A stretch of DNA of 37,986 bases. Origin: Oscillospiraceae bacterium. Lineage in GTDB: Bacteria > Bacillota > Clostridia > Oscillospirales > Ruminococcaceae. The DNA lies in NCBI GenBank assembly GCA_017415165.1, contig JAFQIY010000032.1, positions 1 to 37,986 of the forward strand. Reading direction: 5' to 3'. Positions 1 to 37,986 of the stretch are shown one piece after another; the stretch's first letter is position 1, and every line of letters starts with the position of its first letter. The translations under genes and the position numbers were made by a program. The notes under the pieces are model-generated. The model worked only from the letters and a program-made list of their open reading frames with translations, had not been told where the DNA came from and did not search any database.

Positions 1-408
1 CTGGTTGATATAAAAAACGGTTTAAGCGAGGATATTCAAAAGCTGCACGATGGTAAAAGCGAGCTTCTTGAAGAAAAGAAAAGTGAGCTTGAACAGCGAA
101 ATGAAATAGTATTATCACAGCGTAAGCAGGAGCTTGAAGAAGAGTACGCCGAAAAGGAAGCTGAGATGAACAAAAAAATTGCTCTTGCTGATAAACGGTC
201 CGAAGCAGCAATCAATGTGTACAATAAAAGTCAGGAATACCGTTTGAAAATAAACGAATTTGTAAAAGGTATTAAGGACGATAATAAGAGAACACAGGCA
301 GAAACGGAAGTCAAGAAGATTAACAGCAGATTTGATGATTATGAATTAGATGAACAGGTTAAATTGATTAAACAGAAACAGATGTGGGATAAGGGAATGT
401 CAATGTAA
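1..408 (+). CDS. 3' end of a coiled-coil protein (5' truncated by window)
   Basis: The frame is open from base 1 and ends at TAA 406-408, leaving about 135 C-terminal residues of a gene that starts upstream. The visible part is almost entirely charged and helical, rich in Lys, Glu and Gln with heptad-like Leu spacing (for example SELLEEKKSELEQRNEIV), so it is very probably a coiled coil. No membrane segment, catalytic motif or known domain is visible. A hairpin with a T-rich flank follows at 431-461, so this is the last gene of its transcript. Its A/T-rich codon use matches the operon that follows. I do not recognise the family; a structural or stress-response coiled-coil protein is only a guess. 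Confidence 0.75.
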   Translation: MVDIKNGLSEDIQKLHDGKSELLEEKKSELEQRNEIVLSQRKQELEEEYAEKEAEMNKKIALADKRSEAAINVYNKSQEYRLKINEFVKGIKDDNKRTQAETEVKKINSRFDDYELDEQVKLIKQKQMWDKGMSM

Positions 409-430
409 CTTTTGATTACAGTAAAAGTAA

Positions 431-461
431 ACGGGTGATGAGCAAATTGTTCATCACCCGT
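431..461 (+). terminator. Intrinsic terminator-like hairpin
   Basis: ACGGGTGATGA and TCATCACCCGT form a perfect 11-bp stem with a 9-nt loop just after the stop of the first gene. The downstream flank is T-rich but lacks a long T run, so termination strength is uncertain. Confidence 0.65.
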
Positions 462-698
462 TGGTTATTCATTTTAGTTTATGAAAGACAATTAATTTCA
501 TACTTACTATATCACTTATATTTTTTGATAAATAAAATTAACAAAACAAATGTTTTTTGTTAAGTGTAAATAAAGATATAATTTATAAAATTAAAATTAA
601 ATGACAAACATTTTTAGTTAAATTGCATAATTTGAAAATATATTTATATTAAAACAAACAAATTTACAGGATAAAATAATTTTATTTTGTAAAACTAT
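462..698. other. Very AT-rich intergenic region
   Basis: About 240 bp of extremely A/T-rich DNA lie between the terminator and the next promoter. I see no open frame with a ribosome site, no RNA gene and no strong hairpin. Loose repeats of the type ACAAATGTTTTTTGTTAA and GACAAACATTTTTAGTTAA occur. The composition would suit an xenogeneic-silencing target or bent upstream DNA, but nothing specific can be supported. Confidence 0.4.
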
Positions 699-727
699 TT
701 GACAAAAATAACTTTAAATGTTATATT
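699..727 (+). promoter_or_regulatory. Sigma-A-type promoter of the dynamin/ATPase operon
   Basis: TTGACA (699-704) and TATATT (722-727) are separated by exactly 17 nt, followed by a leader of about 50 nt before the TTG start at 784. An imperfect ACTTTAA...TTAAAAGT dyad overlaps the spacer and -10 and could be an operator for the HTH protein encoded first in the operon (inference). Confidence 0.75.
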
Positions 728-783
728 AAAAGTACAATAAAATATCGGAAAAAATCTTATTATGTTGAAAAAGGAGGATAACG

Positions 784-1269
784 TTGAAAATAAAAAAAGA
801 GCCAATTCGAATAATGCAGAAACACCTTCAGGTGTTACGGAAAATTAATGGGTGGACTGCTGAAGAACTCGGTCAAAAACTTGGCGTAACTAAACAAACT
901 ATTAGTAATTTTGAAAACAATAAAGTTGAAATGACAAAAACACAGTATATTGCATTGCGCACGATTTTGGAATATGAAATGCGTATAGTTGATGAAAACA
1001 ATGTATTAAAAACAGTAATGTATATACTATTTTATAGTCCGATAAATTGCTGTGATGACGAATATGAAAATGTTAGTGACGCACTAAATAATATTGCGGC
1101 TGCGGCAGTAGGTGGAGTTTCAGGAACACCATTGTCAATATTGGCGACTACAATTTTATCGCCATTAAAAGTTTTAAGGGGAGTTAATATTGAACAAGCA
1201 ATAAGTGTGATGGCTTACAAATGGCTTGAAGAATTAGAAGAGGGGGATTTTGAAAATGCAGAAGGTTGA
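784..1269 (+). CDS. XRE-family HTH regulator with a hydrophobic C-terminal region
   Basis: This 161-residue protein has a Cro/cI-type helix-turn-helix at about residues 10-65 (LRKINGWTAEELGQKLGV followed by TKQTISNFENNKVEM), which should bind DNA. The start is TTG at 784 because AAGGAGG (771-777) lies 6 nt upstream. The C-terminal half (about 90-145) is unusual for a small XRE protein: it is Ala/Gly-rich and hydrophobic (NNIAAAAVGGVSGTPLSILA) and could be a membrane- or ligand-sensing segment. It is first in a tightly packed operon and its 3' end overlaps the dynamin gene. The likely role is autoregulation of the operon, inferred from position. Confidence 0.85.
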   Translation: MKIKKEPIRIMQKHLQVLRKINGWTAEELGQKLGVTKQTISNFENNKVEMTKTQYIALRTILEYEMRIVDENNVLKTVMYILFYSPINCCDDEYENVSDALNNIAAAAVGGVSGTPLSILATTILSPLKVLRGVNIEQAISVMAYKWLEELEEGDFENAEG

Positions 1270-3820
1270 ATTGCATTATGATCCATATAAATTAAAGACA
1301 TTATTAAGTATAGATGGAGTAAATATTGTTGGTCATGCTGATTATTTGGAATTAAGTAATCTTATTGAAATGAAGATGCCGCTTCAATCCTGGATTGATC
1401 CTATAGAATATAAGGGATGGAATGGAATATTGGAAGCATTGAAATCCGACAAATCTACAGATGAAATAGCGTTTGATTTTTATGGAAGAGATATAGATTA
1501 TAATGATTTTGTCAGAGCTTGCGAAAATCAAAATGCTAAGCGTGAGTATAAGCTGATTTTGAACTTTAATCATTATCCAACACGTTCAGATGTTGAAACA
1601 GCAAGAGACATAGAAGACGTAAAAAAAGTAATTTTATCAAAGGAATTTGCTGAAATTATGTCAGATTTCAGCAAGGATTCCGCGGAATATAAAGCGTATC
1701 AGACTGTTGAAGAAAAATATAATCGTGCGAAGAAAAAAGAGTTCAGAGTTGTTTTTGCAGGTTTATATTCAAGCGGAAAATCACTCATTATAAATACGCT
1801 TATCAGACGTGGTATTCTTCCTGTAAGCAATGCTACATGTACTGATAAGACTTGTAGAATAGTGCATGAACCTAGTTATACTGATACCGTATCTATTAGA
1901 TGTCTTGATAAGAATGGCAAAGCAGTTAAAGCATTGCCACGTCAGGAATTTGATACAGACGAAAAATGTCTCGAATATTTTAAAACTATTACACAAAAGC
2001 CGGATTCAGATAAAAAAGTTCCTGATTACGATTCTATTGAGATTCATGTTAATCTTTCACATCTTTATCCTTCTAAAGAAATGGAAGAAATGTTTACGCT
2101 TACAATTGTTGATACACCGGGTACAAACAGCAGCAAAACTGTTGGTATGATAGATGGTGTAAATAATTTGCACAAAGAAATCACTCTTGCAGCAATTAAT
2201 AATCCTGACAAGGATATGGTTGTACTTTGCGTTGATGCGCAAAATTATCAGGATACAAGTCTTGGTGAGCTTATGGTTTCAATATTGAGTACTTCTGAAG
2301 ATGAAAATGGAAGCTTTGCGGATAGATTTATGTTTGTGGCAAATAAATGCGATTGTATTTCATACAAAGATGATGAAAAGCTTGATAACTTTAAAACTGG
2401 ATTTGCAGAGTACCTTATGAACAAGAAACAGTGGGGACTCAATGATAATAACAATTCCTTTGTTCCTAAAATCTTTATGACAACAGCTGGTGTTGAGAAT
2501 GCAATTCAATGCGGTGCTTATAAGTATACTCCGGTAGAACTTAAGGGAAGTAAGGAAAAACGAGATCAGAGTGATATGTATGATAAGTTTGTTAAAGAAG
2601 TTGTAAGATATGAAAATTCTGATTTAATGCTTCTTCAGCATTGTGACATACCTTCTTATCGTTCACAGGAAATGACAGAGAAATATAATAGCTTTGTAAA
2701 TGACAATTCTATACCTGAAGCAGTATCTCTCCAAACAGGTATTCCTTGTATAGAAAGCACAATAAAGGATTACATAGAACGATATGCTTATCCATTCAAA
2801 GTTCGTTCGCTTATGGAGGCTTTTGATATATTGCTTGAAGCAGTTGATGCGGATATTGAACGTAGAAATAAGGCTCTTGAAGAAATTAAAATGCAATTGG
2901 GAAACGTACAAAGCCAAGGAGAGGAGGCTCAAAAGGAAAAAGACGAAACGGAAAGACGAAAAAAGCAGCTTGCGAAGATAAACGAGAGAATCAGCAAGGC
3001 AAAAAGAGAAATTGAAAGAATAAAAATTGAAGGCAAATTAACGCAAATTGCTGAAAATTTTGAATTCGCTATTGAAGACGATGCTGAAATTCAATGGATG
3101 AGGGTGCAGATCAATTCAATGCAATCTAAAGAAGTTATTGATAGACTGGTCAATAATATATTTCTAAAAGTTGAATCTGCTAAAGGAGAAGCTGATAAAA
3201 AATACATGTCATTTGAAAAAAAGTATAAATATACTATTCTTGATATTCTTGAAAAATTAAAGTCGGTATGTCAGGATTTTGAAGACAACGACTATAGTTT
3301 TCAAAAAACTATTACAGGCAAAGAAATAAGCAATTTAGATTTGTCAGGTTTAATTGCAGATGCGGCAGAAGCAGTAAAAGATAGCCGTAAAGAAGTAATT
3401 GTTCAAAAGACTAATCCTGTTAAACAAATTAAATATAAAAAATATCAAATATTTAAGAGATTAGGACAGTTGTTTGCGGATGATTACATAAGTGTAACAC
3501 AAGGCGTATATAGTATGGAGCCACTTCGAAATAGTCTTAATAAGATGATCGCTAGTTTCCGTGTGTTTTGTGAAGAAACAGAAACAGTGTATAAAACAGA
3601 CTTAATGTCTATTCAAAAAAGTGCATTAGAAAAGATTAGCTTATATGCTGCTGAAATTGCTGAACTTAATCAACGAATTGATGACTACAATAAATCATTA
3701 ATGGTTATTAAACAAGACAAAGAAAAATTGCAGTCAGAAATGAACAAACTCAATAAATATTCTAAGAAGCTGAGTATAGCAAGAGAAAAGTTATTGAAGG
3801 GAGGAAATGTAAATGTATAA
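1256..3820 (+). CDS. Dynamin-like large GTPase
   Basis: This 854-residue GTPase has all the dynamin-superfamily G motifs: G1 GLYSSGKS at about 169-176, a Thr-rich switch I (NATCTDKT), G3 DTPG at 286-289 and G4 NKCD at 363-366. A roughly 160-residue unrecognised domain precedes the G domain. Long Lys/Glu coiled coils follow (about 538-600 and 800-845), as expected for the stalk of a bacterial dynamin-like protein. No transmembrane helix is visible, so membrane contact would be through a paddle or a partner. I chose ATG 1256 over TTG 1250 because GAGGGGG at 1240-1246 gives a 9-nt spacing to the ATG. It overlaps the HTH gene upstream and the small gene downstream by 8 nt, so translation is probably coupled. 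Bacterial dynamins remodel membranes and several act in phage defence or membrane repair; the role here is inferred. Confidence 0.9.
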   Translation: MQKVELHYDPYKLKTLLSIDGVNIVGHADYLELSNLIEMKMPLQSWIDPIEYKGWNGILEALKSDKSTDEIAFDFYGRDIDYNDFVRACENQNAKREYKLILNFNHYPTRSDVETARDIEDVKKVILSKEFAEIMSDFSKDSAEYKAYQTVEEKYNRAKKKEFRVVFAGLYSSGKSLIINTLIRRGILPVSNATCTDKTCRIVHEPSYTDTVSIRCLDKNGKAVKALPRQEFDTDEKCLEYFKTITQKPDSDKKVPDYDSIEIHVNLSHLYPSKEMEEMFTLTIVDTPGTNSSKTVGMIDGVNNLHKEITLAAINNPDKDMVVLCVDAQNYQDTSLGELMVSILSTSEDENGSFADRFMFVANKCDCISYKDDEKLDNFKTGFAEYLMNKKQWGLNDNNNSFVPKIFMTTAGVENAIQCGAYKYTPVELKGSKEKRDQSDMYDKFVKEVVRYENSDLMLLQHCDIPSYRSQEMTEKYNSFVNDNSIPEAVSLQTGIPCIESTIKDYIERYAYPFKVRSLMEAFDILLEAVDADIERRNKALEEIKMQLGNVQSQGEEAQKEKDETERRKKQLAKINERISKAKREIERIKIEGKLTQIAENFEFAIEDDAEIQWMRVQINSMQSKEVIDRLVNNIFLKVESAKGEADKKYMSFEKKYKYTILDILEKLKSVCQDFEDNDYSFQKTITGKEISNLDLSGLIADAAEAVKDSRKEVIVQKTNPVKQIKYKKYQIFKRLGQLFADDYISVTQGVYSMEPLRNSLNKMIASFRVFCEETETVYKTDLMSIQKSALEKISLYAAEIAELNQRIDDYNKSLMVIKQDKEKLQSEMNKLNKYSKKLSIAREKLLKGGNVNV

Positions 3821-4319
3821 ATCTTTTGATATCAACGAATTTAAACAAGCACTAAATGAAAAAAATTATTCATATATTAAAACTTGCATTATAAGTGCAA
3901 TTCGCAACAATCCTAGGTTTAATTTTGAAGCTGGAACACAAAAATGTGAAGCAGATCGTGCGTTTGAAGAGGCAATAAATGCATGTCCTGAGATGCTAGA
4001 GGAATATCATTTGCTTGAAGATGAGGTTGCTTTTGAGCAAAGTAGTTCTGATGAGTGGGATTATGAATATTTTATTCGTCAGACATTTAGATTTGGACGA
4101 AATTTCTGCAAAAAAAGATATGACAATATAAAGAAAGTAGGAAAGACAATATCATTAAATTTTCCTCAGCCACAGGAACAACAAAAAGAAGCACACCAAA
4201 TACAAACCCCAGACAACAATATGCAGCGCAAAAACAGATTTCCAAAACTGGCAATTCTTCTGGGGGCAATAATAGCAGTTCTCGTTCTTGTGGCAATACT
4301 GATAGTCAAGGTGTTTTAA
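3813..4319 (+). CDS. Small protein with predicted C-terminal membrane anchor (possible frameshift)
   Basis: As read here the product has 168 residues: a mostly helical N-terminal domain (1-105), a Pro/Gln-rich linker (PQPQEQQKEAHQIQ) and one strong C-terminal transmembrane helix (LAILLGAIIAVLVLVAILIV) preceded by basic residues, that is, a tail-anchored topology. GGAGG at 3800-3804 serves ATG 3813, which overlaps the end of the dynamin gene. I do not recognise the family. Context suggests a membrane partner or recruiter for the soluble dynamin. Odd point: the -1 frame stays open across the linker and runs past this stop to TAG 4403-4405 with plausible protein sequence (KLFGSAAKDLGKIVANTARD), ending 2 nt before the ATPase gene. 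The C-terminus may therefore be altered by a frameshift near the A5 tract at 4183-4187. Confidence 0.7.
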   Translation: MYKSFDINEFKQALNEKNYSYIKTCIISAIRNNPRFNFEAGTQKCEADRAFEEAINACPEMLEEYHLLEDEVAFEQSSSDEWDYEYFIRQTFRFGRNFCKKRYDNIKKVGKTISLNFPQPQEQQKEAHQIQTPDNNMQRKNRFPKLAILLGAIIAVLVLVAILIVKVF

Positions 4320-4405
4320 AACTTTTCGGAAGTGCAGCAAAAGATTTAGGGAAAATTGTTGCCAATACTGCAAGAGATTCTTTTAATAATAAGAAAGGAA
4401 GATAG
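4320..4405 (+). other. Alternative-frame C-terminal extension of the small gene
   Basis: Reading in the -1 frame from about 4188, the sequence stays open through a Ser/Asn/Gly-rich stretch (KTGNSSGGNNSSSRSCGN) into an amphipathic helix-like tail and stops at 4403-4405. Third positions are mainly A/T, like the neighbouring genes. The otherwise gapless operon would have an 88-nt hole here if only the 168-residue product were real. Confidence 0.4.
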
Positions 4406-4407
4406 CA

Positions 4408-7400
4408 ATGGACGAAAGAAACTTTGCTGATTTATATGCAGCTTTTGAAAGTGCTGATTTTCTTGTTCTGAAAAAATATGTCAATGAACTCGAACGTTTT
4501 CGCATATATGATGAAATTGACGAAATAAAAAAAATACCTATAGGCAGCAATCTTTGCCTTCATCATATTGAAAAGATAGTATATGATGTTAAAGAAAATA
4601 TACATGATAAACTTACAACGGTTTATTCTTCCTTATATTCTGACAAGGAAACTGCACTTGTTTTATTATTGAACGGAACAGAAAATGGTGTTGATATATA
4701 TATTGGTGCAGCAAACAGAAATGTTGGCGTAAACGGAACAGTACTTCCAAAGACTATAGATAACATGGGAAATGCTTTCGAAGGAATTATGGAAGGCCAT
4801 TTTCCTGGCACGGTAGTAAAGAGAATTAATGGTGAAGAAACGAAAAAGTTGATTGAAAAATGTTTTTCGAATGTGAATGCAATTGCTGCAGTAAGCGGAA
4901 TAGCTGCTCTTCGCAACCAAAATGAAGCTAAAAATGAAGAGTTTGTTCAAGGTATGGAAAAGCTTATTGATTCTATGCGTGGAAAAACGTATACAGCGGT
5001 TTACCTTGCTGATGTTATGTCTGCAAGCAAAATAGAATCTCTTTGTTCGACGTATGAGGATATTTATTCAAATATTTCTCCGTTTAAGCAATCTGTGCGT
5101 ACACGAAACGAGAGCGATGCTTCAACGGGTACGACAGGCACTGTTGAAGGTGTAGTAAATACTATTAATAAAAGTATAGCCAAAGCAACTTCGCACAGTA
5201 CTTCCGAAAGCAAAACTAAAACTCATACCGTAGGTGGTGGAGTTAGTTATATTGCATCAATAAACTATAATTATTCTAATGGAAAAACCAACGGTAAAAC
5301 TGATGGTAAAACTAAAACAAATACTTTTGGAAAGGCACTGTCTAAAACATCACAAAGCTCTTTTTCAAATGCATTTACTAAAACAAAGGGTGAGTCTCTT
5401 CAGATAACATATGACAATAGAGCGGTACAGACTTTACTTGAGCGTATTGATGAGCAGATACATCGTTTGCGTAGTTGTGAGGATTTTGGTATTTTTGACA
5501 GTTGTGTGTATTTCCTTTCTAACAAGTATGAAAATGCTGTTGCTGCAGCAAGTACATATAAATCTATGGTTCGCGGAGAAAATTCATCTGTAGAATCGTC
5601 TGCAATAAATGTATGGACAGATAAGGAACGCATAGGGATTATAAATGAATATCTGACAAAGTTTTATCATCCATTATTTGCTATTAATGATTATATGCGA
5701 GTTACTCCCGCAATGTTGGTAAGTGGGAATGAATTGTCGTATCAGTTCTCGTTGCCAAAGAAATCTGTAAGCGGGCTGCCTGTTATTTCTTGTGCAGAGT
5801 TTGGAAGAAACGTTATGACAGTTGATGGCAAAGGTAATGGAGATTTGGACATTGGTAAAATTTATCATATGCATCATACTGAAAATAGTGATGTGGAAAT
5901 TTCATCTGATGCACTTACTGCTCATACTTTTATTACAGGTTCAACAGGTTCAGGAAAATCAAATGCGGTATATCAGTTGTTGGACAAGCTTACAGAGGAT
6001 AAAAAAAGAACATTTATGGTAGTTGAGCCTGCAAAGGGAGAATACAAGGATGTATTCGGTAATCGCAAGGATGTGTTTGTTTATGGGTCAAATCCGCAGT
6101 TGACGCAATTACTTCGTATTAACCCATTCCGTTTTCCTTCAAGCACACATATTTATGAGCATATGGACAAGCTTGTTGAGATATTTAATGTATGTTGGCC
6201 TATGTATGCAGCAATGCCTGCCGTACTGAAGGCGGCTCTTGAAAATGCATATATTTCTGCTGGCTGGGATTTGACTACATCATGTAACGTTACAGGTACT
6301 GAGTTGTTCCCTACGTTTTCGTCAGTTGCTGCAGAAGTGAAAAAGTACATTGATAGTTCTGAGTATTCTGAAGAAAACAAGAGTAACTATAAAGGTGCTT
6401 TGCTCACTCGTCTTGAATCTATGACAAACGGAATTAACGGAATGATATTTTCTGCAGATGACATTTCAGATGAAGATTTGTTTGATAAAAATGTTATAGT
6501 TGATTTAAGTCGTATAGGGTCTGTTGAAACAAAGGCTCTCATAATGGGTATTCTTGTTATGCGTATGCAAGAATATCGTGCGGGAACTTGTCTGAAAAAC
6601 AGTAAACTAAAACATATTACTGTTTTGGAGGAAGCGCATAATCTTCTTAAACGTACGTCAACCGAACAAAGCACAGAAGGGGCTAATCTTGTAGGTAAAT
6701 CTGTAGAAATGCTTGCAAATTCCATTGCAGAAATGAGGACATATGGCGAAGCGTTTATGATAGTTGACCAAGCTCCTGGTCTGTTGGATATGTCTGTTAT
6801 CCGCAATACAAACACAAAAATCATTCTTCGTTTACCTGACCATTCGGACCGTGTTCTTGTTGGACGTGCAGCTAATCTGAATGAAGAACAGATTAATGAG
6901 CTTTCGAAGCTTAAGACAGGCATTGCAGCTGTATACCAGAACAATTGGATCAATCCAGTGTTGTGTCAGTTTGAAAAATTTAAAGACGAAGAAAATGTTT
7001 ATTTCCGTCCAGACCGTCGCGATTACCGAGATAAAGCACCCAAGGAAATTCTTAATGTCATCATGAAGGATGATATTCGTAAAAAGCTTGATGATGTGGA
7101 TTATGAAAGAAAAATCCGACATGACATATGTGTTTCGAAGCTTCCAGATTCACTTAAGGTTCTTATTCTTAAATATCTTAATGGAGACAAAGAAAAGACA
7201 AAGGCAAAATATATCGCAGAAATTGCGTATAAATTCTTTGATGCGGAAAGTATTTTTAACCGTATGAATAACGTTGATGATATGGAGAGCTGGAAGCAGA
7301 ATATGATTGCAAAACTTTTACCTGATGTTAAGGATTTTGCGGAAGCGGAAATATCAAGATTGTTGGCAATGCTTCTTCATGAACACTATCTTGCTCACAA

Positions 7401-7464
7401 TGACTTTAAGCCTCTTTATTTGAGCTATATGGAGCATATTGATAATAGTAGAAATTTAGGGTAA
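4408..7464 (+). CDS. HerA/FtsK-like P-loop ATPase with a large unrecognised N-terminal region
   Basis: This 1018-residue protein has a DUF87/HerA-type motor in its second half. Walker A is GSTGSGKS at about 511-518, followed by MVVEPAKGEYKDVFG typical of the family. Walker B is ITVLEEAHNLL at about 737-747, with a sensor/arginine region (NTKIILRLPDHSDR) near 800-813. The N-terminal 500 residues are not recognised. They contain a Ser/Thr/Lys-rich low-complexity segment (about 225-330) with three NGKT/DGKT repeats near 5278-5320, and a helical segment that could be an oligomerisation or docking region. AAGGAAG precedes ATG 4408. HerA-like ATPases pump or unwind DNA, or pair with nucleases in several defence systems; here no nuclease is adjacent but a metallopeptidase is. 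The substrate is unknown. No transmembrane helix is evident. Confidence 0.85.
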   Translation: MDERNFADLYAAFESADFLVLKKYVNELERFRIYDEIDEIKKIPIGSNLCLHHIEKIVYDVKENIHDKLTTVYSSLYSDKETALVLLLNGTENGVDIYIGAANRNVGVNGTVLPKTIDNMGNAFEGIMEGHFPGTVVKRINGEETKKLIEKCFSNVNAIAAVSGIAALRNQNEAKNEEFVQGMEKLIDSMRGKTYTAVYLADVMSASKIESLCSTYEDIYSNISPFKQSVRTRNESDASTGTTGTVEGVVNTINKSIAKATSHSTSESKTKTHTVGGGVSYIASINYNYSNGKTNGKTDGKTKTNTFGKALSKTSQSSFSNAFTKTKGESLQITYDNRAVQTLLERIDEQIHRLRSCEDFGIFDSCVYFLSNKYENAVAAASTYKSMVRGENSSVESSAINVWTDKERIGIINEYLTKFYHPLFAINDYMRVTPAMLVSGNELSYQFSLPKKSVSGLPVISCAEFGRNVMTVDGKGNGDLDIGKIYHMHHTENSDVEISSDALTAHTFITGSTGSGKSNAVYQLLDKLTEDKKRTFMVVEPAKGEYKDVFGNRKDVFVYGSNPQLTQLLRINPFRFPSSTHIYEHMDKLVEIFNVCWPMYAAMPAVLKAALENAYISAGWDLTTSCNVTGTELFPTFSSVAAEVKKYIDSSEYSEENKSNYKGALLTRLESMTNGINGMIFSADDISDEDLFDKNVIVDLSRIGSVETKALIMGILVMRMQEYRAGTCLKNSKLKHITVLEEAHNLLKRTSTEQSTEGANLVGKSVEMLANSIAEMRTYGEAFMIVDQAPGLLDMSVIRNTNTKIILRLPDHSDRVLVGRAANLNEEQINELSKLKTGIAAVYQNNWINPVLCQFEKFKDEENVYFRPDRRDYRDKAPKEILNVIMKDDIRKKLDDVDYERKIRHDICVSKLPDSLKVLILKYLNGDKEKTKAKYIAEIAYKFFDAESIFNRMNNVDDMESWKQNMIAKLLPDVKDFAEAEISRLLAMLLHEHYLAHNDFKPLYLSYMEHIDNSRNLG

Positions 7465-7484
7465 TTTCAGAAAGGAGAACAACT

Positions 7485-8177
7485 ATGAGTGGATTTGAAA
7501 CAATAAAAGCTGAACTTCCAGAGATTCATATGCCAGAAACAACAAATGATGTCGCACAGGATGTAAAATTTGGTATGGAGCCGACAATTTCTGAAGAAAA
7601 AGCAGATTGTATTTTTAATGAGCTTATGTCTGATTATAATGTGCAATCTGAAGATATGCTTATAAAGGAGTATGCTTTTGATATTGTCGATCTTATAGGT
7701 TATAGTGAAGAGGATTTCTCATTCGATGATATGAAGTTGGATATTGATGTTCTTAAAGAGTATACATCTTTATTTGATGAAGAAGCATGGGAGTCTTTTG
7801 ATACAATTGAAAAAATAAATGCAATAAAGCAATTTGGTGAAGCGTTGGCAGATCAACTTGGCATTGTGGATGTCCCAAATATAGAAGTTTATCGTGATTT
7901 ATTAGGACGATATGGAGCTTATTATCCAGATGATAATAAGCTGAAAGTTAATGTTTTATATATTGATGATGCCAAGGAAACATTAGATACTGTTGCACAT
8001 GAAATGAGACATGCATATCAGCGAATGAGAGCTTATAATCCTCAAACAGAAGAAGATTATAAGTATAAAGCTAATTTCAATGAATATATTTATTCAAACG
8101 CAAATTTTAGTATGTATCAAAGTCAATATGTAGAAGCAGAAGCAAGGGCATTTGCAGATTATATTAAAAATTTATAA
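7485..8177 (+). CDS. HExxH zinc metallopeptidase-like protein
   Basis: This 230-residue protein has an acidic N-terminal half and a C-terminal metallopeptidase-like domain. HEMRH at about 172-176 supplies the zinc-binding histidines and catalytic Glu. A downstream EAEARAFAD motif near 219-227 supplies the likely third ligand. The pattern (VAHEMRHAYQ, later an Asn/Tyr-rich segment, then EAEARAFA) resembles metallopeptidase domains found in polymorphic toxins and phage proteins. No signal peptide is visible, so it should act in the cytoplasm. AAAGGAG lies 8 nt before the ATG, 20 nt after the ATPase gene. It could be the effector protease of the operon or a processing enzyme; no substrate is evident. 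Confidence 0.75.
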   Translation: MSGFETIKAELPEIHMPETTNDVAQDVKFGMEPTISEEKADCIFNELMSDYNVQSEDMLIKEYAFDIVDLIGYSEEDFSFDDMKLDIDVLKEYTSLFDEEAWESFDTIEKINAIKQFGEALADQLGIVDVPNIEVYRDLLGRYGAYYPDDNKLKVNVLYIDDAKETLDTVAHEMRHAYQRMRAYNPQTEEDYKYKANFNEYIYSNANFSMYQSQYVEAEARAFADYIKNL

Positions 8178-8189
8178 GGAGTGCAGAAT

Positions 8190-8483
8190 ATGAGCATTAT
8201 TTATGATTATTACGAAGGAGTAAAACTTCATCCATCGCTTATTAAAATATGTGTTGATTTATTTGACAAACATCCTGATATTAAAAAGGAATTTGAATAT
8301 TGGATTGAAGAACGCAAATACATTTCCAAAAATTGCGTTGAGGTTGAAGGATATACAGCTGAAAGCATAGCAAAAGAATTTCCTGTGCTTGATGGTGAAG
8401 GAGCTTTTAATTTACTGGTTCAGTTAAGAGAAAATCCTGAAAAAGCCAAAAAACAAATTAGTCGAGGATTCCGTGTTAAATAA
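8190..8483 (+). CDS. Small hypothetical protein, last gene of the operon
   Basis: This 97-residue protein is of mixed charge and predicted helical. AAGGAG (8176-8181) lies 8 nt before ATG 8190, so I prefer that start over the GTG at 8181. It begins 12 nt after the metallopeptidase stop. I do not recognise a domain; the C-terminus is basic (PEKAKKQISRGFRVK). Its place after a protease raises the idea of an inhibitor or immunity partner, but this is inference only. A bidirectional terminator follows. Confidence 0.7.
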   Translation: MSIIYDYYEGVKLHPSLIKICVDLFDKHPDIKKEFEYWIEERKYISKNCVEVEGYTAESIAKEFPVLDGEGAFNLLVQLRENPEKAKKQISRGFRVK

Positions 8484-8528
8484 CTATACGACTAGGAAAT
8501 ACCGCCTATTATTTTGTTATAACAAATC

Positions 8529-8564
8529 AATCACCACCGTATTTCATTTGATACGGTGGTGATT
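8529..8564. terminator. Bidirectional terminator between convergent operons
   Basis: AATCACCACCGTAT and ATACGGTGGTGATT form a perfect 14-bp stem with an 8-nt loop. It sits between the plus operon ending at 8483 and the minus cluster ending at 8620, so it can serve both. Confidence 0.8.
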
Positions 8565-8619
8565 TCATATCCATTGTATTAGTGTTTTCTTTAAAACTTA
8601 TTTATGAGACATTTAAAGG

Positions 8620-8838
8620 CTATTTGTCATTTTCTTCTTGTTCTATGAAAGCAAATAATGAAATGCCATAATCTTCACATCCACAAGGAAACATAGCAAT
8701 AGCGTCTTCTATTGGCATACCATATGTATCTTGGCCATTATCAGTTCGTTTGCCATAACCGGCACAGACAGTCCCACAATTAAACTCACATGTGTAACAA
8801 GATTTTTCAGTACCTTTGTTTATAAATTTATTATTCAT
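8620..8838 (-). CDS. Small cysteine-rich protein
   Basis: This 72-residue protein has six cysteines arranged as CYTCEFNCGTVC and later CGC, suggesting a metal- or Fe-S-binding site. AGGAGG lies 6 nt before the ATG at 8838. It is the third gene of a minus-strand cluster headed by the protein starting at 9672, 48 nt after the middle gene, and ends at the shared terminator. I do not recognise a named family. Confidence 0.65.
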   Translation of the reverse strand: MNNKFINKGTEKSCYTCEFNCGTVCAGYGKRTDNGQDTYGMPIEDAIAMFPCGCEDYGISLFAFIEQEENDK

Positions 8839-8886
8839 ATTATACCTCCTAACAATACTTTCAATTATGTATGATAAATTAAATTT

Positions 8887-9087
8887 TTAAGTTATGTAAT
8901 CACACTTCAAACCTAACGATTTAGTAAATTCCATATCAATATCACCTTGCACATCATAAATAATTGAGTTGATAAGATTACCATTTGTATCCCACGATTT
9001 TGTTTTTGCATTATGTTTTTCTTTAAAAGCTTCATAATTCCAAAGATGAACATAGTTGTTACTTGCTGAATGTACTTTTATAAGCAT
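8887..9087 (-). CDS. Small hypothetical protein
   Basis: This 66-residue protein has AGGAGG about 7 nt before its ATG at 9087. It starts only 3 nt after the stop of the upstream gene, so the two are cotranscribed and probably translationally coupled. The sequence looks like a small globular domain rich in Asn, Tyr and Trp. No motif or family is recognised. Confidence 0.6.
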   Translation of the reverse strand: MLIKVHSASNNYVHLWNYEAFKEKHNAKTKSWDTNGNLINSIIYDVQGDIDMEFTKSLGLKCDYIT

Positions 9088-9090
9088 TCT

Positions 9091-9672
9091 TTAGTCCTCC
9101 TGATGATTGGCTGGAAATGATACTTCAGTAATTGCTCTGTATTCAGAATCCATAGGTTCCTCACCTACTGACTGACGAATAAATTTTTCTCGGTCAAATT
9201 TATATATGTTACGTTCATTGGAGTAAATGTATCCAAATCTGTTATGAAGGTATTCTTGTATCTCCGGAGAATCTATACCAATTTTTAAAGCGATTTCCTT
9301 CAACTCATTTTTTATCATAGCATAACCCATTTCATCATTTATAAAAATGCCATTCTGACATTTTTCAATGAATGAATTATTATCAATAACATAATCTATT
9401 TTTATAGCTTTTCCTGTATCTCGTAAGTGCAGTTTAAAACCTGTTATATCTATTTTGACTTCAGCTACTTTTTTTTCAAGAAAATCCATACACAAATCAA
9501 TAAGATAATCTTCAGCAAACCATCCCATATTATCCAATAGCAGTTGATTTAATGCAACATTAACCAGTTCATTTTGCGGACGATTAAGTTTTACTGACAG
9601 TGCTTCTAAATCACTTTCCATGTTAGCTTCTATTCTAAAACTTTTTTGAATGGATATTTTTTTGGATAACAT
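9091..9672 (-). CDS. Ribbon-helix-helix-like DNA-binding protein
   Basis: This 193-residue protein has an N-terminal segment (about residues 5-45; SIQKSFRIEANMESDLEAL, then RPQNELVNVALNQLL) with the strand-helix-helix pattern of RHH/MetJ-Arc repressors. The remaining 140 residues are an unrecognised acidic domain. ATG 9672 is chosen because AGGAGG lies 7 nt upstream; the longer frame to 9723 would start inside the operator. It heads a three-gene minus-strand cluster under a perfect 20-bp inverted repeat, which suggests autorepression. The arrangement resembles a toxin-antitoxin or small accessory cluster, but no toxin family can be named. Confidence 0.65.
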   Translation of the reverse strand: MLSKKISIQKSFRIEANMESDLEALSVKLNRPQNELVNVALNQLLLDNMGWFAEDYLIDLCMDFLEKKVAEVKIDITGFKLHLRDTGKAIKIDYVIDNNSFIEKCQNGIFINDEMGYAMIKNELKEIALKIGIDSPEIQEYLHNRFGYIYSNERNIYKFDREKFIRQSVGEEPMDSEYRAITEVSFPANHQED

Positions 9673-9687
9673 AGATAACCTCCTAGT

Positions 9688-9737
9688 GGTATACAATATA
9701 ATTGCAACTAAATTTAATTGCAATTATATTGTATACC
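9688..9737 (-). promoter_or_regulatory. Perfect 20-bp inverted repeat overlapping the promoter
   Basis: GGTATACAATATAATTGCAA (9688-9707) is exactly mirrored at 9718-9737 around a 10-nt A/T spacer. On the minus strand a TTGCAA box and TATATT are 17 nt apart inside the palindrome, so it covers a likely promoter. AGGAGG and ATG 9672 follow directly. It is very probably the operator of the RHH-like protein. Its symmetry also offers a possible rightward promoter. Confidence 0.75.
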
Positions 9738-9838
9738 ATCGCTTTCTATTTGTCAAGCATTTTTATTATATTTCAATCTTATTTGCCAAATGAGGACAGT
9801 ATTACGTTTGCAGATTTAAATGAGCTTATGAATTTATG
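9738..9838 (+). pseudogene. Possible remnant of a plus-strand gene 3' end
   Basis: A frame without a start or ribosome site reads LPNEDSITFADLNELMNL and stops at 9836-9838, just before a terminator-type hairpin. The acidic, Leu-rich end looks coding-like, so it may be the 3' scar of a deleted gene. Evidence is weak because the frame is short. Confidence 0.25.
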
Positions 9839-9848
9839 ATGAAAAATC

Positions 9849-9875
9849 AACCCGTCATTAATCAGGTGACGGGTT
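9849..9875 (+). terminator. Intrinsic terminator-like hairpin
   Basis: AACCCGTCA and TGACGGGTT form a 9-bp stem with a 9-nt loop followed by TTTTGG. The stem resembles the hairpin at 431-461 (ACGGGTGATGA). No intact plus-strand gene precedes it, so it probably belonged to the remnant upstream. Confidence 0.6.
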
Positions 9876-9915
9876 TTGGCTTCGCGTTCATCACTCGTAA
9901 ATTATTTTTATTATG

Positions 9916-9945
9916 ACGAAATTCGCAACTTCTTGCGAATTTCGT
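9916..9945. repeat. Perfect 13-bp inverted repeat, 4-nt loop
   Basis: ACGAAATTCGCAA and TTGCGAATTTCGT flank a CTTC loop just upstream of the HTH promoter. It could be a terminator without a T run, or an operator or structural hairpin. Confidence 0.7.
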
Positions 9946-9954
9946 TCAATTATA

Positions 9955-9983
9955 TTGACAAAACATCTTTGAAGATGTATACT
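9955..9983 (+). promoter_or_regulatory. Promoter with a palindromic spacer before the HTH gene
   Basis: TTGACA (9955-9960) and TATACT (9978-9983) are 17 nt apart. The spacer holds the dyad CATCTTTGAAGATG (9964-9977), an obvious place for a repressor to block RNA polymerase. The HTH protein encoded next is the natural candidate (inference). Confidence 0.75.
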
Positions 9984-10018
9984 TAAGTTAAAGAAAATGT
10001 TAATTGGAGGTGCTCGTC

Positions 10019-10231
10019 ATAAGAATCAGTTATAAAAAGCTGTGGATATTGCTTATTGAAAAAGAAATATCGCCGGCAACGCTCCGAAAAGACCTTAATA
10101 TTGCAACGGGAACAATGACGAAGCTGAGAAAGAATGAGGAAGTGGCACTTTCTGTTCTTCTGCGAATTTGCGAGTATCTTGATTGTAATATCGGGGATAT
10201 ATGTGATGCGGTGAAAATTGTGGAGATGTAA
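10019..10231 (+). CDS. Small XRE-type HTH regulator (possible ATA start)
   Basis: This protein of about 70 residues is almost entirely a Cro/cI-like helix-turn-helix (SYKKLWILLIEKEISPATLRK, helices two and three around GTMTKLRKNE, then ICEYLDCNIGDI). The family usually begins with Met just before the RISYKKLW-type sequence. Here the ribosome site TTGGAGG (10004-10010) points to ATA at 10019, 8 nt downstream, with no ATG/GTG/TTG at that place. The in-frame TTG 10004 and GTG 10010 lie within the ribosome site itself. Translation may therefore start at a non-standard codon, or the start was mutated from ATG. It overlaps the promoter region of its own module and leads into the papain-like gene almost without a gap. 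Confidence 0.7.
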   Translation: MRISYKKLWILLIEKEISPATLRKDLNIATGTMTKLRKNEEVALSVLLRICEYLDCNIGDICDAVKIVEM

Positions 10232-10232
10232 A

Positions 10233-10721
10233 ATGATGGATATAAAATTTTTGGAAACCATTGCACAGGATTTTCGTAATGCGTTAGAAATAGTAGTAGA
10301 TAAACGATTATATGGCAGATTGAAGATATTTGAAAGATTTCCTAACGGATGTTGTCGGTATACAAGTGATTTGTTGGCTGAATATATGCTGAGCAAGGGA
10401 ATACCTATGGAGAGTATTCAAATGATTGATTCTGAATCTAACTCCGAACAATATACACATTGTTGGTTAGTTATAGATAATAACATTATAGTTGATGTAA
10501 CTGCTGACCAATTTAATTATGAGCCATATTTCAAAAAATATGAACCTATTCCTAGTGCTTATGTTGGAATGAGCAATGCCCAATATTTACACAGTTGTTT
10601 TTACAATTCCACAATGCAGAGTAACTATAATATAGGAATAAATTCATATTGTGGAGATACTCCTGCAAAACTTAAAATTGTCTATGATGCTATTATAGAG
10701 CAAATTGAAAGCCATTCATAA
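10233..10721 (+). CDS. Papain/transglutaminase-like Cys-His-Asp protein
   Basis: This 162-residue protein has the order expected of a papain-like fold hydrolase: Cys at 40/41 in FPNGCCRYTSDLL, His76 in THCWLVID and Asp88/Asp92 in IIVDVTADQF. Proteins of this pattern are related to transglutaminase/NlpC-like peptidases, amidases and deamidases; the exact reaction cannot be told. GGAG (10222-10225) serves ATG 10233, 1 nt after the HTH stop. The next gene starts 12 nt after its stop. No signal peptide or membrane segment is seen, so it is cytoplasmic. It may be an effector of this module. Confidence 0.65.
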   Translation: MMDIKFLETIAQDFRNALEIVVDKRLYGRLKIFERFPNGCCRYTSDLLAEYMLSKGIPMESIQMIDSESNSEQYTHCWLVIDNNIIVDVTADQFNYEPYFKKYEPIPSAYVGMSNAQYLHSCFYNSTMQSNYNIGINSYCGDTPAKLKIVYDAIIEQIESHS

Positions 10722-10733
10722 AGGAGTTTGAAC

Positions 10734-12530
10734 ATGCAATTTTGTACTAACTGTGGTCATCAATTAGTTGACGAAGCGAACTTTTGCGCAAAGTGTGGCA
10801 AGTCTGTTGCAAAAATAAATAACATCCAACGTTCGCAAGAATGGGCAGGTGAACTTATAAAGTGCCCTGAATGTGGAGAAGTGATAAAATCGTTTGAAAT
10901 AAATTGTCCTTCATGCGGACATGAGTTGAGAAATATAAAAACCTCAAATGCCGTTAAAGAATTTGCATTAAAATTAGAAGCTATTGAAGCAGGACGTGAA
11001 TATGAAAAACCTCGTGGACTATTCTCATCACAAGAAGCACTTCAAAGGGTGTCAAAAACAGATGAGCAGAAAATTAGTCTTATCAAAAGTTTTTCTGTTC
11101 CTAATTCAAAGGAAGATATGCTTGAGTTTATGATTCTTGCAACTTCAAATATGAATATGACTACATATGATTATTATTCAAATACTTCTATATCAAAAGG
11201 TGAAAAAGAATTAAATGCTGCATGGTATTCAAAAGTACAGCAAGTTTATGAAAAGGCTAAGAGAAGTTATTCGACAGATAATATATTTGTTGAGATAAAA
11301 AGCTTATATGACAAATGTAATGAGAATATAAAAAAGTCCAAAAAAAGAGGTGTAATCAAGTGGATATTAATGTTTGGCCGGGTACCTTTGGTATATATTA
11401 TTTTAGTTCCATTTTTAATTATCACAAACTCTGAACAGGAAAAACAAGAACTCGAAAGATTAGATAATATAGTTGTTGAAGTACAAACCGCATTGGAAAA
11501 CGAGGAATATAAACATGCATTAAGAATTGCTGATTCCATTGATTATCGGAGAAGTGATGTAGAAATGGAAAGAAAGTGGGACATCCAGCGACAATATTGG
11601 GTAGAAAAAGTACTTGAAGAAGCTGCTGAAAAAGGTATCCAGTTAGAGTATACTCCTAGTGAGGATATTGATAATGCGAATGATAATGATGAAGAAGTGA
11701 CAACGCATGAAGGTTTTATTGATGGACTTGAGGAAGGTTTACAACCTGGTTTAGAAGAAATGGAAAAGAACATCGATGAATTTAATCGTATAATAAATGG
11801 TGAGGACTTAGATATTACCGAAAAATTTGTTGAAAATGAGCCTAATCTCAATACAGAAGTGGTTGAAACAGATACAGTTACACTACAATCAACTGAAACA
11901 GTTCAATCAACAAATGTTGATATCACTATCAGTATCGAAAAAGGTACACAATATACATATGGTCACGATGAATGGGATTTGTATTGTGCTACAGCTATTT
12001 CTGATTCAATTATTAAAATCGAAAAATGGAGTAAAAAATTATCTTCTGAAAAAAGCTTTGATTATGAGTATGAAGTCGGTTCATTTAAAATTACAGATTC
12101 ATCAAATGAATTTTGTTGGATAGATAATGAACATACGGCATTTGCATTCAATTTACAAGATAAACATAGTTGGGATTTTAAAAAGCCTAAAGAAATTACT
12201 TTTTCTATTTTAGAAACCAACAGCGATACAAATAAGGGTACTAATATTAATAGTGATACTATATTTTACTCTTATCAAAATGATGATTGGCATTTATATA
12301 GAGCTGTATTATTAACAGAATCAATTATTAAAATTGAATGTTGGTATAGGTCTTTTGCTATTGGTGACTTCAATTACGGATATGATGTTGGTGTGATTAA
12401 TTTAGAGGATACTACAACAGATTTTGAATGGATAGATGATAAGCACATCTCATTTGCACTGTCACTACAAGATGAACAAAATGGAGAATTGAAAGAAACA
12501 ACATTTGTTACATTTACATTACATAACTAA
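10734..12530 (+). CDS. Double zinc-ribbon membrane protein with tandem C-terminal repeats
   Basis: This 598-residue protein begins with two zinc ribbons (Cys4, Cys7, Cys18, Cys21, then CPECG and CPSCG by about residue 65). It has a single transmembrane segment near 206-230 (WILMFGRVPLVYIILVPFLI). After an acidic helical region, two similar domains of about 90 residues follow (about 398-497 and 508-597), sharing DEWDLY/DDWHLY, SIIKIE, DYEYEVG/NYGYDVG and WID(N/D)(E/K)H. The expected topology is ribbons inside, repeats outside. AAGGAG precedes ATG 10734. It pairs with the SPFH gene 12 nt downstream, like zinc-ribbon membrane proteins next to YdjI-type SPFH proteins in envelope-stress loci of Bacillus (known association; role here inferred). 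Confidence 0.75.
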   Translation: MQFCTNCGHQLVDEANFCAKCGKSVAKINNIQRSQEWAGELIKCPECGEVIKSFEINCPSCGHELRNIKTSNAVKEFALKLEAIEAGREYEKPRGLFSSQEALQRVSKTDEQKISLIKSFSVPNSKEDMLEFMILATSNMNMTTYDYYSNTSISKGEKELNAAWYSKVQQVYEKAKRSYSTDNIFVEIKSLYDKCNENIKKSKKRGVIKWILMFGRVPLVYIILVPFLIITNSEQEKQELERLDNIVVEVQTALENEEYKHALRIADSIDYRRSDVEMERKWDIQRQYWVEKVLEEAAEKGIQLEYTPSEDIDNANDNDEEVTTHEGFIDGLEEGLQPGLEEMEKNIDEFNRIINGEDLDITEKFVENEPNLNTEVVETDTVTLQSTETVQSTNVDITISIEKGTQYTYGHDEWDLYCATAISDSIIKIEKWSKKLSSEKSFDYEYEVGSFKITDSSNEFCWIDNEHTAFAFNLQDKHSWDFKKPKEITFSILETNSDTNKGTNINSDTIFYSYQNDDWHLYRAVLLTESIIKIECWYRSFAIGDFNYGYDVGVINLEDTTTDFEWIDDKHISFALSLQDEQNGELKETTFVTFTLHN

Positions 12531-12542
12531 GGAGGTCTACAT

Positions 12543-13907
12543 ATGGGTATATTCGATAGAAACAAAAGAAAAGGCGGATTTATGGATGAAATCCGTTGTG
12601 ATGAACCGTCTTATCTTATCTGGAAATGGCATCCGTCAGGTGTACAGCTTGGCGAAAGTAATCGTGAAAATGCTATCCGTTGGGGCTCATCACTTCGTGT
12701 AAAGGACGGCGAGGTTGCTGTTTTTGTATATAATCAGGATAATGAAATCTATCAGGAATTTATTGTTGGTCCTTATGATGGAATACTTGAAACTTCAAAC
12801 GTTCTGATTAACGCACCTATAATCGGACTTGCCTATGAGGGCGGAACTCCATTTCAGGCAGAGGTTTATTTCATCAACCTTGCACAGATTATTCAGGTGA
12901 AATTCGGTGTGCCGTTCTTCGATGTGTACGACCCAAGATTTGCTGATTTCGGAGTGCCTGTTGCTGTCAGAGGTACAATCAGTTTCAAAATCAGCGATTA
13001 CAGAGAATTTGTCAAGCTTCACAGGCTTAACAGCTTTAATCTTGAGGAGTTTCAGAAGCAGATTCGTGATGCTGTTTGCCGTTACGTCAAGGATGCTGTT
13101 GCAAACGCACCTGCCGCGAATAACATTCCCGTAATTCAGATTGAAAGCAAAATTTCAATGATTAATGACGCTGTTGAGTATGATATAAGTGAACGTTTGA
13201 AAGAAAATTTCGGAGTAACAGTTTCCGGTGTAGACATTGGTGCAATCGAAATTGACAAGACAAGCGACGGCTATGCAAAGCTGATGGCAGTTACACAGAA
13301 GGCAACTATGGAAACCGTACACGCACAGACTTCAGCAAACGTGAAGGATATTTATGACAGACAGCGTGCTGATGCAGAAAATTACGCTGAAACTCTGCGT
13401 ATGCAACGTGAAGAAGCACAGTATGCACAGCATAAGCAGACTCAGAGTGCAAATTTTGCGGCATTTCAGGCAGAAAAGCAGGCTGATGTTGGTATTGCAG
13501 GTGCAGAAGCTCTCGGTAAAATGGGTGCAAGCGGAGCGGGTAATGTAAATATCGGTGACGGCACAGGCTTTAATCCTGCTGCAATGATGGCAGGTATGGC
13601 TATGGGCGGTGCAGTTGGTCAGAATATGGCAGGCATGATGAACAATATGATGTCAGGTATGAACCAGCAGACTTCTGGTGCTGTACCACCTCCGATTCCG
13701 AAGATTACATATCATGTTGCAATCAATGGAGAAGCTAAAGGACCTTTCGATGAAGCAGCACTTACAGCTATGGCTGTTAACGGTCAGCTCACAAGAACAA
13801 GCCTTGTGTGGAAACCGGGAATGAGTGAGTGGGTTAAAGCTGATGATGTTGATGAGCTGAATGGTGTATTGGCTAATGTTATGCCGCCGATTCCTCCGAT
13901 GGGATAA
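12543..13907 (+). CDS. SPFH-domain protein with C-terminal GYF_2 domain (YdjI-like)
   Basis: This 454-residue protein has an SPFH/band-7-like domain at about residues 15-235, then a helical Ala/Gln/Glu-rich stretch. A Gly/Met-rich low-complexity segment follows (about 330-375), then a C-terminal GYF_2 domain (about 395-445; GEAKGPFDEAAL and LVWKPGMSEWVKA). This is the architecture of the 'virion core protein'/YdjI family, which sits on membranes and in Bacillus helps recruit the phage-shock protein PspA. No transmembrane helix is present. AAGGAGG lies before ATG 12543, 12 nt after the zinc-ribbon gene. Its codon use is less AT-rich than its neighbours, so it may be a core gene or have a different history. 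It likely forms a membrane scaffold for the module. Confidence 0.85.
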   Translation: MGIFDRNKRKGGFMDEIRCDEPSYLIWKWHPSGVQLGESNRENAIRWGSSLRVKDGEVAVFVYNQDNEIYQEFIVGPYDGILETSNVLINAPIIGLAYEGGTPFQAEVYFINLAQIIQVKFGVPFFDVYDPRFADFGVPVAVRGTISFKISDYREFVKLHRLNSFNLEEFQKQIRDAVCRYVKDAVANAPAANNIPVIQIESKISMINDAVEYDISERLKENFGVTVSGVDIGAIEIDKTSDGYAKLMAVTQKATMETVHAQTSANVKDIYDRQRADAENYAETLRMQREEAQYAQHKQTQSANFAAFQAEKQADVGIAGAEALGKMGASGAGNVNIGDGTGFNPAAMMAGMAMGGAVGQNMAGMMNNMMSGMNQQTSGAVPPPIPKITYHVAINGEAKGPFDEAALTAMAVNGQLTRTSLVWKPGMSEWVKADDVDELNGVLANVMPPIPPMG

Positions 13908-13990
13908 TTAAATTGTGGAAGTAAAAGGAGATTGATTTTCTGAAAAGAAATCTAATGTAATATATTTCGTAAAATCAATAAGTCAAAAGA

Positions 13991-14038
13991 AAAACACCAC
14001 CAAGGTTAGGCCGAATAGCCTGATCTTGGTGGTGTTTT
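13991..14038. terminator. Bidirectional terminator hairpin, repeat copy A
   Basis: AAAACACCACCAAG pairs exactly with CTTGGTGGTGTTTT, with an inner GGTTAGGC/GCCTGATC stem. It lies between the convergent SPFH (+) and DGQHR (-) genes and ends in A and T runs, so it can stop both transcripts. The hairpin and the tail to about 14095 match the copies at 17402 and 18891. Confidence 0.8.
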
Positions 14039-14095
14039 ATAGGTATACGAAAAATCCAAAATTACTTCCAGCATAAATTAGTTCTTTTATTTGAG
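13991..14095 (+). repeat. Dispersed hairpin-plus-tail repeat, copy A
   Basis: After the hairpin the tail reads TTATAGGTATACGAAAAATCC and then CAGCATAAATTAGTTCTTTT. It aligns with copy C over about 100 bp, well past the stem, so the likeness is common descent and not just a shared terminator shape. Confidence 0.65.
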
Positions 14096-14143
14096 AGTAT
14101 TTTTATTTATACTGCTTTACTGGGATACCTATTTTAAACAACA

Positions 14144-16429
14144 CTAGTTAATAATTAACCATTTGTATACGCTGCTGATTAATTCAAATGTTGCTTTAGG
14201 AACACTATATGTAGGTTTAGAAATTTTATTTATTTCCTTGCTTAATGTAGTAATCCACTCTGTTTTTTGTTCCTTAGTAGACATATGTGCATCTTCTGGT
14301 CTAGTTAAAATGCTTTCAAATATTTCACTCCAATTACGTGAATAGCTTACAATTTCCTTACAATCTGCTAAGGTAATACAGTCCCAAATCTCGATATTAC
14401 CATCTTCATCGTTTGATAGCAAGTCATAATTGCGGTCACTTGCTATTTTTTCAGCATTTTTATATATCGTTTTAGGCATGCCTTTTATTAACCAATTTTC
14501 TCCAAAGTGTTTGGTCAAGCAAGTAGAAATTTTATCTTTAACGCATTCTTCTATAGCACCTAAATATTCTCTAGATTCTGAATTATATAATTTGGTTTCG
14601 TTTTCAATATATTCACTTAATCCATCTGGATTGAAATCGTGACGAGATTCTGAAATCACTTTTTGGAAACTACGCCAAAATTTTGTGTCAGCTCCGCCAC
14701 CTAAAAATCCTTTTAATTCTTTTCTTTGTGAATCATCTAAAGTATTTATATAGTTAATTAAAGGTTCCAAATAATACTCGACTTCGTCAATCATAGAATC
14801 AATATTGCAGCTTGGATCTTTAGGAGAAATTTTATTTTGCTTTATTAAATGTTCAACGATATCATCAAGTATTCTGATAACACCTTGTATACCACGGTTT
14901 ATTGTTAATATACCTTGGTCACCAGCATACCATTCGTTTTCACAATTTGCTTTTATTATTTTTAAGCAACCTTCAATAAAGGGATATAGCAGATTAATGA
15001 TAGCATCATTATTTCCGACATCAAAACTACCATCGGATATTATTGCATTATTTTTTCCAAACTCAGTTAGAAAATGTGTTCTTTTAAAAGCAAGTTGGAT
15101 TGCAGCAATTGTGATGCATTTAGTTGGACTTTTTTCATCTTCGCCAATTTCTATTCTTCCCAGCAAAGGTGAAGTTGGCTCCTCACCACACATCTGTGCA
15201 ATTTTTGAACGTAATGCTTCTCTTCGATCGTTATAATCAGGTGCATCCCATAACATATCACTATTTAAAGTAACTCTTAAGTTTTTATTTACAGATTTTT
15301 GATTCTCATTAATTTCCATAAATAATTTTAATTGTTCTGTTCGGTTCAAATCAATAAAAGCAACAACAGGAATAGTATTCTTTTTTGCATATTCAGTGTC
15401 TGAATAGCCATATAATCTGTGTTGACCATCAATAATGTAGGCTGAGTGATAACGTTTGGGCAAGTGAAGAATGCCTAATTTTGAAAGTGAATCATCCACT
15501 TGTGTTTTTGACAAATCAAATTGTATTCCCTTACCATTTGTGTCAATACTTATTATAAGTGAATTAGGAAAATAGCCATCATTTTCAATGAAATCTTGTA
15601 CTTCCTTTAATCTTTTTTTCTTGATAATTCTTTGATATGTAGGCATCATATTTTTATTTGCCTCACTTCTATGAAGCACATAACCAATCTTTAACAGTTT
15701 TTCGGGTTCTATTGAAAATTCGTAATAATCAAGTCCCCCCATTTTTCCTTTTATTGCAGGAACTTTATTGGACATATTACTTATTTCGCTATTGGCTAAT
15801 AAATTACCAAGTAGCTGATATCGTGCACAAGAACCAAGGTGTTTAACCAACTCAGAATAATATTGAATTGTAGCATCACTAAAAAAGATTATGCCCCATT
15901 CCTGTAATCTTTCGATATCTTTTTGGCTCATAATATAGTTGTGTACTGCCCATATGAATTTAACTTTTCTCTTTGGGTATTTTGTCAGTATTTTTTTTCG
16001 TAGTCCATCCATTTGTCCATGAAGAGCTTCAATTTCTTTTTTAAATACACCATCTTTTTGAGATTCAGCAGATTTGCACTCAACAATTAAAGCTACTTCT
16101 TCATCTACAGCAAAGACATCAATTTGTTGTGTAAAATCAGGATTATGATAGTCATATTCCATTTTGAAATTTCTATCTTTATTTAATTCTTTAAAACCCA
16201 TTTGATAAAATAATAACCAAACTTTGTCTTCAAATTGTTCATCATATGGCTTTTCTTTTCTTACTTTGACGAATTTGGGATCAGCGTAGTTTTTTACATA
16301 TTCCCAACCTTCTTCTTCAAGCTCTGAAAGGGCAATTTTACGCTGTTTTTCTTCAATATACATATTCTTTCTTTTATTTCTTGCAGAAAGCAGATCTTTA
16401 CCAGCAACAATATTTTCCCAATTGGTCAT
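14144..16429 (-). CDS. DGQHR (DndB-like) protein with N-terminal PD-(D/E)xK-like nuclease domain
   Basis: This 761-residue protein has an N-terminal region with the restriction-endonuclease-like pattern Asp104...Glu117-Cys-Lys119 (QIDVFAVDEEVALIVECK). A DGQHR motif follows at 334-338 (YIIDGQHRLYGY), then FMEINENQKSVNKNLRVTLN typical of the DGQHR/DndB family. The C-terminal third is unrecognised and helical. The start ATG 16429 has AAAGGTG upstream. It sits 28 nt after the Dam-type methylase gene on the same strand. DndB-family proteins work with DNA modification and restriction systems. The fused nuclease-like domain suggests that this gene supplies cleavage or sensing and the methylase supplies self-protection (inference). 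Confidence 0.8.
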   Translation of the reverse strand: MTNWENIVAGKDLLSARNKRKNMYIEEKQRKIALSELEEEGWEYVKNYADPKFVKVRKEKPYDEQFEDKVWLLFYQMGFKELNKDRNFKMEYDYHNPDFTQQIDVFAVDEEVALIVECKSAESQKDGVFKKEIEALHGQMDGLRKKILTKYPKRKVKFIWAVHNYIMSQKDIERLQEWGIIFFSDATIQYYSELVKHLGSCARYQLLGNLLANSEISNMSNKVPAIKGKMGGLDYYEFSIEPEKLLKIGYVLHRSEANKNMMPTYQRIIKKKRLKEVQDFIENDGYFPNSLIISIDTNGKGIQFDLSKTQVDDSLSKLGILHLPKRYHSAYIIDGQHRLYGYSDTEYAKKNTIPVVAFIDLNRTEQLKLFMEINENQKSVNKNLRVTLNSDMLWDAPDYNDRREALRSKIAQMCGEEPTSPLLGRIEIGEDEKSPTKCITIAAIQLAFKRTHFLTEFGKNNAIISDGSFDVGNNDAIINLLYPFIEGCLKIIKANCENEWYAGDQGILTINRGIQGVIRILDDIVEHLIKQNKISPKDPSCNIDSMIDEVEYYLEPLINYINTLDDSQRKELKGFLGGGADTKFWRSFQKVISESRHDFNPDGLSEYIENETKLYNSESREYLGAIEECVKDKISTCLTKHFGENWLIKGMPKTIYKNAEKIASDRNYDLLSNDEDGNIEIWDCITLADCKEIVSYSRNWSEIFESILTRPEDAHMSTKEQKTEWITTLSKEINKISKPTYSVPKATFELISSVYKWLIIN

Positions 16430-16457
16430 TTTTTATCACCTTTCGTCAAAATAATTT

Positions 16458-17264
16458 TTATAGGTTAGCCATAACAATTAATTCCTTGTATTTTTTTCGT
16501 CCCTCGTTGGTGCCAGAAATAAAACAGTGTCGTTCAATAGATTCCAATAAAAAACCATCTATGTTATCATATAATGCTCGGACAGAGTTGTGATCAACAT
16601 TAGTCATAAGTATTTTAACGTTTCTATCTTTTGCACGACGTAATGCATTAGCTAATCGTATTTGATCTTCCCAAGAAAAAACATCAGCGTTGTATCCTAC
16701 AAATCGATTGGTGTCATCTAAAACCGTATATGGTGGATCGCAAAATATAAAATCGTTGTTTTGTGCCATATCAATTGTTAATTCAAAGTCTTGACAAATA
16801 ATTGTAGCGTTCTTTAAATCTTTAGATGTTTCACTCAAATTACTCTTGTTAAAGCATACTGTATCAGCAGTCCCATAAGGAACATTGAACTTTCCAGCTT
16901 TGTTTACTCTATATATTCCGTTATAACAAGCTTTATTTAAGTAAATCATTCTTGCGGCTACAGATGCATTAGTTCTTGGCTTTTTTTCTCTAACTGTATA
17001 AAAATATTCTTTTGAGTGTTTTTTTTCATGCGTTTTAAGGTTGCGGTATACATTATTTACGTCATCTCTGATAGCAGTATATGTGTTTATCAATTCTTGG
17101 TTGATGTCACTCAAAACTGCATTTTGGGGATGCAAATGAAAAAAAACAGATCCTCCGCCTAAAAATGGTTCAAAGTACCTATTGTAATTAACAGGTAGAC
17201 GATGCCATTCTCTATTTACAAACCAGTGTTTTCCACCTGCCCATTTTAAAAAGGTATTGCCCAT
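16458..17264 (-). CDS. Dam-type (D12 class) DNA adenine N6-methyltransferase
   Basis: This 268-residue protein has the motifs of the alpha-class N6-adenine methylases: motif X FLKWAGGK at 5-12, SAM-binding FLGGGS at 34-39, SDINQELINTY at 52-62 and catalytic DPPY at 176-179. Length fits Dam/DpnM enzymes. It transfers methyl from SAM to adenine in a short site; GATC is possible but cannot be read from sequence alone. AAGG (TGGAAGGTAATAA upstream of ATG 17264) is the ribosome site. It is the first gene of a two-gene minus-strand unit with the DGQHR-nuclease gene, an organisation like a restriction-modification system. Confidence 0.9.
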   Translation of the reverse strand: MGNTFLKWAGGKHWFVNREWHRLPVNYNRYFEPFLGGGSVFFHLHPQNAVLSDINQELINTYTAIRDDVNNVYRNLKTHEKKHSKEYFYTVREKKPRTNASVAARMIYLNKACYNGIYRVNKAGKFNVPYGTADTVCFNKSNLSETSKDLKNATIICQDFELTIDMAQNNDFIFCDPPYTVLDDTNRFVGYNADVFSWEDQIRLANALRRAKDRNVKILMTNVDHNSVRALYDNIDGFLLESIERHCFISGTNEGRKKYKELIVMANL

Positions 17265-17401
17265 TATTTATTACCTTCCATTACGTTTCTAAAAACATCG
17301 TTAAATAGTATAATATACAATATTATAGCACAAATTGTATATAAACGCAATAATATTGCACAATTATTTTATAAATAATAAATTGATTATTAGCTAAAAA
17401 T

Positions 17402-17462
17402 ACAACTCCAAGGTAAAGCATAACAGCCTAACCTTGGGGTTGTGTTATAGGTGTACAATAAA
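17402..17462. repeat. Dispersed hairpin-plus-tail repeat, copy B
   Basis: ACAACTCCAAGGT...ACCTTGGGGTTGT forms the hairpin (17402-17442) and the tail reads GTTATAGGTGTACAATAAA. It matches copies A and C. Unlike them it lies between divergent genes (methylase - and AlbA +), where no terminator is needed unless leftward read-through occurs; T-rich sequence on the minus-strand side would fit leftward termination. Confidence 0.65.
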
Positions 17463-17470
17463 TAAAATAA

Positions 17471-17506
17471 ACTTGATAATAAGTGAATAATAACTTGACA
17501 TTAAGT
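17471..17506 (+). promoter_or_regulatory. Two phased operator dyads
   Basis: ACTTGATAATAAGT (17471-17484) and ACTTGACATTAAGT (17493-17506) are near-identical dyads exactly 22 bp apart, two helical turns. The second overlaps the -35 box. TTAAGTGTAT is also repeated at 17501 and 17512. This fits cooperative autorepression by the downstream protein. Confidence 0.6.
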
Positions 17507-17524
17507 GTATTTTAAGTGTATAAT
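17495..17524 (+). promoter_or_regulatory. Promoter of the AlbA-domain gene
   Basis: TTGACA (17495-17500) and TATAAT (17519-17524) with an 18-nt spacer give a strong sigma-A-type promoter and a short leader of about 25 nt to ATG 17555. Confidence 0.8.
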
Positions 17525-17554
17525 AAAAACACAATAAAATGCGGAGGTCAGCTT

Positions 17555-18847
17555 ATGAATATCGGAGTTGAAACGGAACAGATTGAGTTCAAAAAGTCAA
17601 CCGGAGAGTTAAAGGAAGGCGTTATATCTATTGCATCAATGCTCAACAAGCACAGAAGCGGCGTTTTATATTTTGGTGTAAAAAATGATGGTGAGGTTAT
17701 TGGACAGCAAATCGGAGACAACACCTTGCGTGACATTTCTCAGGCAATAGCAAATTTCATCAAGCCGCAGATAATACCGTCTATTTCCTTTGAGCTTATA
17801 GATGATAAGAATATTATAAAAATAACTGTCGAAGGAAATGAACGGCCTTATTCTGCATACGGTAAATATTATATGCGTTCCGCAGATGAGGATAGAGAAA
17901 TATCTCCGTCTGTGCTTCGTAATTTAATGATGAGTAATGCGGACTCTATTGTTAATCTGGAATCAAACAATCAGGAGTTGTCATTCAGCCAGCTGAAGCT
18001 TCTATATGCAAATGCAGGTTTTACATTAAATGATGAAACCTATTGTCATAATCTTAATCTGCTTACGCAGGCAGGAAAGTATAATTTGATGGCATATATT
18101 CTTGCCGATAACAACAGTTTTTCTGTAAAAGTAGCCAAATTCAAGGGCAAGGATAAGACCGAGCTTATCACTCGTAATGAGTACGGATATAAATGTCTTC
18201 TTGTCGCTATAAAGCAGGTGCTTGATTACGCCGAGGCTATCAATGAAACATCTGTGGAAATAAACGGCGGATTACGAAAGGAAACAAAGCTTTTTGATAT
18301 GGATTGCTTCCGTGAGGCTTGGCTTAATGCTTGTCTGCACAATAGCTGGATTAAGAAAACTCCGCCTGCTGTATATTTTTTTGAGGACAGAATTGAAATT
18401 ATTTCTATCGGCGGCCTGCCTGATGATTATTCATTGGAGGATTTCTTTGCAGGACGAAGCCGACCTGTAAATCTTGAACTTCAGCAGATTATGGTACAGC
18501 TTGACTATATTGAGCAAACGGGACACGGCGTGCCGCTTATTGTAAGTAAGTATGGACGAAAGGTTTTTGATATTACTGAAAATTTCATTACGGTTACACT
18601 TCCTTTGAATATAAGCAAAGCCGAAAATAAAAGCAGCGTTTTGGTTGAGTCAACATCTTTGCCCAAAATACAGCAGCAGATTATAGATATTATTTCCGGA
18701 AATGAGTTTATAACAGTCAAGGATTTGGCGATAGAACTGAATTTAAGTGCAACCGCTATAAATAACGGCATTAAGCGATTGAAAGAAATCGGATTGCTTA
18801 GCAGAGTCGGCTCCAGAAAAAACGGGCGCTGGGTAGTGCATAAATAA
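17555..18847 (+). CDS. AlbA_2 (Schlafen)/HATPase_c_4/winged-HTH regulator
   Basis: This 430-residue protein has an N-terminal AlbA_2 domain (about 5-120; EQIEFKKSTGELKEGVISIA, VLYFGVKNDGEVIG). A C-terminal GHKL-type HATPase_c_4 region follows (about 255-340; IEIISIGGLPDDYSLEDFF, QTGHGVPLIVSKYG), then a winged helix-turn-helix (about 370-430; LAIELNLSATAINNGIKRLKE). It belongs to the family often annotated as 'ATP-dependent DNA helicase RecG-related', though no helicase motifs are present. GCGGAGG lies 8 nt before ATG 17555; the longer frame from 17516 lacks a ribosome site. It probably acts as an ATP-responsive transcription regulator. It is a single-gene unit bounded by repeat copies B and C. 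Confidence 0.85.
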   Translation: MNIGVETEQIEFKKSTGELKEGVISIASMLNKHRSGVLYFGVKNDGEVIGQQIGDNTLRDISQAIANFIKPQIIPSISFELIDDKNIIKITVEGNERPYSAYGKYYMRSADEDREISPSVLRNLMMSNADSIVNLESNNQELSFSQLKLLYANAGFTLNDETYCHNLNLLTQAGKYNLMAYILADNNSFSVKVAKFKGKDKTELITRNEYGYKCLLVAIKQVLDYAEAINETSVEINGGLRKETKLFDMDCFREAWLNACLHNSWIKKTPPAVYFFEDRIEIISIGGLPDDYSLEDFFAGRSRPVNLELQQIMVQLDYIEQTGHGVPLIVSKYGRKVFDITENFITVTLPLNISKAENKSSVLVESTSLPKIQQQIIDIISGNEFITVKDLAIELNLSATAINNGIKRLKEIGLLSRVGSRKNGRWVVHK

Positions 18848-18890
18848 AATTATGTAATTATTTGCAGAAATTTTAATTACAATACAAATA

Positions 18891-18990
18891 CCCCAAGGTC
18901 AAGCGTAACAGCCTGACCTTGGGGAAACATTATAGGTAAACAATAAACCCGAAATTGCACCCAACATAAATAGGTTCTTTTGTTATTGAG
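18891..18990 (+). repeat. Dispersed hairpin-plus-tail repeat, copy C
   Basis: CCCCAAGGTCA...TGACCTTGGGG is a strong hairpin (18891-18924), and the tail TTATAGGTAAACAATAAACC then CAACATAAATAGGTTCTTTT matches copy A. It is downstream of the AlbA gene and marks the right edge of the AT-rich island. Confidence 0.65.
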
Positions 18991-19005
18991 TTGGGGTCAC
19001 CAGAC

Positions 19006-19036
19006 GAACACTCAGATTTCTGGGTGTTCTTTTTTT
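19006..19036 (+). terminator. Strong intrinsic terminator
   Basis: GAACACTCAGA and TCTGGGTGTTC form a stem followed by seven T. It would stop rightward transcription from the AlbA gene before it runs antisense into the exporter gene. Confidence 0.8.
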
Positions 19037-19135
19037 ATACCCTCATTCAAGGCTTCAAAGCAAATGGTCTTTTCTCCGTCCTCGCTGTTAAGCGGAAACA
19101 CGGGCATATCAGGTCTGCATCAGCATCATTTATCT
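19037..19135. other. Intergenic, no confident gene
   Basis: A minus-strand frame reads MPVFPLNSEDGEKTICFEAL and ends in the terminator stem, but it is only about 31 residues and has no ribosome site. It may be a gene fragment; I would not annotate it as a gene. Confidence 0.25.
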
Positions 19136-20518
19136 TTATTGTTTATAATTCCTTTTTATTTTCCGTATAACGAAAAATGCGGAAATCATCGCAAGTACAC
19201 CAACGGAAATATTGCTGACAAGCATTACAATTCCTGCGCTTTCACTGCCGTAGTTGGTATAATTCTGCAGATACCACAGCACGGGCACGCGGAACACAAA
19301 AATTCTTGCTGCGTTAAGCATAAGTGTGAGCTTTGTGTAGCCGTAGCCGTAAAGCAATGCCATTACTGCTGCATTTACTCCAAGGGTAAGCATTCCGAGA
19401 ATTTCAAATTGTGTAACGTCCTTGATAAGCTGCTTGAAGGCGTCATCTCCTCCTGCAAAAAGTCCGCAGACCCAGTCGAAGTTAAGCAGGATAACAGCCA
19501 TAAAAAATCCGCCGATTGCAAGGTTGATAATAAGCGTTTTGTAAAAGGCATCAAGGGCACGGTCGTGTTTTCCTGCGCCGATATTCTGGCTGATAATTGA
19601 AGCGCCGCCCTCCTGAAAGCCATTCTGCAAAGAGGTTGCAACGCCGCCGATATTGTTTGATACACCAAGCGCACCGACTGTTGAATCGCCGTATTCGGTA
19701 CACATTGAGTTTACGATAAGCTTGCCGTAGGCAAATGCGGCACGTTCAACTGCGGCTGGAAACGAGGTTTTAAGCATAGGTGCGGTAACCTCTCTGCCGA
19801 AGCTTATTGCTGAAAAGGAAAATCCGAAGGGACTGTCCTTTTCAAGCATATTCCGTAAGGCAAATAATGAAAAAACGCCATTTGAAATAAGTGTTGCGGC
19901 GGCAATCATTACGACTGTACCATTAAGCACATAGACAAAAATTGCTGTCAGGACAAGCTTGATAATAAGGACAAGGATATTAAGCCGCAGTATAAGCCGT
20001 GAATTGCCCCTTGCACGTTCAACCGCTATATAGACTGAGTTGAAGAAATTCAATACTATTGCTGCAAGCTCAACGGTGAAATACTGTGTCCCGTCGGCAA
20101 TCATAGTTTCTGTTGTACCGCTTAGTCTGAGGAAGCTTTCCGCAAACGGAATAATCAGAAGCACAAGCACGCTTATCATTCCGCAGATTGCGTAAACCGT
20201 GCTGACACGCTGCTTTACAAGGGTGTAATTACCTGCGCCGTAGGCTTCGCTTATTTTCATACCGCCGCCGATGGAAAGTCCTGTGCCTGCGGCGGAAATC
20301 AGAAAGCTTATCTGTGAGATGTACGCAATGGAGGAAACTGCACTTGTGCTGATATTGGCAGCCATAATCGTGTCAAATATTTTAAAAATGTGCATAAGTC
20401 CCTGATATGCCATAAGCGGCAGGGACACATACAGGATTACCTTCCACATATTTCCGTTGAGAGCGAACTCACGGAAGGCGGTATCCTTATCCGAAGGCTT
20501 TGTTTTCATTTCACTCAT
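19136..20518 (-). CDS. MATE-family multidrug/solute exporter
   Basis: This 460-residue protein has about 12 hydrophobic helices and the MATE two-lobed pattern (WKVILYVSLPLMAYQGLMHI near the start; GLSIGGGMKISEAYGAGNY in the first lobe; GFQEGGASIISQNIGAGKH in the second). MATE proteins export cationic drugs or metabolites using Na+ or H+ gradients. AAAGGAG precedes ATG 20518. It follows uxaC on the same strand with a 126-nt gap holding a long inverted repeat, so it may be partly cotranscribed with lacI-uxaC. Its substrate is not evident; a role with uronate catabolism is unproven. Confidence 0.9.
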   Translation of the reverse strand: MSEMKTKPSDKDTAFREFALNGNMWKVILYVSLPLMAYQGLMHIFKIFDTIMAANISTSAVSSIAYISQISFLISAAGTGLSIGGGMKISEAYGAGNYTLVKQRVSTVYAICGMISVLVLLIIPFAESFLRLSGTTETMIADGTQYFTVELAAIVLNFFNSVYIAVERARGNSRLILRLNILVLIIKLVLTAIFVYVLNGTVVMIAAATLISNGVFSLFALRNMLEKDSPFGFSFSAISFGREVTAPMLKTSFPAAVERAAFAYGKLIVNSMCTEYGDSTVGALGVSNNIGGVATSLQNGFQEGGASIISQNIGAGKHDRALDAFYKTLIINLAIGGFFMAVILLNFDWVCGLFAGGDDAFKQLIKDVTQFEILGMLTLGVNAAVMALLYGYGYTKLTLMLNAARIFVFRVPVLWYLQNYTNYGSESAGIVMLVSNISVGVLAMISAFFVIRKIKRNYKQ

Positions 20519-20534
20519 AGCTGCTCCTTTAAAT

Positions 20535-20608
20535 ACAAAGCACCGATAAAAACGTCAGAAGCTTTAGAAGAAATCAGGATATGCTTAACGTTTTTAACGG
20601 TGTTTTGC
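20535..20608 (-). promoter_or_regulatory. Long imperfect inverted repeat between uxaC and the exporter gene
   Basis: ACAAAGCACCGATAAAAACGT (20535-20555) pairs with the complementary arm at 20588-20608 with only about two mismatches, around a 32-nt spacer. It may act as a terminator/attenuator or an mRNA-stabilising stem upstream of the MATE gene. Confidence 0.55.
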
Positions 20609-20644
20609 ATTAACTTAATTTATTGAGGATAATGGTATGCTGAA

Positions 20645-22048
20645 TTAATTGAAATTGAAGTAATTCTTTGCGTTACGGTAGGAAATGTCGGACACGATTT
20701 CTCCGAGAGTATCAATATCATTCGGGAATTCGCCGTTTTCGACAAGCTCACCGAACAATTCGCAGAGAATACGTCTGAAGTATTCGTGACGGGTGTAGGA
20801 AAGGAAGCTTCTTGAGTCGGTAAGCATTCCTACAAAGCCTGCAAGGTAACCGAGGTTGCCGAGGGAAATAAGCTGGTCACGCATACCTGTCTTATGGTCA
20901 TTGAACCACCACGCAGAGCCGTGCTGGATTTTGCTTACGGCATCGGAATTCTGGAAGCAGCCGAGAATTGTTCCGATAGCCTGATTATCGTTAGGGTTAA
21001 GGCTGTAGATAATTGTTTTGGGGAGATTTCCGTCAGTTTCGAGGGCATTGATAAAGTCAGCAGCCTCGGAGGACGGAGCATAGTTGTTGATGCAGTCGTA
21101 GCCTGTGTCAGGACCGAGCTTTTCGTACATACGGGAATTATTGTCACGCTTTGCGCCGTAGTGAAGCTGCATAACCCAGCCGCGCTTGCAGTATTCTTTG
21201 CCGCAGAAAAGCATAAACATAGTCTTGTAGCGTTTTACATCATCGGCGGAAATTGCTTCGCCGCTCAGCTTCCTGCTGAAAATTGCTTCGATTTCGTCAT
21301 CGGAAGCAGGTGCATAGTAAACATATTCAAGGGCGTGGTCGGAAACACAGCATTTCATTTCGCCGAAGAAATCCATTCTCTTTGCGAGGGCTTCTTTAAG
21401 CGCCTTGAAGCTGTCAATTTTAATTCCGCTTACCTCGGAAAGCTTTGCGATGTAATCTGCAAAGTCAGGCTTTTCAATGTTCATAGCCTTGTCGGGACGC
21501 CAGGCAGGGTATACCTTTGTTTCAAAGCTTGTATCAGCAGCGATAAGCTTGTGCCATTCAAGTGAATCTACAGGGTCGTCGGTTGTGCAGATAACCTCAA
21601 CGCCTGACTGTCTGATAAGACCTCTTACGGTCATATTGTCCTCAGCAAGCTTCTTGTTGCAGAGAGTCCATACTTCTTCGGCAGTATCGCCGTTGAGTAC
21701 GCCCTCGTAGCCGAAGTAGCGCTGCAATTCAAGGTGACTCCAGTGGAGGAGCGGGTTGCCGATAGCCTTGCCGAGCACCTCTGCCCACTTCTGGAATTTT
21801 TCACGGTCGGACGCATTGCCTGTTATGTATTTTTCCTCAACGCCTGCCGAGCGCATAAGACGCCATTTATAGTGGTCGCCGCCAAGCCAGACCTGAGTAA
21901 TGTTTTCGAATTTTCTGTCCTCAGCAATTTCCTTTGGGTTAATGTGGCAGTGGTAGTCAATAATCGGCTGTTTTTCTGCGTAATCGTGGAAAAGGGTTAC
22001 AGCGGCAGGAGTTGACAGAAGAAAATCCCTGTCCATAAACTTTTTCAT
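20645..22048 (-). CDS. uxaC: Glucuronate/galacturonate isomerase
   Basis: This 467-residue protein is full length for UxaC. It shows the amidohydrolase-like metal site IDYHCHINP (His33, His35), the family segments WLGGDHYKWRLMRSAGV and CTTDDPVDSLEWH, and MLTDSRSFLSYTRHEYFRRI near the end. It interconverts D-galacturonate with D-tagaturonate and D-glucuronate with D-fructuronate, the first step of cytoplasmic uronate catabolism. AAAGGA precedes ATG 22048. It is 18 nt downstream of the LacI gene on the minus strand and divergent from uxaB and uxaA, which perform the next two steps. Confidence 0.97.
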   Translation of the reverse strand: MKKFMDRDFLLSTPAAVTLFHDYAEKQPIIDYHCHINPKEIAEDRKFENITQVWLGGDHYKWRLMRSAGVEEKYITGNASDREKFQKWAEVLGKAIGNPLLHWSHLELQRYFGYEGVLNGDTAEEVWTLCNKKLAEDNMTVRGLIRQSGVEVICTTDDPVDSLEWHKLIAADTSFETKVYPAWRPDKAMNIEKPDFADYIAKLSEVSGIKIDSFKALKEALAKRMDFFGEMKCCVSDHALEYVYYAPASDDEIEAIFSRKLSGEAISADDVKRYKTMFMLFCGKEYCKRGWVMQLHYGAKRDNNSRMYEKLGPDTGYDCINNYAPSSEAADFINALETDGNLPKTIIYSLNPNDNQAIGTILGCFQNSDAVSKIQHGSAWWFNDHKTGMRDQLISLGNLGYLAGFVGMLTDSRSFLSYTRHEYFRRILCELFGELVENGEFPNDIDTLGEIVSDISYRNAKNYFNFN

Positions 22049-22066
22049 TGCGGTCAGTCCTTTCAG

Positions 22067-23089
22067 TTATTTTTTATCAAATGAAGTAGTATTTCTCTCA
22101 ATTATCTCAGCGGAGAAAACTGTCTTTTTCGGTACAGTCTTGTCATCGGCAAATACACTCATAAGCGTTGAAACACAGTGTCTGCAAAGGCTTTCAAGCT
22201 TGTTGTCAACCGAAGTAAGCTCAGGCTCACAGCATTCGGAAATATCGAAATTGTTGTAGCCTGCAACAAAAAGGTCATCAGGAATTGAAAGCTCTGCTTC
22301 CTTTGCGTATTTCAGTACGCCGACAGCGAGAATATCGTCCGAGGTGATAACGCCGTCAAATTCAACTCCCTTTTTTACAAGGGAGGCAATAGCGTTTTTA
22401 GCGTCCTGAACGGTAATTCCGTGAGAGTCGATAAGACAGATATGATTTTCCTGAACAGGAATACCCGACTCCTTCAGTGCATTACGAAAGCCGTTAAGCT
22501 TTCGTGTACCGCTGTATGAAAGGGAATTGTAAAGATAAACAAGATTTTTCTTGCCGCTTTTGATAAAGCTTCTTGTTACATCATATATAGCTGCTGCATC
22601 ATCGCAAAGCGTGCTGTAAACATTAGGCGCATTCAGTTCACCGTTTACAAGCATAACAGGTACGGTTTTTGCGGCGGTCAGTATGTATTTGTTAAGCTCC
22701 TCAGAAGCTTCTATATAGTTTGAACCAACGAGAATAACCGCATCGACTCTTTTTGAAAGGAGCATTGTCATACATTTTTCCTTGTCATCGTGGTCATAGC
22801 CTGTGCAGGAAAGCAGCGAGTCATAGCTGTTCTTGCGAAGCTCCTGCTCAATATAATATACTGCACGGGCGAGATACGGGTCGGAACAGTCTGCACACAT
22901 AATGCCGATGGTTTTCATTGTGTTCAGACCGAGTCCTCTTGCGAATACGTTAGGTGTATATCCAAGCTCCTCAATTGCGGCGAGAACCTTTGCACGGGTT
23001 TTCTCGCTTACATTTGAGCTGCCGTTGATTACTCTTGAAACTGTGGCGATTGATACGCCTGTTTTGTTGGAAATATCGTATATATTCAC
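22067..23089 (-). CDS. LacI-family transcriptional regulator of the uronate locus
   Basis: This 340-residue protein has an N-terminal LacI helix-turn-helix (IYDISNKTGVSIATVSRVIN) and hinge (EELGYTPNVFARGL). A periplasmic-binding-protein-like effector domain follows (IGIMCADCSDPYLARAV, GVITSDDILAVGVLKYA, VAGYNN). I chose GTG 23089, which gives VNIYDIS, the normal family start, with GAAAGGG upstream; a longer frame to 23134 has no better ribosome site. Four palindromes of consensus TGTAAGNGYTTACA in its own promoter, the uxaB promoter and leader, and the end of uxaB are its likely operators. The inducer is probably a uronate or a catabolic intermediate (inference). The family also includes KdgR/UxaR-like regulators. 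Confidence 0.92.
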   Translation of the reverse strand: MNIYDISNKTGVSIATVSRVINGSSNVSEKTRAKVLAAIEELGYTPNVFARGLGLNTMKTIGIMCADCSDPYLARAVYYIEQELRKNSYDSLLSCTGYDHDDKEKCMTMLLSKRVDAVILVGSNYIEASEELNKYILTAAKTVPVMLVNGELNAPNVYSTLCDDAAAIYDVTRSFIKSGKKNLVYLYNSLSYSGTRKLNGFRNALKESGIPVQENHICLIDSHGITVQDAKNAIASLVKKGVEFDGVITSDDILAVGVLKYAKEAELSIPDDLFVAGYNNFDISECCEPELTSVDNKLESLCRHCVSTLMSVFADDKTVPKKTVFSAEIIERNTTSFDKK

Positions 23090-23155
23090 GTTGATAGCCC
23101 TTTCTTTGAGATGAAAATAGAATATGAACGTCAATAAACTTGCTGTGCAAAACGA

Positions 23156-23169
23156 TGTAAGTGTTTACA
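23156..23169. promoter_or_regulatory. LacI-type operator 1 (lacI-uxaC promoter)
   Basis: TGTAAGTGTTTACA, a near-perfect palindrome just downstream of the minus-strand -10 at 23184-23189, positioned to block transcription of the regulator gene and uxaC. It also resembles a catabolite (cre) box. Confidence 0.75.
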
Positions 23170-23183
23170 TCTACTTGTTGAAT

Positions 23184-23212
23184 ATTATAAACCAGCAATA
23201 TGGCAAAATCAA
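23184..23212 (-). promoter_or_regulatory. Promoter of lacI-uxaC
   Basis: On the minus strand TTGATT (23207-23212) and TATAAT (23184-23189) are 17 nt apart. Operator 1 begins about 15 bp after the -10. Confidence 0.7.
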
Positions 23213-23293
23213 GTATATTTCGTTAAGATTGTAAATTATGCACAAAAACAATTAACATTTGTTGTAATTGCATATGAAAATAGATTTCAATTA

Positions 23294-23322
23294 TTGACAA
23301 ATGATTACGAGGTGGTTATAAT
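23294..23322 (+). promoter_or_regulatory. Consensus promoter of the uxaB operon
   Basis: TTGACA (23294-23299), 17-nt spacer, TATAAT (23317-23322). Operator 2 covers the expected start of transcription. Confidence 0.85.
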
Positions 23323-23328
23323 TTGGAG

Positions 23329-23342
23329 TGTAAGCATTTACA
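23329..23342. promoter_or_regulatory. LacI-type operator 2 (uxaB promoter)
   Basis: TGTAAGCATTTACA starts 6 bp after the -10 box, at about +1, a classic repression site. Confidence 0.8.
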
Positions 23343-23404
23343 ATTCGAAAATTAAACAATTATTGATAAATTCTTCACCATCTTCTTCCAAACGATGCTG
23401 CGCG

Positions 23405-23434
23405 GCGCAATCTATATGACACCATAGGTTGCGC
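23405..23434 (+). promoter_or_regulatory. Leader hairpin of the uxaB transcript
   Basis: GCGCAA...CTAT and ATAG...TTGCGC can pair in the roughly 180-nt leader between the promoter and uxaB. No T run follows, so it is not a simple terminator. A small structured regulatory or mRNA-stability element is possible. Confidence 0.5.
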
Positions 23435-23452
23435 TGAATGCACATCACAAAA

Positions 23453-23466
23453 TGTAAGGGCTTACA
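23453..23466. promoter_or_regulatory. LacI-type operator 3 (uxaB leader)
   Basis: TGTAAGGGCTTACA lies 124 bp downstream of operator 2, a distance that would allow DNA looping or a roadblock. Confidence 0.75.
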
Positions 23467-23506
23467 AAATGAACGTGACTCGATTTCATAAAAGAGGGTA
23501 AATACA

Positions 23507-24970
23507 TTGAAAGCAATTAATGAAGTGATTACAGAAAAAACCGAACGCCCCGTGAAGGTTCTCCAGTTCGGAGAGGGAAATTTCCTCCGTGCGTTCGTGG
23601 ACTATATGATTGATATTATGAACGAGGAAACCGACTTCAACGGCAGCATCGTTCTTGTAAAGCCGATTGAATTCGGTACAATTGAACAGTTTGAAAAGCA
23701 GAACAACCTCTACACCGTTTACCTGAGAGGTCTTGAAGGCGGCAAGGAAACAATCAGAAAGAGAGTTGTCACAAGCGTAGACAAAACTGTTGCGGCTTAT
23801 GAGAATTACGATGAGTACGCTGCATACGCAAAGCTTGAAAGCCTTCGCTTCATTGTTTCAAACACAACGGAAGCGGGAATTGTGCTTAACCTTGATGACA
23901 GGCTTGAAATGAACCCGCCGTCAAGCTATCCTGCAAAGCTTACAAAGTTCCTTTATGAAAGATACACACATTTCAATGGCGACAAGAGCAAGGGTCTGGT
24001 AATGCTCCCTGTTGAGCTTATCGACAACAACGGCAAGGAGCTTGAAAAGTGCGTGAAGGCACTGGCTGAAAGCTGGAAGCTGAAAAGCGGATTTACGGAG
24101 TGGCTTGATGAAGCCTGCGTTTTCGCAAGCACACTGGTTGACAGAATTGTTACAGGCTACCCAAGAGATGAGGATACAAAAATATTTGAGGAATTCGGCT
24201 ACGAGGATAAGCTCATTGTTACAGGCGAGCCTTTCGCACTGTGGGTAATCGAGTCCGACAAGGATATCAGCGGTGAGCTTCCATTTGAAAAGGCAGGACT
24301 TCCTGTTATCTTCACCGATAACCACAAGCCTTACAAACAGCGTAAGGTTCGTATCCTGAACGGTGCACACACATCCTTCGTTCTTGCGTCTTACCTTGCA
24401 GGCAACGATTATGTGGGTCAGTCTATGGACGACGAAACAGTGTTCAGCTTTATGAAGGAAACAATCTTCGGAGAGGTTATCCCGACGCTTGACCTTCCCG
24501 AAAGCGAGCTTCTTGAATTTGCAGAAGCGGTTATCGACAGATTTAAAAATCCGTTTATCAAACATTCACTGCTGGCTATATCCCTTAACAGCGTTTCCAA
24601 GTGGAAAGCAAGATGTATGCCAAGCTTTACAGAATACATAAACAGAAAGGGTCAGCTTCCGAAGCATCTTACATTCTCACTTGCTTCACTGATTGCTTTC
24701 TACAACGGCAGCGAAATCCGAAACGGCGTGCTTATCGGTAACCGTGACGGCGCTGAATACGAAATCAAGGATGACAAATTTGTGCTTGATTTCTTCGCAG
24801 CAAACTCAAAGTTTCCTGCTGATGAGCTTGCTAAGGCAGTCCTTTCAAACACAGAATTCTGGGGCACAGACCTTACACAGTATGAAAATGCGCTCAAAAA
24901 TGTAAGTGCTTACATTACTGATATAAGAAGCCTTGGAATGAGAAAGGCACTTGAAAAGAATTTCGGATAA
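23507..24970 (+). CDS. uxaB: Tagaturonate reductase (altronate oxidoreductase)
   Basis: This 487-residue protein of the mannitol/altronate dehydrogenase family reduces D-tagaturonate to D-altronate with NADH. It has the N-terminal nucleotide-binding segment VLQFGEGNFLRAFVDYM, IVSNTTEAGI, and the catalytic-domain motif KVRILNGAHTSF. The start is TTG 23507 with GAGGG (23494-23498) 8 nt upstream. It opens a long plus-strand operon and is followed by uxaA after 12 nt. A perfect operator palindrome lies inside its last 70 bases (24901-24914). Confidence 0.95.
   Translation: MKAINEVITEKTERPVKVLQFGEGNFLRAFVDYMIDIMNEETDFNGSIVLVKPIEFGTIEQFEKQNNLYTVYLRGLEGGKETIRKRVVTSVDKTVAAYENYDEYAAYAKLESLRFIVSNTTEAGIVLNLDDRLEMNPPSSYPAKLTKFLYERYTHFNGDKSKGLVMLPVELIDNNGKELEKCVKALAESWKLKSGFTEWLDEACVFASTLVDRIVTGYPRDEDTKIFEEFGYEDKLIVTGEPFALWVIESDKDISGELPFEKAGLPVIFTDNHKPYKQRKVRILNGAHTSFVLASYLAGNDYVGQSMDDETVFSFMKETIFGEVIPTLDLPESELLEFAEAVIDRFKNPFIKHSLLAISLNSVSKWKARCMPSFTEYINRKGQLPKHLTFSLASLIAFYNGSEIRNGVLIGNRDGAEYEIKDDKFVLDFFAANSKFPADELAKAVLSNTEFWGTDLTQYENALKNVSAYITDIRSLGMRKALEKNFG
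24901..24914. promoter_or_regulatory. LacI-type operator 4 (inside 3' end of uxaB)
   Basis: TGTAAGTGCTTACA is a perfect palindrome and the best match to the other three sites. It lies in codons near the end of uxaB, 68 bp before the uxaA start. Confidence 0.7.
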
Positions 24971-24982
24971 GGAGTTCATAAC

Positions 24983-26473
24983 GTGGAAATTATCAGGATA
25001 AACGACAACGACAATGTTGCGGTTGCGGTTAAGGCGATAAAAAAGGGTACTATAGTAACCGCAGGCGGCAAGAAAATTGAAGTGCTTCAGCGTATTCCCG
25101 CAGGACACAAAATTGCAATTGAGCCTATCAAGGACGCAGCACCCGTTGTAAAGTACGGTTATCCGATAGGCAACGCCACAGCAGATATCCAGCCCGGCGA
25201 GTGGGTACATACACACAACCTCAAAACCGCACTTTCGGGTCTGGTTGATTACAATTACGAGCCTTCCAAGCACCGCAGAAAGCCTCCTGTTGAGGATATA
25301 GCACCTCTCCAGTACAACGGTTTTCTCCGTCCCGACGGAAGTGTCGGCACAAGAAACGAAATCTGGATTGTACCGACAGTCGGCTGCGTAAACGGAATTG
25401 CGGGTGCACTTGAAAAGAAGGCGGCACATCTTGTAAGCGGCTCAATCGAAGCAATTGCTTCTTTCACACATCCTTACGGCTGTTCACAGCTTGGTGAGGA
25501 CCAGGAAAACACAAGAAAAATTCTTTCCGATATCGTTAACCATCCGAATGCAGGCGGCGTGCTTGTACTTGGACTGGGATGCGAGAATACGGGAATTGAA
25601 ATCCTCAAGGAATACATCGGCGAGTACGATGAAAGACGTGTCAAGTTCCTGAAATGTCAGGACTTTGAGGACGAAATTGAGGAGGGTATGAAGCTTCTGA
25701 CGGAGCTTGCTGAATACGCAGGAAGCTTTGAAAGAACAAAGGTCAATGCAGGTAAGCTTGTTGTGGGTCTTAAATGCGGCGGCTCGGACGGCTTCTCGGG
25801 AATTACGGCAAATCCGCTGGTGGGAAGATTTTCCGACCTGCTGGTTGAACAGGGCGGCACAACAATCCTTACGGAAGTACCCGAAATGTTCGGTGCTGAA
25901 ACAATCCTGATGAACAGGGCAAAGGATGAGCAGACGTTTGACAAGACCGTTGACCTCATCAATAACTTCAAATGCTACTACGAAGCGGCTGGTCAGCCGA
26001 TTTACGAAAATCCGTCCCCTGGAAACAAGGACGGCGGCATTTCCACACTTGAGGATAAATCCCTTGGCTGTACACAGAAATCGGGTACAAGCGAGGTAAA
26101 GGGTGTTCTTGAGTACGGCGAAAGGGTTACCGAAAGCGGACTTAATCTTCTCTCCGCACCGGGCAACGACCTTGTAGCTTCAACTGCCCTTGCGGCTTCG
26201 GGTGCACAGATTATCCTGTTCACAACTGGCAGAGGCACACCGTTTGCTTCACCTGTTCCTACAATCAAGATTTCAAGCAATACGCCGCTTGCTGACAAGA
26301 AATCCAACTGGATTGACTTCAACGCAGGTCCTATTGCAGAGGATAAAACCATTGACGACCTTGCGGGACTTCTTCTTACATACGTTCTTGAAGTTGCTTC
26401 GGGACGTAAGGTAAAAAGTGAAATCTACGGCTATCGTGATATGGCAATTTTCAAAAAAGGAGTAACATTATAA
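24983..26473 (+). CDS. uxaA: Altronate dehydratase
   Basis: This 496-residue protein is full length for UxaA. It has an N-terminal SAF-type domain (about 1-95) and the large catalytic part containing GFLRPDGSVGTRNEIWIVPT, HPYGCSQLGED, VLGLGCENTG, GLKCGGSDGFSGITANP and CTQKSGTSEV. It dehydrates D-altronate to 2-keto-3-deoxygluconate, needing Fe2+ or a similar metal. GTG 24983 has TAAGGAG 8 nt upstream. Its TAA overlaps the ATG of the next gene by one base, which implies translational coupling. Confidence 0.96.
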   Translation: MEIIRINDNDNVAVAVKAIKKGTIVTAGGKKIEVLQRIPAGHKIAIEPIKDAAPVVKYGYPIGNATADIQPGEWVHTHNLKTALSGLVDYNYEPSKHRRKPPVEDIAPLQYNGFLRPDGSVGTRNEIWIVPTVGCVNGIAGALEKKAAHLVSGSIEAIASFTHPYGCSQLGEDQENTRKILSDIVNHPNAGGVLVLGLGCENTGIEILKEYIGEYDERRVKFLKCQDFEDEIEEGMKLLTELAEYAGSFERTKVNAGKLVVGLKCGGSDGFSGITANPLVGRFSDLLVEQGGTTILTEVPEMFGAETILMNRAKDEQTFDKTVDLINNFKCYYEAAGQPIYENPSPGNKDGGISTLEDKSLGCTQKSGTSEVKGVLEYGERVTESGLNLLSAPGNDLVASTALAASGAQIILFTTGRGTPFASPVPTIKISSNTPLADKKSNWIDFNAGPIAEDKTIDDLAGLLLTYVLEVASGRKVKSEIYGYRDMAIFKKGVTL

Positions 26474-27432
26474 TGAATTCGGTTATCGAAGAAATTTCTA
26501 AAATAGGTATAGTACCTGTTATCGCTCTTGACGATGCAAAGGACGCTGAACCGCTTGCAAAGGCACTTTGTGAAGGCGGACTTCCCTGCGCAGAGGTTAC
26601 TTTCAGAACAGCTGCTGCTGAGGACAGCATCAGAATTATGGCTGAAAAGTTCCCTGAAATGCTTGTTGGTGCAGGAACAGTCCTCACAACAGAGCAGGTT
26701 GACAGAGCAGTAAACGCAGGTGCAAAGTTCATCGTAAGCCCGGGACTTAACCCAAAGGTTGTGGCTTACTGCACATCAAAGAATATTCCGATTGTTCCCG
26801 GCTGTGCAAACCCAAGCGATATCGAACAGGCTCTTGAGCTTGGTCTTGAAGTTGTAAAGTTCTTCCCTGCAGAAGCGGCAGGCGGACTGAATATGATAAA
26901 GGCAATGAGCGCACCTTACACATCCGTTAAGTTTATGCCTACAGGCGGCATAAACGCAAACAACCTCATTGATTACCTCAACTTCGGTAAAATCGTTGCT
27001 TGCGGCGGCTCCTGGATGGTAAGCAAGGATATGGTTTCCGCAGGTGAGTTCGACAAGATTGCTAAGCTTACAAACGAAGCTGTAACAAAGATGCTCGGCT
27101 TTGAACTCAGACACATCGGCATCAACGAAAGCGATGAAGCCTCCGCAGACAAGACAGCTGATATGTTTAACATCTTCGGCTTCGACAAGAAGGTCGGCAA
27201 CAGCTCAATCTTCGCAGGCTCTGCAATTGAAGTAATGAAAGCTCCTTACCTCGGTAAGAACGGTCACATAGCAATCGGTACAAACTACATCGAACGTGCT
27301 GTATATCACCTCGAAAAGCGCGGCGTTGAGTTTGACAAGGAAACTGAAAAGCGTGACGCAAAGGGAAATCTCAAGGCTATCTACATAAAGGGTGAGTTCG
27401 GCGGCTTCGCTGTTCACCTTGTTCAGAAATAA
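26473..27432 (+). CDS. kdgA: KDPG aldolase fused to a VOC (glyoxalase-like) domain
   Basis: This 319-residue protein has a complete 2-keto-3-deoxy-6-phosphogluconate/KHG aldolase at residues 1-205, with Glu41 and Arg45 in AEVTFRT, Lys129 (Schiff base) in VVKFFPAEAAGG and the phosphate-binding PTGGIN. A second domain from about 212 to the end (FELRHIGINESD, SAIEVMKAP, HIAIGTNYIERAVYHLEKRG, GFAVHLVQK) looks like a VOC-fold domain. The normal enzyme is about 210 residues, so this is a fusion. It splits KDPG into pyruvate and glyceraldehyde-3-phosphate. The role of the VOC part is unknown. It overlaps uxaA by one base and precedes kdgK. Confidence 0.92.
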   Translation: MNSVIEEISKIGIVPVIALDDAKDAEPLAKALCEGGLPCAEVTFRTAAAEDSIRIMAEKFPEMLVGAGTVLTTEQVDRAVNAGAKFIVSPGLNPKVVAYCTSKNIPIVPGCANPSDIEQALELGLEVVKFFPAEAAGGLNMIKAMSAPYTSVKFMPTGGINANNLIDYLNFGKIVACGGSWMVSKDMVSAGEFDKIAKLTNEAVTKMLGFELRHIGINESDEASADKTADMFNIFGFDKKVGNSSIFAGSAIEVMKAPYLGKNGHIAIGTNYIERAVYHLEKRGVEFDKETEKRDAKGNLKAIYIKGEFGGFAVHLVQK

Positions 27433-27448
27433 GAAAGGGTTGATTGAA

Positions 27449-28474
27449 ATGTCCAGAAAGGTTGTAACCTTCGGCGAACTTATGCTCAGACTTGCTCCTG
27501 AGGGATATTACAGATTTGTTCAGGCAGAAAAGTTCGGTGCAACATACGGCGGCGGTGAAGCAAACGTTGCTGTATCCCTCGCAAACTACGGCTACGATGC
27601 AAAGTTCGTAACAAAGCTTCCTAAGCACGAAATCGGTCAGGCAGCTGTAAATTCTCTCAGAAAATACGGCGTTGACACATCATATATCGCACGCGGCGGC
27701 GACAGAGTCGGTATCTACTTCCTTGAAAAGGGTGCTTCACAGCGTCCTTCAAAGGTTATCTACGACAGAGCAGGTTCTTCCATCTACACAGCTTCCGCTT
27801 CCGACTTCAACTGGGACGAAATTTTTGACGGCGCTGAATGGTTTCACTTCACGGGTATCACTCCTGCGCTGAATGATGACGTTGCTGCAATCTGCCTTGA
27901 AGCTTGCAAGGCTGCAAAGGCAAAGGGCGTAATGATAAGCTGTGACCTCAACTACCGCAACAAGCTCTGGTCCAAGGAAAAGGCAGGACAGGTAATGGGT
28001 GAGCTTTGCAAGTATGTTGACGTTTGTATTGCAAACGAGGAAGACGCAGGCGACGTATTCGGCATCAAGTCCGAGGGTACTGACGTTTACGCAGGTGAGG
28101 TAAACCACGAGGGTTACAAGTCTGTTGCAAAGCAGCTTGCTGACCGCTTCGGCTTCAAGAAGGTTGCAATCACACTCCGTACATCAATTTCCGCTAACGA
28201 CAACAAGTGGGCGGCAATGCTCTACGACGGAAACGACTACTACTTCAGCAAGAGCTACCTTATGCACATCGTTGACCGTGTAGGCGGCGGCGACAGCTTC
28301 GGCGGCGGACTCATTTACGCTTGCCTTGAAGGTATGGAACCACAGCAGATTATCGAATTTGCAGTTGCTGCAAGCTGTCTCAAGCACAGCATTGAAGGTG
28401 ACTTCAATATGGTTTCCGTTGACGAAGTAAAGAAGCTTGCAGGCGGCGACGCTTCGGGCAGAGTACAGAGATAA
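27449..28474 (+). CDS. kdgK: 2-Keto-3-deoxygluconate kinase
   Basis: This 341-residue PfkB/ribokinase-family sugar kinase has the N-terminal substrate loop (FGELMLRLAPEG, then YGGGEANVAVSLANYG). The C-terminal PfkB signature with the catalytic Asp is DRVGGGDSFGGGL at about 276-288. It phosphorylates KDG at C6 for the aldolase encoded just upstream. ATG 27449 follows AAGAAAGGG; a longer frame from 27392 runs back into kdgA and lacks a ribosome site. It is 16 nt after the aldolase gene. Confidence 0.93.
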   Translation: MSRKVVTFGELMLRLAPEGYYRFVQAEKFGATYGGGEANVAVSLANYGYDAKFVTKLPKHEIGQAAVNSLRKYGVDTSYIARGGDRVGIYFLEKGASQRPSKVIYDRAGSSIYTASASDFNWDEIFDGAEWFHFTGITPALNDDVAAICLEACKAAKAKGVMISCDLNYRNKLWSKEKAGQVMGELCKYVDVCIANEEDAGDVFGIKSEGTDVYAGEVNHEGYKSVAKQLADRFGFKKVAITLRTSISANDNKWAAMLYDGNDYYFSKSYLMHIVDRVGGGDSFGGGLIYACLEGMEPQQIIEFAVAASCLKHSIEGDFNMVSVDEVKKLAGGDASGRVQR

Positions 28475-28501
28475 GGTTTTAGGTTAAGGAGAAGATTTGA
28501 A

Positions 28502-29347
28502 ATGGCAATGGAACTCAGAACAGCAGCGTCCCCTAAGGACGTAAAGCACTACGATACAACAAGACTCCGTGAGGAGTTTCTCATCAGCGACCTTTTCAAG
28601 GTTAACGAAATAAAGACAGTTTACAGTCACATCGACAGAATTATTGTCGGCTCAGCAGTTCCCTCAGGTAAGGCACTCGTTCTTACAGCAGGTGAAGAAA
28701 TCCGTGCAGAATACTTCCTCCAGAGAAGAGAAATGGGCGTAATCAACATCGGCGGCAAGGGTAAGATTACAATTGACGGAACGGTTTACGAGCTTGGCTA
28801 TAAGGACGGCATCTACATCGGTATGGGTGCAAAGGACATCACTTTTGAAAGCGACAACGCAGACGAGCCTGCAAAGTTCTACTTCAACAGTGCTCCTGCT
28901 CACAAGACTTACCCGACCGTACTTATTACACCTGATTCTATCAAGCCTGAGAACAAGGTTGAGCTTGGCTCACTTGAAGAATCCAACCACAGAGTTATCA
29001 ACAAGTACATTCTTCCTGGACAGGTTGAAAGCTGTCAGCTGGTGATGGGTATGACTTCCCTTAAACCAGGCAGCGTTTGGAACACAATGCCTTGCCACAC
29101 ACACGACAGAAGAATGGAGGTTTACCTCTACTTCGAGCTTACAGACGATTCGGTGGTATTCCACTATATGGGCGAGCCGACTGAAACACGTCACATCGTT
29201 ATGAGAAACGAAGAAGCGGTTATTTCACCAAGCTGGTCAATCCACAGCGCTTCAGGTACAAGAGCGTACACATTTATCTGGGGTATGGTTGGTGAAAATC
29301 AGGCATTCGACGATATGGACCCTGTTGCAATGCAGGATTTGAAGTAA
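28502..29347 (+). CDS. kduI: 5-Keto-4-deoxyuronate isomerase
   Basis: This 281-residue cupin is full length for KduI and has the zinc ligands His199, His201 and Glu206 in CHTHDRRMEVY and His248 in SIHSASG. It isomerises 5-keto-4-deoxyuronate, formed from the unsaturated end of pectin-lyase products, to 3-deoxy-D-glycero-2,5-hexodiulosonate. AAGGAG precedes ATG 28502. It is followed by kduD, the next enzyme of the pathway. Confidence 0.96.
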   Translation: MAMELRTAASPKDVKHYDTTRLREEFLISDLFKVNEIKTVYSHIDRIIVGSAVPSGKALVLTAGEEIRAEYFLQRREMGVINIGGKGKITIDGTVYELGYKDGIYIGMGAKDITFESDNADEPAKFYFNSAPAHKTYPTVLITPDSIKPENKVELGSLEESNHRVINKYILPGQVESCQLVMGMTSLKPGSVWNTMPCHTHDRRMEVYLYFELTDDSVVFHYMGEPTETRHIVMRNEEAVISPSWSIHSASGTRAYTFIWGMVGENQAFDDMDPVAMQDLK

Positions 29348-29368
29348 TAAAAAAGGAGACTGAAAGAA

Positions 29369-30169
29369 ATGAATTTTGCTGAACAGTTTTCATTAAGCGG
29401 CAAGGTTGCTCTCGTAACAGGTGCTTCTTACGGAATAGGTTTTGCAATTGCTGAGGCAATGGCTTCCGCAGGTGCAACAATCGTATTCAACGACATCAGG
29501 CAGGAGCTTGTTGACAAGGGTCTTGAAGCTTACAAGGCAAAGGGTATTGACGCAAAGGGTTACGTTTGCGACGTAACAAACGAAGAACAGGTAAACGAGC
29601 TGATTGCAGAAATTGAAAAGGAAGTCGGCGTAATCGACATTCTTGTAAACAACGCAGGCATTATCAAGAGAATTCCGATGTGCGAAATGTCCGCAGCTGA
29701 ATTCAGACAGGTAATTGACGTTGACCTGAACGCTCCGTTTATTATGGCAAAGGCTGTAATTCCTTCTATGATTAAAAAGGGACACGGCAAGATTATCAAC
29801 ATCTGCTCAATGATGTCTGAGCTTGGACGTGAAACGGTTTCCGCTTACGCCGCTGCAAAGGGCGGACTCAAGATGCTCACAAAGAATATTGCTTCCGAAT
29901 ACGGAAAGTACAATATCCAGTGCAACGGTATCGGTCCGGGTTACATTGCAACACCACAGACCGCACCGCTGAGAGAAACTCAGGCAGATGGTTCAAGACA
30001 TCCGTTTGACAGCTTCATTATTGCAAAGACACCTGCTGAAAGATGGGGTGACCCTGAAGACCTCGGAGGCCCTGCAGTATTTCTTGCTTCCGACGCTTCA
30101 AACTTTGTAAACGGACATATTCTTTACGTTGACGGCGGTATTCTCGCTTACATCGGTAAGCAGCCGTAA
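29369..30169 (+). CDS. kduD: 2-Dehydro-3-deoxy-D-gluconate 5-dehydrogenase (SDR family)
   Basis: This 266-residue classical short-chain dehydrogenase has TGASYGIG at 17-24, NNAG at 94-97 and the catalytic Ser147, Tyr160 and Lys164. It reduces 2,5-diketo-3-deoxygluconate to KDG, joining the unsaturated-uronate branch to kdgK and kdgA. AAAAGGAG precedes ATG 29369, 21 nt after kduI. The specific assignment rests on its place next to kduI as well as on the sequence; a gluconate-5-dehydrogenase-like activity is the alternative. Confidence 0.92.
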   Translation: MNFAEQFSLSGKVALVTGASYGIGFAIAEAMASAGATIVFNDIRQELVDKGLEAYKAKGIDAKGYVCDVTNEEQVNELIAEIEKEVGVIDILVNNAGIIKRIPMCEMSAAEFRQVIDVDLNAPFIMAKAVIPSMIKKGHGKIINICSMMSELGRETVSAYAAAKGGLKMLTKNIASEYGKYNIQCNGIGPGYIATPQTAPLRETQADGSRHPFDSFIIAKTPAERWGDPEDLGGPAVFLASDASNFVNGHILYVDGGILAYIGKQP

Positions 30170-30182
30170 AAAATCGTATCTG

Positions 30183-30202
30183 ATACAGTCGGAGAGCTGT
30201 AT
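30183..30202 (+). promoter_or_regulatory. Weak intercistronic hairpin before the binding-protein gene
   Basis: ATACAG and CTGTAT can pair around an 8-nt loop, followed by an A/T-rich stretch with five T. It could be a partial attenuator or an RNA-processing site between the enzyme and transporter genes. Confidence 0.3.
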
Positions 30203-30236
30203 ACAATATATTTTTATTAATAAAGGAGAAATTTTT

Positions 30237-31571
30237 ATGCGAATGATGAAAAAGGTACTTGCAGGTATTATGGGCGTTGCAATGCTCGCTTCTATGACAG
30301 CTTGCAGTAAGGAAGCAGAAAACACAACAGGCGGCGATGCAGCTGAAACAGTTGCACCTGCAAGCGACGGCCCTGTAACTCTCAAGTTCTCTTGGTGGGG
30401 CGGCGACTCAAGACACGAAGCTACACAGAAGGCTGTTGAAGCTTTTATGGCTAAGTATAACAACATCACAGTTGAAACAAACTTCGGTGCTTGGAGCGGC
30501 TGGGAAGACTCAATGTCTACAGCATTCTATGCAGGCACAGCTCCTGACGTAAATCAGGTTAACTGGAACTGGATTTCCAACTACTCTGCTGACGGCAGCA
30601 TCTTCCTTGATATGAACAAGGTTTCAAACACATTCGACCTTACACAGTATGACAAGTCTGCACTTGACCAGTGTACAGTTGCAGGTGAGCTTCAGGCTAT
30701 CCCTGTTTCTATGACAGGACGTATCTTCTACTGGAACGAGTCCACATTTGAAAAGGCTGGCATCTCCACACCTAAGACACTTGAAGAGCTCTACGCTGCA
30801 GGCGAAACCTTCAAAACAGTTCTCGGTGATGACTACTACCCGCTCGCACTGGGCGAATACGACAGAGCTATCCTCTGCGTTTACTACCTTGAATCCGTAT
30901 ACGGCAAGGCTTGGGTAACAGACGGCAAGCTCAACTACACAGCTGAAGAAATCGCTACAGGTCTCCAGTTCATCGAAGACCTCGAAGCTAAGCACGTTAT
31001 CCCAACAGTTGCTACAATCCTCGGCGACGGTGCTGAATCCCTCGATAAGAACCCTAAGTGGATGGAAGGCAAGTATGCCGGTATCTTCGAATGGGATTCC
31101 TCCGCAACAAAGTTCGGCGGCGCTCTTAACGAAGGTCAGAGCTTTATCGTTGGTGACTATATGAAGGATATGGGCGAATATCAGGGCGGCTTCTCCAAGG
31201 TTTCCCTCGCATTTGCTATCACAGAAAATACAAAGCACCCAACAGAAGCTGCTATGCTTATGCAGTACCTCCTCAATGACCCTGAAGGTTCCGCAATTAT
31301 GGCTTCCGAACGTGGTATCCCACTCAGCAAGGCTGCTAACGCTACCTGTAAGGAAAAGGGTCTCCTCAACGAAATGGTTGCAGAGGCTAACGGCAAGGTA
31401 CTTGCTTGGGTAGACTTCCCACTTGATACACAGTTCGAAAACTCCAAGCTCAAGGGTGCTCCTGATGGCGTTTACTACGACGTATTCGGCGGCCTCAGCT
31501 ACGATGAATACACAGTTGAAGACGCAGCTAAGGTTCTCGTAGACGGCGTTACAGCAGTTCTCGAAGGCTAA
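30237..31571 (+). CDS. ABC transporter sugar-binding lipoprotein (CUT1 type)
   Basis: This 444-residue extracellular binding protein of family 1 has a lipoprotein signal (MMKKVLAGIMGVAMLASMTAC), with a lipobox ending at Cys22. The mature domain contains LKFSWWGGDSRHEATQKAVE, GTAPDVNQVNWNWI and GVYYDVFGGLSYDEYT. It captures the oligo-uronide for the permease pair at 32771 and 33701; the ligand is inferred from context. AAAGGAG lies 6 nt before ATG 30237; the longer frame from 30129 is not supported. A G/C-rich hairpin follows the gene and may protect its mRNA so that the binding protein is made in excess. Confidence 0.93.
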   Translation: MRMMKKVLAGIMGVAMLASMTACSKEAENTTGGDAAETVAPASDGPVTLKFSWWGGDSRHEATQKAVEAFMAKYNNITVETNFGAWSGWEDSMSTAFYAGTAPDVNQVNWNWISNYSADGSIFLDMNKVSNTFDLTQYDKSALDQCTVAGELQAIPVSMTGRIFYWNESTFEKAGISTPKTLEELYAAGETFKTVLGDDYYPLALGEYDRAILCVYYLESVYGKAWVTDGKLNYTAEEIATGLQFIEDLEAKHVIPTVATILGDGAESLDKNPKWMEGKYAGIFEWDSSATKFGGALNEGQSFIVGDYMKDMGEYQGGFSKVSLAFAITENTKHPTEAAMLMQYLLNDPEGSAIMASERGIPLSKAANATCKEKGLLNEMVAEANGKVLAWVDFPLDTQFENSKLKGAPDGVYYDVFGGLSYDEYTVEDAAKVLVDGVTAVLEG

Positions 31572-31606
31572 TTGACAGCCCCTTTCATCTCTTCTCATTA
31601 TTAATA

Positions 31607-31651
31607 CCGACAGGCTCACCGTCCCCTCAGGGGCGGTGAGGGCAATGTCGG
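31607..31651 (+). promoter_or_regulatory. Strong intercistronic hairpin without T run
   Basis: CTCACCG/CGGTGAG with inner CCCC/GGGG and outer CCGACA/TGTCGG gives a long G/C-rich stem. No T run follows and GH105 starts 13 nt later, so partial termination or 3' protection of the binding-protein message is more likely than full termination. Confidence 0.7.
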
Positions 31652-31664
31652 ACAGGAGTTAAGT

Positions 31665-32753
31665 ATGGCAGAGTTAAATTTTATCAACAATTTTCTGAAG
31701 GATTACCGGCATTACAAAACATACTGGAATTACGAAGACGGCTGCGTTCTTATGGGATGTCAGCAGCTTTATCAGGTAACGGGAGATAAGTATTATCTCG
31801 AATTTATTTTAGAGTACATTGACCCTCTCATTGATGAGGACGGTACTATTACGAATTTCGAATTCGGCAAACACAACATTGATGGCTTCAATGCAGGAAA
31901 AATTCTGTACCTTGCATATGAAGAAACAGGAATAACAAGATACAGAAAAGCAATTGACTTCTTAATCCGCAATCTGATGGAACAGCCGAGAACGAAGGAA
32001 GGAAACTTCTTCCACAAGGCTATTTATCCTAATCAGGTCTGGCTTGACGGACTCTATATGGCTCAGCCGTTTTATATGGAGTACGAAACCAAGTACAATA
32101 AAAAAGAAAATTACAATGACATTCTGAATCAGTTCAGAAATGTCAGAAAATATATGTATGACCCTGATAAGAAGCTTTATTATCACGGCTACGACGAAGC
32201 AAAAATCCAGCCCTGGGCAAACAAGGAAACAGGTCTTTCGCCTAACTTCTGGCTCCGTTCAATGGGTTGGTACTTAATGGCTCTTATTGACGTAATTGAT
32301 AATATGTCCGAGGAAATTTACGAGCAGTACCGTGAATACTGTGACCTGTTCAAGGAAGCAATCGACGGTATTCTTCAGTACAAGGACAAGAACACAAACC
32401 TTTTCTATCAGGTTATTGACCACGCCGATACAGAAGGTAACTACACCGAAACATCAGGCTCGGCAATGGTTGCTTACGCTGTTATGAAGGCAGCAAGATT
32501 GGGCGTGATAAGCTGTGAAAAGTACGCAGATGAGGGCATCGCGATTTTTGACGGAATTGTAAAAGAGAAGCTGGATGAAGACAAGCAGGAACTGACAGAC
32601 ATCTGCTGGGTTGCAGGACTTGGTCCGGGTGAACAGCGTGACGGAAGCGTTGAGTATTACCTCTCCGAAAAGAGAGTTTCCAACGACTCCAAGGGCGTAG
32701 GACCGTTTATGATGGCTTACGCACAGAAGCTTATGCTTCAGAAAAGTTTATAA
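31665..32753 (+). CDS. GH105 unsaturated rhamnogalacturonyl/galacturonyl hydrolase
   Basis: This 362-residue protein fits the GH105 (YteR/YesR) alpha6/alpha6-barrel family: DGFNAGKILYLAYEETG, the segment WLDGLYMAQPF with the probable catalytic Asp128, SPNFWLRSMGWYLMALIDV, and the C-terminal NDSKGVGPFMMAYAQ. The enzyme removes the 4,5-unsaturated uronate from the non-reducing end of pectin oligomers. Its product feeds KduI-KduD. No signal peptide is present, so it works in the cytoplasm on imported oligomers. AGGAG precedes ATG 31665. It lies between the binding-protein and permease genes. Confidence 0.92.
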   Translation: MAELNFINNFLKDYRHYKTYWNYEDGCVLMGCQQLYQVTGDKYYLEFILEYIDPLIDEDGTITNFEFGKHNIDGFNAGKILYLAYEETGITRYRKAIDFLIRNLMEQPRTKEGNFFHKAIYPNQVWLDGLYMAQPFYMEYETKYNKKENYNDILNQFRNVRKYMYDPDKKLYYHGYDEAKIQPWANKETGLSPNFWLRSMGWYLMALIDVIDNMSEEIYEQYREYCDLFKEAIDGILQYKDKNTNLFYQVIDHADTEGNYTETSGSAMVAYAVMKAARLGVISCEKYADEGIAIFDGIVKEKLDEDKQELTDICWVAGLGPGEQRDGSVEYYLSEKRVSNDSKGVGPFMMAYAQKLMLQKSL

Positions 32754-32770
32754 TTATTGGGGAGGATACT

Positions 32771-33688
32771 ATGGCTGCTAAAACAATCGACACCAATCAG
32801 CCGAGCAAATTCAGCAAGTTTATGAGAAGAAATTACGGCTTTCTGTTCATTATAGTGTGGCTTTTCGGCTTTCTGGTTTTCAGAATGTACCCGTTTCTTT
32901 CATCACTCTACTACAGCTTCACTGACTTCCACCTTTTCAAGGGCATCAGTGAATACGGTCTGATGAACTACAAGGAAATTTTCGCAAGCGATAAGATTAT
33001 GAGTTCGCTGGGAATTACTTTCTCATACGCATTCATTACAGTGCCGCTGAAGCTGGCATTTGCACTTTTTATCGCATATATCCTTAACTACAAAATCAAG
33101 GGCGTAAGTATTTTCAGAACAGCATACTACATCCCGTCAATCCTTGGCGGTTCTGTAGCAATCGCAGTTCTCTGGAAGGCGCTTTTCCGTGACGAAGGTC
33201 TTATCAATGCCGTTATCAGAGCATTCGGCGGCGAAGGCATCAACTGGCTTGCTGAACCTGACTACGCACTTTTCATTATCTCTCTCCTGAGAGTATGGCA
33301 GTTCGGTTCTGCAATGGTACTCTTCCTTGCAGCACTCAAGGGTGTTTCGCAGGATTTGTACGAAGCAGCAACAATCGACGGTGCAAGCAAGGCAACGCAG
33401 TTCTTCAAAATCACAGTTCCGCTGATTACTCCTGTTGTGTTCTACAACCTCGTTACACAGCTTTGTCAGGCATTCCAGGAATTCAACGGTCCGTACATCA
33501 TCACACAGGGCGGTCCGAGAGGCGCAACAACACTCTTGTCTCTCCTTATCTACAACAGAGCGTTCCAGGACTACGAAATGGGTATGGCAAGCGCAATGGC
33601 TTGGGTGCTTTTCGTAATCGTAATGGTTCTCAGCCTTATCGCATTCGTAAGCCAGAAATACTGGGTTTACTACGGCGACGAAAAGTAA
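32771..33688 (+). CDS. ABC transporter permease, first subunit (CUT1, UgpA/LplB-like)
   Basis: This 305-residue membrane protein has six hydrophobic helices and the EAA loop EAATIDGASKATQFFKITVP that contacts the ATPase. The N-terminal helix segment YGFLFIIVWLFGFLVFRMYP is typical of the MalF/UgpA side. GGGGAGG precedes ATG 32771. It forms a heterodimer with the next gene product. No ATPase is encoded in the window, so a shared MsmX-type ATPase from elsewhere is expected (inference). Confidence 0.94.
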   Translation: MAAKTIDTNQPSKFSKFMRRNYGFLFIIVWLFGFLVFRMYPFLSSLYYSFTDFHLFKGISEYGLMNYKEIFASDKIMSSLGITFSYAFITVPLKLAFALFIAYILNYKIKGVSIFRTAYYIPSILGGSVAIAVLWKALFRDEGLINAVIRAFGGEGINWLAEPDYALFIISLLRVWQFGSAMVLFLAALKGVSQDLYEAATIDGASKATQFFKITVPLITPVVFYNLVTQLCQAFQEFNGPYIITQGGPRGATTLLSLLIYNRAFQDYEMGMASAMAWVLFVIVMVLSLIAFVSQKYWVYYGDEK

Positions 33689-33700
33689 GGGGGTTAATAT

Positions 33701-34558
33701 ATGAATTACACACAGAAACAAAAGCTTGGTACTGTAATCAAGTATATAATCCTCATTGCTGTCGGATTTATTATGGTCTATCCGCTCATCTGGATGGTTG
33801 GTGCAACCTTCAAGACCAACAACGAAATCTTCAGCAACCTTACACCGTTCACAGCACACCCGACACTTGACGGTTACAAGAACGCAATGAACGATTACGG
33901 CGGAAGCATCAATATCTTCAAGGCAATGTTCAATACATACAGCTACGTTCTTCCGAAGGTTATCTTTACCGTAATCTCTGCAACACTTACAGCATACGGC
34001 TTCGGACGCTTCAACTTCGTAGGCAGAAACGTGCTTTTTGCAGCACTTATGGCTACACTCTTCCTTCCGCAGGTTGTAATGAACGTTCCGCAGTTCATCC
34101 TTTACAACAACTTCGGCTGGGTTGACTCCGAAATCTATCTCCCGCTTATCATTCCATCACTTTTTGCGTTCGATACATACTTTGTATTTATGCTTATCCA
34201 GTTCCTCAGAGGTATTCCGAGAGAGCTTGACGAAGCAGCAACAATTGACGGCTGTAACTCAATTCAGACACTTATCAAGGTTATCTGTCCGATGCTCAAG
34301 CCTGCAATGGTAAGCTGTGCGCTTTTCCAGTTTATGTGGTCCTCCAACGACTATATGGGTCCTCTGCTTTACGTCAAGACACCTTCCAACTATCCTGCTG
34401 CAATCTTCGTTCGTCTTTCTATGGACGCAGACACAGGCTTCGACTGGAACCGTGTACTTGCAGTATCACTCATCTCGATTATTCCTTCCCTTGTAGTGTT
34501 CTTCTGTGCTCAGAAGCAGTTCATCGAAGGTATTTCCGCAGGCAGTGTAAAGGGTTAA
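33701..34558 (+). CDS. ABC transporter permease, second subunit (CUT1, UgpE/YtcP-like)
   Basis: This 285-residue protein has six membrane helices, the N-terminal motif YPLIWMVGATFKTNNEIF found in MalG/UgpE subunits, and the EAA loop DEAATIDGCNSIQTLIKVICP. It starts 12 nt after the first permease gene, with GGGGG upstream of ATG 33701. It completes the oligo-uronide importer. A 12-bp intercistronic stem follows. Confidence 0.94.
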   Translation: MNYTQKQKLGTVIKYIILIAVGFIMVYPLIWMVGATFKTNNEIFSNLTPFTAHPTLDGYKNAMNDYGGSINIFKAMFNTYSYVLPKVIFTVISATLTAYGFGRFNFVGRNVLFAALMATLFLPQVVMNVPQFILYNNFGWVDSEIYLPLIIPSLFAFDTYFVFMLIQFLRGIPRELDEAATIDGCNSIQTLIKVICPMLKPAMVSCALFQFMWSSNDYMGPLLYVKTPSNYPAAIFVRLSMDADTGFDWNRVLAVSLISIIPSLVVFFCAQKQFIEGISAGSVKG

Positions 34559-34564
34559 TAATTA

Positions 34565-34594
34565 TTTAAGGCAGAGTTCTTGCTCTGCCTTAAA
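34565..34594 (+). promoter_or_regulatory. Intercistronic perfect 12-bp hairpin
   Basis: TTTAAGGCAGAG and CTCTGCCTTAAA pair around a 6-nt loop between the second permease and GH28. Only a weak T stretch follows, so it may be a partial terminator or RNA stability element that lowers expression of the distal genes. Confidence 0.65.
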
Positions 34595-34614
34595 GTCGTA
34601 TTATGAGGTATGAA

Positions 34615-36147
34615 ATGAAAATAGAAATTACTAAAACAGGTGCACGTTATGCAGTGGCAGATATAAGCGGTGCAGACAGCTTTTCCGCAGCACTCAACGG
34701 CAAGGAAATCGCTCTCGGCAATACAGTCAATTTCATCGGACAGCTTTCTCCCGATACGGAGTACGTCCTCCGCACTGTTTGCGGCAGCGATGAAGCGGAA
34801 GCTGTTTTCCGTACCGAAAAGGAATTTGTTACCCTTGACGTAAGAAAATTCGGTGCAAAGGGTGACGGAGTAACTGACGATACCGTGTTCATTCAGGCGG
34901 CTATAATGGCGTGCCCCGAAAACAGCAGGGTGCTTGTCACAAAGGGAAAATACAAGGTTACAAGCCTGTTTATGAAAAGCGGGGTAAACCTTGAAATCGC
35001 AGGCGACGCTGAAATTTTTGCCGATAATGAACGCTTCAATCACCCGATTTTTGAGGGAATGATTAAAAGCTATGACGAGCAGAGCGAGTACAACCTCGGC
35101 ACTTGGGAGGGCAACCCGCTCAAGATGTTTGCAGGAATTATCACCTGCCTTGACGCTGAAAACGTAACGATTTACGGCGAGGGCACAATCAACGGCAACG
35201 CTTCACACGAGGATTGGTGGTACAACGAAAAGGTAATGGTAGGCGCATTCCGTCCCCGTCTGCTTTTTATCAGCAGAAGCAGGAATGTCAGCGTAATGGG
35301 ACTTACCTTCAAGGACAGCCCTTCCTGGACAATTCACCCTTACTTTTCCGAGAACGTTTCCCTTACAGCGCTTAAAATCAACAATCCGCAGAATTCCCCG
35401 AATACCGACGGTATTGACGTTGAGTCCTGTAAAAACGTGACAATCGAGGGTGTGCATTTTACCCTCGGTGATGATTGCATTGCCCTTAAATCAGGCAAGA
35501 TTTATATGGCGAGAAAATACGGCGTGCCATCGGAAAATATCCATATCCGCCGCTGTGTAATGGAAAACGGTCACGGTGCAGTAACAATCGGCAGTGAAAT
35601 GTCAGCAGGCGTAAGAAATGTGCTTGTTGAGGATTGTGTTTTCAATAATACCGACCGAGGTCTGCGTATCAAGACAAGACGCGGCAGGGGCGATACGGCT
35701 GTTATCGACAACGTAACATTCAGAAATATTACTATGAACAACGTTAAAACTCCATTTGTAGTAAATTGCTTCTATTTCTGCGACCCTGACGGCAGAACAA
35801 GCTATGTTCAGGACAGAAATCCTCACCCAGTTGACGAACGTACACCGCATATCAAATACCTTTGTTTCGAGAATATCAACTGTGTGAACAGTCACTTCGC
35901 CGCTGCTTTCTTTATGGGACTTCCTGAAAGAAAAATCAGCGAAATCGTGATGAAGAACGTGAATATTTCCCTTGCTGAAAATCCCGAAAGCGGTTTTGCG
36001 GCAATGCTTTGCAATGTTGACGAAATGTCGGGCAGGGGTATTATCGCTGAAAATGTTGAAAGGCTTATCCTTGACAATGTGAATATCGAAAACTGCAAGG
36101 GTGAAAAGCTTGAAGCAAGCAATGTTGATATCATAGAAGGAGTTTGA
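34615..36147 (+). CDS. GH28 polygalacturonase, probably intracellular exo-type
   Basis: This protein of about 510 residues has a short N-terminal beta domain (1-75), then the GH28 right-handed beta-helix beginning at VRKFGAKGDGVTDDT. All four catalytic signatures are present: NTDGID at 263-268, GDD at 285-287, GHG with His320 and RIK at 351-353. It hydrolyses alpha-1,4-galacturonosyl bonds. No signal peptide is present, so it should trim imported oligogalacturonides to galacturonate for UxaC. I prefer ATG 34615 (GAGG 6 nt upstream) over ATG 34603, which has no ribosome site. Its stop is followed by the next start after 2 nt. Confidence 0.93.
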   Translation: MKIEITKTGARYAVADISGADSFSAALNGKEIALGNTVNFIGQLSPDTEYVLRTVCGSDEAEAVFRTEKEFVTLDVRKFGAKGDGVTDDTVFIQAAIMACPENSRVLVTKGKYKVTSLFMKSGVNLEIAGDAEIFADNERFNHPIFEGMIKSYDEQSEYNLGTWEGNPLKMFAGIITCLDAENVTIYGEGTINGNASHEDWWYNEKVMVGAFRPRLLFISRSRNVSVMGLTFKDSPSWTIHPYFSENVSLTALKINNPQNSPNTDGIDVESCKNVTIEGVHFTLGDDCIALKSGKIYMARKYGVPSENIHIRRCVMENGHGAVTIGSEMSAGVRNVLVEDCVFNNTDRGLRIKTRRGRGDTAVIDNVTFRNITMNNVKTPFVVNCFYFCDPDGRTSYVQDRNPHPVDERTPHIKYLCFENINCVNSHFAAAFFMGLPERKISEIVMKNVNISLAENPESGFAAMLCNVDEMSGRGIIAENVERLILDNVNIENCKGEKLEASNVDIIEGV

Positions 36148-36149
36148 TT

Positions 36150-36986
36150 ATGCAGCTTGGAATAAGAGTACACGATGGCGAGAAGCTTCCTCTTGAACAG
36201 CTTCTTCCGATTTTGAGAAGCCGCGGGTTTGTCTGCGGTCATATCGCACTTTCAAAGTCAATTTCCGAGGTGAGCACAGCGGTTTCAGCACTGACCCCCG
36301 GTTTTGCAATGTACCTGAAAAAGCTTTTTGCAAAGAATGAGCTTGATGTTGCCGTCCTTGGCTGTTACCTCAACCTTGCAACACCCGATGAAGCCGCTCT
36401 ACGTGCAAATCAGGAGAAATATATGGCAAATATCCGCGTTGCTTCGCTTATGGGGTGCGGCGTTGTGGGCACGGAAACAGGCGCTCCGAATAAGGAGTAC
36501 AAGTACGAGCCTGCCTGTCATACCGAGGAAGCACTGAACACGTTCATTACAAACCTCAGACCTGTTGTGGAGTACGCTGAAAAAATGGGCGTAATCGTGG
36601 CAATTGAGCCTGTGTGGAAGCATATTGTCTGCAACCCGAAGCGTGCAAGACGTGTTCTTGACGAAATTGGTTCACCTAATTTACAGATTATATTTGACCC
36701 TGTAAATTTGCTGTGCTATAATAATTACAGCGAGAGAAACGAGATTTTTGCCGAAGCAATGGAGCTTCTGGGCAAGGACATCGCCGTTGTGCATATCAAG
36801 GATTTTATCGTCAAGGATAACGACCTTGTTTCCGTTGCGGCGGGACACGGCGAAATGGACTACACCGAAATTATGAAGTTCATCAAGAAGGAAAAGCCCT
36901 TTATCCACGTTTCCCTCGAAAATACCGTTCCCGAAAATGCCGAGGAAGCGAGAATGCTTATTCAGTCAATCTGGGAGCAGGCTTAA
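36150..36986 (+). CDS. Xylose-isomerase-like TIM-barrel protein (sugar phosphate isomerase/epimerase family)
   Basis: This 278-residue protein of the AP-endonuclease-2/xylose isomerase-like barrel has MQLGIRVHDGEKLPLEQLLP at the start, GCGVVGTETGAPN, VAIEPVWKH, IIFDPVNLL and VVHIKDF, with Glu, Asp and His residues placed as metal ligands. It probably isomerises or epimerises a sugar or sugar acid, or cleaves a related substrate; the exact reaction cannot be told. GAAGGAG (36137-36143) serves ATG 36150, within 2 nt of the GH28 stop. Its place in the operon suggests a step for a pectin side sugar or a modified uronate. Confidence 0.85.
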   Translation: MQLGIRVHDGEKLPLEQLLPILRSRGFVCGHIALSKSISEVSTAVSALTPGFAMYLKKLFAKNELDVAVLGCYLNLATPDEAALRANQEKYMANIRVASLMGCGVVGTETGAPNKEYKYEPACHTEEALNTFITNLRPVVEYAEKMGVIVAIEPVWKHIVCNPKRARRVLDEIGSPNLQIIFDPVNLLCYNNYSERNEIFAEAMELLGKDIAVVHIKDFIVKDNDLVSVAAGHGEMDYTEIMKFIKKEKPFIHVSLENTVPENAEEARMLIQSIWEQA

Positions 36987-37006
36987 CCCCGAAAGGAAGT
37001 ATAGCA

Positions 37007-37720
37007 TTGAAAATTTTCAGCATAGAAAACCCTGTCTTTGCATTTATCTCAAGAGTGGGGGATATGTTCATCCTGTCATTTATATGGCTTGTAACAAGCC
37101 TGCCGATTTTTACAATCGGTGCGTCAACAACTGCCGCTTACGACTGCGCATTCAAGATTATCCGTGCCCGTGACACGAATGTGTTCAGGGATTTTGTGAA
37201 TTCCTTCAAAAGCAACTTCAAGCAGTCAACAATCATTTTCCTGATACTGCTGCCAATCGGCGCACTTATCGGTGTTGACCTGTGGTTCTGGTCACAGCAG
37301 GAGGGCGATATGGCTTTCATAATGAACGCACTCAGCATAGGCATTGCCGCACTTTTTGTTGTTACTTATCTGTACGTTTTTCCTGTGCAGGCGGTGTTCG
37401 AAAACCCCGTGAAAAAGACGCTGAAAACCGCTTTCCTTATGGCGGTAAGCAACTGGTGGAACAGCCTGCTGCTTCTTGCAGCTTGTGCGGCGGTATCCTA
37501 TCTTTGCTATATTTTTCCCATTGTAGGTTACATCTTTCTTCTTGTTGGAACAGGCACATTCACTATGATTTTTGCGGTACGTTTTCTGGTTGTGTTCAGA
37601 AAATACAATGCTGAATTAATGCCTGACCGTCCCGAAGCGTCCGATATGGATTCGATTGAGAAACCAAAGGACGAGAAGAAAACCAAAATCAAGCGCGGAA
37701 AAAATAAAATTATAAGCTGA
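37007..37720 (+). CDS. YesL-like DUF624 membrane protein
   Basis: This 237-residue protein has about five hydrophobic helices and the DUF624 opening (FSIENPVFAFISRVGDMFIL, then VTSLPIFTIGASTTAAYD). The C-terminal tail is basic and lysine-rich. Members of this family accompany CUT1 ABC importers and rhamnogalacturonan genes in Bacillus (YesL) and other Firmicutes; their function is unknown. The start is TTG 37007 with GAAAGGAAG upstream. It is the last gene of the catabolic operon and is followed by terminator hairpins. Confidence 0.9.
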   Translation: MKIFSIENPVFAFISRVGDMFILSFIWLVTSLPIFTIGASTTAAYDCAFKIIRARDTNVFRDFVNSFKSNFKQSTIIFLILLPIGALIGVDLWFWSQQEGDMAFIMNALSIGIAALFVVTYLYVFPVQAVFENPVKKTLKTAFLMAVSNWWNSLLLLAACAAVSYLCYIFPIVGYIFLLVGTGTFTMIFAVRFLVVFRKYNAELMPDRPEASDMDSIEKPKDEKKTKIKRGKNKIIS

Positions 37721-37774
37721 AACAGCTGTGTGAAAATTCCGACCTGCGGCTGTCGGTGTATATGGGCAGAAAAA

Positions 37775-37801
37775 CCCTCCCGTGAGATTACCACGGGAGG
37801 G
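37775..37801 (+). terminator. Operon-end hairpin
   Basis: CCCTCCCGTG and CACGGGAGGG form a perfect 10-bp G/C-rich stem with a 7-nt loop 54 nt after the YesL-like gene. A second hairpin follows at once. Confidence 0.75.
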
Positions 37802-37830
37802 TTAGCCTGTCGATAAATTCGACAGGCTAA
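37802..37830. repeat. Second hairpin, 12-bp arms
   Basis: TTAGCCTGTCGA and TCGACAGGCTAA are perfect inverted arms around a 5-nt loop. The TGTCGA/TCGACA core recurs in the last hairpin at 37958-37980, so these may be the ends of one nested element. Confidence 0.7.
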
Positions 37831-37980
37831 TGAAAAATGAAAAAAGAATAATGAATAGTGAATAGTTAAGGTGTCCGCTTTGCGGACATTTTTAATGTTA
37901 TTGCCGAAGGCAATTCCTTAATTATTCATTCTTCATTATTCAATATTCACTATTCATTGTCGAAAAAATCTTTTTCGACA
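37829..37980. repeat. MITE-like imperfect inverted repeat with internal hairpins
   Basis: The left arm (37829-37870, built from AATGAATAGTGAATAGTTAAGG-like units) is complementary with some mismatches to the right arm (37915-37958). Between them lie two small stems, TGTCCGC/GCGGACA (37872-37888) and TTGCC/GGCAA (37901-37913). The right end is a TGTCGAAAAA/TTTTTCGACA stem (37958-37980). No open frame is present. It looks like a non-autonomous intergenic repeat. Confidence 0.65.
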
Positions 37981-37986
37981 AACTGA

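Follow-up and report, generated by a model that had tools for sequence, protein, structure and literature searches.

A HerA-like ATPase and dynamin locus with interchangeable putative toxin/immunity cassettes

The toxin and immunity families considered here have been described by Zhang et al. (2012; PMC3482391), where they belong to other secretory routes. The abstract of that paper refers to at least eight secretory systems; those named in its text include types II, V, VI and VII, PVC and TcdB/TcaC. Within the first 300,000 of its 357,715 characters, the word "dynamin" occurs 0 times and HerA appears only in connection with type VII. Here, we analyze a DNA window, by which we mean the whole contig of 37,986 bases, that encodes a dynamin-family GTPase and a HerA-like ATPase next to a candidate toxin/immunity pair. 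The first-pass annotation had not recognized this combination as a named system, and that assessment holds in the sources covered. A search of PADLOC-DB 2023 gave no named system with this combination, yielding only cross-matches to HerA, mad8 and LeoA. Among the open-licence PMC papers listed, we found neither an account of a dynamin/HerA polymorphic toxin locus nor a paper that joins dynamin and HerA/FtsK with a polymorphic toxin or SUKH. A check for an exact match to a named system, a conjugation locus or a housekeeping locus likewise returned none. A dynamin/HerA apparatus with toxin cassettes was therefore not found described before; the toxin and immunity families themselves are already known.

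All six open reading frames of the locus lie co-directionally on the + strand between positions 784 and 8483, as previously annotated, in an assembly of 2.62 Mb in 75 contigs with an estimated completeness of 93.21%. The first encodes a Cro/CI-type HTH regulator of 161 aa (784–1269; Pfam HTH_3, 1.1e-07). It is followed by the dynamin-family GTPase of 854 aa (1256–3820; Pfam Dynamin_N, 7.8e-12, with G motifs), which starts at an ATG within a frame that opens at TTG 1250, and by a small, predicted tail-anchored membrane protein of 168 aa (3813–4319), recognized by its C-terminal hydrophobic segment. Next come the HerA/FtsK-superfamily ATPase of 1018 aa (4408–7464; Pfam DUF87/HerA, 1.2e-11), a putative toxin composed of a leader and a zinc-metallopeptidase domain (7485–8177; DUF6782 putative metallopeptidase, 3.3e-05, below cut-off), and a probable immunity protein of 97 aa (8190–8483; ATG start in a frame opening at GTG 8181), whose homologues stand behind peptidase homologues. 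Pfam matches and motifs thus bear out the HTH, dynamin and HerA-like identities originally assigned. The layout needs some correction. Spacing had been called tight or overlapping throughout, which fails between the small-protein and ATPase genes, as these are separated by 88 nt. The best promoter-like site within 400–8900 (699–727, + strand; TTGACA-17-TATATT with an extended TG) ends 57 nt ahead of the first gene and, as a consensus match alone, agrees at 11 of 12 positions. The dynamin gene itself contains a second 11/12 site, at 2662, and the 48 sites found in this interval exceed chance only slightly (38.1 +/- 6.6 in shuffles). Downstream, a hairpin with a 14-pair stem (8529–8564) scored as terminator-like for the minus strand only, so that the scan does not support the "bidirectional" terminator once proposed.

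The middle of the ATPase (about residues 226–335) is rich in Ser, Thr and Gly, which together make up 44%, and the protein scores 108.6 bits against NF033849 ("serine-rich protein"; cut-off 650). Residues G511, T513, G514, G516 and K517 are invariant in a 25-row alignment. Hydropathy analysis revealed no membrane-spanning stretch in the window ATPase. In six of the 31 related loci defined below (L019, L021, L028, L037, L039 and L068), the Ser-rich middle contains a hydrophobic, glycine-rich stretch.

For comparative analysis, we assembled 31 loci whose ATPase scores >450 bits against that of the window. They comprise the window itself, four contigs of named genomes, five plasmids, one phage-labelled contig and 20 loci from further genomes; L067/L071 and L072/L082 are near-copies, and L023 and L025 derive from one genome. 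In the latter (G279), the two copies reside on two contigs and differ in leader and toxin. Records of the locus span Bacillota, Bacteroidota, Spirochaetota and Pseudomonadota, and the distribution of the ATPase is sporadic: with the window's own genome included each time, a threshold of E 1e-20 retrieved it from 13 of 295 genomes in the order, and one of E 1e-40 from 14 of 391 in the class and 6 of 398 in the phylum. A related operon is present in one of 5,426 E. coli genomes, on a plasmid. Annotated plasmids of Treponema, Lactococcus and E. coli carry the series dynamin, dynamin, small protein, ATPase, HNH nuclease, and SMI1/KNR4 or hypothetical gene. L018, from a Clostridium MAG, is the partner of the window in a maximum-likelihood tree, with support of 100/100. 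The constant core is the HerA-like ATPase, usually accompanied by a protein with what we call an NPY domain. Close ATPase homologues occur with related partners in the 30 other loci, which supports the earlier claim that the genes form one unit and answers the call to look for partner co-occurrence in other genomes. The idea that the six genes form a fixed set is not supported: the peptidase and last gene interchange with other cassettes, and the GTPase is missing or replaced in some loci.

The gene behind the ATPase is variable. In 23 of the 31 loci, a toxin-like gene lies directly 3′ of the ATPase gene, the two being −128 to +148 nt apart, and some toxin is present in 26. (Partners were counted with HMMs made in this work and motifs within 9 kb of the ATPase, toxins within 6 kb.) The toxin HMMs gave 30 matches among 856 ORFs of the fetched loci, 24 of them starting right after an ATPase, including 23 within the 31 loci, and six elsewhere; as these HMMs were made from the same effectors, matches in the slot are partly there by construction. 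They found no toxin in L021, L039, L072, L073 and L082. Independently of these HMMs, nuclease toxin families exceed the Pfam cut-off in 18 of the 31 loci, in a scan of 30 effectors or second effectors besides the window's. WHH and/or Colicin-DNase account for L025–L030, L036–L038, L062, L068 and L070, Endonuclea_NS_2 for L019, L020, L024 and L076, LHH for L040, and GH-E for L067. The DUF6782 peptidase of L069 is likewise over the cut-off; the effectors of L018, the window and L075 (a TNT-like match) fall below theirs, and the "HNH-like" label given to L023 and L069 is a call made by eye, with no Pfam match. Beside more distant ATPases, we find LHH and TNT effectors (L031) and a glutamine deamidase (L032). 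The effector chemistries are thus unrelated, comprising nucleases of two folds, a peptidase and a TNT-like protein, with the glutamine deamidase and TNT near the more distant ATPases. The toxin is usually followed by an immunity-like gene. Among 21 proteins tested in this position, nine match SMI1_KNR4/SUKH, five DUF6985, two YezG-like families and one SUFU. A second toxin/immunity pair is present in L069 and L031. Inspection disclosed no signal peptide on the effectors, and the Pfam matches listed for the 31 effectors include no trafficking domain of a known route, though such a domain could escape a profile match.

We compared the N-terminal leaders of 27 effectors (351 pairs). One of them, leader A, is common to L020 (NUC), L023 and L069 (both HNH-like), L068 (WHH) and the second effector of L069 (peptidase); the listed pairs with different toxins among these have z values of 6.8–13.5. 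Leader B is common to L019 (NUC) and L037 (WHH; z 16.0). For the family, then, a shared N-terminal part precedes different toxin domains, and the recurrence of the same leader before unrelated predicted toxin domains in two groups of loci is a hallmark of polymorphic toxins. Over the first 55 residues, leader similarity is positively correlated with ATPase identity (rho 0.23 for 251 pairs with different toxin labels); 0 of 2000 permutations were as high, a count that is not a clean probability because the sequences are related. A few effectors carried labels of their own ("lead-only", "split") in this test, which omitted L071 and the second L069 effector. The leader of the window scores 1.0 bit against an HMM of leader A, a value that 825 of 5000 shuffles reached, and among the 27 leaders compared it takes part in none of the significant pairs.

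In the window, the effector slot holds the peptidase. Its ORF encodes a disordered leader (about residues 1–60) and a zinc-metallopeptidase domain (about 65–230) with the motif HEMRH and E217; HExxH, a third ligand and a zincin-like fold are all present, and DUF6782 matches at 23.7 bits against a Pfam cut-off of 27. The peptidase had been proposed as the effector, and the comparison supports this; the toxin/immunity arrangement itself had been overlooked. The last gene has no Pfam match, and we therefore looked to its homologues. L069 encodes a peptidase homologue and, directly behind it, a 98-aa last-gene homologue (47% identity over 95 aa); the two make up the second pair of that locus, after a nuclease with its own partner. 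The peptidase domain also forms the end of a 564-aa L094 protein, whose N-terminal part is long and acidic; a last-gene homologue comes next (41%, E 2.5e-17), and a distant ATPase lies about 8.7 kb away. Within the order (295 genomes), a member of the last-gene family was found in one genome besides the window's own, where it adjoins the best peptidase homologue. Given that the two genes stand side by side in two unrelated loci, the 97-aa product is a probable immunity protein. An immunity-type gene directly beside the toxin is thus seen for the last-gene family in L069 and L094, and for SUKH and other families elsewhere. L018 has the peptidase, with no partner homologue found in the 559 nt up to the contig end, and peptidase homologues in L090, L095 and L096 (a viral contig) have no detected partner. 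As judged from gene content, the predicted toxin and immunity genes of the window are one interchangeable cassette among several.

The remaining partners point to the membrane, in agreement with the placement first suggested for the dynamin and the small protein. The GTPase contains GLYSSGKS, DTPG and NKCD; with these G1, G3 and G4 motifs and 46 bits for Dynamin_N (cut-off 27), it belongs to the dynamin family. It also carries the conserved N-terminal NPY domain (about residues 1–174) and coiled coils. NPY-domain proteins occur in 22 of the 31 loci, often fused to a dynamin GTPase, and 18 loci encode a GTPase that has G1 and DTPG motifs. L018, L038 and L039 have the NPY domain without a GTPase; in L068 an NPY-like stretch at the start, seen by eye and not as an HMM match, precedes Sel1 repeats; and the G1/DTPG pair was also not seen in L026, L072, L073, L075 and L082. 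Some loci, the closest relative L018 among them, lack the GTPase or carry a substitute, so that the GTPase is a common but exchangeable part of the locus, not a universal one. In the small protein, a single segment is strongly hydrophobic; it lies at the extreme C-terminus (hydropathy 3.43, starting at residue 147 of 168) and is a predicted tail anchor. Members of its family are present in 12 of the 31 loci, and 12 of 13 small proteins tested have such an anchor. By an HMM made in this work, ten of the 31 loci have a WYL-like regulator; that of the window is not WYL-like. The ATPase and the dynamin are each single-copy in the window genome.

The genomic surroundings offer several further observations. 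In 2-kb steps, GC content is 0.30–0.39 over 1–18 kb of the window versus 0.41–0.47 over 18–36 kb, and the low-GC stretch (1–18900) suggests an island ending near 18–19 kb. Beyond the operon, this stretch encodes a zinc-ribbon protein and, behind it, an SPFH/Band_7 protein that carries a GYF_2 domain (10728–13907, + strand), a DndB/DpdB-like protein (DndB, 5.1e-16) adjoining a Dam-type D12 adenine methyltransferase (14144–17264, − strand), and a Schlafen AlbA_2 protein with a winged HTH (17516–18847, + strand). In L023 (139–4739), the BREX genes pglZ and brxL lie directly ahead of the dynamin, ATPase and toxin genes on the same strand, with a gap of 115 nt. Integrase-like proteins, recognized as such by eye and with near-identical N-termini, adjoin two ATPase loci (L073, 6868–8019; L082, 1289–2428) and the peptidase cassette of L094 (6547–7677). 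L025 has, on the opposite strand, a second, distant ATPase followed by a small Ser/Gly-rich protein (15964–19783). Two cyanobacterial plasmids (L085, 7009–11758; L086, 6911–11905) encode, in the same order, a P-loop/GTPase protein, a distant DUF87 ATPase and two conserved small genes.

Taken together, the data lead us to favor, with some reserve, a polymorphic toxin/immunity system whose dedicated ATPase/GTPase apparatus would handle or export the toxin. Its parts deserve different degrees of confidence. The toxin/immunity cassette is very probably just that. The ATPase likely handles protein: because the effector chemistries are unrelated, the effector protein is a more probable common substrate than DNA. 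Export of the toxin or its delivery to other cells is perhaps a shade better than an even bet. Several findings weigh against the favored reading: the leader of the window is in none of the significant pairs, five loci lack a toxin by the HMMs used, the peptidase homologues of L018 and L096 have no detected partner, the effectors show no visible signal peptide, the window ATPase has no membrane-spanning stretch, its nearest solved relatives act on DNA, and several loci adjoin defence genes. The alternative in which the ATPase pumps invading DNA into an effector nuclease, in the manner of HerA-NurA or HerA-nuclease defence, has on its side the DUF87/HerA profiles, the DNA-acting HerA proteins that are the nearest solved relatives by PDB sequence, and the nuclease domains of most identified effectors. 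DNA is not the substrate of peptidase and TNT-like effectors, however, and neither the immunity-like genes behind the effectors nor the disordered leaders swapped among toxins fit such a role, which makes DNA capture quite improbable. We regard as slightly less probable still a plasmid or conjugation function, with a coupling-type ATPase and an addiction or entry-exclusion cassette. TrwB_AAD_bind does match the ATPase (9.2e-08), plasmid records account for five of the 31 loci, and a relaxase-like gene, identified by eye, lies 3′ of the L024 cassette on the other strand; but no relaxase or mating-pair genes were recognized in the window, and the locus also sits on long contigs of up to 4.26 Mb (L068). 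That the genes are chance neighbors without joint function, as the differing partner tails might suggest, is scarcely credible given the adjacency of ATPase and toxin in 23 of 31 loci at such short gaps.

The main rival is that the locus acts within the cell, in abortive infection: the GTPase and membrane protein would sense a membrane change caused by phage, the ATPase would free the toxin, the infected cell would stop growing, and the partner protein would be an antitoxin. Defence-related genes beside the loci give this reading its weight. They include the DndB/DpdB-like and Dam-type genes in the low-GC island of the window and the pglZ-brxL genes ahead of L023, as well as a methyltransferase and MzaE (L029), AbiD (L037), type I restriction (L027) and a weak DpdH (L069), from a comparison without control loci in which seven of ten proteins picked by eye were matched and three were not. 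The faint resemblance of the dynamin to LeoA and the lack of a visible signal peptide or known secretion leader on the effectors are also in line with it. On the other side, rapid toxin swapping with matching immunity, SUKH partners and tandem pairs (L069, L031) are typical of inter-bacterial weapons (Zhang et al. 2012; PMC3482391), and suicide does not need multiple toxin chemistries that lack a shared sensor. Overall, we consider abortive infection unlikely but worth keeping in mind. The first-pass idea of anti-phage membrane surveillance thus survives as the chief competitor, although the cassette pattern does not favor it.

How might the favored polymorphic toxin system work? The toxin would be made with an unstructured leader and kept inactive by its immunity protein. 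The leader may pass the toxin to the ATPase ring for unfolding or threading, while the NPY-domain/dynamin and tail-anchored proteins could hold the ring in place on the membrane and reshape the bilayer. The toxin would then exit the cell or enter a neighbor, where, in the case of the window, its target would be a protein cut by the peptidase; kin with the same immunity gene would survive. Put in its most specific form, the locus would be an unnamed, horizontally spread machine for toxin export or delivery, built from a HerA-superfamily ring ATPase, a membrane-docked NPY/dynamin protein and a tail-anchored partner, and recruiting its cargo by a short disordered leader. We offer this version tentatively, at somewhat less than even odds. 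If it is correct, a compact mobile locus with a HerA motor, a dynamin and swappable cassettes becomes a candidate new toxin route, and bacterial dynamins gain a testable job. Routes that move toxins, such as types V, VI and VII, have each opened a field. If the toxins act inside infected cells instead, the locus would link polymorphic toxins to phage defence. The zinc peptidase and the 97-aa protein, which has no Pfam family name, also present themselves as a candidate new toxin/immunity pair.

Like type VII secretion (EssC/YueA), the locus associates an FtsK/HerA-superfamily ATPase with toxin/immunity genes. Unlike type VII, none of the 31 effectors scanned matches LXG/WXG at the thresholds used; in the window genome (93.21% complete by estimate), the best type VII scores are below cut-off for both EssC (114 of 778 bits) and WXG100 (22 of 27 bits). 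Eleos (LeoABC) shares with the locus a bacterial dynamin, and the LeoA profile matches weakly over parts of the protein (1.6e-07, 28.8 bits); Eleos is not known to include a HerA ATPase, a toxin or an immunity gene. SIR2-HerA, DUF4297-HerA and HerA-NurA similarly have a HerA-fold ATPase adjoining an effector gene. Compared with the ATPases of these defence systems, that of the window has roughly double the length and includes N-terminal and Ser-rich domains; it falls far below the curated HerA_antiphage cut-offs (46.3 of 800 bits for NF042943 and 29.3 of 850 bits for NF042944). The locus also corresponds to the polymorphic toxin systems described by Zhang et al. (2012; PMC3482391). Both have WHH, LHH, GH-E and NUC domains as C-terminal toxins, SUKH, SUFU or YezG-like immunity genes next door, one N-terminal part on different toxins, and tandem second pairs. 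What sets the present loci apart is their constant neighbors, a HerA-like ATPase and an NPY-domain/dynamin protein.
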